Source: Comamonadaceae bacterium
GTDB taxonomy: Bacteria; Pseudomonadota; Gammaproteobacteria; Burkholderiales; Burkholderiaceae_C
Reading direction: 5' to 3'
Assembly: GCA_014190675.1 (NCBI GenBank)
Contig: BJGT01000008.1
Location: forward strand, 1-57,788
Length of the DNA stretch: 57,788 bases
In this document: positions 1 to 57,788 of the stretch, in pieces
Position numbering within the stretch: the first letter of the stretch is position 1
How the letters are laid out: every line of letters begins with the position of its first letter
Notes under the pieces: model-generated
Databases searched by the model: none
Told to the model about the DNA's origin: nothing
What the model saw: the letters and a program-made list of their open reading frames with translations, nothing else
Made by a program: the position numbers and the translations under genes

Positions 1-127
1 CCGTGGTGGTTGAAAACCGGGCTGGAGCGGGTGGTCTGGTGGGCACAGAGTATGTCTCGAAGCAGGTCGCTGACGGCTACACCCTGTTGGTGAGCCATGC
101 CTCGGTGCATGTGTATGCCGCAGCCAC
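1..127 (+). pseudogene. Fragment of a Bug-family (TTT) periplasmic solute receptor
   Basis: The frame open from the window edge reads VVVENRAGAGGLVGTEYVSK followed by a GYTLL stretch. This is the conserved ENR-GAGG...G...GYTLL block found about 70-110 residues into Bug receptors, the periplasmic binding proteins of tripartite tricarboxylate transporters that are amplified in Burkholderiales. The homology ends near base 120-127, where the terminal repeat of the IS21-type element begins, and the frame then runs into IS sequence. No continuation of the receptor is visible on the far side of the element (from 2929). The gene has therefore lost its C-terminal half here, by insertion plus deletion or rearrangement. 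The 5' part lies outside the window. Confidence 0.7.
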
Positions 128-175
128 CCCCGATGGCCACTTCAAATTCCCCCACCTGTGGCCACCCAAACTCCT
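128..175 (+). repeat. Left terminal inverted repeat of the IS21-type element
   Basis: This is an imperfect inverted copy of 2881-2928. Both ends start CCCCGATGGCCAC read inward. They share AATTCCCCCACC and TGTGGCCACC and differ mainly by TTC versus CC before the AATTCC core. The same unit appears twice per end, with the order of the variant halves exchanged between ends. Confidence 0.8.
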
Positions 176-423
176 CCAGGCAGGACGGCCAAATTATCGG
201 TGTTTGGGATGGTCTGGGAGTGGGCACCTCGCTTGACGGGTTGCCCCATCTTTTTTTGGTTTCAATTTCAACGGCTGTTTGGCAAGCGAAGCGCGTCAGG
301 CCGTTAGGCATCGGCCGAGGAGCGGTGGGCAGGCCACGAACCCCGTAGGGGCTGTCCACAGGCTCGTCCTGTGGGCAGGTGGCTTGTCCACGGCGGACGG
401 GTGTGCGGGGCCATGCGCGGCGC

Positions 424-1185
424 TCAGGTGGCCAAGGTGATCTTTGCTGCGGCCTCCTTCATCCGGTAGCTCTTGCCCTCGAACTCCAGCAGTGCAGAGC
501 GATGCATTAGCCGATCCAAAATGGTCGTGCTCATTGTGTTGTCGCCCAGGTATTTCCCCCAGTCCTGGACCACCCGGTTCGATGTGACCACGATGGAGCG
601 GCGCAGCTTGTAGCGGCGGTGCACCACGGTTTGCAGCAGTTCGGCGCTGGCATCGGTGATGCGCCGGGCAAGGAATATGTCGTCGAGGACCAGCAGGTCA
701 GGCTCCAGCAGGTCCTTGAGGCGTTTGCCCTGCTCATGCGGGCTTGCCAGGCTGAACTGCGCAAACGTGCTGTCGGCCTCCACGTAGCGTACGTCGTAGC
801 CCTGCAGCGTGGCCTGGTATGCCAGGGCCTTGGCGATGTGGCTTTTGCCCGTGCCGGGCTTGCCGATGATCATCGGGTTGACCCCCTCGGCGATGAATTT
901 GAGGGTGTGCAACTCGAAGCACGCCTGGCGTGGCACCGTGGGGTTGAAGCGCCAATCGAAGTCGTGCAGCGTTGCACGCTCATCGAGACCGGACTTTTGG
1001 TAGCGCCGCTCGCTGAGGCGGGAGCGACGCCGGTCGAGTTCGTCTTGCAGGATCAGGGAGAAGGTCTCCAGGAATGGCTGCTGGGCGGCCTGGGCCTGCA
1101 GGATGCGGGTATCGAGCGTGGCTCGCACGCCCGACAGGCGCAACTCACGCAGCGCGCGTTCAATGTCGTTCATGTTCATGGTCAT
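424..1185 (-). CDS. istB: IstB-like ATPase helper of transposition
   Basis: A 253-residue protein of the IstB/DnaC AAA+ family, which assembles on target DNA and directs the IS21 transposase to its insertion site. Walker A is visible as GKPGTGKSH at about residues 108-116, followed by a Walker B block LLVLDD near 150 and sensor-like VVTSNR. The start at 1185 overlaps the istA stop by one base (TGATG), so translation is probably coupled. In-frame ATGs also occur 6 and 12 bases further in. A longer frame upstream is the antisense-like extension through istA and is not used. Length matches the family (about 250 residues) and no frameshift is seen, so the gene is probably functional. Confidence 0.9.
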   Translation of the reverse strand: MTMNMNDIERALRELRLSGVRATLDTRILQAQAAQQPFLETFSLILQDELDRRRSRLSERRYQKSGLDERATLHDFDWRFNPTVPRQACFELHTLKFIAEGVNPMIIGKPGTGKSHIAKALAYQATLQGYDVRYVEADSTFAQFSLASPHEQGKRLKDLLEPDLLVLDDIFLARRITDASAELLQTVVHRRYKLRRSIVVTSNRVVQDWGKYLGDNTMSTTILDRLMHRSALLEFEGKSYRMKEAAAKITLAT

Positions 1186-2771
1186 CAAAGTTCCTGGGGT
1201 TTGGGGGTCGGCAGTTGGGCGCTTTGCTGCGCGCCCAGGGTGAACAGATCGGCGTAGTCGCCTCCCTGGCGGATCAGCGGGTGGCTCTGGGTCAGGGGCG
1301 ACGCGATTTGTATGGGCGCGTCCAGCAATAGCAGGGCATCGCTGAGCAGTCGCTCGGCCAACGTCTTGACCAGGCTGTAGCTGTACACCCCCTGCGCCAT
1401 GGCCTGCTCGCACGCGCTGTCGACCAAGCGCCGAGGGCATTTGCGTGCCAGCCCCACGATGCCCCACAGCGCGCGCTGAGCCACGCGTCCCTCGCGCTCG
1501 AACAAGGTCTGGCACAGCTTGTGGGCGGCCGGCCCGATCGCTTTGGCCTGGCTCAGAATGCGCTGCGTCTCGCGCGAGGGGTTGAAGACGCGCTCCTCCA
1601 TGGGAAGCACCACGGTGCCTGGCCTGACGGCGCGCTCATGGGTGCGCACCAGCGCCTGGGTCTTGAGGTCGCGGATCTCCAGGCGATGCTCGAACAGGCG
1701 CACCAGCACCAGGGTGCCGATGGCGGCGGGTCGGGCGGCGTAGCTGCAGTGATCGACCCGGATGCAGGTGTCGTCATACACCGTGCGCTGCTCCTCGGTG
1801 AAATACTGCATGCCCACCAGCGGCAAGGGCAGCAGGTGAGGTCGTTCCTCCTGAAACATGGCCTCGACCTGGCGCCGAGCGCTGCCGTGGATCCGTGGTG
1901 CGGCCCACTTGGTTTCCCAGTGCTCCAGGTACTCGTTTTGCTCGGCGATGGATTCGAAGCGCCGCCCCTTCAGCGCTGTGGCCTGCGTGTGTCCGATGGC
2001 GTTCTCCACCGTGCCCTTGCGGTTGGGGTCGCGCACCCGAGCGGGGTCGGCCACTACCCCGTAATGGGCCAGCATGGCGGCATACACCGCGTTGAGCTCT
2101 GGCTCGTACAGGTCGGGCTTGATGACGCCTTCCTTGAGGTTGTCCAGAACCACGTAGCGGCAGGCGCCGCCGAAATAGCGCCATGCCTCCTCGTGCAGGC
2201 GCGCCCAGGCCTGCTGGCCGGACTTCCACACCACGCGGCGAAAGCTGCGCCGCGAATAACGCAGCGTCATCACAAACAGGCGCGGCTTGCGGTAGCGCTC
2301 GGTGCCAGGAACACGGGTAGGCGCGCCCTCGCCATAGTCAACCTGCGCCTCTTCACCGGCAGCAAACTCTAACCGGTCAAATTGCTCAGGCTCACGCCGA
2401 CGCAGCCCTCCGGCAAAGCGCTTGACGCTGTTGTAGGCACCGGTAAACCCGTGCTTGTCCACCAGGTCTTGGTAGATGGCCATGAAGTTGCGTTTGAGCC
2501 GCAACTGCCCCTCGATGAAGGTGCGGTGGGGTTCGCAGGCCGATACCGTTGGCCCAACAACAGCGACAGCCGGTGGCCGGGGCGGGGGAGTTTGGGACTC
2601 AGAGCCGGTGGCCACCCCGGGGGAGTTTGAGCGCTCGGCGGCAAGGCGCTGTCCATACGCGCGGATGGTCTTTCGATCAATCCGCGTTACCCGCTCAATC
2701 TGTCGGTGGCTCGTGCCAGCCCCCAGCAGTGTCAATATCGTCGTTTGTAGATGTGGTTTCAAGACGTTCAA
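1185..2771 (-). CDS. istA: IS21-family transposase IstA
   Basis: A 528-residue DDE transposase. An N-terminal helix-turn-helix (about residues 10-40, with SHRQIERVTRI) precedes an rve-type catalytic domain. The likely triad is Asp145 (AQVDYGEG), Asp210 (VVLDNLKEG) and Glu256 (KGTVENAIG). Translation appears to start at a TTG (2771-2769), with a GGGGA ribosome site seven bases upstream. The linker at residues about 49-72 (Pro/Gly/Ser rich) is encoded by two copies of the element's own terminal-repeat unit (2568-2630). Transposase binding sites therefore seem to have been absorbed into the coding region. The gene is intact. Confidence 0.9.
   Translation of the reverse strand: MNVLKPHLQTTILTLLGAGTSHRQIERVTRIDRKTIRAYGQRLAAERSNSPGVATGSESQTPPPRPPAVAVVGPTVSACEPHRTFIEGQLRLKRNFMAIYQDLVDKHGFTGAYNSVKRFAGGLRRREPEQFDRLEFAAGEEAQVDYGEGAPTRVPGTERYRKPRLFVMTLRYSRRSFRRVVWKSGQQAWARLHEEAWRYFGGACRYVVLDNLKEGVIKPDLYEPELNAVYAAMLAHYGVVADPARVRDPNRKGTVENAIGHTQATALKGRRFESIAEQNEYLEHWETKWAAPRIHGSARRQVEAMFQEERPHLLPLPLVGMQYFTEEQRTVYDDTCIRVDHCSYAARPAAIGTLVLVRLFEHRLEIRDLKTQALVRTHERAVRPGTVVLPMEERVFNPSRETQRILSQAKAIGPAAHKLCQTLFEREGRVAQRALWGIVGLARKCPRRLVDSACEQAMAQGVYSYSLVKTLAERLLSDALLLLDAPIQIASPLTQSHPLIRQGGDYADLFTLGAQQSAQLPTPKPQEL
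2568..2630 (+). repeat. Internal copies of the IS terminal-repeat unit inside istA
   Basis: Two copies of the unit GGTGGCC followed after a few bases by GGGGGAGTTTG occur at about 2571-2595 and 2610-2631. They match the units in the right end (2872-2920). They lie in frame within istA and encode a flexible Pro/Ser/Gly linker between the HTH and catalytic domains. Confidence 0.65.
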
Positions 2772-2880
2772 TCCAGTTTCCCCTCTTATGTGAGGGGGTT
2801 GAAGGTAACGTCCTGCCTGGTACTGGCCGAGGCGGCGAAACGGCGGGAATCAACCCATCGTCACACCCCGCTCGGGGTGG

Positions 2881-2928
2881 GGGAGTTTGAGGTGGCCACA
2901 GGTGGGGGAATTTGGGTGGCCATCGGGG
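2881..2928 (-). repeat. Right terminal inverted repeat of the IS21-type element
   Basis: This is the imperfect partner of 128-175. Reading inward from 2928 it starts CCCCGATGGCCACCC, then the AATTCCCCCACC core and TGTGGCCACC. A further GGGGGAGTTTG unit lies just inside, at about 2878-2889. Confidence 0.8.
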
Positions 2929-2933
2929 CTTAC

Positions 2934-2962
2934 GCCTCACTTCACCCCAGTGAGGCTTTTTT
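2934..2962 (+). terminator. Rho-independent terminator next to the IS right end
   Basis: The stem GCCTCAC / GTGAGGC (2934-2940 and 2950-2956) encloses a nine-base loop and is followed directly by TTTTTT. It starts six bases after the IS end. It may be the terminator of a gene that was deleted when the element moved in, possibly the receptor whose fragment lies at 1-127. Confidence 0.75.
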
Positions 2963-3137
2963 GTTTGGTCTCTATACCTGCGCTATACCGCTACCAATCC
3001 GTGTTTTGTACCGGGTTGCCAGCTGTTGATGGTTGCCCAGTCTTCGTGTCGTGGGGGCTGCCTAGTGCGCCCGTGAGCCTGACTCACGAGATGGTATGCC
3101 GCGACAGGTGTATTATTTGGTCTCATTGGAGGATGAC

Positions 3138-3197
3138 ATGAAACGCCTACTCCTCACCGCATTAGTCCTCCTAGCCAGTGGCGCGACGGTTGACTGA
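3138..3197 (+). other. Signal-peptide-like leader ending in an in-frame TGA
   Basis: The reading frame MKRLLLTALVLLASGATVD starts at 3138, with GGAGG placed about seven bases upstream, and stops at TGA 3195-3197. The peptide has a basic start, a hydrophobic core and a small-residue end, as in a bacterial signal peptide. The downstream gene begins one codon later in exactly the same frame. This suggests a once continuous secreted protein interrupted by a single stop codon. A TATTAT hexamer at 3111-3116 could be the -10 of its promoter, but I see no convincing -35. Confidence 0.5.
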
Positions 3198-3200
3198 ATC

Positions 3201-3566
3201 ATGACGTTGCAAGCCTGCGCCCGCGCCATCTACTGGCGCGCCAAACCTGGGCAATTGGATGCCTACTCTGCCTACCTGAACCAACACGTTGAGCCCGTCG
3301 ATGAGGAGGCACGCCGCCAGGGCGCCCTGCGCAGTTTCATGACACTGGTAGACCGCACGCCAGACGCCCCCTGGACCCACATGCGCCTGTTCGTCTTTGA
3401 CAGCTATCAAAGTCGCAGCAGCATGCTCACAGCCCTGGCTGCAGCCGCTAACACCGTTACGCCTGACCCCCAGCAACGCGCCGAGCGTGCGGTCCACGCG
3501 GCGACCCTGCGTGACCGGGTGGGCGAGGCAGATTTTGACCTGCAGGGACCTCTGCACGCCGCATGA
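3201..3566 (+). CDS. Hypothetical protein, possibly the mature part of an interrupted secreted protein
   Basis: A 121-residue protein I do not recognise. It starts MTLQACARAIYWRAKPGQ and is mostly helical in character, with one short beta-like stretch (MRLFVFDSY) near the middle. No metal site or membrane segment is evident. Its ATG lies three bases after the TGA of the signal-like leader at 3138-3197 and in the same frame. The protein may therefore be made only from its own weak start (no clear ribosome site; the bases just upstream are TGACTGAATC), or not at all. No operon partner is seen. The next gene reads in the opposite direction and ends at 3707. Confidence 0.45.
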   Translation: MTLQACARAIYWRAKPGQLDAYSAYLNQHVEPVDEEARRQGALRSFMTLVDRTPDAPWTHMRLFVFDSYQSRSSMLTALAAAANTVTPDPQQRAERAVHAATLRDRVGEADFDLQGPLHAA

Positions 3567-3706
3567 ACCTGCGGTAACCTGCCCAAACAAGCGGTAGTCG
3601 GCAAAAAAAGCCAACCGTGAAATAGGTTCTATTGATGGCGCTGATTAAACCAAAATTTCGCGGAAAAGCAGTGCTTTTCAGAACGGAAAGACTATGTTGT
3701 GTGAGC

Positions 3707-5335
3707 TTACTTACCTTTTGGTCGAGAGGAATGCTCCCACACCTCAGGCGTCGTCGCCACGAGCTCCTTGATATTTGTCCATGTCCGCGCACCAGGCACT
3801 GTCGTCTTGCCCTGCAAAGCCGACTTTGCGAATTCGACGGTACGGGCGCGCAGGTAAGTCAGCTCCTGTTCCGGCCACGTCTCGATGGAGTGCGGGCCAC
3901 GCGATACAACAATTTCCTTCAAACCTCGCACGCGGTCATAGGCTGCGACCGTGCCTTCAAGACTTTCGGCGCGGTCCCACAAACCTTTACCAAAGAAGAC
4001 TGCAGGCCACTTGTTCATGCTCGCCAACACGGCGGAGTTAGGATAGAAGGCGACGTAGTTCTCTGCCACCATGCCACCCAAGAAAAGATTGCGGTCAGCG
4101 AGGTCTGGTGAATCGGGCAGATAGCCGGGCCCACTCACGAACGACGCATAGAGAATTGCACCCTTGATATTGGGAAACTCCTTTGGCGGCGTGCAGGTGA
4201 CAGCAACCAGATCGTAGGTGCACGCGCCTGAGTAGTTTTTTGCCATCGCCCAGCCCGTAGCCATCGAGCCACGCGAGTAGCCAAGCAGCAACAACGGAAT
4301 CTGCCGTGCCTTCTGTCCTGCCATCAGCTTGCCGCCCGCTGAAGAACCTTCAAGCACCTGTCCGCTCGGCGTCAACATGCGCATGCCGCGTCCCGACTCC
4401 ATTTGGTCTAGCACGCGGAAAATATCTTCACTTTGCTCTAGTGTGTTGGTGTCGCTGAAGCCGCCCGACAGGCCCTCGCCGCGACGGTCGTAGGCCAGTA
4501 CGTCAAAGCCAGCCTGGTTCAGCGCGTAAAGGGTGTCGCGCCAGCCGCGCATGCCGAAACCTTCTGTGGTCTTGTTCGGATAACGCACCTCGGTCGCGCG
4601 GCGGGTGGCCGGGTCAATTGTCACAGCCACATCCTCCGGGTGGCGGATGGCGGTGAGCTGGCTACCACCGCCTGCGCTCATGATGACTAGCGCTCGGGCC
4701 TTGCCGCCTTTGCCGTCGTCCACACCCGTGCCTTCGGCGTACCAGCCGCGCAGCTTGATGTCGTCCTGCATGTTGAGCTTGAGCCGCTCAAGCGGATCGC
4801 GCGGCACGGTGAATTCCACCACATGGGTGCGGCCGTGGGCTTCGGCCACTGCCTCATGGTAGGGCGCCTTGGCAAAGAAGCCGGGACGGCGAATGTCACG
4901 CAGGTCGACCACGCCGTCGGAGTCGATCTTGCCTATCGGGTCCACCGTGCCGGTAACGCGGGTCGAGCGCTCCTTGTTGGGCGGCAGCCAGCGCAGCATC
5001 TGGGCGTTGATGCGCTTGAAGCAGGCCTCATCAGCCTTGCAGGCCGCCCAGCGGGCCTTGAGCTTGGCGTCGGTGAACTCGTCCACGTAATAGTCGCCGC
5101 TGTAGCCAGCAGTCGGCTGGCTTGCGGTGAGAAGTAGCGGCACACAGACGGTTGCGCCACTAGGTTGCTGCAGCAGGTAGCCCGGTAGTTCGGCATTGCG
5201 GTCGGTGCCGACCCAGGCCTTGCATTCGGTAGGTGGCGAGACGCGGGCTACGTGGGGCGAGGGCGGCAGCACGCTACAGGATGCTAAGGCTAGGGCGCTG
5301 GCCGCGGCCACCAGGGTGCTTAAAGGGTGGGTCAT
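3707..5335 (-). CDS. Lipoprotein alpha/beta-hydrolase
   Basis: A 542-residue predicted lipoprotein. The N-terminus has a hydrophobic segment ending in LASC (lipobox), so it should be anchored in the outer membrane or face the periplasm. An alpha/beta-hydrolase core is indicated by LLGYSRGSMA (nucleophile Ser near residue 350), an upstream YDRRGEG strand-turn (about 280), and late Asp/His candidates in GLWDR and RGPHS. Substrate is unknown. The start at 5335 is chosen because it gives the signal peptide; the longer frame merely runs back into the upstream gene. It lies 32 bases after the other secreted hydrolase gene and is probably co-transcribed with it. Esterase or peptidase activity is an inference. 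Confidence 0.65.
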   Translation of the reverse strand: MTHPLSTLVAAASALALASCSVLPPSPHVARVSPPTECKAWVGTDRNAELPGYLLQQPSGATVCVPLLLTASQPTAGYSGDYYVDEFTDAKLKARWAACKADEACFKRINAQMLRWLPPNKERSTRVTGTVDPIGKIDSDGVVDLRDIRRPGFFAKAPYHEAVAEAHGRTHVVEFTVPRDPLERLKLNMQDDIKLRGWYAEGTGVDDGKGGKARALVIMSAGGGSQLTAIRHPEDVAVTIDPATRRATEVRYPNKTTEGFGMRGWRDTLYALNQAGFDVLAYDRRGEGLSGGFSDTNTLEQSEDIFRVLDQMESGRGMRMLTPSGQVLEGSSAGGKLMAGQKARQIPLLLLGYSRGSMATGWAMAKNYSGACTYDLVAVTCTPPKEFPNIKGAILYASFVSGPGYLPDSPDLADRNLFLGGMVAENYVAFYPNSAVLASMNKWPAVFFGKGLWDRAESLEGTVAAYDRVRGLKEIVVSRGPHSIETWPEQELTYLRARTVEFAKSALQGKTTVPGARTWTNIKELVATTPEVWEHSSRPKGK

Positions 5336-5367
5336 GAAGGAGTCCGGGTTTGTTGAGATGGCTGGCT

Positions 5368-7431
5368 TCAATTGCGACACAGGCGCTCGGCCATGGCCGT
5401 GGCTTCGGCCGAGGCGGTTACTGATGGCAGCACAGGGGTGGTGCTGGCCTGGGCGACCAAGCGCTGGGCGTCGGCCGGCAACAGCATGCGGCGCACCACT
5501 TCGCGAGATGCTACTTTCTGCACCGTGCACACGTAGCCCTGCTGGTTGCCATAGCGCTCTTCTAGCGACAGGCGCGGGTCACCAATGGCTTGGCGTTCTG
5601 CCTGCGTTCGGGCAAACGCAATATAGCCACCCGTGAGTCCGCCGCCACACGGCTGGCCCTGAAAGAAGCCGCTGCGTGTCACATTCCAGCCGGTGTAGGT
5701 GCCCAACGGAGCCTGGTGCAGCACCGACGCTATACCTGCTGTTTCGTTGCCATCGGCGTTCAGCTTGGGCATCAGCGCGGGCAGGGTCTGGCGGATCGCG
5801 GGAGGCCACTGACTGAGCACGCCTGCGAAGTCATTGGCTTTGAGCATGCTGCCGTAGTCATAGTCCATCAGGCCCACAGCCATCCCGTCGGGTGGCGGTG
5901 CCTTAGGAATGGCGGGCCAGCCCATGGCGGCGGCGTTGTTGGGCACCAGGTCGCCCGCGGCCAGCAGCGGGTAGCCGCTCGGCGGGGGCTCGGTGCCTTG
6001 GGTCACCCACTGCAGCAGGGCTTGCTGCAGCGCAGCCATGGTTTCTTTTTGAGGGTTGGGGTTCTTCGCCAGCACGCAGCTGGAAATGGCCACTGGCGAG
6101 GGGCTGAAGCCGCCCACGTCGTCACCGCCGTGAGTGGTTCCGGGAAAGTAGTAGCGCCGCACGTCGGACGGTAGCGGCAGGTCGGCCTTGCCGTCGGTGC
6201 CAGTGAGGGCAACCGTCATCAGGCGTGCGTTGAATTCGGCGGCACCAAAGGTCTCGAAGATCTTGGGGCAGGTGTTGCTGGCGCGGCAGCGGTCCAGCAT
6301 GCTGGCTGTTGCTCGGCCCCGCGCGGCATCTTGGTAGGGCGTCCACCACAGCACGCCTTCTCCGCCGGGCTCGTAAAGTGTGCCGGAGCCGCTGGGCATA
6401 CCAAAGCGCACATTCACGGCGGTAAGCCGGCCCGCGATGTGCGGGTTGGCGCCGTCAAACACGATGCGCTTCGCCTCGTCCTGGTTAAAGCCCTGCAGCA
6501 GAAAAGTCTTAAGCGCGTTGCCCGACTGCGATGTTCCGTGGCCCAGCGCGTGCTTTATACGCGCTGCCACCGGGTTGGCGGTGCCGGCGTCGTCAGTTGC
6601 TGCGTATCGGAAGAACGAGGCCACGTCGCGAATAGCGGCCAGCCCGATGCCCAGCACCAGCGGGTCTTTAGCAAGGTAGGTCAGCTCGTATAGCAGGGCC
6701 GGGTCAAAGCCGGCTTTCAGGCAAAGCATGCGCGGGTTCGGCGTGCCGGGAAAGGGCGTCTTGCTGCAGTCGGCAAAGGCCCACTCGCCGGCTGGCACAG
6801 TTTGAACGCCCGTTGTTTCGCCCGAACGCTTTTCGGCCTTCTTGGTGATGAGCCGAGCCTGTGTGGTCTCCAGCGACGCAGCGTCATAGGGAATGGCGTT
6901 GGCCAGCATGGCCAGTGTGCGCGAGGTGGTGCCGGCTGGCACGTCTGCCAGGCGAGCCATCACTGTGCCGGTGATGGTTGAGCCATCTGCGTTGCGAGCC
7001 ACCGGCACCTGCACCGTGAAGTTGCTGGCTGTGGGAGCGATATCGCCCTGCCAGCCGTTCACCAGCGTCACATGGCCCTGAGGCGTGATGGAAGGAAAGG
7101 TGCTTATGAGGCCGGCGCGGTTGACCAGCTCGTACCACAGAACGCCGCTGGCCCGGGCCATGTCCAACGGCTTGGACAGCTGGAAGGTGCTGGTGTACTC
7201 CACCAGGCCCGCCGCGTTGCGAGGCGCTAGCTGCAGGTCGGTGATCACCGCGTTGCCTGGCGCGGCGGGGTCCAGCACGCCGAAGGCCCGGCCGCGCAGC
7301 ACCTCGTAGTCACTGCCGTCGGCCAGACGTTCGATCTTGTCAATAACTATGCGGGCCACACGCGCCTGTGTGGCGGGGCTCGCCAGCAGCAGGACTGCAG
7401 CCAGGCAGGGCAGGGCGAAAAGTTGGCGCAC
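5368..7431 (-). CDS. Secreted alpha/beta-hydrolase-domain protein (PF20091-like)
   Basis: A 687-residue exported protein. A GTG start (7431-7429) is preferred over upstream codons because AGGAGA sits eight bases before it, and it gives a clean signal peptide (FALPCLAAVLLLASPATQA). The architecture resembles large Burkholderiales proteins annotated as alpha/beta-hydrolase domain: a beta-rich N-terminal third, then a hydrolase-like part with GHGTSQSGNALK (a candidate GxSxxG nucleophile) and a late FPGTTHGGDD motif. The family has no well-established substrate known to me. The gene is followed at 32 bases by the lipoprotein hydrolase, so the two may act together on an extracellular ester or peptide. 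Confidence 0.6.
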   Translation of the reverse strand: MRQLFALPCLAAVLLLASPATQARVARIVIDKIERLADGSDYEVLRGRAFGVLDPAAPGNAVITDLQLAPRNAAGLVEYTSTFQLSKPLDMARASGVLWYELVNRAGLISTFPSITPQGHVTLVNGWQGDIAPTASNFTVQVPVARNADGSTITGTVMARLADVPAGTTSRTLAMLANAIPYDAASLETTQARLITKKAEKRSGETTGVQTVPAGEWAFADCSKTPFPGTPNPRMLCLKAGFDPALLYELTYLAKDPLVLGIGLAAIRDVASFFRYAATDDAGTANPVAARIKHALGHGTSQSGNALKTFLLQGFNQDEAKRIVFDGANPHIAGRLTAVNVRFGMPSGSGTLYEPGGEGVLWWTPYQDAARGRATASMLDRCRASNTCPKIFETFGAAEFNARLMTVALTGTDGKADLPLPSDVRRYYFPGTTHGGDDVGGFSPSPVAISSCVLAKNPNPQKETMAALQQALLQWVTQGTEPPPSGYPLLAAGDLVPNNAAAMGWPAIPKAPPPDGMAVGLMDYDYGSMLKANDFAGVLSQWPPAIRQTLPALMPKLNADGNETAGIASVLHQAPLGTYTGWNVTRSGFFQGQPCGGGLTGGYIAFARTQAERQAIGDPRLSLEERYGNQQGYVCTVQKVASREVVRRMLLPADAQRLVAQASTTPVLPSVTASAEATAMAERLCRN

Positions 7432-7506
7432 TGTGTCTCCTAAAAGGGCTTTAATTAGTGATTCGTTTGACTTATCCCGCACTCTCGTTGAAATTATAGA
7501 AACCAC

Positions 7507-7795
7507 TTGACCTGTGCCAACAGATAAAGCGTTAGGACCTTTTACAGCCCTACGAGCAATCAGGTCCCAGAGCTTGGACCGTGGTGGGGCGTCCAGAGCA
7601 CTTGGTCCCTATGGTCAGCAGGTTTTGACCACTTCACGTGGCTTTTACAGGTAGCCATGAACCATACGTCGAAAACCTGCAAACGAAAAAACTTTTTTCA
7701 ATTGCTTGGCTTAGGGCCGTGGTGGTGTTGCCGGGGTTGGCTATACGTTACAAAACCCTGTACCAGTGGCTACATAGTGGCTACGAGCACCCCAA
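7507..7795. other. Intergenic stretch without a supported gene
   Basis: About 290 bases lie between the hydrolase unit and tRNA-His. I find no credible coding frame. The only structure noted is a short direct repeat, (C/T)AGTGGCTAC, at about 7763-7782, close to the tRNA terminator. Such repeats can be arm sites of site-specific integration next to tRNA genes, but nothing else supports that here. Confidence 0.4.
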
Positions 7796-7796
7796 A

Positions 7797-7829
7797 CAAA
7801 AAAGCCCCGCTCTTGTGAAGCGAGGCTAA
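7797..7829 (-). terminator. Rho-independent terminator downstream of tRNA-His
   Basis: On the minus strand the stem AGCCTCGCT / AGCGGGGCT, with one mismatch, encloses a short loop and is followed by TTTTTT. It lies 15 bases beyond the tRNA-His gene and would end a transcript covering tRNA-His and possibly ppiD. Confidence 0.75.
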
Positions 7830-7843
7830 GTTGTTGTTTTATA

Positions 7844-7920
7844 TGGGGTGGCTGATGGGGCTCGAACCCACGACAACAGGAATCACAATCCTGGACTCTA
7901 CCAACTGAGCTACAGCCACC
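7844..7920 (-). tRNA. tRNA-His (anticodon GTG)
   Basis: The minus strand reads GGTGGCTGTAGCTCAG at the 5' end, an anticodon loop TTGTGAT (anticodon GTG), the T-arm GTGGGTTCGAGCCCC, and a 3' end AGCCACC-CCA with CCA encoded. The extra 5' G pairing with C73 is the histidine identity feature. Length is 77 bases including CCA. Confidence 0.97.
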
Positions 7921-7960
7921 GCGGACCGAAATTATATCTTCAGTCGGGCTGGGCAAATTT

Positions 7961-9898
7961 CTAATTCACTGCGCTCAGCGGTGTGCCACCGGGGCTACCA
8001 GCAGGCTTGGGCGCGCGCATTTCCACCTTGAAGCGATCCTTCAGCAGGGCGTAATAGGCTTGGCCTTCAGCGGCTGTCCACCACTGGGTGTACTGTCCCC
8101 GGTCCTGTTTGGCAGCAGCCTCAAGAGGCGCCGGGCGTGCCGTGACTTTGTTGACCCGCAGCACCGCATAGCCAGAGGCGCCAAGGTCAATGCCAAGAAA
8201 TTGCGGCAACGCAGTAGCATCGGCGCGCAGCGCTGCCTTGAGTACGGCAGGTGGAATGTTTTGCGCCTGGTCGCGCGAGACGGTAACCGCTGCCGGCATG
8301 ACAGAGGCGTCTGCCCCGGCCTTCCAGGCTGCCAGCTTGTCTGCGCCGTCTTTTTTGGCCAGCTCTGCCGCACGGCTCGCCACCACGCGATCGCGAACCA
8401 GCGACTTGACATCGGCCAGCGGCAGCGTGCGCGCTGGCGTGTGCTGAACAACCCGCGCGGCGGCCAGTTGATTAGGGCCGATCTCGACCGCTTCGGTGTT
8501 GCGTTTTTTGTCGATGGCGTCTGATGCAAAAACAGCGTTCAGAAATTTGGGGTTAGCCAACACGCCCTTGGCAGCAGGTGCCGCTTGGCGCCCCAAACCG
8601 GCAACCGTCTTGATCTCGAGCTTGAGCTTTTCTGCCACCGGCTTGAGGCTGTCTGACTGCTCGTACACGCCGTTGGTAAAGGCCTCAGCGCTCTCAGCAA
8701 ACTTGCGCTGGGCCTGCTGTGTTTTAAGTTCGGTCTCGATGCCAGCGCGTAACTCGTCAAAGCTGCGCTGCTTGGGGATTTTCACGTCGGTGAGTTTGAT
8801 GATGTGATAGCCAAAGTCTGTTTCCACAACCTCGCTGAGATCGCCTTTTTTCATGGCGAATACCGCATCCTCAAAGGGCTTGACCATGGCGCCCCGGGCA
8901 AAGTAGTCCAAATCGCCGCCGCTTGTGGCAGAGCCGGTGTCTTGCGAATTTTTCTTGGCCAACTCGCCAAAGCCTTCGGGAGCTTTGCGCGCCAGCAACA
9001 GCAACTCATCGGCCCGGGCCCGGGCTGCTTTTCGCTCCGCCGCCGGTGCGTCTTTGGCGGCATTGATCAGAATATGGCTGGCGCGGCGTTCTTCGTTGCC
9101 ACTGAGCCGCACCAGGTTTTGTTCGTAATAGGATTTCAAATCAGCATCGCTGATGACGATTGCTTTTTTGACTGCCTCGAGGTCGAGAACCAGGTACTCA
9201 ATGCTGGCCTGTTCAGGAGCCTGAAAAAAGGTCGGGTTGGCCTTATAAAAGGCCTCCAGGTCGGCTTCTGACGGGTTGACTTTGGCTGCAAATTCTGCGC
9301 TGGACAAAATCACGAACTGCACCTCCCGGCGCTCGAAAAAAGCATTCAAGGCCACGTCGGCCAGCGCAGCCGAGGTGGCGCCGGTGCCGGTAACGATTGC
9401 CTCAACCTGGCGCACCGACAGGTCTTGCCGAACCCTCGCCTCAAAGCCTTCGGGGGTGAGGCCCTGGCTTGCCACGAGTTGGCGGTAACGCTCCATGTCC
9501 AGCGAGCCGTCTGCCCGACGCAAAGCTGCGATGGTGGGGTTTTCTTGCAAATCACGCGCCAGTCGGGTGTCGCTGGTGGTCAGTTTAAGGGTGTCTGCTG
9601 CTTTTGCCAGCACCCTCTCGCGCACCAAACGCTCCAGGGTGGCATAGCGGGCCTCGGGCGAATCAAGCAACTTGGGGTCCAGGTTGGGCATGGCCGCTCG
9701 CAGCCGGTCGGTCTCTGACTTATGGGCAAAATCCCAGTCGCCCTGTGTGACCGCCTGCCCACCTACTAAGGCCATCGCCTCACCTTTGTCACGCAGTTTG
9801 GCGTAGCCGTCAATACCAAACAACACAAACGAAGGGATGATGAGCAGGAACATCACACCCATCATGATCTTCGTGTGCTGGCGGACAAATTCAAACAT
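7961..9898 (-). CDS. ppiD: Periplasmic folding chaperone / peptidyl-prolyl isomerase PpiD
   Basis: A 645-residue inner-membrane-anchored foldase that assists proteins leaving the Sec translocon. The N-terminus MFEFVRQHTKIMMGVMF leads into one membrane segment (about residues 10-32, ending SFVLFGID). A SurA_N-like region follows, and a parvulin domain at about 265-365 starts RRASHILI and contains GGDLDYFARG, VFAMKKGDLS and GYHIIKLTD. The start at 9898 is set by GGAGA eight bases upstream and by agreement with the family N-terminus. It lies 59 bases downstream of tRNA-Val and upstream of tRNA-His, all in the same direction. Confidence 0.93.
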   Translation of the reverse strand: MFEFVRQHTKIMMGVMFLLIIPSFVLFGIDGYAKLRDKGEAMALVGGQAVTQGDWDFAHKSETDRLRAAMPNLDPKLLDSPEARYATLERLVRERVLAKAADTLKLTTSDTRLARDLQENPTIAALRRADGSLDMERYRQLVASQGLTPEGFEARVRQDLSVRQVEAIVTGTGATSAALADVALNAFFERREVQFVILSSAEFAAKVNPSEADLEAFYKANPTFFQAPEQASIEYLVLDLEAVKKAIVISDADLKSYYEQNLVRLSGNEERRASHILINAAKDAPAAERKAARARADELLLLARKAPEGFGELAKKNSQDTGSATSGGDLDYFARGAMVKPFEDAVFAMKKGDLSEVVETDFGYHIIKLTDVKIPKQRSFDELRAGIETELKTQQAQRKFAESAEAFTNGVYEQSDSLKPVAEKLKLEIKTVAGLGRQAAPAAKGVLANPKFLNAVFASDAIDKKRNTEAVEIGPNQLAAARVVQHTPARTLPLADVKSLVRDRVVASRAAELAKKDGADKLAAWKAGADASVMPAAVTVSRDQAQNIPPAVLKAALRADATALPQFLGIDLGASGYAVLRVNKVTARPAPLEAAAKQDRGQYTQWWTAAEGQAYYALLKDRFKVEMRAPKPAGSPGGTPLSAVN

Positions 9899-9957
9899 GC
9901 ACTCAGTCTCCAATCAATACGCATAGGAGGCGAACCAACTGTTCGCCTTGGCCAGGG

Positions 9958-10033
9958 TGGTGGGTGCTGACGGGCTCGAACCGCCGACCTACGCCTTGTA
10001 AGGGCGCCGCTCTACCAACTGAGCTAAGCACCC
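9958..10033 (-). tRNA. tRNA-Val (anticodon TAC)
   Basis: The minus strand begins GGGTGCTTAGCTCAG. The anticodon loop is CTTACAA (anticodon TAC) within a GCGCC/GGCGT stem. The T-arm is GGCGGTTCGAGCCCG and the 3' end is AGCACCC-A-CCA with CCA encoded. It lies between HU and ppiD, an arrangement common in betaproteobacteria. Confidence 0.96.
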
Positions 10034-10048
10034 CACCTTAACCGGCTG

Positions 10049-10321
10049 TCAGTTCAAGGCATCTTTGAATGCCTTGCCCGGACGAAACTTGGGGACCTTG
10101 GATGACGCGATTTTAATCGCGGCGCCAGTGCTGAGATTTCGGCCGACACGGGGGGCCCGATCGCCCACCAGGAAGCTGCCAAAGCCCACCAGGGACACCG
10201 TGCCCCCTGCCTTGAGTGTCAGAGTTACCGCGCCAAGGGCAGCCTCCAGGGCTCTTGCCGCCGACGCTTTGCTGATGTCGGCCTGCTGGGCAATGTGTTC
10301 GATCATTTCTGCCTTGTTCAC
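10049..10321 (-). CDS. hupB: DNA-binding protein HU
   Basis: A 90-residue histone-like protein, exactly the family length. It has the N-terminal helical dimer core (NKAEMIEHIAQQADISK), the GFGSF turn and the DNA-binding arm, where RNLSTGAAIKI replaces the usual RNPQTG. It bends and compacts DNA as a dimer. The start is a GTG at 10321-10319 with GAGG about seven bases upstream; the four codons before it do not belong to HU. The PQ to LS change in the arm is a conservative-looking departure from the canonical intercalating proline (RNPxTG), so DNA bending may be weaker than in typical HU. Confidence 0.93.
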   Translation of the reverse strand: MNKAEMIEHIAQQADISKASAARALEAALGAVTLTLKAGGTVSLVGFGSFLVGDRAPRVGRNLSTGAAIKIASSKVPKFRPGKAFKDALN

Positions 10322-10488
10322 TCGGCACCTCAAAAATTAACTGGCAACAACAAGGACCGCTATCCGACAGACTGGCTGCAAGCAGCGAAAAAAATCCCGG
10401 CAAACAACACAGGGGTCAAAGTCTGGGGAGCCGGATTCTAAGCGGGATCAGATGTGGATTAGGTCGCCGCTGACTGATTTGATGCAGT

Positions 10489-11574
10489 TCAAAGCGCTGC
10501 GGCAATCGCCCGACCAAGGTCTGAGGTGCCAGCATTGCCACCCAAGTCGGCCGTTCGGGGCGTGCCGCTACCGGGTTGCAAAACGGCCTCAATGGCGGCC
10601 AGGATAGCGTCATGGGCCGGCCGGTAGCCCAAAAAGTCAAGCATCATCGCGCCGCACCAGATTTGGCCGATCGGGTTGGCGATACCCTGGCCAGCGATGT
10701 CGGGCGCCGAGCCGTGCACAGGCTCGAACAGCGACGGGAACAGCCGCTCGGGATTGAGGTTGGCGCTGGGGGCAATGCCGATGGTGCCGGTGCAGGCCGG
10801 CCCCAGGTCGCTGAGGATGTCGCCAAATAGGTTGCTGGCAACCACCACATCAAAGAAATCAGGCCGCTGTACAAAATGGGCCGTCAGGATGTCGATATGA
10901 AATTTATCGAGCCTGATATCCGGGTAGCGCTTGGCCATCTCCACCACCCGCTCGTCCCAATAAGGCATGGTGATGGCGATGCCGTTTGATTTGGTGGCGC
11001 TGGTGAGGTGCTTTTTCGGACGGGATTGAGCCAGCTCGAAGGCAAACTTCAAGACTCGGTCGACGCCAACACGGGACATCACGGTCTCTTGCATGACGAT
11101 CTCGCGCTCGGTGCCAGGGTACATGCGCCCGCCAATGCTGGAGTATTCGCCCTCGGTGTTCTCACGCACGATGTACATGTCGATCTCGCCAGGCGCACGG
11201 GCACTGCCATCACGCCGAACCACTGGGGCAATGATGCCCGGCATCAGCCGTGCCGGTCGCAAATTGACGTACTGATCAAATTCACGCCTGAACAAAAGCA
11301 AAGAGCCCCACAGGGAGACATGGTCGGGGATTTTTTCGGGCCAGCCGACTGCGCCAAAATAGATCGCGTCATGGCTGCCGATCTGATCTTTCCAGTTGTC
11401 TGGCAGCATTTTTCCGTGGCGCTCGCAGTAATCCCAGCTGGAAAAATCAAAGTGGTCAAAGTGCAGTTCAATGCCAAATTTTCTGGCGGCGGCATCCAGC
11501 ACCCGCAAGCCCTCGGGCATCACCTCTTTGCCGATACCGTCGCCAGCAATGACGGCGATTCTTTTTGCGCTCAT
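10489..11574 (-). CDS. Tartrate / D-malate dehydrogenase (isopropylmalate dehydrogenase family)
   Basis: A 361-residue NAD-dependent decarboxylating dehydrogenase. The N-terminal GDGIGKEVMPEGL block and the C-terminal block FEPVHGSAPDIAGQG (cofactor binding) place it in the isocitrate/isopropylmalate dehydrogenase family. The YFGAVGWP and LWGSLLLFRREFDQYVN stretches match the tartrate dehydrogenase/D-malate subgroup (TtuC/DmlA) rather than LeuB. The substrate could be tartrate, D-malate or both. The ATG overlaps the stop of the upstream DMT transporter by four bases (ATGA), so the two are translationally coupled, and the transporter might handle a related acid. That link is inference. Confidence 0.85.
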   Translation of the reverse strand: MSAKRIAVIAGDGIGKEVMPEGLRVLDAAARKFGIELHFDHFDFSSWDYCERHGKMLPDNWKDQIGSHDAIYFGAVGWPEKIPDHVSLWGSLLLFRREFDQYVNLRPARLMPGIIAPVVRRDGSARAPGEIDMYIVRENTEGEYSSIGGRMYPGTEREIVMQETVMSRVGVDRVLKFAFELAQSRPKKHLTSATKSNGIAITMPYWDERVVEMAKRYPDIRLDKFHIDILTAHFVQRPDFFDVVVASNLFGDILSDLGPACTGTIGIAPSANLNPERLFPSLFEPVHGSAPDIAGQGIANPIGQIWCGAMMLDFLGYRPAHDAILAAIEAVLQPGSGTPRTADLGGNAGTSDLGRAIAAAL

Positions 11575-12488
11575 TGAGTCTCCTTGTTGGTCTGAGAAGC
11601 CGCAGTTTGGGTCTTTGCTTGATGCACCACCAAGGCGACGCCCAAGACGCTCAAGCCCGTGCCGACCAAAGTGATGACTGTAATTGTTTCATTAAACAAA
11701 AACCAGGCCAAGAGCGCCGTGCTGGGCGGCACCAGGTACATCAGGCTTGCCACCGAAGTCGCGGCACCACGCTCAATGAGCAGGTAGAGCAAAGAGCTAC
11801 CACCCAAGGTTAGGGCCAGCACTGACCAGGCCATGGCCCACAACAGTTCTGGCTCCCAGGCAATCGCCGCGGGCTCCAGCAGCGCCAGCGGCAAGGTGAC
11901 CACCAGGGCGGCAGCCAGTTGAACCAGGTTAGCACTTCTGACATCGCAGGGCTGGATGAATTTTTTTTGGTAAAGGGTGCCCGCCGTGATGCTCAGCAGT
12001 GCGCCAACCGCCAAGCCGGTGTTAAGCCAATTAGCCTCACCCCCTGGGCCGAATTTGGTCGACACAACCAGCAACAGGCCAGCGAAACCAAGGCCCAGGC
12101 CAAGCCATTGCCGCGCCGCAACAGCGCCACCGCTGGCCGACAGGCAGATGGCGGTAAGCACCGGTTGTAGCCCGATGATGAGCGCCGACAGACCAGCACC
12201 CATGCCGGCCTTGACCGCAGCCCAGACGCCGCCGAGGTAGCAAGCGTGCATCAAAATTCCGGTGACAGACAAATGCATCCACTGGCTTTTACGCCCAGGC
12301 CAGGCCACGCGTGCCAGCAGGATCCAGGGCAAAAAACACAGGATCGACAGGGCATAGCGCAGGGCCAAAAAGCTCATCGGCGGCGCGTGGGGCATGCCAT
12401 AGCGCGCCACGATGAAGCCGGTGCTCCAAATCAAGACAAAAACCACCGGCATGGCCTGAATCAGGCTGATTGCAGGGGGCCGACTCAA
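11571..12488 (-). CDS. EamA/DMT-family metabolite exporter
   Basis: A 305-residue membrane protein with about ten hydrophobic segments in two homologous halves: the first EamA unit begins FVLIWSTGFIVARYG, the second near GTLYQKKFI. Family members export amino acids or metabolites with protons. The start is uncertain. A TTG at 12488 overlaps the pgsA stop (TTGA) and gives normal length, while an ATG twelve codons later (12452) is the alternative. The gene sits between pgsA and the tartrate-type dehydrogenase and overlaps the latter by four bases. Confidence 0.8.
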   Translation of the reverse strand: MSRPPAISLIQAMPVVFVLIWSTGFIVARYGMPHAPPMSFLALRYALSILCFLPWILLARVAWPGRKSQWMHLSVTGILMHACYLGGVWAAVKAGMGAGLSALIIGLQPVLTAICLSASGGAVAARQWLGLGLGFAGLLLVVSTKFGPGGEANWLNTGLAVGALLSITAGTLYQKKFIQPCDVRSANLVQLAAALVVTLPLALLEPAAIAWEPELLWAMAWSVLALTLGGSSLLYLLIERGAATSVASLMYLVPPSTALLAWFLFNETITVITLVGTGLSVLGVALVVHQAKTQTAASQTNKETQ

Positions 12489-13051
12489 CGGACCCGCGCC
12501 CGAATTTCTGGCAGCGCTTTTTTCAGGTAGTAGGCCATTGACCAGACTGTCATGAAGGCAGCAATCCAGATCAGCCAGGTACCCCACAGCCGGGTGTCGA
12601 CCATGCCAAACAGCACCCCGTCAAATAGCAAAAAAGGAATTGCCACCATTTGCAGCAGTGTTTTGAGCTTGCCGGCCCGGTGCACTGCCACACTGCGGGA
12701 GGCTCCGATTTGGGCCATCCACTCGCGCAGCGCTGAAATCGCGATCTCACGCCCGATGATGATGAGTGCCACAAAAACGTCAGCCCGGCGCAAATCAACC
12801 AGCACCAGCAAGCAGGCACAAATCAAAAATTTGTCAGCCACAGGATCGAGAAAAGCGCCGAAAGCCGACACCTGATTGAGCTTGCGCGCCAGGTAACCAT
12901 CGAGCCAGTCGGTGGCAGCGAAGACCACAAACAGCACTGTGGCCAACAGGTTTTGGCTGGCCGGCAGAATAGGCAAATAAAACACCCCGACAACCAAGGG
13001 AATGGCCACGATACGCGCCCATGTCATGAGGGTCGGAATGGTTAAAAACAT
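12485..13051 (-). CDS. pgsA: CDP-diacylglycerol-glycerol-3-phosphate 3-phosphatidyltransferase
   Basis: A 188-residue inner-membrane enzyme making phosphatidylglycerophosphate, the committed step to phosphatidylglycerol and cardiolipin. The CDP-alcohol phosphotransferase signature D-G-x2-A-R-x8-G-x3-D-x3-D is present as DGYLARKLNQVSAFGAFLDP followed by VADK. Several membrane segments and an amphipathic N-terminus (MFLTIPTLMTWARIV) agree with the family. It lies 45 bases downstream of uvrC, the usual uvrC-pgsA pairing. Confidence 0.94.
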   Translation of the reverse strand: MFLTIPTLMTWARIVAIPLVVGVFYLPILPASQNLLATVLFVVFAATDWLDGYLARKLNQVSAFGAFLDPVADKFLICACLLVLVDLRRADVFVALIIIGREIAISALREWMAQIGASRSVAVHRAGKLKTLLQMVAIPFLLFDGVLFGMVDTRLWGTWLIWIAAFMTVWSMAYYLKKALPEIRARVR

Positions 13052-13096
13052 GGTCGGATTGTGGCATGCCGCCTCAGCGGCAGCGGGCGGGGGCTA

Positions 13097-15094
13097 TCAA
13101 TGCAGGGCTCGGTAAATGGCCTCGGCCAGCTCGCGGGAAATGCCCTCAACTGTGGCAATGTCGTCGGCACTGGCCTGCGCCACACCGCGCACGCCACCAA
13201 AGCGCTGCAACAGGCTGGCGCGGCGGCGCGGGCCGACCCCTGGTATGTCTTCGAGTTTGCCGCCATCCAAGCGCACCTTGGCACGCTGGGCTCGCATACC
13301 GGTGATGGCAAAGCGGTGCGCTTCGTCGCGGATCTGCGCCACCAGCATCAGCGCGGCCGAGTCTTTGCCCAAATACACTTTTTCGCGGCCGTCGGCAAAC
13401 ACCAGTTCTTCCAGACCGACCTTGCGCCCCTGGCCTTTTTCCACGCCGATGATCAGCCCAAGGTCGAGCCCGAGTTGTTCAAATACCTCTCTCGCCATGG
13501 TCACCTGGCCTTTGCCGCCGTCAACCAGCACCAGATCGGGCAGGCGGGCGGTCCCCGGTCGGCCAGCCCCGGTTTTTTGCGCCTCTTGCAAGGCCTGAGC
13601 GATTGCGCTGTAGCGTCGCAGCAGCACTTGGCGCATGGCAGCATAGTCGTCGCCCGGGGTGATGCCCTCGATGCGATAGCGCCGGTACTGGGCGCTTTGC
13701 ATTTTGTGCTGCTGGAAGACCACGCAAGACCCCTGGGTGGCTTCGCCAGCGGTGTGCGAAATATCAAAACATTCAATGCGCAGCTCATCAAGATTGTCCA
13801 GCCCCAAATCAAGCGCATCGGCCAGGGCCCGGCTGCGGGCCTGTTGCGAGCCCTCTTCGGCCAGCAGGCGGGCGAGTTGCAAACCGGCATTGGTTTGGGC
13901 CATGTCCAACCAGGCACGCCGCTGTTCGCGCGGTTGGTGTACCGCCGATACCCTGAAACCAGCCTGGCTTGACAGGGCTCGGAGCAATGGTTTGCCGATC
14001 GGGTCACTGACGATCAGCGAGGCGGGTATCGGCTGGCTGAGGTAGTGCTGCGCCACAAAGGCCTCCAGGATTTTGCATTCAGGGCTCGCCACGCCATCGC
14101 CCTGCCCTTCAACACCCTCCTGCTCATCGGGCAGGCTCAATGACACCGCGTCATCAACGTGCACAGGAAAATAAGGCCTGTCACCCAAATGCCGGCCACC
14201 GCGCACCATCGCCAGGTTGACGCAGGCACGCCCACCACTGACCTTGACGGCCAGGATATCGACATCTCGGTCAGACACGTTGTCCACCGATTGCTGGTGC
14301 AAGACATTGGACAGCGCCGCGACCTGGTTGCGCAACTCTGCTGCCTGCTCAAACTCAAGCCGCTCGGCGTGCGCAAGCATGCTGGCCTCAAGCCCCTGCA
14401 TCACCTGCTGAGCGTCGCCGCGTAAAAAGCGCTCGGCATTGGCCTGGTCCTGCGCATAGGCTGCCGGGGCGATATGGCCCACGCAGGGTGCCGAGCAGCG
14501 TTTGATCTCATACAGCAGACAGGGCCGGGAGCGGTTGTTGAAGACCGCGTCTTCGCAGGTGCGCAGCCGGAATACCTTTTGCATCAACAAAATCGCTTCT
14601 TTGACCGCCCAGGCGCTGGGGTAGGGGCCGAAATAATGGTGCTTTTTTTCTACCGCACCACGGTAATAGGACACCCGGGGAAATTGGCCTGCAGCGCCAG
14701 CCGATGTACCCAGACCAGACAGCTTGAGATAAGGGTAGCTCTTGTCATCGCGGAACAAAATGTTGTAGCGCGGGTTGAGGGTCTTGATCAGGTTGTTTTC
14801 AAGCAGCAGGGCCTCAGCCTCGGAGCGCACCACCGTGGTCTGCATGCGGGCAATCTTGCTCACCATATGCCCGATGCGGGTGGCGCCATGGTTTTTTTGA
14901 AAATAATTGGCAACCCGTTTGCGCAAATTGATCGCCTTGCCGACATACAACACCCCGTCCTGGCTGTCAAAGTAGCGGTACACCCCCGGCAATGTCGGCA
15001 GGCTTGCCACTTGCCGCAGCAACTCTTCGCGCAGCAGCAGAATTGCCTGGGCTGCTTCTGGCTCGTTGGGGGTGGACTCGGGGGCGGCCGTCAT
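13097..15094 (-). CDS. uvrC: Excinuclease ABC subunit C
   Basis: A 665-residue nucleotide-excision-repair nuclease that makes both incisions after UvrAB damage recognition. The N-terminal GIY-YIG domain shows LPGVYRYF and [14 protein letters not shown] UvrB-binding UVR motif lies near 215-250. The C-terminal RNase H-like nuclease has [11 protein letters not shown] and [10 protein letters not shown], and tandem helix-hairpin-helix motifs ([18 protein letters not shown]) end the protein. The start at 15094 is only 27 bases from the divergent earP start, so the two promoters must overlap each other or the coding regions. Confidence 0.95.
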
Positions 15095-15121
15095 AGGTGG
15101 CTATTGTGGACAATCCCAAGG

Positions 15122-16219
15122 GTGAAAAAAGCGCAACTCTGGGACATTTTTTGCCGGGTGATCGACAACTACGGCGATATCGGGGTCTGCTGGCGACTGT
15201 CGGCAGACTTGGCGCGGCGCGGCGAACTGGTGCGGCTGTGGGTGGATGACGCTAGCGCATTGCAATGGATGGCACCACAGCCCCTACCCGGCATACAGCA
15301 CTTTTCATGGTCGCAGTCCATGCTGCCCACCGCCCTGCCCCCGGCTGACATCCTGATCGAGGCATTTGGCTGCGAGATTACGCCTGAATACATTCAACAC
15401 CGGGTCAACCTCGTCGGGGCCGTGCCACCAGTCTGGCTCAACCTGGAGTACCTGAGCGCAGAGGGCTTTGTGGCGCGCAACCACGGCCTGCCCTCACCCG
15501 TGATGAGAGGTCCGGGGCGTGGCCTGATCAAATATTTCTATTACCCCGGGTTCACCGCAGCCAGTGGCGGCCTGCTGCGCGAGACTGATCTGGCCGAGCG
15601 CCAGCAAGCATTTGAGCGGGAACCCTGGCTACGCCAACTGGGCCTGCGGGCGCCGGGCGAGCAATTGCTGTCGATGTTCTGCTACGAACCGGCCGCCCTG
15701 GGCGACCTGCTCAGCCGCTTGGCCCAGGGCACAGTAAAAACCCGAATGCTGGTCACCTGCGGACGCGCCAGCGCTGCTGTGGCAGGCGCTGTGGCCGACA
15801 AAAACAGGGCTCAGCCGGACTGGAACCGGGCTGGCAGGCTAGGGATTGCTTATCTTCCGGCTTTGAGTCAAACCGATTACGACCATCTTTTATGGGCCTG
15901 CGATCTGAATTTCGTCAGGGGCGAGGACTCGCTGGTGCGGGCCATTTGGGCGGGCAAACCGCTGGTCTGGCAAATTTATCAGCAAAGCGATGGGGCTCAC
16001 GAAGTCAAATTACAGGCTTTTTTAGATCAGATCGAGGCGCCAGCCTCGCTCCGACAATTCCATAGCGTCTGGAACAGCGCAAGCAGCGCGCGGCGTGTAG
16101 AACTGCCCATGTTGGCTTTGGCCGAATGGCAAACCAGCGTTTTAGCGGCGCGCAGGGCCCTGCTCGAACTCGATGACTTGACCAGCCAACTGCTGCGGTT
16201 TGTGTCAAAAAGCCATTAA
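15122..16219 (+). CDS. earP: EF-P arginine rhamnosyltransferase EarP
   Basis: A 365-residue GT-B glycosyltransferase that attaches rhamnose from dTDP-rhamnose to Arg32 of elongation factor P, relieving ribosome stalling at polyproline. The signature N-terminus is DIFCRVIDNYGDIGVCWRL, with Asp15 and Asp19 in the positions of the family's catalytic aspartates. NFVRGEDS carries Glu268, the donor-site glutamate. The GTG at 15122 fits the family N-terminus (VKKAQLWDIF); a TTG at 15104 is possible. An open frame continues far upstream, but it is antisense to uvrC. The partner efp lies 93 bases downstream, the classic arrangement. Confidence 0.93.
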   Translation: MKKAQLWDIFCRVIDNYGDIGVCWRLSADLARRGELVRLWVDDASALQWMAPQPLPGIQHFSWSQSMLPTALPPADILIEAFGCEITPEYIQHRVNLVGAVPPVWLNLEYLSAEGFVARNHGLPSPVMRGPGRGLIKYFYYPGFTAASGGLLRETDLAERQQAFEREPWLRQLGLRAPGEQLLSMFCYEPAALGDLLSRLAQGTVKTRMLVTCGRASAAVAGAVADKNRAQPDWNRAGRLGIAYLPALSQTDYDHLLWACDLNFVRGEDSLVRAIWAGKPLVWQIYQQSDGAHEVKLQAFLDQIEAPASLRQFHSVWNSASSARRVELPMLALAEWQTSVLAARRALLELDDLTSQLLRFVSKSH

Positions 16220-16312
16220 ACTCAAGGGCTTTGCGGAACCGAGGCGGCCCAGTGTTCGCCTGCTGCCGCACCTGCCGTCAAACAGCGGCCTATTCACACT
16301 CAACTCTCTCTT

Positions 16313-16867
16313 ATGAAAATTGCTCAAGAAATTCGCGCTGGCAACGTCATCATGCATGGCAAAGACCCGATGGTGGTTCTTAAGACTGAATACAGCCGAG
16401 GCGGGCGTAACTCGGCCACCGTGCGCATGAAACTCAAGAGCCTGCTGAACAACTTTGGCACTGAAGTGGTGTTCAAGGCCGACGACAAAATGGATCAAAT
16501 CGTACTGGACAAAAAAGAGTGCACATATTCCTACTTTGCCGAGCCCATGTATGTTTGCATGGACACCGAGTACAACCAGTACGAGGTTGAAGCAGAAAAT
16601 ATGGGTGATTCGCTGAGCTATCTGGAAGACGGCATGTCGCTTGAGGTGGTGTTTTATGACGGCAAGGCGATTTCCGTGGAAATGCCAACCAGTGTGGTAC
16701 GCGAGATCACCTGGACCGAGCCAGCGGTCAAGGGCGACACCTCGGGAAAGGTGCTCAAGCCAGCAAAAATCTCCACCGGTTTCGAAATCGGGGTGCCGAT
16801 CTTTGTGGCCCAGGGAGACAAGGTAGAGATAGATACGCGCACCGGCGAGTACCGCAAACGGGTGTAG
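16313..16867 (+). CDS. efp: Elongation factor P (arginine-rhamnosylated type)
   Basis: A 184-residue translation factor that promotes peptide-bond formation at consecutive prolines. The N-terminal KOW-like domain carries the modification loop [17 protein letters not shown]. The residue at the loop tip, number 32, is arginine (not the lysine used by EpmA-type EF-P), which matches the adjacent EarP. The C-terminal OB domains end [15 protein letters not shown], the EF-P signature. The gene directly follows earP and is probably co-transcribed or has its own promoter in the 93-base gap. Confidence 0.97.
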
Positions 16868-16870
16868 GCT

Positions 16871-18085
16871 TCAATCTCCAGTACCACGACGCTCGGCAAG
16901 CGCACTGGGCGTCGTGTGGGCAGACGGTCGCAGCAGCCAAGCCGGCCTGGCCCCTGCGCCCACGGCCAGGCCCACCGACCAAAAAACCACAGACACGCCA
17001 ACTACGGCGCCCACCGAGCCAAACAGCAGTGGCATCAGCACGCTGGACGCATTGATCGCCATCAAGCGCAGGCCCAAAGCTTCGCCCTGCCGGTGCTCAG
17101 GGGTAATTTGGTGCAGCGTACTCATGATCATGGGCTGCACTGAACCCAAAGCCAGGCCGAGCACCACCGAGCAGACCCCCATGCCCAGGGGCGTGTGCAT
17201 GGCCGGATAGACAGCAAACATCAGGGCAGTGACAAGCATTGCGCCAGAAACCACCACATGCTCGCGCAAGCGGGCTGCAAATACCGGCATGGCCAGGCGG
17301 ACCAGCGCTGCGGCAACGGCAAATGAGCCCAAAATGGTCCCGATCACCGAGGCGCTGAAGCCGCGCTCATACCCGATCACTGGCACCACAAAGGTATGGA
17401 CGTCCCAGCAAGACGAGAGGCACCAGTTGACCAGCATCAAGCGGCGCATGGGCACTTCTTTCATCAAGTCCCAGGCCCTGCCAGCTTGTGCCAGTCGTGG
17501 CCCGCCGGACGCCGGGTTTTGACCAACAGAGCGCACCAGTAGCCAGGACCCCAGGGGCAACAGCGCCAACAACAAAAAAGCTGCCTGGTAGCCCTGGGTA
17601 TCTCCTGGCGCCGTGCCGGCATAGTCAATCAACAAGCCGGCGCTAAACGGGCCCACAAAATTTGATGCTGCAGGCCCGATTGAGAGCCAACTGAACACTT
17701 TTTTGAGTTCGGTCGCCCCCTCGGCAGCGCGCCCAACATGGCGTTGTAAAGCAATCGAGGCTGCGCCAGTGGCGCCACCCGTCACGAGTGCGCTCAGGCA
17801 GAGCAATGGAAAAACAGGGAACACCACCACCAGCCCAACGCCAATAACCGAGACCACAACCGCCCAGCCAACCGGGCGCCTGAGCCCGTGGCGATCGGCA
17901 AACCGGCCAGCCGGTAACGCCAGAAACACCTGGGTCAAGGAAAAAAGCGCTAGCAAAATTCCGACCGCCAGCGGGCTGAAGCCCTGGCGCAAAGCCAGCA
18001 AGGGCGCTGCCATTCGGGTGCCGGCCATACAGGCGTGCAAACAGACATGGCCAGCCACCAAACGGGCCAAAAGCTCAGGCCGCAT
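16871..18085 (-). CDS. MFS-type transporter
   Basis: A 404-residue carrier with about twelve membrane segments. The intracellular loop motif of the major facilitator superfamily appears as GRFADRHGLRRP (about residues 60-71), and the second half repeats with a long central linker near 190-210. No residue pattern identifies the substrate. It probably exports a small molecule or drug-like compound. I chose the ATG at 18085, which overlaps the rmuC stop by 11 bases; an ATG at 18100 is also in frame. It is the last gene of the leftward eight-gene run. Confidence 0.8.
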   Translation of the reverse strand: MRPELLARLVAGHVCLHACMAGTRMAAPLLALRQGFSPLAVGILLALFSLTQVFLALPAGRFADRHGLRRPVGWAVVVSVIGVGLVVVFPVFPLLCLSALVTGGATGAASIALQRHVGRAAEGATELKKVFSWLSIGPAASNFVGPFSAGLLIDYAGTAPGDTQGYQAAFLLLALLPLGSWLLVRSVGQNPASGGPRLAQAGRAWDLMKEVPMRRLMLVNWCLSSCWDVHTFVVPVIGYERGFSASVIGTILGSFAVAAALVRLAMPVFAARLREHVVVSGAMLVTALMFAVYPAMHTPLGMGVCSVVLGLALGSVQPMIMSTLHQITPEHRQGEALGLRLMAINASSVLMPLLFGSVGAVVGVSVVFWSVGLAVGAGARPAWLLRPSAHTTPSALAERRGTGD

Positions 18086-19505
18086 CAGGCTCCTGATCAA
18101 AGTCCTTGTCGGCCGGAATCAGCGCTTGCGCCTGCAGATCAGGCAGCGCTTCGACTTTTTTCAAGGCCCGTCCCATGGCGCGGCTGCGGGTCTCGGCGCC
18201 ATCGATGGTCTTGAGCACGGTCTCGGTTTGGGACTTGACCTTGGCCAGCACATCGCCAAACTTGCCAAATTCGGTTTTGACCGCACCCAGCACCTGCCAT
18301 ACCTCGCTGGAGCGTTTCTCCAGCGCCAGCGTCCGAAACCCCATCTGCAGCGAGCTGAGCATGGCCAGCAGCGTGGTCGGCCCAGCCAGGGTGATACGGT
18401 GGTCGCGCTGCAGGCTTTCCATCAGGCCGGGGCGGCGCAGCACCTCGGCGTACAGGCCCTCGGTTGGCAAAAACAGTATCGCAAAATCGGTGGTGTGGGG
18501 TGGCTCTATATATTTATCGGCAATGGAGCGCGCCTCCAGCCGGATGCGCGACTCCAGCGCCCTGCCCGCCACCTCGACACCCAGCGCGTCAGCGCGGCCC
18601 TGGGCATCCAGCAGACGTTCATAGTCTTCGTTCGGGAACTTGGCATCGATTGGAAGCCACAGGGGTTGGCCCTGCTCTGATTTGCCAGGGAGCTTGATGG
18701 CGAAGTCAACCATATTCTTGCTGCCGGGCCGGGTCGCCACCTGCGCCGCGTATTGGTCCACCACAAACACCTGCTCCAGCAGCCCGGCCAGCTGGGCTTC
18801 GCCAAAAATACCCCGCGTCTTGACGTTGGTGAGCAGGTGTTTGAGGTCACCCACGCCAGCGGCCAGTGTTTGCATCTCGCCCAAGCCCTTGTGCACCTGC
18901 TCCAGGCGGTCGGCCACCAGCTTGAAGCTTTCACCCAGGCGGGCCTCCAGCGTGGTCTGCAGCTTTTCATCGACAGTGGCCCGCATCTGGTCAAGCTTTT
19001 TCTCGTTGCCGTCCTGCAAAGCCGTGAGGCGCTGCTCGACCACCAGACGCACTTCACCGAGCTTGCGTTCGCTACCCTCTGCCACCAGGCGCAGCTGCTC
19101 GTTCAGGCCTTCGGCAAAGCGCTTGAGCGCCATGTCCTGAGCGTCGCGCGCCAGCACCAGCGAGGCCGCCTGCTGTTGCTGCGTGGCGCCGAGCTGGACC
19201 CGGAAGGAATCGATCTGCTCATTTTGGGTGCGCGCCACATCACCAGACTGACCCAGTAAGGCTTGTTGAAAGATCGCCAAACTCTGCATCAACTCGGCAC
19301 GGCTGTCGCGGGCGCTGGTCTGCACTTCACTGCGCAGCTCCCGCTCAATGCGCTCCACAGCCGTAGTCAGGGCAACCAGAGCGTGCGAGAGTTTTTGCGG
19401 CTCGTCTGCCGAGCGCTCGCGCAGTGCCTGCCTGAGCACAATGAGCAACAGGCAGACAGTGATCAGGCTCGATGCCGGCACCAACCACAACAACCAGTCC
19501 GACAT
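18075..19505 (-). CDS. rmuC: DNA recombination protein RmuC
   Basis: A 476-residue protein with one N-terminal membrane segment (SLITVCLLLIVLRQAL), a long coiled coil (about residues 35-200) and a C-terminal RmuC domain beginning at VGDLKHLLTNVKTRGIFGE. The domain contains the PD-(D/E)xK-like LPIDAKFPNEDYERLL block and FLPTEGLYAEVL. RmuC limits DNA inversion and rearrangement, and its domain is nuclease-like. The gene is 11 bases downstream of the hydroxyacid dehydrogenase gene and overlaps the MFS gene. Confidence 0.93.
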   Translation of the reverse strand: MSDWLLWLVPASSLITVCLLLIVLRQALRERSADEPQKLSHALVALTTAVERIERELRSEVQTSARDSRAELMQSLAIFQQALLGQSGDVARTQNEQIDSFRVQLGATQQQQAASLVLARDAQDMALKRFAEGLNEQLRLVAEGSERKLGEVRLVVEQRLTALQDGNEKKLDQMRATVDEKLQTTLEARLGESFKLVADRLEQVHKGLGEMQTLAAGVGDLKHLLTNVKTRGIFGEAQLAGLLEQVFVVDQYAAQVATRPGSKNMVDFAIKLPGKSEQGQPLWLPIDAKFPNEDYERLLDAQGRADALGVEVAGRALESRIRLEARSIADKYIEPPHTTDFAILFLPTEGLYAEVLRRPGLMESLQRDHRITLAGPTTLLAMLSSLQMGFRTLALEKRSSEVWQVLGAVKTEFGKFGDVLAKVKSQTETVLKTIDGAETRSRAMGRALKKVEALPDLQAQALIPADKDFDQEPDAA

Positions 19506-19516
19506 GCGAGCCCTTG

Positions 19517-20539
19517 CTAAACCTGCGGCAAGTCCGCCGCAGCGGCCTTGCCGGCGCCTTGCAGGACTTCAGGATTGAGTGGGGTTAGCGGCGCTTTCCC
19601 GGCAAAAAAAGCAAGCAGGTTGTCTGCCGCCAAGTTGGCCATAGCCAACCGCGTGGGGATGCTGGCGCTGGCAATATGCGGCGTCAAGACCACGTTGGGT
19701 ATTTTCAAAAGATTGGGGTGAAGAGCCGGTTCGCCCTCAAACACGTCGAGCCCGGCAGCTGCAATAGTTTTGATTTGCAGGGCCTGGGCTAGCGCTGCAT
19801 CATCCACGATACCACCGCGGGCTAGGTTAATCAGTGTTGCGCTGGGTTTCATCAAGGCCAGTTCAGGCGCCCCAATGGCATGGTGGGACGCGGCCGAATA
19901 GGGGAGCACCAACACCAAGTGGTCAGCCCTCTCGAGTAGTTCGGCCTTGCTGACATAGCGGGCCCGCAGTTCGGCTTCGACCTCGGGGGCGAGTTGAGAG
20001 CGGTTGTGGTAGATCACCTGCATGCCAAAACCATGGGCACCACGCCGCGCGATACCCTGGCCAATGCGCCCCATGCCCAGAATGCCCAGTGTGGCGCCAT
20101 GGATGTCGGCACCAGCAAACAGGTCGTAGCTCCACTTGGTCCACAGACCGGCACGCAGGTAATGCTCGCTTTCGGTGATGCGCCGTGCGGTCGCCATCAA
20201 CAGCGCAAAACCAAAGTCGGCGGTGGTTTCGGTCAGGACATCGGGCGCATTAGTGGCGAGAACGCCGGCCGCAGTCATGGCTGCCAGGTCAAAATTGTTG
20301 TAACCAACCGCCATGTTGGCGCAGATTTTGAGTGCCGGACAGGCGGCCAAAACCTGCTGGTCAATCGAATCTCCCCCAGTCGTGAAAACGCCCTGCATGC
20401 CAGCCAGACGCTGAGTCAGTATGGCCTTAGACCAAACTTCGTCCGCCTGGTTGGCATGGACCTCAAGATGTTGCGACAGGCGTGCGATAACCTCAGGGAA
20501 AACCGCACGCGCAATCAGGACTCGGGGCTTGGCTCGCAT
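19517..20539 (-). CDS. D-2-hydroxyacid dehydrogenase (glyoxylate/hydroxypyruvate reductase-like)
   Basis: A 340-residue NAD(P)-dependent dehydrogenase. The nucleotide-binding turn is GILGMGRIGQGIARR (about residues 150-164). The catalytic Arg, Glu and His are in LINLARGGIVDD, LDVFEGEP and TPHIASAS. The N-terminal substrate domain contains the NMAVGYNNFDL loop typical of glyoxylate reductase/GRHPR-like members. Glyoxylate or hydroxypyruvate is the probable substrate, but other 2-oxoacids fit. It lies three bases from the nhaD-type gene and 11 from rmuC, within a single leftward run. Confidence 0.88.
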   Translation of the reverse strand: MRAKPRVLIARAVFPEVIARLSQHLEVHANQADEVWSKAILTQRLAGMQGVFTTGGDSIDQQVLAACPALKICANMAVGYNNFDLAAMTAAGVLATNAPDVLTETTADFGFALLMATARRITESEHYLRAGLWTKWSYDLFAGADIHGATLGILGMGRIGQGIARRGAHGFGMQVIYHNRSQLAPEVEAELRARYVSKAELLERADHLVLVLPYSAASHHAIGAPELALMKPSATLINLARGGIVDDAALAQALQIKTIAAAGLDVFEGEPALHPNLLKIPNVVLTPHIASASIPTRLAMANLAADNLLAFFAGKAPLTPLNPEVLQGAGKAAAADLPQV

Positions 20540-20542
20540 GGC

Positions 20543-21829
20543 TCAATGTGTCAAGTTGAACTGCACGATGTAGCAAAAGGCCCCAGCAAAATAGCCCAGC
20601 AGGGCGTACAGACTGATTTTTTTCATGTACCAAATAAAGTCAATTTTCTCCAAGCCCATCGCCGCGACACCTGCCGCTGAACCAATGATCAGGATAGAGC
20701 CGCCCGTGCCCGCGCAGTAGGCCATGAACTCCCACAAAAAACTGTCAGGCGGGTACTGGGTCAAGCTGTACATGCCCATTGACGCTGCCACCAGCGGCAC
20801 GTTGTCGACCACCGCACTGACCAGGCCGATCAGCATCACGATCAGGTCTTGCCGACCCACGTGCTGATCTAGCCAAAGAGCGATGGTTTTCAAAATATGA
20901 GTGTGCTCAAGAGTTGCTACCGCCAGCAAAATTCCGATGAAAAAAGTGATGGAGCCCATGTCGATTCGCGACAGGGCATGGGCCAGCGTCAGGTGCTGTT
21001 TGTCATCGTCCTGTTTGTTGCGGTGGAGCAGGTCGCCCACCAGCCACAGCAGCCCAAGGCCCATCAAAATACCCATGTAAGGCGGCAAGTGGGTGATGGT
21101 TTTAAACACTGGCACGGCTATCAGAACGCCCAGGCCCAGCAGGAACATGGTGTTGCGCTCAAAGGATGTGGTCGGCGCCGTGTCGCTTGCACTCTGCACG
21201 CGTGCAGGGGGGAACACCGGTTTACCCCGCAAGACCCAGGCAATCACACACAGGGGCACCAGCATGTTCACCATAGACGCAATGAAAACCCCTTGGATGA
21301 TGGCCATCGTGGTCACTTGGCCGCCAATCCACAACATGGTGGTCGTGACATCTCCAATCGGGGTCCAGGCACCGCCCGCATTGGCGGCAATGATGATGAT
21401 GCCGGCGAAAAACAAGCGGTCTTCGCGCCGATCAAGTAATTTTTTCATCAGCGACACCATCACGATGGTCGTGGTGAGGTTGTCCAGAATCGAGCTGAGA
21501 AAAAAAGTTACAAAACCTACAAGCCACATCAGGCTGGAGAGTTGTGTGGTACGAATCCGCGAGGTGATGACCTCAAAGCCGTTGTGCGCATCGACCACCT
21601 CCACGATGGTCATGGCGCCAATCAGGAAGAAGACTATTTGAGCCGTCCCCATCAGGGACTCGCCGAGTTCGGAACTGACAAGCGCCGCATCCGCCGAGGC
21701 CATGGCATACACAGTCCATAGCAATCCCGCCCCAATCAGAGCCGAGGCCGATTTGTTGATTTTCAAGGGGTGCTCAAGGGCAATGGCCGCGTAGGCCAAG
21801 ACGAAGATGATCACAATCGCGGTTAACAC
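20543..21829 (-). CDS. nhaD: NhaD-type Na+/H+ antiporter
   Basis: A 428-residue inner-membrane protein of the ion-transporter superfamily with about twelve hydrophobic segments. FFLSSILDNLTTTIVM and SAVVDNVPLVAASMGMY are the twin helix-break motifs typical of NhaD/ArsB-like carriers, each containing the ion-site DN. NhaD exchanges cytoplasmic sodium or lithium for protons. A GTG start at 21829 is preferred because AAGGAG lies nine bases upstream; an in-frame ATG at 21874 would sit four bases from the pncB stop. Cation specificity is inferred from family resemblance. Confidence 0.78.
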   Translation of the reverse strand: MLTAIVIIFVLAYAAIALEHPLKINKSASALIGAGLLWTVYAMASADAALVSSELGESLMGTAQIVFFLIGAMTIVEVVDAHNGFEVITSRIRTTQLSSLMWLVGFVTFFLSSILDNLTTTIVMVSLMKKLLDRREDRLFFAGIIIIAANAGGAWTPIGDVTTTMLWIGGQVTTMAIIQGVFIASMVNMLVPLCVIAWVLRGKPVFPPARVQSASDTAPTTSFERNTMFLLGLGVLIAVPVFKTITHLPPYMGILMGLGLLWLVGDLLHRNKQDDDKQHLTLAHALSRIDMGSITFFIGILLAVATLEHTHILKTIALWLDQHVGRQDLIVMLIGLVSAVVDNVPLVAASMGMYSLTQYPPDSFLWEFMAYCAGTGGSILIIGSAAGVAAMGLEKIDFIWYMKKISLYALLGYFAGAFCYIVQFNLTH

Positions 21830-21877
21830 AGAAACATTCTCCTTGAAAGTGTAAAAAAATGCCCCTCGAGCCAAGGC

Positions 21878-23113
21878 TCAGGGAGCTTGCTCGATGTCAA
21901 ACACCTGACGCAAGTAGGCCAGGTATTTCTCGTCATCGCACATATTTTTGCTTGGTGTGTCGGAAAGCTTAGCCACCGGCTGACCGTTGCAGCGGACCAT
22001 CTTGATGACGATTTGAAGCGGTTCGTAGCCGAGGTCATTTGTCAGGTGGGTGCCTATCCCGAAGGCGAGTTGGCAGCGTCCCTTGAAGCGCTGGTAGAGC
22101 TCGATGGTGCGGGTGACGGTGAGGCCGTCACTGAAGATCAGGATCTTGGTGCGAGGATCGACCCGGTTTCGACTGTAGTGGGACAGCATTTTTTCACCCC
22201 ATTCGAAGGGGTCGCCGCTGTCATGTCGGGCACCATCAAAAAGCTTGCAAAAATAGGGGTCGAAATCACGCAGGAATGCGCTCATGCCGTAAACATCGCT
22301 CAGCGCAATACCAAGGTCTCCCCGGTACTCTTTGGCCCAAGACTCAAAGGCATAGGTTTGGCTGTCTCGCAGCCTTGGCCCCAAGGCTTGGCAAGCCTGA
22401 AGGTACTCGTGGGCCATGGTGCCTAGCGGTACCAGGCCGAGCTTCATGGCGTAAAGCACATTGCTGGTTCCGGCCAATTGCCCTCCCGCGACAGACATTT
22501 CGCCGCTGCTCTGGCCGCTGCCCAAGCGTGCAGCGAGAACCCGCAGCACTTCTTCGTGCCAGGCCTTGGAAAAGCGCCGGCGGGTGCCGTAATCGGCGAT
22601 CTTCAGGTCACTCAAGCCCTCGGCCTGCAGCTGGCCGATCTTCACATCGAGCCGACGCCGGCCTTCGAGCAAATCGGGCAATGGTTGGGTGTTACGAAAA
22701 AACACTTCGTTGACGATTGCCAGCACCGGAATTTCAAACAAAATCGTATGCAGCCAAGGTCCCTTGATCACGATGTCGATGTCGCCAGATGGCAGAGGCG
22801 ACACCGTCACGCACTGTTCATTGAGCTTGAACAGCCCTAGAAAATCAACAAAATCGCTCTTTATAAAACGCATGGACCGCAGGTAGGCCAGTTCGGCATC
22901 CTGGAAATGCAAGCTGCACAAATGACGAATTTCGTCACGAATCTCAGACACATGAGCCGCCAACTGTCGACCAGCACGGCCGCTTTGGGGATCGATATCG
23001 AGGTTGCGGCACTTGAAACGATACTCAACCCGTGCGCCCGGAAACTGGTGCAACACCACCTGCATCATGGTGAACTTGTACAAGTCGGTGTCGAGCAAAC
23101 TGGCAATGATCAT
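21878..23113 (-). CDS. pncB: Nicotinate phosphoribosyltransferase
   Basis: A 411-residue enzyme of the Preiss-Handler NAD salvage pathway, converting nicotinate and PRPP to nicotinate mononucleotide. Family blocks are [15 protein letters not shown] at the N-terminus, [19 protein letters not shown] in the middle (containing the autophosphorylated His equivalent), [12 protein letters not shown], and the C-terminal [20 protein letters not shown]. Length is normal. It lies 16 bases after the nitroreductase gene and 48 before the antiporter gene. Confidence 0.94.
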
Positions 23114-23129
23114 CGGAGAGCACCCATGG

Positions 23130-23825
23130 TCATGCCAGCCATTGCGTGAAAGCTGCCACGGGCACTCGGGGCGTTTCGAAGCGGTTCACCACGGCGGTCT
23201 CGTCTGCATAGCCGAGAGCCATACCGCAGACCAGCATTTCATCGGCCCCAGCACCAATATGAGGCAAGATGATTTTTGAAAAACCATTCCAGGCAGCCTG
23301 CGGGCAGGTGTGCAGGCCCCGACCACGGGCGGCCAGCATCAGACTTTGCAAAAACATGCCGTAATCCACCAGCGAACCTTGGCCCATCACACGATCGACG
23401 GTGAACATCAGGCCAACCGGCGCATCAAAAAACCGGTAGTTGCGCTGGTGCTGCGCGTGCATTTTGTCTTTGTCAGCTTTGCCAATGCCAAGCAATCCGT
23501 ACAAACCCCAGCCGTTTTCGCGCCGCCGGTCGATGTAGGGGCTGACCCATTTCTGCGGGTAGTAGTCGTAGGACTCCTGGTAATCCTTGGCAAGCGCAGG
23601 GTTGGCCCGAATGGCATCGTGGGCAGCACAAACCTTGTCGGCCAATTCGGCCTGGCTCGCACCCTGCAGTACATACACGCGCCAGGGTTGGGTATTGGTG
23701 CCAGAAGGCGCACGGCTGGCCAGTGCCAACAAGTCGTTCAGGGTTTCGCGAGACACAGCTTGGGCTGTGAAGGCTCGCACCGAGCGGCGCGACAGGATGG
23801 CCGCCTCGACCTCTGCACTGCTCAT
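23130..23825 (-). CDS. Nitroreductase-family flavoprotein
   Basis: A 231-residue FMN-dependent oxidoreductase. The N-terminal [18 protein letters not shown], the FMN-phosphate site [18 protein letters not shown] and the C-terminal [11 protein letters not shown] block (arginine contacting FMN) are those of the nitroreductase superfamily. Substrates could be nitroaromatics, quinones or an enone; nothing in the sequence decides. Its ATG overlaps the thioesterase stop (ATGA), so it is translationally coupled to that gene. Confidence 0.87.
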
Positions 23826-24268
23826 AAAAGTTTCTCCACAACACGCTTAACGGCCGGGGGCAGGGGAACCGGCCGGCGGCTATGCCGGTCAACGTAGACA
23901 TGCACGAACTGCCCGCTTGCCGCGGTCATTGAAGCACCGACGGCAAACACGCCCAAGTTATAGCTCACGCTGCTCGACCCCAGGCGCGACAGGCGCATGC
24001 CGATTTCGACAGTTTGCGGGAAGGCCAGCGCCGAAAAAAAGTTGCAACTGCTTTGCACCACCAGGCCAATCGTGTCGCCCAGATGAATGTCGAGCGCGCC
24101 ATGTTCAACCAAATGGGCGTTGACTGCGGTGTCGAACCAGTTGTAATAGACAACATTGTTGACATGGCCATAGGCATCGTTGTCAGACCAGCGTGTGCCC
24201 AGGGTGCGAAACACAAGGTAGCTGGCACGGCTTTGGGCTTGCGGGCGAACGCTTGTCGAATGGCTCAT
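23822..24268 (-). CDS. Hotdog-fold acyl-CoA thioesterase (YbgC/FadM-like)
   Basis: A 148-residue 4-hydroxybenzoyl-CoA-thioesterase-like enzyme. The hallmark R(W/Y)SDxDxxGHVNN appears as TRWSDNDAYGHVNNVVYYNW, with the catalytic Asp in WSDND. The start at 24268 overlaps the HDAC-like gene's stop by four bases (ATGA), and its own stop overlaps the nitroreductase start in the same way. A longer frame upstream is inside the HDAC gene and is rejected. Acyl chain preference is unknown. Confidence 0.88.
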   Translation of the reverse strand: MSHSTSVRPQAQSRASYLVFRTLGTRWSDNDAYGHVNNVVYYNWFDTAVNAHLVEHGALDIHLGDTIGLVVQSSCNFFSALAFPQTVEIGMRLSRLGSSSVSYNLGVFAVGASMTAASGQFVHVYVDRHSRRPVPLPPAVKRVVEKLL

Positions 24269-25254
24269 GGGCCTGATTTTGCCAGCCCCGCGGACGCCAC
24301 CCCCAAGGCCTGCCAATGCTCGAAAGATTGTGCGGCGATACGCAGGGTGTTGAATTGCACCTGAACCGTATCCTCCAGTCGCAGCCCGTAGCCCCCGGCC
24401 ATCACCACGGCCACCGGAACATGCCGTGACAAGCACCAGTCAAACACCCACCGGTCTCTGTGCTGCAATCCGTCAAACGTGAGTTTCAGGCGCCCCAGGC
24501 GGTCGCCCTCATGGGGGTCGGCACCCGCCAGGTAAATCACCAGTCCAGGGCTGAACTGCTGCTCCATCGAAGCCATGGCTTGCGCCAGTGCCAGCAGGTA
24601 GTCGGCGTCACCACAACCGTCTGGCAGGGCGACATCTAGGTTGCTACGCTCTTTGGAGAACGGGTAATTTCTGGCGCCGTGAATCGACAGGGTAAACACG
24701 CTGTCATCCGCAGCAAAAATCTGCGCTGTGCCATTACCTTGGTGAACATCCAGATCGACGACAGCCACGCGCAGGGGCGCCCGATGCCTGTTGGTCACAC
24801 CCACACGAGCCACGGCGCCGCGGCCCCACTCAGCCTGCATCAAGCGGGTGGCCACCGCCACATCGTTGAAAACACAAAATCCGCCACCTCGGGCAGCAAA
24901 GGCATGGTGGGTACCCCCGGCCAGGTTGGCGCCAACCCCCTGCTGCAAGGCGCTGCGCGCCGCTGCTATCGTGGCACCAACCGACCGGCGCGATCGCTCA
25001 ACCATTGCCGGGCTCCAGGGAAACCCGATCTCGCGCAGCATATGCGCTGCGAGCGAGCCGTCGATCACTGACTGAACATAAGCGGGCTCATGCGCTAAAG
25101 CCAGTTCACCGTCACTGGCGGACGGTGCGTCCAACAACTCAATCTGCGGCAAGTTTGCCAGCACCTGCTGTCGCAATTGCCGGTATTTGTCCATGGGGAA
25201 ACGGTGGCCTATTGGCAGAGGCAGGACAAAGTGGTCCGAACAAAAAGCCTTCAT
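24265..25254 (-). CDS. Histone-deacetylase-like amidohydrolase
   Basis: A 329-residue zinc hydrolase of the class II HDAC/acetylpolyamine amidohydrolase superfamily. The His pair is in LAGGTHHAF, the Zn ligands in VVDLDVHQGNGT (DxDxH), and a late AGADPHEGDRLG provides the third Asp. A catalytic-Tyr candidate is in MAGGYGLRLED. Bacterial members deacetylate polyamines or small acetyl-amides, or act on proteins; the substrate is not decidable here. The start at 25254 gives MKAFCSDHFVLPLP, as in the family. It is the first gene of the leftward run; its promoter must lie in the region shared with phaP. Confidence 0.87.
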   Translation of the reverse strand: MKAFCSDHFVLPLPIGHRFPMDKYRQLRQQVLANLPQIELLDAPSASDGELALAHEPAYVQSVIDGSLAAHMLREIGFPWSPAMVERSRRSVGATIAAARSALQQGVGANLAGGTHHAFAARGGGFCVFNDVAVATRLMQAEWGRGAVARVGVTNRHRAPLRVAVVDLDVHQGNGTAQIFAADDSVFTLSIHGARNYPFSKERSNLDVALPDGCGDADYLLALAQAMASMEQQFSPGLVIYLAGADPHEGDRLGRLKLTFDGLQHRDRWVFDWCLSRHVPVAVVMAGGYGLRLEDTVQVQFNTLRIAAQSFEHWQALGVASAGLAKSGP

Positions 25255-25308
25255 GACGCGATTGTGTCGCAGGGCTTGAGCGCAGAGTTTTAGGTCACCG
25301 GCTCTAAT

Positions 25309-25387
25309 TTGCTGCAACGCAACAAAAATCGCATGCGGCCATGCGGGAAAACCCTATAATCCCCGGCATGCTGCACTGCAACAAAAG
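25309..25387. promoter_or_regulatory. phaP control region: TATAAT box between two operator-like repeats
   Basis: Two near-identical sites, TTGCTGCAACGCAACAAAA (about 25309-25327) and TGCTGCACTGCAACAAAA (about 25369-25386), lie 60 bases apart on the same strand. A TATAAT hexamer at 25355-25360 sits between them. The -35 region is poor. TGC/GCA-rich sites bound by the PHB-responsive repressor PhaR are known upstream of phasin genes in other bacteria, so these are candidate PhaR operators. That assignment is inference. The divergent HDAC-like gene starts within 60 bases of the left copy. Confidence 0.5.
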
Positions 25388-25452
25388 CCCAGCAACGGTA
25401 ATTTTACAGAGTAGCAAGCGTCCTGATTAATTTAACCTCTGGAGAAAATAAT

Positions 25453-25995
25453 ATGTTAACTGTTGACCAAGTGATGGCTTCTCACAAAGCTGGTGTTGAA
25501 ACCCTGATGGGCCTCACATCTAAGGCCTTTGAGGGCATGGAAAAGATTGTTGAACTCAACCTGACTGCCTCCAAAGCGGCCCTGGCTGAGACAGGCGAGC
25601 ATGCCAAAGCAGTGTTGAGCGTCAAGGACGCGCAGCAACTGATGGCACTGCAATCGGGCCTGTTCCAGCCCCTCGCTGAGAAGACGGCAGCCTACAGCCG
25701 CCACCTGTACGACATCGCTTCGAGTTCGAGCGCAGAGTTTGCCAAAACAGTCGAAGGACAGGCTGCCGCTGTGCAGAAGAACTTCATGGGGCTGGTCGAT
25801 AACGCAGCCAAGAATGCACCTGCTGGCTCCGAGACCGCAGTGGCCGTCATGAAGAGCGCAGTCGCTGCTGCCAGCAACGCGCTCGAATCAGTTCAAAAAG
25901 CTGTCAAGCAGGCCACCGATGTTGCAGAGGCGAATTTCAACGCAGTCGCAGCCACAGCGGTCAACGCTGACAAGCCGGCCAGCAAAAAGCGCTGA
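25453..25995 (+). CDS. phaP: Phasin (polyhydroxyalkanoate granule-associated protein)
   Basis: A 180-residue phasin_2 (PF09361)-type protein. It is nearly all amphipathic alpha helix, rich in Ala and Lys, without cysteine or a signal peptide. The opening [20 protein letters not shown] and the central [20 protein letters not shown] block are characteristic of betaproteobacterial PhaP. It coats PHB granules and controls their size and number. The ribosome site is GGAG nine bases before ATG. The gene stands alone, with operator-like repeats upstream and a strong terminator 165 bases downstream. Confidence 0.93.
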
Positions 25996-26158
25996 TTCAG
26001 CGAATGCACGCGCAAAATACCAAGAAATTTGGCCCTGATGATCTCAAAAATCAGTGTAAACCCTGATATGCTCAAGCCATTGAAAGCGTTTCAGCACTGT
26101 TAGTGCACCTAGTTGTCTCCTCGGGTCCTTTCGAAACCTCTGGGTTCAGGGATCCCTT

Positions 26159-26189
26159 AAGGGCCGATCGCAAGATCGGCCCTTTTTTT
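26159..26189 (+). terminator. Strong rho-independent terminator between phaP and the patatin gene
   Basis: A perfect stem GGGCCGATC / GATCGGCCC (26161-26169, 26174-26182) with a GCAA tetraloop is extended by AA/TT and followed by seven T. It serves the rightward strand. It is 165 bases from the phaP stop, so it may belong to phaP mRNA or to a separate short transcript. Confidence 0.88.
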
Positions 26190-26237
26190 CTGGGAAGTGG
26201 CCTGTGTTGTGAAACATCAGGGAGCCGGCCGGCCAGG

Positions 26238-27140
26238 CTAGAGGGTTTTTGCCAGGATGCTGGCGCGCAATTGCGGCAGCAGGCGCTGCATGGCCTGCCG
26301 CCCCGCCTGTATGGAACGCTGGCGCGAGCTGAAATCCGAACTCGCCACAGCATTGAGTTCGGGTCGTACCACGATGTCGGCTTCACGCAACTCAAAATTG
26401 TTGATGCTCTTTCCCATGATGGAGAAGGTCTGCAGCAAAATCTGAAGGCTGTCATTCGCGGCGTTGGCCTCGGGGGCACTTGATATATCTACCGCAATAA
26501 CCAAGCCAGCCCCCATTTGCAGCGCATAGCGCACTGGCACGGGAGACACCAGACCACCGTCAACATAGTCGCGCCCAGATATTCTCACCGGCTGAAACAA
26601 GGCAGGCACGGCACTGGACGCCCGCACAGCGGTGCCGATATCGCCCCGCCGAAACAGCACACCTGCACCACTGTTGAGGTCGGTTGCAACAATACCCAGG
26701 GGCATTGACAGGTTTTCAATGAGTTGACCGTTAACCTGCTTGCTGACATAGCGCGCGAGCGCCTCGCCACGCAACACCCCCCGGCTAAAAATTGGCAAGG
26801 TCCAGTCGGCGAAAGTGGATTCATCCATTGAATCTGCAATCTGCTGGAGTTGGGCGCCCGTCTTCCCGCTGGCCAACAAGGCCGCAACCAAGCTACCGGC
26901 CGACGTGCCAACAACCAGGTCAGCCCGGATACCGGCCTCCTCCAGAACCTGAATCACACCAACATGGGCGAAGCCGCGGGCTGCGCCACCCCCCAGAGCC
27001 AGGGCAATCCGGGGTGGCTTTTTGGGTAACACCACAGGCGGCGGCGGTTCCGGCGGGACGACCACCGGGGGGGGGCTGGCACAAGCAAACAGCAGCAGTG
27101 CAGCCGCAAGGGCTAGGAGGCGGGCTCTGAAGGGATTCAT
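26238..27140 (-). CDS. Patatin-like phospholipase lipoprotein (RssA-like)
   Basis: A 300-residue predicted lipoprotein. A signal peptide ends LLLFAC with the lipidated Cys at 20, then a Pro/Val-rich tether (about 23-43). The patatin domain shows the oxyanion loop LGGGAARGFAHVG (about 49-61), the GTSAG nucleophile elbow with Ser80, and the DGG motif with Asp194 (YVDGGLVSP), giving the Ser-Asp dyad. Members are phospholipases/lysophospholipases. The start at 27140 is chosen for the signal peptide. It is divergent from the iron-binding-protein gene, with about 130 bases between them. Confidence 0.88.
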   Translation of the reverse strand: MNPFRARLLALAAALLLFACASPPPVVVPPEPPPPVVLPKKPPRIALALGGGAARGFAHVGVIQVLEEAGIRADLVVGTSAGSLVAALLASGKTGAQLQQIADSMDESTFADWTLPIFSRGVLRGEALARYVSKQVNGQLIENLSMPLGIVATDLNSGAGVLFRRGDIGTAVRASSAVPALFQPVRISGRDYVDGGLVSPVPVRYALQMGAGLVIAVDISSAPEANAANDSLQILLQTFSIMGKSINNFELREADIVVRPELNAVASSDFSSRQRSIQAGRQAMQRLLPQLRASILAKTL

Positions 27141-27203
27141 GGTTTGTTTCACTGCGTCAAAACGCGTGGCGGTAGATTTTGAGGAAAACATATGAATCGT
27201 ACT

Positions 27204-27222
27204 GATAATGATTCTCGTTTGT
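27204..27222 (+). promoter_or_regulatory. Fur-box-like operator
   Basis: GATAATGATTCTCGTTTGT matches the 19-base Fur consensus GATAATGATAATCATTATC at all nine left-half positions and partly in the right half. It lies about 50 bases upstream of the chosen ATG of the iron-binding protein and about 60 bases from the divergent patatin gene. Iron repression of the former is therefore likely. Its position also argues that the ATG at 27192 is not the start. Confidence 0.72.
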
Positions 27223-27269
27223 GCTACACTCTTGTCTGCCCGATCTACAGAAACCGCCCTAAACCCACA

Positions 27270-28310
27270 ATGCGCCAGCTATCACTCTACCTCGCTTTTG
27301 CCCTGTTTTGTCTGGGCACCGCAACAGCGGCTGAACCCATTCTGAATATTTACTCGGCCCGCCACTACCCCAGCGATGAAGCACTTTACGGCGACTTCAC
27401 CAAACTCACCGGGATTCGGATCAACCGTGTCGATTCGGACGATGCTGGTATTCTCGCGCGCCTGAAGGCCGAGGGCACGGGTTCGCCGGCGGACCTTATT
27501 TTGCTGGTAGACGCATCGCGCCTGTGGAAGGGGGAGGTCGAGGGCATGTTTCAGCCGATCCAATCAACAATTCTTGACCAGGCGGTTCCGCCGCAATTGC
27601 GCAGCAAAGCAGGCAGCGACGGCAGTACAGCCTGGTTTGCATTCTCAACCCGAGCCCGCATTGTGGTGTATGACAAAACCACTGTTCAACGAACAGAGCT
27701 TGACACCTATGAGGCGCTGGCAGATCCAAAACACAAGGGAAGACTGTGCATCAGGTCTGGATCCCACCCCTACAACCTGTCGCTTTTTAGCGCCATGCTG
27801 GAACATCTTGGCGAAGCTAAAACCCAGCTTTGGCTCAAAGGTCTGGTCGACAACATGGCCCGTGCGCCCAAGGGCGGAGACACCGACCAGATCAGGTCGG
27901 TGGCGGCGGGCGAATGCGCCATAGCGGTAACCAACAGCTACTACCTGGCCCGCATCATGCGCTCTGACAAGGCGGAGGATAAGGCCATCATGGCCCGCCT
28001 GGGTGTGGTGTTTCCCAACCAGGCCAGCTGGGGCACCCACCTGAATATCGCCGGCGGTGCGGTCGCCAAAAATGCAAAAAACCCGGCCAATGCGATCAGG
28101 TTTTTAGAATACCTGGCCACTCCAGGGGCACAGGCCCATTTTGCCGACGGCAACAATGAGTGGCCGGTTGCCAAAGGCTTGCAAATTAACAACGAGGCAC
28201 TGCAAGCCATGAGCGGCGGCAGTTTCAAGGCCGACGCTATTTCTATTTCGGCCATTGGCATGAACCAGATCAAGGTGCAGCAGTTGCTTGACCGGGTCGG
28301 GTTTCGCTAG
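27270..28310 (+). CDS. Ferric-iron-binding periplasmic protein (FbpA/FutA-like)
   Basis: A 346-residue ABC-transporter solute-binding protein for ferric ion. A signal peptide MRQLSLYLAFALFCLGTATA is followed by LNIYSARHYPSDEALYGDF. The iron-site tyrosine pair lies in VTNSYYLARI (about residues 220-230), as in FutA/FbpA. A start at 27192 would put the Fur box inside the gene and bury the signal peptide, so 27270 is used, although no clear ribosome site precedes it. No permease or ATPase gene is next to it, so the transporter partners must be elsewhere. Confidence 0.85.
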   Translation: MRQLSLYLAFALFCLGTATAAEPILNIYSARHYPSDEALYGDFTKLTGIRINRVDSDDAGILARLKAEGTGSPADLILLVDASRLWKGEVEGMFQPIQSTILDQAVPPQLRSKAGSDGSTAWFAFSTRARIVVYDKTTVQRTELDTYEALADPKHKGRLCIRSGSHPYNLSLFSAMLEHLGEAKTQLWLKGLVDNMARAPKGGDTDQIRSVAAGECAIAVTNSYYLARIMRSDKAEDKAIMARLGVVFPNQASWGTHLNIAGGAVAKNAKNPANAIRFLEYLATPGAQAHFADGNNEWPVAKGLQINNEALQAMSGGSFKADAISISAIGMNQIKVQQLLDRVGFR

Positions 28311-28368
28311 TCCTGGTCCTGGCCCTTGCCCAATCGCCCAGAACAAGAATGGGCTGATGGCGGGAGCA

Positions 28369-30696
28369 TCAACTTGTTGTTGCTTCCTGCGCTTCGGGCT
28401 TGGAACGGCCTTCTTTTTTAGACAGGGCTTGAATGTCCAGCAGGACCTCGGTCTTGCTTTCGTCCTTGTCGTCGAGGTCGACGGTCAAGCGGCCGCCATC
28501 GGTGAGCCGGCCGAAAAGCAGCTCGTCAGCCAAGGCGCGTCGTATGGTGTCCTGAATCAGACGCTGCATGGGCCGCGCGCCCATGAGTGGATCAAAGCCC
28601 TTCTTGGCCAAGTGCTTGCGCAGTTTGTCGGTGAAGGTGACCTCGACCTTTTTATCAGCCAGTTGCGACTCCAGTTGCAACAGAAACTTGTCGACCACAC
28701 GCAAGATAACGACTTCATCAAGGGCTTTGAAGCTGACCACGGCATCTAGCCGGTTGCGAAACTCAGGCGTGAAGAGGCGTTTGATATCGGCCATCTCGTC
28801 CCCGGCCTGACGCGGGTTGGTGAACCCTATGGTGGCTTTATTCATAGTCTCGGCGCCGGCATTGGTGGTCATGACAATGATGACATTTCGGAAATCGGCC
28901 TTACGGCCATTATTGTCAGTGAGCGTTCCGTGGTCCATCACCTGCAAGAGCACATTGAAGATCGCCGGGTGTGCCTTTTCTATTTCATCAAGCAACAGCA
29001 CTGAGTGTGGCTTTTTGGTGATGGCTTCGGTCAGCAGACCGCCCTGGTCAAAGCCGACATAGCCCGGAGGTGCGCCAATCAAACGGCTGACAGCGTGTTG
29101 CTCCATGTACTCGCTCATGTCAAAACGAAGCAGCTCAATGCCCATGATGTAGGCGAGTTGCTTAGCCGCTTCCGTCTTACCAACGCCCGTGGGTCCGCTG
29201 AACAGGAAAGAGCCTATTGGCTTGTCGCCCTTACCCAAGCCCGAGCGAGCCATTTTGACGGCCGAGGCCAACATATCTAGCGCCTTGTCTTGGCCGAAGA
29301 CAACATTTTTCAGGTCGCGCTCCAGGGTTTTTAGCTTGCCGCGATCGTCATTGGAGACATTTGCCGGCGGAATACGCGCAATTTTGGCAACGATTTCCTC
29401 AACCTCGGTCTTACCTATGATTTTTTTTCGTTTTGAGGGCGCCAAGATCCGTTGCGCAGCACCCGCTTCGTCAATCACGTCGATGGCCTTGTCTGGAAGG
29501 TGACGATCATTGATATATTTGGCACTCAGGTCGGCCGCGGCCTGTAGGGCAGCTACCGCGTACTTGACATTGTGATGTTCCTCAAACCTGGACTTGAGCC
29601 CTTTGAGAATATCTACGGTCTGCTCAATCGTCGGCTCCACCACGTCCACCTTTTGAAAACGCCTGGAAAGCGCCGCGTCTTTCTCGAAAATACCCCGGTA
29701 TTCGGTGAAGGTCGTGGCGCCAATGCACTTGAGCGCGCCAGAGCTCAGGCCAGGCTTGAGCAGGTTGGAGGCATCCAGCGTGCCGCCAGATGCAGCACCA
29801 GCGCCTATGAGGGTGTGGATTTCGTCAATGAACAAAATGGCATTCGGCTTGTCTTTAAGCGATTTCAAGACACCTTTGAGCCGCTGCTCGAAATCTCCAC
29901 GGTACTTTGTTCCAGCCAGCAAGGCACCCATATCGAGCGAGTAAACCATGGAGTCTGCAAGAATTTCGGGCACATCCTTTTGGGTGATGCGCCATGCCAA
30001 GCCCTCGGCAATGGCCGTCTTGCCAACCCCCGCCTCGCCAACCAGCAGCGGGTTGTTTTTTCGCCGGCGACACAGAATTTGGATCACCCGCTCGACTTCG
30101 TACTCGCGACCAATCAAAGGATCTATCTTGCCATCGCGGGCTAGTTGGTTCAGGTTCTGGGTGTATTGCTCCAGGGGGGAGGCTTTTTCATTCTTTTCGG
30201 CCGCAGCTTCTTCGGACTCAGTCTGGGGCTCGCCAGATTTAACTGGCTCAGGCGGGTCATTCTTCTTGATCCCATGGGCAATGAAGTTGACCACATCGAG
30301 CCGGGTCACCCCCTGCTGGTGCAGGTAGTAAACGGCATGAGAGTCTTTTTCGCCAAAAATGGCCACTAGCACATTGGCTCCGGTGACCTCTTTCTTGCCG
30401 CTCCCGGTAGACTGCACATGCATGATAGCCCGCTGTATGACCCGCTGAAAACCAAGCGTTGGCTGGGTGTCAACGTCATCAGTGCCGGCCACCTGGGGCG
30501 TGTTGTCTTTGATGAAGTTGGCCAAGGACTTGCGGAGATCGTCGATGTTTGCCGAGCAAGCGCGCAAAACCTCTGCAGCGCTGGGGTTGTCGAGTAGGGC
30601 CTGCAACAGGTGCTCCACGGTGATGAATTCGTGCCGCTGCTGGCGCGCCTCGACAAATGCCATGTGGAGGCTGACTTCTAACTCTTGGGCAATCAT
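28369..30696 (-). CDS. clpA: ATP-dependent Clp protease ATP-binding subunit ClpA
   Basis: A 775-residue Hsp100 unfoldase that feeds substrates to ClpP. The N-terminal Clp_N domain (about 1-140) binds ClpS. AAA+ module 1 has Walker A GEAGVGKTA and Walker B ILFIDEIHTL; module 2 has GPTGVGKTE and VLLLDEIEKAHP. A ClpP-binding loop is expected near IGFTNP (about 610). An acidic/Lys linker at about 150-170 separates the domains. The ribosome site is AAGGAAAG before ATG. It lies 81 bases downstream of clpS in the same orientation, the standard pairing. Confidence 0.96.
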   Translation of the reverse strand: MIAQELEVSLHMAFVEARQQRHEFITVEHLLQALLDNPSAAEVLRACSANIDDLRKSLANFIKDNTPQVAGTDDVDTQPTLGFQRVIQRAIMHVQSTGSGKKEVTGANVLVAIFGEKDSHAVYYLHQQGVTRLDVVNFIAHGIKKNDPPEPVKSGEPQTESEEAAAEKNEKASPLEQYTQNLNQLARDGKIDPLIGREYEVERVIQILCRRRKNNPLLVGEAGVGKTAIAEGLAWRITQKDVPEILADSMVYSLDMGALLAGTKYRGDFEQRLKGVLKSLKDKPNAILFIDEIHTLIGAGAASGGTLDASNLLKPGLSSGALKCIGATTFTEYRGIFEKDAALSRRFQKVDVVEPTIEQTVDILKGLKSRFEEHHNVKYAVAALQAAADLSAKYINDRHLPDKAIDVIDEAGAAQRILAPSKRKKIIGKTEVEEIVAKIARIPPANVSNDDRGKLKTLERDLKNVVFGQDKALDMLASAVKMARSGLGKGDKPIGSFLFSGPTGVGKTEAAKQLAYIMGIELLRFDMSEYMEQHAVSRLIGAPPGYVGFDQGGLLTEAITKKPHSVLLLDEIEKAHPAIFNVLLQVMDHGTLTDNNGRKADFRNVIIVMTTNAGAETMNKATIGFTNPRQAGDEMADIKRLFTPEFRNRLDAVVSFKALDEVVILRVVDKFLLQLESQLADKKVEVTFTDKLRKHLAKKGFDPLMGARPMQRLIQDTIRRALADELLFGRLTDGGRLTVDLDDKDESKTEVLLDIQALSKKEGRSKPEAQEATTS

Positions 30697-30777
30697 GTGC
30701 TTTCCTTGTGCGCCGTGCTATGGTGAGTGACTGTAATCGGATTTTTGCTTCGGTGCCTAACAGCTGCGACCAATTGC

Positions 30778-31140
30778 CTAGAAATCAACTGGCTCGCTCA
30801 AGCATTTCAAAGGGTGACCCGATTTTGCCGCCGCGTCAAGCACCTGATCGACCTTGGTGGCGGCAACATCCCTGGAGTAAACACCGCACACTGCCTTGCC
30901 GTCGAGGTGTATTTTGAGCATGATTTGCGTTGCGGTTTCAAGGTCTTTGGCAAAAAACTCCTGAATCACGACCACCACGAACTCCATGGGCGTGTAGTCG
31001 TCGTTGAGCATCAACACTTGGTACATTTGCGGCGGCTTCGTCTTCTGGGTCCGCCGCTCAAGAACCACGGTACCAGAGCCATCTTGGTCAGGCTCGACCT
31101 GCGGCACTCGCTTAGGCAGTACGGGTGATTTTGTAACCAT
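30778..31140 (-). CDS. clpS: ClpS adaptor protein
   Basis: A 120-residue N-end-rule adaptor that delivers substrates with Leu, Phe, Tyr or Trp N-termini to ClpA. Family landmarks are [18 protein letters not shown], with the Asn-Asp-Asp that binds the N-degron, and [18 protein letters not shown]. An N-terminal extension of about 38 residues (Pro/Lys-rich) is the flexible tail that engages the ClpA pore. It is upstream of clpA on the same strand. Confidence 0.95.
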
Positions 31141-31330
31141 ACACCATTCTATCCAGCACGAATGCGTTCTCTGAGCTCCGGTTTAGTACCAGGGCAATAC
31201 CAAAAAGAAGCTGGGGCACAAAAAATCACGCGTACTGGTCAACCAAGCCGACAGGCCAGCCGTTGCAGACACACCTCCCGAACTCCAAGGAGGGAATTTT
31301 TGCAACAATGACTCTCCAAGGAAACTGACA

Positions 31331-31711
31331 ATGAACAAACTTATCGCCGCCCTGATCTCTGGTCTCTTCGTGGTTGGCGCTTCCGCCCAAACCGCGGCAC
31401 CCGCCGCGGCGCCGGCCAAAGCGGCAACTCCTGCTGCCGCGCCGGCCCCAGCCGCCGCACCTGCAGCTGCGGCGGCGCCAGCTGCTGCACCTGCTGCGGC
31501 CCCCAAGAAAGAAGAAGCAAAAGTAGATGCCAAGGCTGAAAAAGCAGCTGCCGCCAAGAAAGCCAAAGAAGAAAAGGCCGCCGCTGCCAAGAAGGCTAAA
31601 GAAGAAAAGGCCGCCGCTGCCAAGAAGGCTAAAGAGGAAAAAGCGGCCGCTAAAAAGGCTGCTGGCGATGCCAAGCCTGCGGCCAAAAAAGAAGAAGCTA
31701 CCAAAAAGTAA
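31331..31711 (+). CDS. Secreted Ala/Lys-rich repeat protein of unknown function
   Basis: A 126-residue protein with a clear signal peptide (MNKLIAALISGLFVVGASAQ). It is followed by an Ala/Pro-rich segment (about 20-58) and then a charged region built on three tandem copies of AAAAKKAKEEK, encoded by a 33-base repeat at about 31545-31645. The C-terminus is again Lys/Ala rich. It resembles H1-like or TolA-stalk-like low-complexity helices and may bind polyanions or the cell wall; nothing proves a role. AAGGA seven bases before ATG and a good terminator after the stop argue that the gene is real. Repeat number may vary between strains. Confidence 0.75.
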   Translation: MNKLIAALISGLFVVGASAQTAAPAAAPAKAATPAAAPAPAAAPAAAAAPAAAPAAAPKKEEAKVDAKAEKAAAAKKAKEEKAAAAKKAKEEKAAAAKKAKEEKAAAKKAAGDAKPAAKKEEATKK

Positions 31712-31730
31712 TTTTTGGCTCTCGTATAAA

Positions 31731-31756
31731 AAGCCCGCAGACTGCGGGCTTTTTTT
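31731..31756 (+). terminator. Rho-independent terminator after the Ala/Lys-rich gene
   Basis: A stem AGCCCGCA / TGCGGGCT with a three-base loop is followed by a T run and preceded by an A run, so it can work in either direction. It lies 20 bases beyond the stop codon of the Ala/Lys-rich protein. Confidence 0.88.
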
Positions 31757-31776
31757 GACTCTCGAAAGCATCAAAA

Positions 31777-32247
31777 ATGATGCAAAATCATCTTATGAAC
31801 TACATCGCAATCGCGATCAGCGCTTTGGGCCTCTTGCTCGGGCCGCTCGGCTACGCCCAGGACTTGCCACAGCTCGATCTGCCGCGCACCAAGCTGTCGG
31901 CCGGCATGCATCTGATAGATGCGCAGCTTGCCGCCACACCCGAGCAACGTTCCACCGGCTTGATGTTTCGCCGTGACATGCCGGCGTCAGAGGGTATGCT
32001 ATTTGTGTTCGAACAGGCCAGTCAGCAGTGCTTCTGGATGAAAAACACCCTCTTGCCCCTGAGCGCGGCTTTTTTGGCCGATGACGGGCGGATCGTCAAT
32101 TTGGTTGACATGAAGCCGCAAACCACCGATTCCCACTGCTCGGCTCAACCGGTACGCTATGTGCTGGAGATGAACCAGGGGTGGTTTGCCAAAAAAGGGA
32201 TTAGAGCAGGCTCCCGATTGACCGGCAAACCCTTCGACGCCCGCTGA
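31777..32247 (+). CDS. DUF192-family exported protein
   Basis: A 156-residue protein of the DUF192 (PF02643) family, whose function is unsettled. A signal peptide ends near GPLGYAQ. The family core is visible: QLAATPEQRSTGLMFRRDMP, GMLFVFEQ, CFWMKNTLLPLSAAFL and VRYVLEMNQGW. An alternative ATG at 31795 would also give a signal peptide, and neither start has a good ribosome site. It is convergent with sodB and probably monocistronic. Confidence 0.85.
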   Translation: MMQNHLMNYIAIAISALGLLLGPLGYAQDLPQLDLPRTKLSAGMHLIDAQLAATPEQRSTGLMFRRDMPASEGMLFVFEQASQQCFWMKNTLLPLSAAFLADDGRIVNLVDMKPQTTDSHCSAQPVRYVLEMNQGWFAKKGIRAGSRLTGKPFDAR

Positions 32248-32290
32248 AGCGGCAAGACCAAGAAAATTAGCCGGGAGGCCAAAGCAAGGT

Positions 32291-32332
32291 CAAAGCAAAG
32301 CCAGCCAGTCGCTTGCTTGGCAAGCCCTGGCT
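32291..32332 (-). terminator. Probable terminator of sodB
   Basis: On the minus strand AGCCAG / CTGGCT encloses a second stem GCTTG / CAAGC (32303-32332) and is followed by the T-rich TTTGCTTTG. The hairpin is good but the T tract is interrupted, so efficiency is uncertain. Confidence 0.5.
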
Positions 32333-32355
32333 CTGCGGGACATGTTGGCTGCGCT

Positions 32356-32937
32356 TCAGGCGAAATTGGCCTCGGCAAAATCCCAGTTCACCAGTTTGTC
32401 TAGAAAGGTCTCGACAAACTTCGGCCGCATATTGCGATAGTCGATGTAGTAGGCATGCTCCCAGACATCTACTGTCAGCAGGGCTTTGTCAGCCGTGGTG
32501 AGCGGCGTTCCTGCAGCGCCCATGTTGACGATGTCCACCGAGCCATCAGGTTTTTTCACCAGCCAAGTCCAGCCCGAGCCAAAGTTACCCACCGCCGACT
32601 TGATGAAAGCGTCTCGAAACCCTGAATAACTTCCCCATTTGGCATGAATGGCTGAAGCCAAGGCTCCGCCGGGTTCTCCGCCGCCGCTGGGCTTCATGCA
32701 GTTCCAGAAAAAAGTGTGATTCCAGATCTGGGCCGAGTTGTTGTAGACGCCGCCGCTAGATTTTTTGATGATGTCGACCAGCGCCATCGATTCAAACTCG
32801 GTACCTTTTTGCAGATTGTTGAGGTTGACCACATAGGCGTTGTGATGTTTGCCGTGGTGGAACTCCAGGGTTTCCCGGGAGTAATTGGGTGCCAGAGCAT
32901 CAATGGCATAGGGCAAGGCGGGCAGAGTATGTTCCAT
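32356..32937 (-). CDS. sodB: Superoxide dismutase (Fe type)
   Basis: A 193-residue enzyme dismutating superoxide to oxygen and peroxide in the cytoplasm. Metal ligands fit the Fe/Mn family: His27 (FHHGKHHNAYV), the His of WNHTFFW, and Asp and His in the signature DVWEHAYYIDYRN. The GGFGSGW-type block, here GNFGSGWTWLV, and the Gln/Gly pattern favour iron. The start at 32937 gives the normal N-terminus EHTLPALPYAIDAL, and the ten residues before it are spurious. It is 49 bases downstream of xseA on the same strand. Confidence 0.95.
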   Translation of the reverse strand: MEHTLPALPYAIDALAPNYSRETLEFHHGKHHNAYVVNLNNLQKGTEFESMALVDIIKKSSGGVYNNSAQIWNHTFFWNCMKPSGGGEPGGALASAIHAKWGSYSGFRDAFIKSAVGNFGSGWTWLVKKPDGSVDIVNMGAAGTPLTTADKALLTVDVWEHAYYIDYRNMRPKFVETFLDKLVNWDFAEANFA

Positions 32938-32986
32938 GGAGTCTTCACAGGTTGGTTGTTGAAGCACTGGATTGTAGAAACTTTGT

Positions 32987-34324
32987 TCAGCGCTTGATTG
33001 CCACAGTTAAATCGACCTGACCGTCGGCCAGGGTAGCGCGGACCGGTTGAGCCGCCTGGAACTGCCCGACGCTGCTCAGCGTCTGGTCACGCTCGTCACT
33101 CAGCCAGGCATAACCGCGGCGCAGAACCAGCGAAGGATCAAGCAGCCCCAGCCGCAACCCTGCCCTGTCCCATCGCTGCCTGCCCTGAGCAATGCTGCTT
33201 TGAATGGCTTTGGGCAGTCGGGACGCCAAGCCTTGCAAGGCCTGCTGTCTGTGCTGCAAAAAACGCAGCGATTCGCCTTGCAGGCGCTGACCGGCTGAGG
33301 CTAGCCGCAGACGCTGGAGCGCCGCCAGGGCTGAAGGCCGGCCCAGTCGAGCCGCCGCCTGGTCTAGCCGCTGCGCCTGAGCATCCATGACACGCCAGGC
33401 CGACTGTTGCAAGCGACGCGCCATGAGTTGCAGTGCGCTGCGCCACACCTCATGCGGCTCTGCCACCAACTCGGCTGCCGCTGTGGGGGTGGGGGCACGC
33501 AGATCTGCAACAAAATCTGCGATGCTGAAGTCGGTCTCGTGGCCCACGCCGCTGACCACGGGCACCGGGCTGCGGGCGATCGTACGGGCCAGTGCCTCGT
33601 CATTGAAAGCCCACAAATCCTCTATGGACCCACCCCCGCGCACAAGCAAAATAACATCGATGAAGGGCGCTGCTTGAGTTCCATCCCGGCCGGCCACGGA
33701 CGGGACGGGGCCGCGCACCGGGTCGCTCAGGCGGTACAGGCTAGACAGCGCCTCCATGAGTTCCCCTGGGGCCTGATTCCCCTGCACCGAGGCCGACGCC
33801 AAGACCACCGGTATATGCGGCACTCTGCGCCGTAGCGCAGTCACAACATCATGCAGGGCCGCCGCACCCAGCGAGGTCACCAGGCCAATCGCTCGGGGCA
33901 TTGGCGGCAGGCGACGTTTGCGGGCAGCATCAAAAAGTCCTTCAGCTTCGAGTCGAGCGCGCAGCTGCAAAAACTGCTCAAACAAGGCGCCCTGCCCTGC
34001 CCGGCTCATGCTCTCCACCACCAGCTGCAGTTCCCCGCGTGGCTCATAAACACCGACCCTGGCGCGCAGCTCCACCAGCTCCCCATCCCGCGGGGAAAAA
34101 TCAAGCAAGCCTGCAGCACGCCGAAACATGGCGCAACGCAACTGGCCGCTGGCGTCTTTCAGCGAAAAATAACAGTGCCCGCTCGGTGCCCGGGAGAAAC
34201 CACTGATTTCGCCGCGCACCAGCACCGGGTTGAAACGGGCATCCAGGGCATCCGCCACCGCGTGACACAGTGCACCGACCTCCCAAACTCGACCGGCCGG
34301 AGCAGTTGCACGCTGCTCAGCCAT
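32987..34324 (-). CDS. xseA: Exodeoxyribonuclease VII large subunit
   Basis: A 445-residue subunit of the single-strand-specific exonuclease VII. The N-terminal OB-fold (about 14-110) includes VRGEISGFSRAPSGHCYFSLKD. The catalytic domain shows RAIGLVTSLGAAALHDVVTALRRR (written here in part), LVRGGGSIEDLWAFNDE and SGVGHETDFSIADFVAD, followed by a long coiled coil. The ATG at 34324 is preferred to a GTG one codon earlier. The small subunit XseB is not in the window. It is divergent from exbB. Confidence 0.94.
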   Translation of the reverse strand: MAEQRATAPAGRVWEVGALCHAVADALDARFNPVLVRGEISGFSRAPSGHCYFSLKDASGQLRCAMFRRAAGLLDFSPRDGELVELRARVGVYEPRGELQLVVESMSRAGQGALFEQFLQLRARLEAEGLFDAARKRRLPPMPRAIGLVTSLGAAALHDVVTALRRRVPHIPVVLASASVQGNQAPGELMEALSSLYRLSDPVRGPVPSVAGRDGTQAAPFIDVILLVRGGGSIEDLWAFNDEALARTIARSPVPVVSGVGHETDFSIADFVADLRAPTPTAAAELVAEPHEVWRSALQLMARRLQQSAWRVMDAQAQRLDQAAARLGRPSALAALQRLRLASAGQRLQGESLRFLQHRQQALQGLASRLPKAIQSSIAQGRQRWDRAGLRLGLLDPSLVLRRGYAWLSDERDQTLSSVGQFQAAQPVRATLADGQVDLTVAIKR

Positions 34325-34388
34325 CACTGAGGGCCAGGCGGCACTGATCCATAATCGCGCGGGTTTTCCAAACGGTTTGGGAGTTCAT

Positions 34389-35018
34389 TTGTTTTCAATC
34401 ATACAAGCGGCTGGTTGGCCAATATGGCCACTGCTCGGCTGCTCGGTGCTGGCCCTGGCGCTCATCATTGAACGATTTATCAGCCTCCGGAGCTCAAAAA
34501 TAGTCCCTGCAAGCCTGCTGTCAGAGGTCCTGAGCGTCACGCGCACATCAGTGCCGCCGGCCGATGTAGTCAATCACCTGGAGCAAAATTCTGCACTTGG
34601 CGAGGTGCTGGCCAGCGGGCTGCGGGCTCTCAACAGCAATCCGCGTTGCAGCGAACCCGAGTTGCGCTCGGTGATGGAGGGCACGGGTCGCCTGGTCGCC
34701 CACCGCCTTGAGCGCTACCTTAGCGCCCTCGCCACCATCGCGTCGGCGGCACCGTTGATGGGTTTGTTTGGTACGGTGGTAGGGATGATCGAGATTTTTG
34801 GCGCCCAAATACCCAGCGGCGGCGCCACCGGCGGCAACCCGGCGCAACTCGCCCACGGCATCTCCGTGGCGCTTTACAACACCGCTTTTGGCTTGATTGT
34901 GGCGATTCCATCGCTGATTTTTTGGCGTTATTTCCGTGCCCGAGTCGACGGCTATTTGTTGAATTTGGAGCTGGCATCAGAACGCCTGGTGCGCCAACTC
35001 GTTCAATTGCGCGCTTAA
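34389..35018 (+). CDS. exbB: ExbB/TolQ-family proton-channel protein
   Basis: A 209-residue inner-membrane protein of the MotA/TolQ/ExbB family that converts proton-motive force into movement with ExbD. There are three membrane segments: one N-terminal (WPIWPLLGCSVLALALIIE) and two near 115-135 and 160-180, with the conserved APLMGLFGTVVGMIEIF and ISVALYNTAFGL blocks. A TTG start at 34389 with GGGAG six bases upstream is preferred; no in-frame ATG is available near. exbD follows at 13 bases. No tonB is adjacent, so the energised partner is unknown. Confidence 0.88.
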   Translation: MFSIIQAAGWPIWPLLGCSVLALALIIERFISLRSSKIVPASLLSEVLSVTRTSVPPADVVNHLEQNSALGEVLASGLRALNSNPRCSEPELRSVMEGTGRLVAHRLERYLSALATIASAAPLMGLFGTVVGMIEIFGAQIPSGGATGGNPAQLAHGISVALYNTAFGLIVAIPSLIFWRYFRARVDGYLLNLELASERLVRQLVQLRA

Positions 35019-35031
35019 AGCGGCCGAGCGC

Positions 35032-35466
35032 ATGAATTTTCGACACCGAAACCGGGAAGAACCGGAAATCAACCTCATCCCGTTCATTGACGTGCTGCTG
35101 GTGGTTCTGATTTTTTTGATGCTGTCCACCACCTACAGCAAGTTCACTGAGCTTCAAATCATACTGCCCGTGGCTGATGCCGAGGCTGCCCGAGACCGCG
35201 CACGCGAAGTGCTGGTTGGGGTCAACTCGGACGGTGGGTACACGGTCAACAAGACACCGGTCGCCGGTCGCACTGTGGAAGCTTTGGCACGCGCCCTGTC
35301 CGTCAGCGCCGGCGCCGGATCTGACACTGTGCTGCTCATCAGTGCCGATGCCAGTGCGCGACACCAGGCGGTTGTCACCGTGATGGAGGCAGCCCGCAAG
35401 GCTGGGCTGACCCAAATTACCTTTGCCACCCAGGCCCCTGGCGCGGGTCAGAACCCAGGTCCTTGA
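35032..35466 (+). CDS. exbD: ExbD/TolR-family protein
   Basis: A 144-residue protein with one N-terminal membrane helix. The proton-carrying Asp is in [19 protein letters not shown], the family signature, and the periplasmic domain follows. It partners the ExbB-like protein just upstream. The position immediately before lpxK, with the lipid A/Kdo genes downstream, is common in betaproteobacteria and suggests an envelope role. Confidence 0.9.
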
Positions 35467-35470
35467 GCCG

Positions 35471-36517
35471 ATGACGGCTGCACCTTATATCGCCAGACTC
35501 TTGCATGCGCTGAGCCGCAGCTGGGAGCGGCGCGGCCCGCTGGCCTGGCTGCTGTGGCCGATCAGCCTGCTCTACTACGCCCTGCTGCAGGCCCGCAACG
35601 CCCTGTATCGATACGGCTGGCTGCCGACCCAGTCCTGTGCGGTGCCTCTGTTGGTGGTGGGCAATGTGTTTGCGGGGGGAGTTGGCAAAACACCGGTGGT
35701 GATGGCTCTGCTGGAGCACCTGCAACAGCGTGGCCTGCGCATTGGCGTCATTTCCCGCGGCTACGGCCGGCACAGCAGCGGCTGTGTCGAGGTCAATCAA
35801 GACAGTTGCCCGGCCGATGCGGGCGACGAACCCCTGCTCATACAGCGCCGCACTGGCGCCCCGGTGGTGGTCGCCGAACGCCGCAGCGAAGCCGTCGATT
35901 TGCTGCTCGCCAGGCACCCAGATACCGAGTTGATCATCTCCGACGACGGCCTGCAACACCGGGCTTTGCGGCATGACTATGCGTTGTGCGTGTTTGACAA
36001 CCGGGGCATTGGCAACGGCATGCTGCTGCCGGCCGGGCCCCTGCGTGAGCCCTGGCCGCGGCCAGTCGACCTGGTATTGCACACCGGTGACAGGCCGGCT
36101 TTTGGCGGCTTTCGTGCCCACCGGCAGCTTGCCGCTGTGGCGCTGCGGCAGGATGGCTCGGCGCTGGCGCTGAGCGACCTGGCGGCTAGAACCCAGCTCC
36201 CGCTGCTGGCCTTGGCGGCGATCGCCAAACCAGAAGAATTCTTCGGCATGTTGCGAGCCAGTGGCCTGGTCTTGGGCGCCACATTGGCGCTACCTGACCA
36301 CCATAATTTTGACCGCTGGAACGCCAATCAGTACCAGGGCTACACCATCATTTGCACAGAAAAAGACGCCAGCAAACTGTGGCCCTACCACCCGGACGCG
36401 CTGGCCGTGCCGCTGTTACTCGCCCTAGAGGCCGGCTGCCTGGCTGAAATTGACCGGTGGCTGGCGACTTGGTGGCCGGCAAAGATATCATCCACACATG
36501 GACACACGACTGCTTGA
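35471..36517 (+). CDS. lpxK: Tetraacyldisaccharide 4'-kinase
   Basis: A 348-residue inner-membrane kinase that phosphorylates the lipid A disaccharide at the 4' position. An N-terminal hydrophobic helix precedes a P-loop [15 protein letters not shown] (about 63-77). SRGYGR and [11 protein letters not shown] (with the catalytic Asp-Asp) and the late CTEKDASKL are LpxK hallmarks. The ATG at 35471 lies five bases after the exbD stop. The 3' end overlaps the Trm112-like gene by 20 bases, so translation is linked. Confidence 0.94.
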
Positions 36518-36680
36518 ACTGCTGGTTTGCCCAGTCACCAAGGGCCCACTGAGCTACGACCGGGACCGTCAAGAATTGCTGTCGCGTAGCGCGCGACTCG
36601 CCTACCCGGTACGCGACGGCATTCCTGTCCTGCTTGAAACCGAGGCGCGAACCCTGAGCGACGAGGAACTCGGCCTGTGA
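36498..36680 (+). CDS. Trm112-like zinc-ribbon-type small protein (YcaR)
   Basis: A 60-residue UPF0434/Trm112 family protein, starting [21 protein letters not shown] and ending with the [15 protein letters not shown] block. Only one CP motif is present, as is usual for this bacterial group. The role is unproven; eukaryotic Trm112 activates methyltransferases. It sits between lpxK and kdsB, as in many Gram-negative genomes. It overlaps lpxK by 20 bases and kdsB by four. Confidence 0.9.
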
Positions 36681-37453
36681 GCTTCACGGTGCTGATTCCG
36701 GCCAGACTAGCCTCTACGCGCCTGCCCAACAAACCCCTGGTCGACATTGGGGGGCTGCCCATGGTCGTGCGGGTGGCACGGCGGGTGCTGTCTGGCAACC
36801 CCGGCAGCTGGCAGCCGCGTGTGGTGGTAGCCGCTGACAGCACCGAAATAACCGAGGCCTGCGCCGCGCATGGGGTTGAGTCAGTTCTCACCCGCACCGA
36901 CCACCCGTCTGGCAGCGACCGGCTGGCCGAAGCCAGTGCCCTGCTGGGGCTTTCAGATGACGAGATCGTGGTCAATGTCCAGGGCGATGAACCGCTGATC
37001 GACCCGGCCCTGGTGAGTGCTGTTGCCAATTTGCTGGTGCGGCAACCACAAGCCAGCATGAGCACGGCAGCACACCCAATTGACAACGAGGCCGAGTACA
37101 ACAACCCCAACGTGGTCAAGGTGGTGTTGGATGCCAGCGCCATGGCGCTTTACTTCAGCCGCGCGCCCATACCGCACTGGCGGGATCAGCCCGCTGGCTC
37201 AGCTCGGTTCGACAGCCCGTCGTCTCTGAATCAGAGCCTGCATCACATTGGCATCTATGCCTACCGCAGCGGATTTTTGCGCCAGTTCCCAAATCTGCCG
37301 CAGGCGCCCATTGAAATCACCGAAGCCTTGGAGCAGTTACGGGCACTGTGGCACGGCTACCGGATTGCGGTTCATGTGGCCACCCAGGCCCCTGGGCCAG
37401 GGGTTGACACGCCAGAAGACCTGGCCCAGGTGCGTCAAATGTTCAGCACCTGA
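36677..37453 (+). CDS. kdsB: 3-deoxy-manno-octulosonate cytidylyltransferase
   Basis: A 258-residue enzyme that activates Kdo to CMP-Kdo for lipopolysaccharide core synthesis. The CTP-binding loop is [19 protein letters not shown]. The Mg site and sugar site are in [13 protein letters not shown] and in [13 protein letters not shown]. The start is GTG at 36677, overlapping the upstream stop (GTGA). It is the last gene of the xseA-divergent envelope set before adk. Confidence 0.95.
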
Positions 37454-37536
37454 TGACCAACTGCGGGCCAGCCTCGCGGGTTGAGTGCATGCTATTCTTA
37501 AAGACTGCTGGGTTCACGGCAAGCCAAACGGCCTGA

Positions 37537-38217
<681 letters not shown>

Positions 38218-38226
38218 GGCTGCGGC

Positions 38227-39225
38227 TTACGCCAGCAAAGCCAGCATCAGCGCCACCCGCGCCTTGACCGCAGACAGGCCAGCCGAATCCGGCAAACGTT
38301 GCAAGGGCACCGGCAGCACCCGACCCATTGCGCAGCGAGTAGCCCGAACCACACGCACCCCATTGGCCTGTGCACGAAGAAGCGCTGCCTCAAGCGAATG
38401 ATGCAGGGAGCCATTGCCGGTACCAGCTACCACCAGGCCACGTACCGGGTCCGCAGTCTGTGCAGCTGGCGCCAACAGCGCATCCACCAGCGCGCCGCTG
38501 GCGCCCGCATAGTTCATCACAATCTCGACCCGAGGCCAGATCGCCCGGCCAGCCAGTTTGCCAAGCAAGTCATCATTCAGGCCACCGGACTCGAACACCG
38601 GCCAGTTTTTGACCTGCCTGAACCGACCCTCTTCCACATAGCCGCACGGGCCCGCCTCGCCCGAGGAAAAGGCATCAAGCCGATAGGTATGTGTTTTTTG
38701 TACATCGAGCGCGCCATGCACCACCCCGGCACACACCACCAAAACGCCGCAGGCACCCGCTGTCAGCGCAACAGCCACCGCATCGAGCAGGTTTTGGGGT
38801 CCATCGGGGGCTAAGGCGTTGGCCGGACGCATGGCGCAGGTCAGCACCACCGGCTTGGCCGCCAGCACAGCAGCGCTAAGCACCGACTGCAAAAAGTAGG
38901 CGGTTTCTTCCAACGTATCGGTACCGTGGGTGACCACAAGGCCACGCACATCAGGCTGCTGCAGATGGTGGCGGATGCGCAAGGCCAAGCGCTCCCAGAC
39001 TTCAAAGCTCATGTCCTTGCTGTCAATCTGCGCCACCTGCTCGGGCACCGGCAAGATACCGTCAAGCAAATCAGCCAAGCCCGGCACACTGCGCAACAAA
39101 TCGCCAACCGGAACCTGCGCTGCTGCATAGACCAGGTTGTCGGCCGTGCTCTGCGCCATGCCAGCGATGGTGCCACCGGTGCCCAGAATCGGCAACTTGC
39201 CACTATTTTTTTCAGTCTGCGCCAT
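38227..39225 (-). CDS. L-asparaginase (type I/II family)
   Basis: A 332-residue amidohydrolase converting asparagine to aspartate and ammonia. The first catalytic Thr lies in GTGGTIAG (Thr19) and the second in VVTHGTDTLEETAYF (about 97-111). MRPANALAPDGPQNL forms the flexible active-site region of the family. No signal peptide is visible, so a cytoplasmic enzyme is likely, although type II proteins share these motifs. It is convergent with adk (9 bases between stops) and divergent from lexA. Confidence 0.88.
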   Translation of the reverse strand: MAQTEKNSGKLPILGTGGTIAGMAQSTADNLVYAAAQVPVGDLLRSVPGLADLLDGILPVPEQVAQIDSKDMSFEVWERLALRIRHHLQQPDVRGLVVTHGTDTLEETAYFLQSVLSAAVLAAKPVVLTCAMRPANALAPDGPQNLLDAVAVALTAGACGVLVVCAGVVHGALDVQKTHTYRLDAFSSGEAGPCGYVEEGRFRQVKNWPVFESGGLNDDLLGKLAGRAIWPRVEIVMNYAGASGALVDALLAPAAQTADPVRGLVVAGTGNGSLHHSLEAALLRAQANGVRVVRATRCAMGRVLPVPLQRLPDSAGLSAVKARVALMLALLA

Positions 39226-39277
39226 TATTTTTCACTTTTTTAGGTATTTTTTCAGCATTCGCTTGCAAAGTTAGAAA

Positions 39278-39316
39278 AACTGGTTAAAAATACAGTTACT
39301 GGATATGAAAACAGTG
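39278..39316 (+). promoter_or_regulatory. Two overlapping LexA (SOS) boxes upstream of lexA
   Basis: Two sites fit CTG-N10-CAG: CTGGTTAAAAATACAG at 39280-39295 and CTGGATATGAAAACAG at 39299-39314. The 20-base boxes meet end to end and start 19 bases apart, placing two LexA dimers on nearly the same face of the DNA. The ATG of lexA is 43 bases further on. This is direct evidence of autoregulation. Confidence 0.88.
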
Positions 39317-39358
39317 TTTAGCCAAGCCCAGCAACGAACCATCACCTAAGGAATCGCC

Positions 39359-40033
39359 ATGCTTGACAGCCCCAAACTGACCGCCCGCCAACAACAAATC
39401 CTCGACCTCATCCAGCGCAACATAGCGCAAAGCGGCTCCCCTCCAACCCGCGCTGAAATCGCCACTGAGCTCGGCTTCAAGTCTGCCAATGCCGCCGAGG
39501 AGCATCTTCAAGCTCTGGCCCGCAAAGGCGTCATCGAGTTGGTCGGGGGCACCTCGCGCGGCATACGCCTGCGGGGCGAAGCCATGCGCTCTATCAATGC
39601 ATCGCGCAGCAAGCAATACCCTTCCCTGCTGGAAAGCCTGAGCCAATTTGCCCTGCCACTGGTCGGCCGGGTCGCTGCCGGCGCGCCCATTCTCGCGCAA
39701 GAGCATGTTGACAAAACCTACTACCTGGAAAGCAGTCTGTTTCAACACAAGCCAGACTATCTGCTCAAGGTGCGCGGTATGTCAATGCGCGACGCCGGCA
39801 TCATGGACGGCGATTTGTTGGCCGTCCAGGCCACCAAAGACGCAAAAAACGGCCAAATCGTGGTCGCCCGTCTCGGCGACGAGGTCACTGTCAAACGCTT
39901 TCGGCGCAACAAAGACCAAATCGAGTTGCACCCTGAAAACCCCGATTACCAAACCATTGTGGTTGAGCCAGGCGAAGCTTTTGAGATTGAAGGACTGGCC
40001 GTCGGCCTGATCCGCAACACCATGCTGATGTAA
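39359..40033 (+). CDS. lexA: SOS repressor LexA
   Basis: A 224-residue repressor-protease, somewhat longer than the E. coli protein. A winged-helix DNA-binding domain (about 1-72, recognition region [20 protein letters not shown]) is followed by the self-cleavage site Ala107-Gly108 (RVAAGAP). The catalytic dyad is Ser142 (GMSMRDAGI) and Lys179 (EVTVKRF), 37 residues apart as in other LexA proteins. Two SOS boxes precede it. The unknown gene at 40054 follows after 20 bases and is probably co-expressed. Confidence 0.96.
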
Positions 40034-40053
40034 TCAGCGCACAGGACCACACC

Positions 40054-40392
40054 ATGAGCATTGCACTCTTCGCGATTTCAGACTTCGTATCGCCATTGGC
40101 CGGCCTTGCCCGCTGGATGTTGCCAAACACCCAAAAGTCACCCCTGCTGGCGCGCACGTTTAGCCCGCCAGGCGCTGCTACCCAAGAAGCGCTCAGCCCA
40201 AAGACCAGCTTAAGCCAAGCGAGCAGCCCTAAACAGCAGCAGGGCATGCAGTCACGCTTGCTACGGGTCGAGCGCGTCTTGGAGTCAGGGCAGTCACCCG
40301 GCCAAGTTGGCCGCATGGTGATCTCCGGCCGCATGGCCGATGTCTGCGCCGAGCTCGACCGCCTAGCGAAAAGAGCCGCCGCTCTGCACTGA
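40054..40392 (+). CDS. Unknown protein downstream of lexA, probably SOS-induced
   Basis: A 112-residue protein I do not recognise. The N-terminus (MSIALFAISDFVSPLAGLARWML) is hydrophobic or amphipathic. A Ser/Pro/Gln-rich middle (about 25-65) looks disordered, and the C-terminal 45 residues are a compact helical-looking block with VGRMVISGRMADVCAELDRL. AGGA lies about ten bases before ATG. The gene follows lexA by 20 bases with no terminator, so the tandem LexA boxes should control it. In pseudomonads this slot holds the division inhibitor SulA, but no SulA motif is seen, so only the position is comparable. Confidence 0.7.
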   Translation: MSIALFAISDFVSPLAGLARWMLPNTQKSPLLARTFSPPGAATQEALSPKTSLSQASSPKQQQGMQSRLLRVERVLESGQSPGQVGRMVISGRMADVCAELDRLAKRAAALH

Positions 40393-40515
40393 TCGCCCAG
40401 GCCATTGGCCGTTGGCCAAGGGCCAAGGAGACCGGCCCAAGAACAGTCTTTGGGGTCCGAGTGGGTTCTTTGGGGTGCCGCTAGGTGCTTCTGCGTGCTG
40501 CCAACAGCAGAACCC

Positions 40516-41445
40516 TCAAGAAACCGTCTGGTAATACAAGTTTTGCGGGTGTTTGGCTTGAGCAAAGAAAAACCAACGCTCAGCGATCACGCCCGGGGCC
40601 TGCAGCAGGCAGGCCAGCAGCCAGGGCCAGGCCGATTGACTCTGCAAACCCCATATCAGCATCAGCGCGGGCAGCACAAAGGCCAGCAGAACAAAACCCC
40701 ACTTCATATTTTTCAGCAGCAAGCCACTGGCCCCGTGGAAAAATTCTCGGGTATTAAAAGCGCCAGCAGACATGCCCATAGACTTTTGCACCAAGCGCTC
40801 TGCCCTGATGCCTGTGGCCGATTGCAGGCTGGATTGATGCCGCAGTGCGGCGTTGCGCCGCAGTGTGAGGGCCCGGCAAACTCCCGCTGCCAGCGTCACC
40901 CGCAGCGCCCAGGGGCCGGCCAGTGCCAGCAGATCCGTTTGGCCGGTCGCAGTGGCCAAAGCGCAGCCTAGCACCAAGCCCGAAGACAGGCCGATCAACA
41001 AAAAATTGACAACGGTTAGCGGGTGCGACCACTCTTCAATAAAGCGAATGCATGCGTAAATCATGGCGGTGCAGAACCACAACACCAGCGCTCCGCACAG
41101 CACCAGGGCAGACAACCAGGCCGGCACCAGGCCGTTGCCATTGCGCAGCAAGAGCCACCACAGGGCGACCAAGCCGATAAAGGCGGGCAAGACAATCACC
41201 TCGCGCGACATCCAGGAGGTGCGCCACATCAGCACTGCCCGCCAGGCACGCATTTTGTGGCCCAGGTGCGAAAAGGACGCCACCAGGCCGGCCACCAGCA
41301 GTACCTCGCCCAAGCCAACTGCCAGCAACACAAAGCTGTGAGCCATGGGCACGCCTGCGAGCAGGGCAATGGCAAGCATCACCAACAAACCCTGGCCAGT
41401 ACCGGCCAGGGTGGTGAAAAACAGTATCGAAAAAGCGGGATGCAT
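40516..41445 (-). CDS. soeC: Membrane subunit of sulfite dehydrogenase (SoeC, DmsC/NrfD type)
   Basis: A 309-residue polytopic protein with about eight hydrophobic segments, of the DmsC anchor family. It starts MHPAFSILFFTTLAGTGQGL and contains SHLGHKMRAWRAVLMWRTSW, whose His and Arg residues are conserved in quinone-reactive DmsC proteins. It should anchor SoeAB to the cytoplasmic membrane and pass electrons to quinone. It is the last gene of the xsc-pta-soeABC operon, six bases after soeB. By sequence alone it could serve another DMSO-reductase-family enzyme; the xsc context argues for sulfite oxidation. Confidence 0.75.
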   Translation of the reverse strand: MHPAFSILFFTTLAGTGQGLLVMLAIALLAGVPMAHSFVLLAVGLGEVLLVAGLVASFSHLGHKMRAWRAVLMWRTSWMSREVIVLPAFIGLVALWWLLLRNGNGLVPAWLSALVLCGALVLWFCTAMIYACIRFIEEWSHPLTVVNFLLIGLSSGLVLGCALATATGQTDLLALAGPWALRVTLAAGVCRALTLRRNAALRHQSSLQSATGIRAERLVQKSMGMSAGAFNTREFFHGASGLLLKNMKWGFVLLAFVLPALMLIWGLQSQSAWPWLLACLLQAPGVIAERWFFFAQAKHPQNLYYQTVS

Positions 41446-41451
41446 GGTGCT

Positions 41452-42204
41452 TCAGCTCTCCCGTGCCGGCGTGACCCGCCGTGGCAAATACTGGTTGGCA
41501 GGCTGGGTCTCCCACTCTGGCATCAGCGCGTAGCCACCGCGTTCGCGAATGGCTTTGGAGACCTCGGAATCCGGGTCTTTCACGTCGCCAAACAAACGGG
41601 CACCGGTTGGGCAGGCCTTGACGCAGGCCGGCTTGCGGTCCTCCTTGGGCAGGTGCTCGTCGTAGATACGGTCCACGCACAGGGTGCACTTGGTCATCAC
41701 CTGGCGCTCTTCGTCAAGCTCGCGAGCGCCGTAGGGGCAGGCCCAGGCGCAGTACTTGCAGCCGATGCATTTGTCGTAGTCGACCAGCACAATGCCGTCT
41801 TCCTTGCGCTTGTAGCTCGCGCCAGTGGGGCACACCGGCACGCAGGGTGGGTCTTCGCAGTGCAGACAGCTCTTGGGGAAATGGATGGTGTCGGTGCCGG
41901 GGAAGGTACCGGCCTCGTAAGTCTGCACCCGGTTGAAAAAGGTGCCGGTGGGGTTGGCGCCGTAGGCGTTCAGGTCGGCCAGCGGGCCGGCACTGCCCGA
42001 GGTGTTCCACTGTTTGCACGAGGTGACGCAGGCATGGCAGCCCACACACACATTCAGGTCGATCACCAGCGCCAGTTGCTTGGCCAGGGTTTCGCCCGGC
42101 AGCGCGCGCACCGTGGGCGGCGGCGCGGGCGGCAGGGTGCACCCACCAGCCTGAGCATCAGCCACCAGGTTAGATTGCAGCAGATCTTTAAGCCAACGGA
42201 TCAT
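41452..42204 (-). CDS. soeB: Iron-sulfur subunit of sulfite dehydrogenase (SoeB)
   Basis: A 250-residue ferredoxin-like electron-transfer subunit for four [4Fe-4S] clusters. Cysteine groups are visible in CVGCHACVTSCKQWN, CLHCEDPPCVPVCPTGA, CIGCKYCAWACPYGA and, further on, CTLC with CVKACPTGA. It links the molybdopterin subunit to the membrane subunit. Its ATG overlaps the soeA stop by four bases (ATGA), consistent with fixed stoichiometry. No twin-arginine signal is seen, so the complex faces the cytoplasm, as in known SoeABC. Confidence 0.82.
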   Translation of the reverse strand: MIRWLKDLLQSNLVADAQAGGCTLPPAPPPTVRALPGETLAKQLALVIDLNVCVGCHACVTSCKQWNTSGSAGPLADLNAYGANPTGTFFNRVQTYEAGTFPGTDTIHFPKSCLHCEDPPCVPVCPTGASYKRKEDGIVLVDYDKCIGCKYCAWACPYGARELDEERQVMTKCTLCVDRIYDEHLPKEDRKPACVKACPTGARLFGDVKDPDSEVSKAIRERGGYALMPEWETQPANQYLPRRVTPARES

Positions 42205-45149
42205 GATTTTTTACGTCCTGCAAAGTAGGTGAGCACCTGGGCCGCCCGCCCCAGCACGCCGGGCGGTGACGACACTGCGGCGATCTGCGGAAACGATTCG
42301 GCGGCCTCGTCGGGCTCCGCCGGGCGGATGCGCACCCGCACGTCGTACCAGCCGGCCTGGCCGGTGATGGGGTCGGAGTTGCTGATGGTGGTGGCCCCGT
42401 GCGGCCCCTTGAAAGGCAGCTCTTCCGAGATCAAGTGGTTGAGCAAGAAGCCCTTGCGCGCCTCGTCGGCGCCGGGGGCCAGTTGCCAGGCGCCGTCGGC
42501 CTTGCCAATGGCGTTCCAGGTCCAGACCGTGCCCGGCTCCACCGCCTCGGAGTAGCGCAGCATGCAGCGCACCCGGCCCCACTGGCTCTCCACCCAGCAC
42601 CAACCGCCGTCGGCAATACCAGCAGCCTGGGCCGTCAGTGGGTTGACATGCAGGTAGTTGTGGCTGTGAATCTGGCGCAGCCAGGCGTTTTGCGAATCCC
42701 AAGAGTGGTACATGGCCATCGGCCGCTGGGTAATGGCATTGAGCGGGTAGGCCGCCAGGTCGGTGGCAGCCTCTTCAAGCGGCGGGTACCAAAAGGGAAG
42801 CGGGTCAAAGTAGGTGGCAATGCGCTCGCGCAATTCATCGGGCGGCTCCCGGCCACCACTCTTGCCCTGCGCCGCCAGGCGAAAGCTCTGCAGAGTGTCG
42901 GAGTACAGCGCCAGTTGAACCGGGTCGTTCTTTTGGCGCCAGCCCTTCTCCTTTGCAAAGTCCAGGTAAGCCTGGTTCCAGTTGCGCATGTAGTGCATGC
43001 TCTCTGGCATGTGGTACTGGAACACGCAGTTGTTGGCGGCGTAGGCCTCCCACTGCTTGGGATTGGGCTCGCCGCGCAGGTGTTCGTCACCATTTTTGCC
43101 ACGCCAACCCATCAAAAAGCCAATGCCGGGTTGTGGCTGGAAATTCACCACAAAATCCGGGTAGCCGGTGAACTTGGGCGTACCTTCTGCGGTGGTGAAG
43201 GCCGGGAATTTGAGGCGAGTAGCCAGCTCGATCAGCACCTCCTGGAACGGCCGGCACTGCCCTAGCGGCGCCACCACCGGCACCCGCACCGAATCCACCG
43301 GGCCGTCGAACTCGGATATCGGCCGGTCCAGCATGCCCATCACATCATGCCGCTCCAGGTAGGTGGTGTCTGGCAGCACCAGGTCGGCAAAGGCCACGGT
43401 CTCGCTCTGGAAAGCGTCACACACCACCAGGAACGGGATCACGTGCTCGCCAGTCTCGTCCTTGCGGTTGAGCATCTCACGCACCGCCATGGTGTTCATC
43501 GAGCTGTTCCAAGCCATGTTGGCCATGAAGATCAGCAGGGTGTCAATGCGGTAGGGGTCGCCCTTGGCGGCGTTGGTGATCACGTTGTGCATCAGGCCGT
43601 GCGCAGACAGCGGGTGCTCCCAGGAAAACGCGTGGTCGATGCGGATCGGCGTGCCGTCCGGGTTGATGGCCAACTCATCCGGGTGCGCCGGGAAACCCAA
43701 GGGCGCCGCGTTCAACGGGGTGTTGGGTTTGATCAACTCGGGCGCGTTGAAAGCCCGGTAATTGGGCACGATGTGGCGGGGGTACGGCGCCTTGTGCCTG
43801 AAGCCACCCGGCGCATCGATGGTGCCCAGCAGGCTCATCAGCACCGCCAGCGCCCGCACGGTCTGAAAGCCGTTGGAGTGGGCTGCGAGGCCGCGCATGG
43901 CATGAAAGGCCAGCGGCCGCGCCTGGGTGCTGGGGTGTACTTTGCCCCAGGCGTCGGTCCAGGGTATCGGCAGCTCAAAGGCCTGCTTCAAGGCTGCGTC
44001 GCCCATCTCGCGCGCCAACCGGCGGATACGCGCGGCGTCGATGCCGGTGATGGCCGCCGCCCACTCGGGCGTGCAGGGTGCCGCCCGCTCGCGCAGCAAC
44101 TGGAACGAGGGCGCCACCCGGGTACCGTCGGCCAGCGTGTAGTGGCCTTCCAGGGCCGGGTCGCAACCGTCGGCAATGCCCTCGGGGTAGGCGTTTTTGG
44201 CGCTGCCGCTGGGCAGGTCCCACACCAGCTTGTTGTGCGGGTTGCGGCCGTCGCCAGGGGCGCCCCGGGCCGGGTCGGGGTCAAAGGCAAACAGGCCCTC
44301 GCGCGGGCCGTCATCCAGCACCACCAGTTGCGGCGCGTTGGTGAAGCGCTTCAAAAAGGCGTGGTCGATCAGATCCTGCGCGATCAGCTCGTGCAGCAGC
44401 GCCATGAACAGCGCGCCGTCAGTGCCGGGCTTGATCGGAATCCACTCATCGGCAATGGCTGAGTAGCCGGTGCGCACCGGGTTGATGGAGATAAACCGGC
44501 CTCCCGAGCGCTTGAACTTGGAGAGCGCAATCTTCATCGGGTTGCTGTGGTGGTCTTCGGCGGTGCCTATCATCACAAAAAGCTTCGCTCGGTCCAGGTC
44601 GGGGCCGCCAAACTCCCAGAAGCTGCCGCCCACGGTGTAAATCATGCCGGCGGCCATGTTGACCGAGCAAAAGCCACCATGTGCCGCGTAATTGGGGGTG
44701 CCGAATTGGCGCGCAAACAGGCCGGTCAGGGCCTGCATCTGGTCGCGCCCGGTGAACATCGCAAATTTCTTCGGGTCAGTGGCGCGAATCTTGGCCAGCC
44801 GCTCGGTCAGCAGGCTCATGGCCTGGTCCCAGGAGATGGGGTCAAACTCGCCGGCGCCGCGCTCGCTGCCCGGTCGGCGCATCAGCGGCTGCGTCAGACG
44901 CGCTGGCGACACCTGCTTCATGATGCCCGAGGCGCCTTTGGCGCAAATCACACCCTGGTTCAGCGGGTGCGCTGGGTTGCCGTCGATGTAGCGCACCTCG
45001 GGCCCGTTCTCGCCTTTAGCCAAGTGCACCCGGATGCCGCAGCGGCAGGCGCACATGTAGCAGGTGGTGCACTTGACTTCGGTCTGGTCGGTCGGCGTGG
45101 GTGCAGCCAGCGGGTCATGAAGCGGCTCGGGGGAGAGGAATTTGAACAC
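42201..45149 (-). CDS. soeA: Molybdopterin subunit of sulfite dehydrogenase (quinone) (SoeA)
   Basis: A 982-residue molybdoenzyme of the DMSO-reductase family. The N-terminal [4Fe-4S] motif uses Cys30, Cys33, Cys37 and Cys69 (CTTCYMCACRCGI ... GVICAKG). A cysteine at 161 in GGFCSVNMAAG is the likely molybdenum ligand, and the C-terminal molydopterin-binding domain follows from about residue 790. No Tat signal is present, so the active site is cytoplasmic. In Allochromatium and Ruegeria SoeABC oxidises sulfite to sulfate. Here the gene lies 16 bases after pta and just after xsc, whose product is sulfite. Start GTG at 45149 with AAGGAGA upstream. Other DMSO-reductase functions cannot be excluded by sequence alone. 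Confidence 0.8.
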   Translation of the reverse strand: MFKFLSPEPLHDPLAAPTPTDQTEVKCTTCYMCACRCGIRVHLAKGENGPEVRYIDGNPAHPLNQGVICAKGASGIMKQVSPARLTQPLMRRPGSERGAGEFDPISWDQAMSLLTERLAKIRATDPKKFAMFTGRDQMQALTGLFARQFGTPNYAAHGGFCSVNMAAGMIYTVGGSFWEFGGPDLDRAKLFVMIGTAEDHHSNPMKIALSKFKRSGGRFISINPVRTGYSAIADEWIPIKPGTDGALFMALLHELIAQDLIDHAFLKRFTNAPQLVVLDDGPREGLFAFDPDPARGAPGDGRNPHNKLVWDLPSGSAKNAYPEGIADGCDPALEGHYTLADGTRVAPSFQLLRERAAPCTPEWAAAITGIDAARIRRLAREMGDAALKQAFELPIPWTDAWGKVHPSTQARPLAFHAMRGLAAHSNGFQTVRALAVLMSLLGTIDAPGGFRHKAPYPRHIVPNYRAFNAPELIKPNTPLNAAPLGFPAHPDELAINPDGTPIRIDHAFSWEHPLSAHGLMHNVITNAAKGDPYRIDTLLIFMANMAWNSSMNTMAVREMLNRKDETGEHVIPFLVVCDAFQSETVAFADLVLPDTTYLERHDVMGMLDRPISEFDGPVDSVRVPVVAPLGQCRPFQEVLIELATRLKFPAFTTAEGTPKFTGYPDFVVNFQPQPGIGFLMGWRGKNGDEHLRGEPNPKQWEAYAANNCVFQYHMPESMHYMRNWNQAYLDFAKEKGWRQKNDPVQLALYSDTLQSFRLAAQGKSGGREPPDELRERIATYFDPLPFWYPPLEEAATDLAAYPLNAITQRPMAMYHSWDSQNAWLRQIHSHNYLHVNPLTAQAAGIADGGWCWVESQWGRVRCMLRYSEAVEPGTVWTWNAIGKADGAWQLAPGADEARKGFLLNHLISEELPFKGPHGATTISNSDPITGQAGWYDVRVRIRPAEPDEAAESFPQIAAVSSPPGVLGRAAQVLTYFAGRKKS

Positions 45150-45165
45150 CGGGTCTCCTTGTGGT

Positions 45166-46116
45166 TCAGCGTGGTTTGGCGGTCAACACCGCCAAGGCCA
45201 CCGAGGCGATACGCGACTGCAATGAGTCAGCGCGCGAGGTCAGCACGATGGGCACGGCCGCACCCAGCACCAGCCCGGCGCAGTCGCCACCGCCAATGTA
45301 ATTGAAACTTTTGTACAGCATGTTGCCGGCGTTCAGGTCAGGCATCAGGAGCAGATCGGCCTGACCTGCCACCCGCGACACCATCTTTTTGATGCGGGCG
45401 GCCTCAGCCGAAATAATGTTGTCAAAGCCGAACGGTCCCTCCACCACCGCACCCGGCCACTCGCCCTGAAGGGACAGCGCCACCAGGGCTTGGGCATCCA
45501 GCGTGGCCGGAATGGCGGGGTTGACAGATTCCACCGCCGCCACGATCCCCACCAGCGGCTCGGCAATGCCGAGTTGCTGCAGCAGCGTGACCGCGTTACC
45601 CACAATATCGCGCTTGGTTTTGAGGTCGGGCGCAATGTTGACCACGCAGTCGGCCAGCGCCAGCAGCTTGGGATAACGCGGCAAGTCGAACACAAAGGCG
45701 TGGCTGATGCGGCGTGGGCCACGCAGGCCGGTGGCCTTGTTGACCACAGCCGACATCAGCTCGTCGGTGTGCAGCGAGCCCTTCATCAGCGCCTGAACGT
45801 CGCCCGCACGCGCCAGGTCACAGGCCCTGGCAGCGGCATCCGACGCAGCCGCTCCCGTGTCGATGATCTCGAAGGCACCAGCGCCCACCCCGGCTTCGGC
45901 AGCCGCGCGAATGATCAACTCACGCGGGCCGATCAGAACCGGGCGCGCCAAGGCAGCACGCTGAATCTGCGCGGCGGCGTCAAGCGCCAATGCGTCGCCG
46001 GGATAGACCAGGGCCAGAGCAGGCAGTTGCCCGGCGGCGCGCTCGCGGGCCCTGGCCACCAACGCACTCAAACGCGGATGGCTGCCCGACACTGCGTCGC
46101 CGTCGGGGTAGGACAT
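45166..46116 (-). CDS. pta: Phosphate acetyltransferase (Pta/Ptb family)
   Basis: A 316-residue enzyme expected to convert acetyl phosphate and CoA to acetyl-CoA. The PTA_PTB fold is indicated by LMKGSLHTDELMSAV, RRISHAFVFDLPRY, LLLMPDLNAGNMLYKS and the late GGGDCAGLVLGAAVPIVLTS block. It is the short, phosphobutyryltransferase-like form. Its location between xsc (26 bases) and soeA (16 bases) makes acetyl phosphate from Xsc the natural substrate. I use the ATG at 46116 with GAGG upstream; a GTG at 46128 is possible. Confidence 0.85.
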   Translation of the reverse strand: MSYPDGDAVSGSHPRLSALVARARERAAGQLPALALVYPGDALALDAAAQIQRAALARPVLIGPRELIIRAAAEAGVGAGAFEIIDTGAAASDAAARACDLARAGDVQALMKGSLHTDELMSAVVNKATGLRGPRRISHAFVFDLPRYPKLLALADCVVNIAPDLKTKRDIVGNAVTLLQQLGIAEPLVGIVAAVESVNPAIPATLDAQALVALSLQGEWPGAVVEGPFGFDNIISAEAARIKKMVSRVAGQADLLLMPDLNAGNMLYKSFNYIGGGDCAGLVLGAAVPIVLTSRADSLQSRIASVALAVLTAKPR

Positions 46117-46142
46117 CGCCGGAGCCACCTCAGCGCCTGGGC

Positions 46143-47948
46143 TTAAACGTAGTCCTTGTACTTATCCAGAAAACGCACCGGCTTGGACAGCGCGTCACGG
46201 CGGAACGGGTCACCCAGCTCACGGGTGCACATGATCTCGATCACCGTCGTCTTGCCGCCGTTCATCTGCGCATCGATCGCCTTCTTCAGGGCTGGGCCCA
46301 CGTCTTCGAGCCGGTCCACGGTGACGCCCTCGGCGCCCATGGCGCGGGCAATACCCGCAAAGCTCTGGTTGTCGAGCTCGCCTGCGACAAAGCGGCGGTT
46401 GTAGAAATCGACCTGGTTTTTCTTCTCGGCGCCCCACTGGCGGTTGTGGAACACGATGGAGGTGACTGGGATGTTGTGGCGCACACAGGTCATGATCTCA
46501 GACATGCTCATGCCCCAGGCACCATCACCGGCGTAAGAGATGGCGGGCCGGTCGGGGGCGGCAACTTTGGCACCAATCATGGTGGGCAAGGCATAGCCGC
46601 AGTTGCCAAAGCTCATGGGTGCGAAGAAGCTGCGCGGCTCTTCAAAGCGCAGGTAGCTATTGGCCACCGAGTTGATGTTGCCGATGTCGGTGGAGACCAT
46701 GGCGCGTGGCGGCATGGCTTTTTCAAGTTCGCGCAGCACCTGGCGCGGGTGCAGCCAGTTACCGGCCTCATTCTTGGCCTCTTCAATCACGTCCAGGCTG
46801 TAGGCATCGCGCTCGTGCGTCCAGTCGTCCAGCTCTTTCTCCCAGGCGGCTTTTTCAGCCGCGATGGTGCCGGCCCGGGCGGCCTTGTTGCCATCGCACA
46901 CCAAAGCCCGGCCCTGCAGGCGCTGCAACATGGCCTTGGCCGATGCTTTTGCATCGCCATGCACACCCACGGTGATCTTCTTGACCAGCCCCAGATTGGT
47001 GTGGTCTGCCTCCACCTGGATGATCTTGGCGTCTTTGGGCCAGTAGTCCAGCCCGTGCTGCGCCAATGTGCCAAACGGCCCCATGCGCGAGCCCAGCGCC
47101 ACCACCACATCGGCCTGGGCGATCAACTTCATGGCCGCTTTGGAACCCTGGTAGCCCAGCGGGCCGCACCACAGTGGGTGGCTGGCCGGGAAAGCATCAT
47201 TGCGCAGGTAACCGGTCACCACTGGCGCACCCAGACGCTCAGCCAGCGCCTGGCATTCGGCCACTGCATCACCCATCACCACCCCGCCACCGGCCAAAAT
47301 GACCGGAAACTTGGCATTGGCCAACAGGTCGGCAGCGGCATTGAGGCTGTTTTCACCGCCGGCACCGCGCTCCACGCGCATCGGCTTGGGGATTTCGCAA
47401 GTGACTTCGCCGTAGAAGTAATCGCGTGGAATATTCAGCTGGGTCGGGCCCATTTCCGACATGGCGCGGTCAAAGCAGCGTGCGGTGTACTCGGCCATGC
47501 GTTTGGGGTTGTTCACATGGCCCTGGTACTTGGTGAACTCCTGGAACATCGGCAGCTGGTTGGCCTCCTGGAAGCCGCCCAGCCCCATGCCCATGGTGCC
47601 GGTCTCGGGCGTGATCATCACCACCGGGCTGTGAGCCCAGTAAGCGGCCGCAATGGCAGTGACGCAGTTGCTGATGCCGGGGCCGTTTTGGCCAATCACC
47701 ACACCGTGGCGGCCGCTGACACGGGCATAGCCGTCGGCCATGTGGCCGGCGCCCTGCTCGTGCACCACCGGGATCAGCTTGATACCGGCCGGGGCAAAAA
47801 TATCCATCGCGTCCATGAAGGCCGAGCCCATGATGCCGAAGATTTCAGTCACGCCATTGGCGGCCATGGTCTCGACAAAAGCCTCGGAGGGCGTCATTTT
47901 TTGTGGTCCGGCGGGCACGGCGGGCTTGCTGGCGGTGGTGTCGTTCAT
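46143..47948 (-). CDS. xsc: Sulfoacetaldehyde acetyltransferase
   Basis: A 601-residue thiamin-diphosphate enzyme that cleaves sulfoacetaldehyde with phosphate to acetyl phosphate and sulfite, the central desulfonation step for taurine, isethionate and related C2 sulfonates. The ThDP glutamate is Glu64 (VVHEQGAGHMADGYARV), and the Mg/diphosphate motif is GDGAWGMSMSEI from about residue 474 with the Asn about 27 later. VNNPKRMAEYTARCFDRAM and PTQLNIPRDYFYGE are typical of Xsc as opposed to acetolactate synthases. AGGAGA lies eight bases before ATG. It is first in the operon; its promoter region is shared with iclR. Confidence 0.93.
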   Translation of the reverse strand: MNDTTASKPAVPAGPQKMTPSEAFVETMAANGVTEIFGIMGSAFMDAMDIFAPAGIKLIPVVHEQGAGHMADGYARVSGRHGVVIGQNGPGISNCVTAIAAAYWAHSPVVMITPETGTMGMGLGGFQEANQLPMFQEFTKYQGHVNNPKRMAEYTARCFDRAMSEMGPTQLNIPRDYFYGEVTCEIPKPMRVERGAGGENSLNAAADLLANAKFPVILAGGGVVMGDAVAECQALAERLGAPVVTGYLRNDAFPASHPLWCGPLGYQGSKAAMKLIAQADVVVALGSRMGPFGTLAQHGLDYWPKDAKIIQVEADHTNLGLVKKITVGVHGDAKASAKAMLQRLQGRALVCDGNKAARAGTIAAEKAAWEKELDDWTHERDAYSLDVIEEAKNEAGNWLHPRQVLRELEKAMPPRAMVSTDIGNINSVANSYLRFEEPRSFFAPMSFGNCGYALPTMIGAKVAAPDRPAISYAGDGAWGMSMSEIMTCVRHNIPVTSIVFHNRQWGAEKKNQVDFYNRRFVAGELDNQSFAGIARAMGAEGVTVDRLEDVGPALKKAIDAQMNGGKTTVIEIMCTRELGDPFRRDALSKPVRFLDKYKDYV

Positions 47949-48078
47949 GGTAAAGATTCTCCTGAAAATCGGCGGTTGGGCCGTGGCTTAGGTCATGGCA
48001 TGCTGCGTCGGATTTTAGGATCAGGTTTTTGCCGGGTCAACCTGAATATCGATAACTAGAACGAAATCGACAATTATT

Positions 48079-48099
48079 TGGAATTTCGATATCATTCCA
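48079..48099. promoter_or_regulatory. Palindrome in the xsc-iclR intergenic region, probable IclR operator
   Basis: Arms TGGAAT (48079-48084) and ATTCCA (48094-48099) are perfect inverted repeats nine bases apart. The pattern resembles operators of IclR-family proteins (TGGAAA-type half-sites). The right arm ends four bases before the iclR ATG, so binding should block the regulator's own transcription or translation start. The remaining 130 bases to xsc hold further partial matches (ATATCGAT at about 48044-48051, its complement at 48086-48093). Confidence 0.6.
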
Positions 48100-48103
48100 T
48101 GCC

Positions 48104-48919
48104 ATGAAAGCCGTGCCCGTACAGAAGCCAGACATCGTCGAAATCAATGGCGATACGCCGACGCTGCGCCTGTTTTCGCTACTTGAAGCCATTGCCGCCA
48201 AAGACCAGCTGTTCTCCTTGCCTGGCCTGGTCGAAGAAACCGCCCTGCCCAAACCCACCCTGCACCGCATGCTGCAGCAGCTTGAAGCCGCTGGCCTGGT
48301 ACAGCGCCAAGGCGACGGCCGGCACTACAGCACCGGGCTGCGCTTGCGCCGGCTGGCCGAGAACCTGCTGCTCAACAACACCTACCACGGCGCCCAGCAT
48401 CTGGTTCTGCGGCATCTGGTGGATGAGTTGGGTGAGAGCTGCAATATCACCGCCCTGGCCGGCAGCGAGGTGATCTACCTGGACCGGGTGGAAACGGCAG
48501 CACCGCTGCGCTTTTACCTGCATCCCGGCTCGCGCGTGCCGGCGCACTGCTCAGCCAGTGGCAAGATGTTCCTGTCCCAAATGAGCCCGGCCCAGCGCCG
48601 GCGCCTGCTGTCCCACGCACCGCTGACCGCTTACACAGGCAAGACCCTGACCGACCCTGACCTGCTCGAAGATGAGCTTAAGCAGGTCAAAAGTCAGGGC
48701 TACGCGCTGGACAACGAAGAGTTTTTGCCCGGCCTCCTGTGCGCTGCGGTGTTGGTGCCCTCCAGCGCCGGCAGGTCCAACCTGTGCGTCGCCGTGCAGG
48801 CGCCGATCATGCGGCTGACCCCCGACAAGGTGCTAACCATGTTGCCCAGCCTGAAGCGGGCGGCGCAGGCGCTGAGCCACATTGAACAGCAAGCCCCACC
48901 CGATGCCGAACGAGGCTGA
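48104..48919 (+). CDS. IclR-family transcriptional regulator
   Basis: A 271-residue regulator. The N-terminal winged helix-turn-helix (about 18-80) includes SLPGLVEETALPKPTLHRML. The C-terminal ligand-binding domain has RVPAHCSASGKMFLSQM, the canonical IclR block containing the effector-site cysteine and serine. It is divergent from xsc and in the same transcript direction as the CobS/CobT-like genes, which begin 33 bases later. It most likely senses a sulfonate, sulfoacetaldehyde or an acetyl intermediate and controls xsc-pta-soeABC; both points are inference from position. Confidence 0.87.
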   Translation: MKAVPVQKPDIVEINGDTPTLRLFSLLEAIAAKDQLFSLPGLVEETALPKPTLHRMLQQLEAAGLVQRQGDGRHYSTGLRLRRLAENLLLNNTYHGAQHLVLRHLVDELGESCNITALAGSEVIYLDRVETAAPLRFYLHPGSRVPAHCSASGKMFLSQMSPAQRRRLLSHAPLTAYTGKTLTDPDLLEDELKQVKSQGYALDNEEFLPGLLCAAVLVPSSAGRSNLCVAVQAPIMRLTPDKVLTMLPSLKRAAQALSHIEQQAPPDAERG

Positions 48920-48952
48920 CGGCCGCATCAACTCCGCACCAGGACCACCACT

Positions 48953-49951
48953 TTGAGCGTCATTTCCCCCGCCCAGCCCGCCCAGCCCAGCCAGCCCGAC
49001 CGCATGGTGTCCGTGCGCGAGGTGTTCGGGATAGACACCAACCTGCGGGTACCGGCTTTCAGCCAGGCTGATGCCCATGTGCCCGAGATCGACAGCGTGT
49101 ACCGCTTCAACCCCGAGGTCACGCTGGCTCTGCTGGCCGGTTTTACGCACAACCGGCGCGTGCTGGTTCAAGGCCTGCACGGTACCGGCAAATCGACCCA
49201 CATCGAGCAGGTGGCGGCGCGGCTGAACTGGCCCTGTGTGCGCGTGAATCTGGACGGCCACATCAGCCGGCTCGACCTGGTGGGGCGTGACACCGTGGTG
49301 CTGCGCGACGGCCAGCAGGTGACCGAGTTCCAGGAGGGCATCGTGCCCTGGGCGCTGCAACGCCCAGTGGCGCTGATTTTTGACGAGTACGACGCCGGCC
49401 GGCCCGATGTGATGTTCGTGATCCAGCGCATCCTGGAGCAGGGCGGCCAGTTCACACTGCTGGACCAAAACCGCGTGCTGCGGCCGCACCCGGGCTTTCG
49501 CCTGTTTGCCACCTCCAACACCGTGGGCCTAGGCAACCTCAACGGCCTGTACCACGGCGCCCAGCGCCTCAACCACGCGCAGATGGACCGCTGGAACATC
49601 GTGGCTGCGCTCAACTACCTGCCGGCCGCCGAAGAAATGGCCATCGTCGCCGCGCGGGTGCCGAGCCTCGCCGGCCCGGCGCGACAAACGCTGCTGGAGG
49701 GAATGGTGGCACTGGCCGATCTCACCCGCAAGGGCTTTGCCGCGGGCGACCTGTCCACATTAATGTCACCGCGTACGGTGATCACCTGGGGCGAGAACAT
49801 CGACATCTTCCAGGACCCTGCCTTGGCGCTGCGCCTGTCATTTCTGAACAAGTGCGACGAGGCCGAACGGCCTCTGGTGGCTGAGTACTACCAGCGCTGT
49901 TTTGGCGCCGAACTGGCCGAATCCCACGCCCTGACCTCTCCACGGCCATGA
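48953..49951 (+). CDS. CobS-like AAA+ ATPase (MoxR-type) without cobalamin context
   Basis: A 332-residue AAA+ protein closely patterned on CobS, the ATPase of aerobic cobaltochelatase. The CobS_N-like [12 protein letters not shown] lies at about 17-28. Walker A is GLHGTGKST (74-82), Walker [10 protein letters not shown] (141-149), and sensor 1 is LFATSNT. CobS and CobT form a chaperone ring that drives Co insertion by CobN, but no cobN or other cob gene is near. A TTG start with AGGA upstream fits; an ATG at 49004 (MVSVREV) is the alternative. It follows iclR by 33 bases and overlaps the next gene (ATGA). A chelatase or enzyme-activation role is inference. Confidence 0.85.
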
Positions 49952-51681
49952 GCGCCCAGGCGGCCCAGCCCGCCCAGGTGCGGCTGCAGCACCAGGTAGA
50001 GGAGCTGTGCGCCGCCAGCATCCGGGCACTCAGCGGCCAACCGGACGTTCACTTCCGTGGCCGCCGGCTGCACCGCGCCGGCGTGGCCTTGCCACTGTTC
50101 GCCCCACACCTGCACCCCACGCTGGACGACGATGACTTTGCCTCGTTTCGCGGCGCGGCCGATGGCCTGGCCCTGAGGTTGCGCTTATCTGAACCGCAAT
50201 TGCATCGCCAACTTTGTCCGCCTGCACCGGTGGAGCGTCTGCTGTTTGAGCTGCTGGAACAGATCCGGGTCGAATCTCAGGTGCCAGCCGGCTTAGGAGG
50301 TGTTGCGGCCAACCTGCATCACAGATTTGAACAGTGGTCACTGGCCTTTCACCGCTCCGGTCTGACCGACAGCATGCGCGGTATCCTGCTGTTCACTGTG
50401 GCGCAAATCTGCCGGGCCCGGGTCACCGGCGAGCCGGTGCTGCATGAAGCCGAGGACCTGATGGAGGCCACCCGCGCCGGGATTGCACCGCTGCTGGGGC
50501 ACGCATTGGCCGGCCTTCGCCGATACCGCCACGACCAAACCGCTTATGCCGTGCACGCGCTAGACCTGGCAAAACTGGTGGCTGATCTGCTGCGCTCCGC
50601 CGAGCCCGAGGGCACGGACGGCGAGCAGGACAAGCCCGGAGAAGAAATGGAGCGCGCGGCATTCAGCCTGATGATGGACTTTGACGCCACGGTAGAAGAC
50701 GGCATTGCCGCCGCCGTGAGCGGGCGCAGTCGGGTGCTGGAAGGCCAGGGCGACGTCTACCGTGTGTTCATCACCGCCTACGACCGTGAAGTGGCTGCCG
50801 GTAGCCTGGTGCGCCCTGCCCTGCTTCGCGAATACCGCGAGCAACTCGATCGCCGAATTGCTGGCCAGGGGGTGAACACTGCGCGGCTGGCACGCGAACT
50901 CAAGCAGCTGCTGGCCCGCCCGGTGCAAGACGGCTGGGACAGCGGCCAAGAAGAAGGCCGCCTGGACGGCCGCCGCATCGCACAGCTGATCGCATCCCCC
51001 ACCGAACGCCGACTGTTCCGCACCGAACGGCTAGAGCCGCAGTCCGACTGTGTGCTGGCCTTTCTGATCGACTGCTCGGGCTCGATGAAACAGCACATCG
51101 AATCGGTGGCCATGCTGGTGGACGTGTTGACCAGGGCCTTGGAACAGGCCGGCGTCACCACTGAGGTCCTGGGGTTCAGCACCAGCGCCTGGCAGGGCGG
51201 CCGCGCTCAGCGCGACTGGTTGCGCCTGGGCAAACCGCAACACCCGGGCCGGCTCAATGAGGTCAGCCACATGGTGTTCAAGAACGCCGACACACCCTGG
51301 CGCCGGGCCCGCCCCGACATCGCCGCACTGCTCAAGCCCGACCTGTTTCGAGAGGGCGTTGACGGCGAGGCCGTGGCATGGGCCTGCAACCGCCTCAAGA
51401 AACGCCCCGAGGCACGACGCATCCTGCTGGTGATCTCCGACGGCTGCCCGATGGACGGCGCCACCCAACTGGCCAACGACGCCCACTACCTCGACAACCA
51501 CCTCAAACAGGTGGTGGCACAGCAGACGCAAAGCGGCGAGGTGGCGGTATTTGGCGTGGGCGTCGGGCTGGACCTGAGCCCGTTTTACCCCCACAACCGG
51601 GCGCTTGACCTGTCCAGCCCCCCGGGCAACAGCGTGTTCCGGGAACTGCTCGGGATGCTGGCGCAGCATCTGCGCTGGTAG
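49948..51681 (+). CDS. CobT-like VWA-domain protein, partner of the CobS-like ATPase
   Basis: A 577-residue protein resembling CobT of aerobic cobaltochelatase. The N-terminal half is helical (CobT N-domain). A short acidic segment at about 220-232 stands where CobT usually has a longer one. The C-terminal von Willebrand A domain has the MIDAS motif DCSGS at 375-379 and a late [10 protein letters not shown] strand. The domain would bind Mg2+ and couple the AAA+ ring to a target protein. The ATG overlaps the CobS-like stop by four bases. With iclR it forms one rightward transcript; 96 bases of convergent space follow, without a clear terminator. Confidence 0.83.
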
Positions 51682-51777
51682 CTCGAAGTTAGGCGCATGG
51701 TTGTGCCTCATCGGGCTATCGCTGAGGGTCGTCAAGGTGGCGAGTGACTGCCCCGCCAAAAGGAGAGAAACTGCCCG

Positions 51778-52587
51778 CTAATCGAGCAACGGAAACAACG
51801 CGTCATCCATCACCGCCTGATCCGGGAGCCGGTCTGCCAAACCAGCAAAAGGCGGCGAAGTGCGCCAGGGACGCACAGCGTGGCGGGCGTCGTCGCCCAG
51901 GTAGCGCGCTGAAAACACTCGGCGGCGCTGGGTGGGGCCGACGCCGCTGCTGGCGTGCAGCGTCAGCATATGAAAGGCTACCGCATCGCCTGGCTCCAGC
52001 GCCCAGGCCAATTGCCGGTGCTGGGTCGGCTGCGCATCGATGTCAGGCAATTCGGCCAAGCTGCCTTCCGGGAACCACTTGGCCTGCTGCTCGCGAAAGG
52101 TGCGCGGCATGTACCAAGCACCAGCGTGCGAACCGGCCACAAAGCGCAGGGTGCTGGCCAAGGGCACAGGGTCCACCGGCAGCCAGAAACTGACGTTCTG
52201 GCGACCGCTCACGTTGTAGTAGGGCTGGTCCTGGTGCCAGGGCGTCTTTTGGCGGGTGCCGGGCTCCTTCACCAGCAAGTGGTCGTGGTACAGGCGGCAG
52301 GTCTGGCTTTGCATCAGTTGCCGAGCCAAGCGCGGCAGCGCGGAATGCCGTAGCACCGCGGCATAAGCCGGGTTAGTCTGCCAAGTGCAAAAATCTTCCA
52401 CAAACCGACCTGGGTCATCGGCTTGGCTGGCCACCAAAGCCAGCGGGCTCAGATTGGCCAGGTTGTGCTCGATGCCGGCCGTGAGCTGGGTCAGCTCAGC
52501 GGCGTTGAGCAGACCACGGAGCACCACCGCGCCGTCGAGCGCAAACGCCCGGGCGGCCTCGGGTGGTAATTGAAACGAGGCCGTCAT
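51778..52587 (-). CDS. PhyH-family Fe(II)/2-oxoglutarate dioxygenase
   Basis: A 269-residue phytanoyl-CoA-dioxygenase-like enzyme. The facial triad is readable: His118-x-Asp120 in TPWHQDQPYY and a distal His211 in MLTLHASSG, with Arg221-223 following to bind 2-oxoglutarate. WLPVDPVPLASTLRFVAGSH is typical of PhyH proteins. The substrate is unknown. Bacterial relatives hydroxylate small polar molecules, and the xsc context makes a sulfonate or aminoalkyl compound worth testing. The ATG overlaps the stop of the HupE-like gene by one base (TGATG). It is the last gene of the TPR-HupE-PhyH cassette. Confidence 0.82.
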   Translation of the reverse strand: MTASFQLPPEAARAFALDGAVVLRGLLNAAELTQLTAGIEHNLANLSPLALVASQADDPGRFVEDFCTWQTNPAYAAVLRHSALPRLARQLMQSQTCRLYHDHLLVKEPGTRQKTPWHQDQPYYNVSGRQNVSFWLPVDPVPLASTLRFVAGSHAGAWYMPRTFREQQAKWFPEGSLAELPDIDAQPTQHRQLAWALEPGDAVAFHMLTLHASSGVGPTQRRRVFSARYLGDDARHAVRPWRTSPPFAGLADRLPDQAVMDDALFPLLD

Positions 52588-53747
52588 CAAGTCCACCAAA
52601 AAACCGACACATTGAAAGCCCGCTCCACAAACCAGGCCAGGGCCACCAGCAAGGCGGCCAAGGAACCTCCCATCAACACGCCGCGCTGGTAAAACGGCGT
52701 ATGCCGCAGCACAAAAGCCAGCGGCAAAAACACCGCCACGATGGCCAGTTGCCCGAACTCGACGCCCAGGTTGAAGCCCACCAGGCTAACGGCCAGCGCC
52801 CCAGTGGGCAGGCCCAGCTCAGTCAGCACGCTGGCAAAACCGAAGCCGTGAATGAGCCCGAAGAAAAACGCCATCAGCCAGCGCCCTTGCACCATTGGCA
52901 CCAGGTTGTTGGCGGCAGCAAACACCACCGAGCCAGCAATCGCCGACTCCACAAGGCGGCTTGGCAGGCTGATGATCTCCAGGGCAGCCAGCGACAGGGT
53001 GATGGAATGCGCCAAGGTGAAGGCGGTCACGACCGCCAGCACACTCAGGCTCGCGTCTTTAAAACGACTTACCCCGTGCACGCCATCGCCGTGCCCATCT
53101 CTGCGGCGAGGCATCAACACTGCCGGCAAAAGCAATGCGAGCAAGAACAAGATGTGGTCAAAGCCAATCCAGATGTGCCACACGCCCTGCCACAGATACT
53201 GCACAAACTGGGCCCCAACAGTGGTCGCCTCGGCGAACTGCATGACCCCGCTTTGCGGCCCCAGCACCGCACTGTGCGTGGCACCATCCAGATCGAGCTT
53301 GAGCAATCCGCGATGCTGTGCGTCGAGGTCAAACAACAGGCTGTACTGGATGGACAAAGGGCCATGCTGTTGCGGGCAGCGGCCACTCCAGGCCAACACC
53401 GCGTAGCCACCGTCGGTATGCTCGTCGACCTGAAGACTGGCTTGCCCGAGTGTGCAGTTGCCCCCGCGCTGCAAGCTGAGGCGGCTAACAGCCCAGGCCT
53501 GCAGTTCGCGCTCTTTCTGCTGCAACTCCCCCCAGGTGATTTGGTCGTCGCCGTTGGAATCAAGGCCAATGGCGAATTGAATGTCGCGCAGGGCAATGTC
53601 CCACTGCACGTTCACTTGATCGGCCTGGACCTGAACCATCAGGTAACTGTCGCTCGATTTGTGCGCCAGCGCCGCGCCAGCCATCAACACCAGCCAGGCC
53701 ATGGTCAGGGCCCGAGCCACCCATTGGCGCCATGAACGGCGGCTCAA
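52587..53747 (-). CDS. HupE/UreJ-like membrane protein with EF-hand-like loop
   Basis: A 386-residue protein. A signal peptide (ending GAALA) is followed by a periplasmic domain of about 160 residues, then a membrane domain of about seven segments with the HupE/UreJ_2 motif WHIWIGFDHILFLLALLLP and a second histidine in HGFGFASVL. The periplasmic part carries a textbook 12-residue EF-hand loop, DSNGDDQITWGE (63-74), suggesting calcium binding. HupE/UreJ proteins are linked to nickel or cobalt uptake, but this two-domain subgroup is uncharacterised as far as I know. The start overlaps the TPR gene stop (ATGA). Confidence 0.8.
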   Translation of the reverse strand: MSRRSWRQWVARALTMAWLVLMAGAALAHKSSDSYLMVQVQADQVNVQWDIALRDIQFAIGLDSNGDDQITWGELQQKERELQAWAVSRLSLQRGGNCTLGQASLQVDEHTDGGYAVLAWSGRCPQQHGPLSIQYSLLFDLDAQHRGLLKLDLDGATHSAVLGPQSGVMQFAEATTVGAQFVQYLWQGVWHIWIGFDHILFLLALLLPAVLMPRRRDGHGDGVHGVSRFKDASLSVLAVVTAFTLAHSITLSLAALEIISLPSRLVESAIAGSVVFAAANNLVPMVQGRWLMAFFFGLIHGFGFASVLTELGLPTGALAVSLVGFNLGVEFGQLAIVAVFLPLAFVLRHTPFYQRGVLMGGSLAALLVALAWFVERAFNVSVFWWT

Positions 53748-54949
53748 GGGCTGCCCTTGGGTAGCGCGGCCAGCTGCGCCAGTTGCTGGCTGAGCGGTAC
53801 GCCCTGAAACCCACTACTCTTCACCCAGGCTTCGACCTTCTCGGCCGGCGCCCGCTGGCCCGCCGCCAAAGCGGCCTCCAGCAGAATGCGGGCGTCGCGG
53901 GGTTCGCGCTGCACCTCGTAGTTCGCCTGCGCCAGGGCCAGGGCCGAGCCGATATCGCGGCGCAGCTGCAAAGCGTAACGCGCCTCCTCGGCACGGTGGG
54001 TAGTATCACCGCGCAGCCGGGTCGCCGCAAAGCGCTCATCCAGCATTTTTACAAGCGCCGGGGCTTTGGGAGAGCCAGTTTGCTGGTGCGCCAGGGCCAG
54101 ACGCAGCAGGAGCGGGTCTGAAGCCTCATTGCCAGCCAGCAGCGCCACCACCTCTTTGGGGCGTTGCTGGTCAAGCAAGAAGTCGCTCCAGGCCGCCAGC
54201 AAATAAGCATCGGTGAGCCCCAGACGCAAGGCGCTTTTATAGTGGCTTTCTGCCAGCGCCGCCCGGCCCTGCCAAGCCGCAACCTCGGCCAGCCGGGTCA
54301 ATAACCACAAACGGTTGCCGGGGTCGGAAGCCCGGGCCAAGCCTTTTTCAAGCGCCTGGTAGCCCTGCGCCAATTGGCCGGTGTAGGCCAGAGTAAGCCC
54401 CAAGCAGCCCGCTTGCAGGGTTAGCGACCCGGCTGCGCCCAAGGCCGTGCAGGCCTGGCCGGCGCCAGCGTAGTCGGCCTGTACCAAGGCAATGGCGGCG
54501 AGCCAGCCATGCGCCTCCGCAAAATCGGGCTGGGCGGCCAGGGCAGCGCGCAGGTCAAGCTTGGCGTCTTCAAACGCGTGGCGGTATTGACGCAGCAAGC
54601 TACGAACGAACAAGAGCTCGGCAGACAGCGGCGCCGGGTAGCCGTTGATCAGCGCATCGGCGTAGCCCACATAACGCGGGTCGCCATGGGCCATGGCAAG
54701 GTCAAAATACAGTCGAGCCAAAGCCGCCACAGCCTGGGCGTCTTTCGGGGCGCGGTTAACGGCTTGCTGGTATTGCTTGAGCCGGCTGGCATCCGGGTCG
54801 CCAGCCTTGACAGCCAATCGCTCCAGCACCTCGCCGGCGTCACTTGGCGTGCGAGGGGACGGCCAGCCTACGCTGGCAACGCAACAGAAGGCTAACCCGG
54901 TCAACCATCGGGTTAACAGGGCTTTGAGCCACAAACTTATTTCGGGCAT
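53744..54949 (-). CDS. Exported tetratricopeptide-repeat protein
   Basis: A 401-residue protein with an N-terminal hydrophobic segment (LLTRWLTGLAFCCVASVGWP), probably a signal peptide. TPR-like helix pairs follow: AVAALARLYFDLAMAHGDP, AELLFVRSLLRQYRHAFEDA, LLTRLAEVAAWQGRAALAES and AYLLAAWSDFLLDQQRPKEV. It probably forms a periplasmic scaffold. It is the first gene of a coupled three-gene cassette with the HupE-like and PhyH-type proteins; its stop overlaps the next start (ATGA). Function unknown. Confidence 0.75.
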   Translation of the reverse strand: MPEISLWLKALLTRWLTGLAFCCVASVGWPSPRTPSDAGEVLERLAVKAGDPDASRLKQYQQAVNRAPKDAQAVAALARLYFDLAMAHGDPRYVGYADALINGYPAPLSAELLFVRSLLRQYRHAFEDAKLDLRAALAAQPDFAEAHGWLAAIALVQADYAGAGQACTALGAAGSLTLQAGCLGLTLAYTGQLAQGYQALEKGLARASDPGNRLWLLTRLAEVAAWQGRAALAESHYKSALRLGLTDAYLLAAWSDFLLDQQRPKEVVALLAGNEASDPLLLRLALAHQQTGSPKAPALVKMLDERFAATRLRGDTTHRAEEARYALQLRRDIGSALALAQANYEVQREPRDARILLEAALAAGQRAPAEKVEAWVKSSGFQGVPLSQQLAQLAALPKGSP

Positions 54950-55002
54950 ACTCTCGCCGCCGCAAGAGGCGTTTTTTTAACAAATATCAACAGGAATTTA
55001 CC

Positions 55003-55191
55003 ATGGCTAAGGTTCTCTCAGTGTTAGTTGCATCAATGATGTTCGCGTCGGCCGCAATGGCTGGCTCACACAGCGGCGCGATGAGCGATGCAGACAAGAA
55101 AAAGATGGAAGAGGCTTGCAAGGCTGACGCGTCCAAGATGGATGCCAAGCTGAAGGCTGACTGCGAAAAGATGAAGGCAGCCAAGAAATAA
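55003..55191 (+). CDS. Small secreted Lys/Ala-rich protein
   Basis: A 62-residue product with a signal peptide (MAKVLSVLVASMMFASAAMA). The mature part is about 42 residues, highly charged, with two cysteines (EEACKADA and KADCEKM) that could form a disulfide or dimerise. AGGAA lies seven bases before ATG, and a strong terminator starts 20 bases after the stop, so a dedicated abundant transcript is likely. I cannot name a family. It is unrelated in sequence to the neighbouring TPR cassette, which reads the other way. Confidence 0.7.
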   Translation: MAKVLSVLVASMMFASAAMAGSHSGAMSDADKKKMEEACKADASKMDAKLKADCEKMKAAKK

Positions 55192-55210
55192 TCTTCGCGG
55201 CGTTTCGAAA

Positions 55211-55235
55211 AAACGGGCCTCTGGCCCGTTTTTTT
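55211..55235 (+). terminator. Rho-independent terminator after the small secreted protein
   Basis: A stem AACGGGCC / GGCCCGTT with a three-base loop TCT is followed by a run of seven or more T and preceded by an A run. It lies 20 bases beyond the stop codon at 55191. Confidence 0.9.
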
Positions 55236-55431
55236 CGTCTCAAGATGCCAAGACCCTCACTGATCGACATCGAGACAAGCAGGCGAACCCTCTAACGCAA
55301 ACCGCTTTTGCAGATATTCACCATGCCTACGGCTGGCTTTGCGGTTGGCGCCTGGGCCGGCTCAGACCTGAAGTACTTGCCCAGATAATCAGGCTTCGCC
55401 ACTTTGAATCACACCTTACACAAGACCCGCC

Positions 55432-56871
55432 ATGACACACTACCCCAACACCCAACTGTTTATCGACGGCGCCTGGTGCGCCGGCTCAACCCGCCACAGC
55501 ATGCCAGTACGCAATCCGGCCAGTGCCGAGGTAATTGGCGAACTCGCCTGCGCCAGCCCCGCAGACCTAGAGCGGGCCGTAGCTGCAGCACAACGCGGCT
55601 TTGCCGCTTGGCGGCGCATCAGCGCCTTTGAACGCTACAAAATCATGCGCAAGGCCGCACAATTGCTGCGCGACCGCGTGGAAAGCGTGGCCACCCTGAT
55701 GACCCTGGAACAGGGCAAACCGCTGGCCGAAGCTCGCATGGAAATCATGGCTGGGGCCGACACCATCGACTGGTTTGCCGAGGAAGCCCGCCGCGCTTAC
55801 GGCCGGGTGATTCCGGCGCGCCAAGAGGGCGTCTATCAACTGGTGGTCAAGGAACCGGTCGGGCCCGTGGCCGCTTTCACCCCCTGGAATTTTCCCATCA
55901 ACCAAATCGTGCGCAAGCTCTCCGCAGCTCTGGCGGCGGGCTGCTCCATAGTGGTCAAAGCGCCCGAAGAAACCCCAGCCTCCCCAGCTGAGTTGATTCG
56001 TGTTTTTGCTGACGCCGGAGTCCCAGCGGGCTGCGTGAACCTTGTATTTGGCGAGCCTGCCGAAATATCGAACTACCTGATCGCTCACCCTGGCATTCGC
56101 AAAATCTCCTTTACCGGTTCGACCCAGGTTGGCAAACAACTCGCCAGCCTGGCCGGCCTGCACATGAAACGCATGACGATGGAACTTGGCGGCCATGCAC
56201 CGGTCATTATTTTTGACGACGCAGATGTAGCCACTGCAGCGAAGACCATGGTTGCCAGCAAGTTTCGCAACGCCGGGCAGGTGTGCGTCTCGCCGACCCG
56301 CTTCCTGGTGCAAGAGGGCATCTTCAAGCGCTTTGTCGACGAGTTTTTAAAGCACACCCAGCAGTTGCAAGTAGGCGACGGCCTGCACAGCGACACCAAA
56401 ATGGGGCCTCTGGCCAACCCTCGACGCATCGCTGCGCTGGAGGCGCTTACAGAGGACGTGCGCCAACAACACGGCAAAGTGCACACCGGTGGCCACCGCA
56501 TAGGCGACAGGGGAAACTTTTGGGCACCAACAGTGGTCACAGAGTTGCCCAACTCGGCCCGAGCGATGAACGAAGAGCCGTTTGGACCCATGGTCATGAT
56601 CAACCCCTTTGGCAGCTTTGAAGACGCCGTGACCGAGGCTAACCGACTGCCAGTGGGCTTGGCGGCCTATGCTTGGACCCAGTCGGCAAAAACCGCCCAC
56701 AACATCGCTGCTGCGGTCGAAACCGGCATGATCAGCATCAACCACCTGGGCCTGGGAACGCCTGAGACGCCTTTTGGCGGTGTCAAGGATTCAGGCTACG
56801 GCTCGGAAGGCGGCACAGAAGCCATCGAGGCCTATTTAAACCCCAAATTTGTATCCCAGTTCGGCCTGTAA
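55432..56871 (+). CDS. NAD(P)-dependent aldehyde dehydrogenase (succinate-semialdehyde-like)
   Basis: A 479-residue ALDH superfamily enzyme oxidising an aldehyde to the acid. The catalytic cysteine is Cys285 (NAGQVCVSPTR) and the general base Glu251 (MELGGHAP), 34 residues apart as usual. The cofactor block is FTPWNFPINQIVRK, and the FTGSTQVGK loop is intact. Overall pattern and length fit the succinate-semialdehyde/alpha-ketoglutarate-semialdehyde group, but the substrate is not certain. In principle it could handle aldehydes of the neighbouring sulfonate region; there is no direct evidence. It stands alone, with about 190 bases of leader without a recognised site. Confidence 0.88.
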   Translation: MTHYPNTQLFIDGAWCAGSTRHSMPVRNPASAEVIGELACASPADLERAVAAAQRGFAAWRRISAFERYKIMRKAAQLLRDRVESVATLMTLEQGKPLAEARMEIMAGADTIDWFAEEARRAYGRVIPARQEGVYQLVVKEPVGPVAAFTPWNFPINQIVRKLSAALAAGCSIVVKAPEETPASPAELIRVFADAGVPAGCVNLVFGEPAEISNYLIAHPGIRKISFTGSTQVGKQLASLAGLHMKRMTMELGGHAPVIIFDDADVATAAKTMVASKFRNAGQVCVSPTRFLVQEGIFKRFVDEFLKHTQQLQVGDGLHSDTKMGPLANPRRIAALEALTEDVRQQHGKVHTGGHRIGDRGNFWAPTVVTELPNSARAMNEEPFGPMVMINPFGSFEDAVTEANRLPVGLAAYAWTQSAKTAHNIAAAVETGMISINHLGLGTPETPFGGVKDSGYGSEGGTEAIEAYLNPKFVSQFGL

Positions 56872-56895
56872 TACGCGCCAGCAAAACGCGCCCCG

Positions 56896-56958
56896 GCAAC
56901 CCCGGGAGTTCGCTCCCGTTGGGGCCACAGCAAAAGCCAAGCGCTCAGGAGCGCTTAC
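56896..56958. other. Two hairpins between the aldehyde dehydrogenase and tRNA-Asn fragment
   Basis: CGGGAG-TTCG-CTCCCG (about 56906-56921), extended by CCCC/GGGG, has a stable UUCG-type loop but no T run. A second stem, AAGCGCTC / GAGCGCTT, follows at about 56939-56956, also without a T run. They may end aldehyde dehydrogenase mRNA in a factor-dependent way or protect its 3' end. Confidence 0.45.
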
Positions 56959-56964
56959 AAACCT

Positions 56965-56973
56965 TGCTATACT
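56965..56973 (+). promoter_or_regulatory. Extended -10 promoter element of tRNA-Asn
   Basis: TGCTATACT is a TGn-TATACT extended -10 element about 80 bases upstream of the tRNA 5' end. No good -35 is present, as expected for this class. It suggests that the interrupted tRNA locus is still transcribed. Confidence 0.5.
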
Positions 56974-57051
56974 TTAGTTCCTGTCTTCAAGGCGATTCGC
57001 CGCACAAGCAGCGCCCGCCCAAGCCTCTAAGGCTAGTCAAACCGAATATAT

Positions 57052-57089
57052 TCCTCGATAGCTCAGTCGGTAGAGCGCCGGACTGTTAA
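57052..57089 (+). pseudogene. 5' half of tRNA-Asn (anticodon GTT), broken after the anticodon
   Basis: TCCTCGATAGCTCAGTCGGT and the following bases are an exact tRNA-Asn 5' half: acceptor strand, D-arm, and anticodon stem with GTT at 57085-57087. From 57090 on, the expected TCCG... anticodon 3' strand, T-arm and acceptor 3' strand are absent and unrelated AT-rich DNA follows. The break at the anticodon loop is a known crossover site for integrases of genomic islands. A functional tRNA cannot be made from this copy. Confidence 0.8.
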
Positions 57090-57509
57090 GTCCACAGCAT
57101 CAGTCATATCTCCATTTTTACTACAAAAATATCGTTTTAAATCAACGACTTGCATCACTCTTTTACCCTAAAATATCAATTACACGGTCATTACACGAAT
57201 AATTGGCCTGCCACTAGCTACTTTTGCTCAGTTACATAATGTAACTCGCCCCCCTCACAGCACGGGCCCCCGTTGGGCGGACACAGCGCATGCCCTAAGT
57301 GTGCTCCATTTGGTTTTGACAACAGTCACACGCATGAGTCTTTTCTGGCGCACTGGCTGACCGCTCGTGCATTCAGTCATCCACCCCTGACCTTACTGCT
57401 GCGCTAAAGCAAAAACAAATCGAGGCGCCCGAAGGTTTGTTGCCCAATGACACGCACAAGCGTCAAAGACTCAATGCCCGATCGGTATTCAAATATGGCT
57501 GGGCTTTAA
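57090..57509. other. AT-rich, apparently foreign DNA without a firmly supported gene
   Basis: About 420 bases following the broken tRNA-Asn have a marked drop in GC compared with the rest of the window, strongest at 57100-57245. They contain a perfect palindrome at 57230-57246. A rightward frame without start codon at 57338-57532 (see findings) could be a gene remnant. No integrase gene is visible in the window. Confidence 0.5.
57230..57246. repeat. Perfect 17-base palindrome in the AT-rich terminal region
   Basis: AGTTACAT-A-ATGTAACT is fully self-complementary around a single central base. It looks like a dimeric regulator's operator or part of a recombination site. No T run follows, so it is not a terminator. 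Confidence 0.6.
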
Positions 57510-57788
57510 TTACGGCAATGCAATTTCTTTAGTAAATGCTTCACGGCCTTTAGCATTCGGGTGAAATGAATCGCAAAATAAACTGCTATCTGTACTAACT
57601 ATAGTTGAGCCAACTATTTTCCCTCCGAGTCCTTTTAACATTTCAATTCGCTTGTTCATTAAATTCGCATACAAACCAGCTTGATTTTCATTTTCCACAT
57701 ATACTGGAGGAACTCTAAAAAAAATATTTTCCAAATGAAATTTATCTTTTAAAATCAAAACTCTTCTGTTAACTTCGTTTGTTACTGA
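57510..57788 (-). CDS. C-terminal part of a probable SGNH/GDSL-type hydrolase (runs off window)
   Basis: The frame is open to the window edge, so the start is missing; 92 residues are visible. The end contains DSLFCDSFHPNAKGREAFTK-like sequence (here SSLFCDSFHPNAKG), the block V motif of SGNH hydrolases, which supplies the catalytic Asp and His (DxxHPN..G). Codon usage and AT content differ strongly from the rest of the window (AT-ending codons, many Asn and Lys), indicating acquired DNA. Esterase, acetyl-hydrolase or peptidoglycan/O-antigen modification are possible roles. The nucleophile region lies outside. Confidence 0.6.
   Translation of the reverse strand, partial: SVTNEVNRRVLILKDKFHLENIFFRVPPVYVENENQAGLYANLMNKRIEMLKGLGGKIVGSTIVSTDSSLFCDSFHPNAKGREAFTKEIALP

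Follow-up and report, generated by a model that had tools for sequence, protein, structure and literature searches.

A CobS/CobT-like AAA+/VWA gene pair inherited together with one clade of sulfoacetaldehyde acetyltransferase: a candidate helper machine for this enzyme

Which enzyme is served by a gene pair that resembles two subunits of cobaltochelatase and that is encoded in one unit with the regulator gene of a sulfonate operon? This question is raised by a locus in the window (the whole stretch of 57,788 nucleotides that was analysed), in which an iclR gene, a cobS-like gene and a cobT-like gene follow each other on the plus strand, divergently from xsc, pta-like and SoeCBA-like genes on the minus strand. 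A sequence-only reading of the window had described this arrangement and had suggested that the pair either activates a local metalloenzyme or is a relocated cobaltochelatase module. The features that matter for the argument are the following:

48104-48919, plus strand: IclR-family regulator gene (Pfam IclR_C and HTH_IclR), the first in the iclR-cobS-cobT unit
48953-49951, plus strand: cobS-like gene of a MoxR-class AAA+ ATPase (Pfam CobS_N and AAA_5), belonging to the Xsc-linked clade
49948-51681, plus strand: cobT-like gene of a VWA protein with MIDAS motif (Pfam CobT and CobT_C)
47949-48103, no strand: divergent intergenic region between xsc and iclR-cobST, with one promoter-like site per strand
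46143-47948, minus strand: xsc, sulfoacetaldehyde acetyltransferase (TIGR03457, 1054.9 bits; cut-off 676.4)
46758-46787, minus strand: Xsc residues 388-397, a loop inserted into the linker in one Xsc clade only, which contains Glu394 and might serve as docking site
45166-46128, minus strand: pta-like phosphotransacylase gene of the sulfonate cluster (PTA_PTB; best matches are phosphate acetyl/butyryltransferase models)
42201-45149, minus strand: SoeA-like molybdopterin oxidoreductase gene, a variable accessory that is not universal
41452-42204, minus strand: SoeB-like gene, adjoining the SoeA-like gene
40516-41445, minus strand: SoeC-like gene, following the SoeB-like gene

The three genes of the molybdopterin oxidoreductase cluster are taken by us to be soeA, soeB and soeC. 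The earlier description of the locus was reproduced in full: the ORF coordinates give a gap of 33 bases between iclR and the cobS-like gene and an overlap of 4 bases between the cobS-like and the cobT-like gene, and the assignment to a sulfonate operon agrees with the xsc score and with the PTA_PTB-family and SoeABC-like genes beside xsc. The start of the cobS-like gene as listed is a TTG, and the true start may be slightly downstream. No terminator-like site was found at the iclR-cobS junction. In a 4-kb stretch, two promoter-like sites, which are consensus matches only, were detected (0.5 expected in shuffles), and both lie in the gap between xsc and iclR, one on each strand.

In case of both proteins, the closest solved structures are the respective cobaltochelatase subunits, i.e. 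CobS (E 1.7e-139) and CobT (E 7.4e-79). The CobS-like protein is 69% identical to CobS of Sinorhizobium meliloti (62-69% across the true CobS compared), and with 512.8 bits for TIGR01650 it stays under the equivalog cut-off of 558.55. The CobT-like protein is 30-33% identical to three alphaproteobacterial CobT and reaches 308.3 bits for TIGR01651, far under the cut-off of 759.05. Walker A and B are intact in all 52 xsc-type CobS-like rows, and these CobS-like proteins group in a single clade that excludes the alphaproteobacterial CobS (support 100/99, with seven outgroup CobS rows only). The MIDAS core reads DCSGSM in 49 of the 52 xsc-type CobT-like rows, as opposed to DNSGSM in all four alphaproteobacterial CobT; the pattern is missing from the rows L094, L095 and L101. 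An acidic linker, which judged from these four alphaproteobacterial rows is typical of true CobT, is absent from the CobT-like proteins, with a median of 0.23 for the maximum acidic fraction per 60 residues in the 52 rows versus 0.48 in the four. As the CobT-like protein lacks this linker and shares only 30-33% with true CobT, while the CobS-like protein shares 62-69% with true CobS, our reading is that the motor was retained and the client-binding subunit was changed. The pair has the hallmarks of a MoxR-class activator pair, namely an AAA+ gene with Walker A and B that adjoins a VWA gene with a MIDAS, and a genetic linkage to one enzyme gene, xsc, the product of which is the putative client.

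The linkage to xsc is not a peculiarity of this window. Among 299 genomes of the host's GTDB family, the CobT-like gene (E <= 1e-100) was found in 31 and xsc (over the cut-off) in 33, and all 31 genomes with the CobT-like gene also have xsc (Fisher 3.9e-40), a co-occurrence that the sequence-only reading had named as a check on its proposal. The median gap between cobT and xsc is 2.0 kb, and it lies between 1.2 and 2.6 kb in 30 of the 31 genomes; in the 31st (G493), cobS adjoins xsc, with cobT on a separate contig. Comparisons within genera, which were meant to set shared ancestry aside, agree in all 15 genera that contain both states (sign test 3e-5): xsc is present where cobT is present and absent where cobT is absent, except in G512, which has xsc alone. 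In the order sample of 399 genomes, the pair was present in 12 of 14 genomes with an Xsc above 1000 bits (in two of them at a distance of 20-30 kb) and in none of 34 with a lower-scoring Xsc, the 1000-bit split having been chosen after the scores were seen; in the phylum sample, G875 has an Xsc of 1016 bits that is 47% identical, with no pair nearby. Left out before counting were 14 of 45 family genomes and 11 of 25 order genomes with only weak matches, the two order genomes G083 and G169 (other orphan CobST), and the genome G271 (sub-cut-off xsc); the loci examined from the phylum sample do not include G873. The genome searches score few candidates per genome, and absences hold at that sensitivity; "none nearby" refers to about 10 kb or less per side, and less at contig ends.

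At the level of loci, xsc was found in 41 of 48 clustered loci. Two of the others (L053, L054) are other kinds of CobST, L096 is the cobT contig of G493, and in L042, L045 and L016 (the last two apparently represent a single contig), xsc lies 20-28 kb off on the same contig. In L013, there is no xsc in the 16-kb contig stretch that holds the pair. L008 and L009, whose short contigs stop before xsc is reached, are not included in these counts. An IclR orthologue (62-95% identical) is encoded directly upstream of cobS in 36 of 47 loci. Beyond the order, the block is present in G861, which belongs to another order of the same class, and on a Photobacterium plasmid. A CobS match was obtained in 17 plasmid records; seven of these are xsc-type by identity (>=75%), and in all five of the seven that were examined, xsc lies within 4 kb of the pair. 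It is thus very likely that the pair is functionally tied to the Xsc pathway. The suggestion that it serves a local enzyme holds as far as the link to the sulfonate pathway rather than to B12 is concerned, but none of the three candidates put forward for it (SoeA, the Fe(II) dioxygenase and cobaltochelatase) stands, and the conserved partner, Xsc, was not among them.

In a tree of 100 Xsc rows, from which the fragment L011 was left out, all rows with the pair fall into one clade of 48 (SH-aLRT 100). Within this clade, the pair is adjacent in 42 rows and 20-30 kb away on the same contig in two, and none was found in four. No pair was present within the examined flanks of 36 other Burkholderiales Xsc rows, of 15 rows that come from other classes of this phylum and are 46-48% identical, and of the distant row L168. 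In our reading of this unrooted tree, the simplest history starts from an old iclR/xsc pair, followed by a single gain of cobST and about three losses. The Xsc proteins of the clade are set apart by 24 diagnostic columns, and in the linker between the central (203-339) and the C-terminal (421-572) ThDP domains they carry a short loop insertion (residues 388-397). Glu394 in this loop is present in 47 of the 48 rows, the exception being G512, which is one of the four without the pair.

In the samples examined, the pair occurs only in genomes with this one Xsc clade, mostly without CobN, and as it is inherited together with Xsc, it is probably a dedicated helper machine for Xsc and not a part of B12 synthesis. 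Our best explanation, to which we assign a probability of about 0.5, is that the pair is a specialised CobS/CobT offshoot that serves the Xsc-catalysed step in the breakdown of C2-sulfonates. Among the single hypotheses, the best is that the pair acts directly on Xsc, the presumed client, at similarly even odds. Somewhat more tentative is the complete scenario, in which a CobST-derived AAA+/VWA machine dedicated to Xsc, as activase or cofactor-loading chaperone, arose once with one Xsc clade and spread across Burkholderiales and beyond. Mechanistically, the CobS-like protein would assemble into a hexamer joined by at least one CobT-like subunit. Through the MIDAS of its VWA domain, the CobT-like protein would dock on Xsc, for which an acidic residue in the clade-specific loop, such as Glu394, is a possible contact. 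Remodelling driven by ATP would then open Xsc, which thereby might release a dead-end ThDP adduct or an inhibitor, or might be loaded with ThDP/Mg2+. To our knowledge, the clients of AAA+/VWA systems are metal enzymes and Rubisco, and if Xsc is the client, this type of activation extends to a ThDP enzyme, which in this case catalyses desulfonation in the pathways for taurine, isethionate and sulfoacetate.

The models for such a machine are CbbQO, which acts on Rubisco, and NorQD, which acts on nitric oxide reductase. According to the CbbQO work (PMC4660213), the Rubisco activase CbbQ/CbbO likewise consists of a MoxR-class AAA+ protein and a VWA protein that are encoded together with one metabolic enzyme, and the client enzymes associated with the pair carry sequence features that are absent from others. 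The same source describes that the MIDAS of CbbO engages an acidic residue of Rubisco, to which the Xsc-clade loop with Glu394 may be likened, and that Rubiscos with CbbQO share a C-terminal motif. The differences are that the client here would be a ThDP enzyme and that CbbQ matches only weakly (phmmer E 3e-8). NorQ/NorD resembles the pair as an AAA+ ring with a VWA partner that remodels a client enzyme, but NorQD inserts iron into nitric oxide reductase (PMC13036017), whereas no transition-metal client is known for the pair described here. In searches of an open-access library, which lacks most subscription papers, no report was found that links Xsc to a cobaltochelatase-like or cobS pair, and among the matches listed, a cobalt chelatase term and sulfonates co-occur only in a Ruegeria pomeroyi annotation paper (PMC4334477).

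Several observations weigh against Xsc as the client. No cobST was found in the clade members G415, G512, G142 and G328, so that the pair is not indispensable, and the Xsc proteins of other clades do without it; L013 in turn holds the pair without xsc in its 16 kb. Three of the four members without cobST retain Glu394, and its conservation is therefore a hint only and not evidence of docking. On inspection, the 24 diagnostic columns contain no new Cys/His cluster, i.e. no metal site was seen in Xsc. The stem branch of the clade (0.39) is no longer than the stems of some other Xsc clades, and an unusually fast Xsc stem is not supported. The distance matrices correlate only weakly for Xsc and CobT (0.37), as compared to 0.89 for CobS and CobT and 0.85 for CobT and IclR (Pearson, 37 loci); overall, the tree distances of CobS, CobT and IclR inter-correlate at 0.75-0.91. 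This indicates that iclR-cobS-cobT is cohesive and that the history of xsc is partly separate. Tree congruence was hence rejected as support for an Xsc-CobT interaction, and it counts against it.

What could the pair act on if not on Xsc? The alternative that survives best, albeit as an unlikely one, is another component of the pathway, be it an upstream dehydrogenase (TauXY, SauS or choline-dehydrogenase-like), a transporter or IclR. It would agree with iclR-cobS-cobT being the tightest unit, and the four clade members without cobST also show no IclR gene near xsc. However, no upstream enzyme is common to all 48 clustered loci, among which TauY-like genes occur in at least 20, SauS-like genes in at least six and choline-dehydrogenase-like genes in at least nine. 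The genes that feed sulfoacetaldehyde into the pathway vary from locus to locus, with taurine transport and TauXY-like genes, SauS/SauT-like genes, choline-dehydrogenase-like genes or TRAP-type transporters (the latter recognised by eye); the TauXY, SauT and isethionate assignments are presumed ones. In case of IclR, plasmids of Burkholderia, Cupriavidus, Caballeronia and Paraburkholderia carry cobST without a close IclR (41-44% only).

A considerably less probable alternative is that the pair is the motor of a Mg-chelatase (BchH), or that it is a general stress chaperone that merely rides along in the operon. MoxR-class ATPases have indeed been described with chaperone-like roles (PMC3893208), but a mere passenger would not be expected to be tied to xsc in all 15 within-genus contrasts. 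The genome does have BchH: its single match to PF02514 (the CobN/BchH family) lies on another contig, scores 1591 bits as BchH (cut-off 829) and below the cut-off as CobN, and is found among crt-, bch- and puh-like frames (named by eye) of a photosynthesis cluster. On the same contig, however, there is a BchI over the cut-off, followed by a BchD-like frame, and BchH thus has its own motor.

Still less likely is a maturation of the sulfite dehydrogenase SoeABC, a molybdoenzyme. CoxD/CoxE are thought to mature CO dehydrogenase and served as model for this idea, and xsc has soeABC-like genes as neighbours in the window as well as in some relatives. The proposal of SoeA as client nevertheless fails, as SoeA homologues (E <= 1e-100) are present in just 21 of 40 genomes with cobST and were not found in the other 19; they also occur in two of the four cobST-less clade members (and in none of seven controls without either), and at six loci of other classes, soeABC-like genes are near xsc with no cobST there. 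PhyH, the Fe(II) dioxygenase that had been named as another client, is not supported either, since it was found beside the pair only in the near-identical relatives L008-L011.

A relocated cobaltochelatase motor for B12 synthesis retains hardly any probability, although the pair shares homologous AAA+ and VWA subunits, adjacent genes, and Walker and MIDAS motifs with CobNST, has a CobS-like protein with the above 69% identity to an alphaproteobacterial CobS, and although the flanks examined around cobST of Sinorhizobium and Rhizobium plasmids are also without cobN. The host genome (3.69 Mb, 275 contigs, rated 100% complete) contains one CobS-like gene, the sole other CobS match being weak (E 6e-4), and one CobT-like gene. 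As the earlier reading had noted, the 57-kb window has no cobN, and a search of the whole genome (PF02514), a check which that reading had proposed together with one for a second cobST, detected no CobN either. CobH/CbiC, which with CobN were the B12 genes tested, gave no match. These sequence searches refute the relocated module in this genome, provided that cobN and the B12 genes are not simply missing from the assembly. The pair further differs from CobNST in the lacking acidic linker, the DCSGSM core, the scores of both proteins under the equivalog cut-offs, the separate CobS clade and the linkage to xsc. In the family sample, CobN was over the cut-off in 31 of 299 genomes, and only nine of the 31 genomes with the pair are among these (22 are not). 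The neighbourhood of cobN was examined in all nine of them and in four of the 22 genomes that have cobN but not the pair. In 12 of these 13 genomes, including all nine with the pair, the gene directly after cobN encodes a BchI-like (ChlI-type) ATPase; in G377 this gene lies 2.2 kb downstream, and there was no CobS or CobT match around cobN in any of the 13. ChlI/ChlD have been suggested to substitute for CobS/CobT in some species (PMC9227772). The iclR-linked pair is thus almost certainly not a cobalamin motor. In the source annotations, many such genes are called cobaltochelatase CobT or cobalt chelatase, at NCBI partly "CobT-related", and with such names, B12 predictions that count these genes would be wrong.

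A minor observation concerns the regulator: iclR is also found beside xsc in many of the 36 pair-less Burkholderiales rows outside the clade.

A further orphan CobST pair, a CobS-like AAA+ gene with a CobT-like VWA gene, is found on plasmid pPO70-1 of Pandoraea oxalativorans (L194), where it adjoins the genes of a nickel enzyme, urease: ureG, cobS and a gene annotated as cobalt chelatase follow each other (9373-12817 of that locus), and this run sits within the urease cluster. In one of the genomes of the order sample (G083, locus L053, 7715-14702), the CobST-like pair adjoins alpha, beta and gamma genes that all score above the cut-off as those of a molybdenum hydroxylase, 4-hydroxybenzoyl-CoA reductase. 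The orphan CobST-like pair of a second such genome (G169, locus L054, 7211-10110) is of a third kind, and in the 20 kb opened around it neither a cobN-like gene, as judged by eye, nor xsc was found.

Blocks of the xsc type also occur on plasmids. On pBPHY01 of Paraburkholderia phymatum (L195), cobST is flanked by two xsc copies, whose products compare with the Xsc of the window at 81-82%. On a plasmid of Cupriavidus sp. EM10 (L191, 10978-12674), the cobT match is split into two pieces in different frames, and this copy may be broken or may contain a sequencing error. On a plasmid of Caballeronia sp. NK8 (L192, 12610-15227), a G3E-type GTPase gene and an amidohydrolase gene lie tail to tail with cobT; the GTPase has CobW/ZigA-like matches, all of them below the cut-offs. 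The xsc/iclR/cobST block is moreover present on a contig labelled Actinophytocola (L015), which may have been binned wrongly.

Downstream of cobT, the window carries PhyH-like, HupE-like and TPR-like genes (51778-54949), and this group 3' of cobT is kept together only in near-identical relatives. In one such relative (L010), about 5 kb of other genes separate cobT from phyH, and an acetate kinase gene (5018-6127 of that locus) adjoins xsc in place of the pta-like gene of the window.

In the window's own genome, genes for photosynthesis are clustered on another contig (C2, loci L005 and L006), and the organism therefore probably lives by anoxygenic phototrophy.
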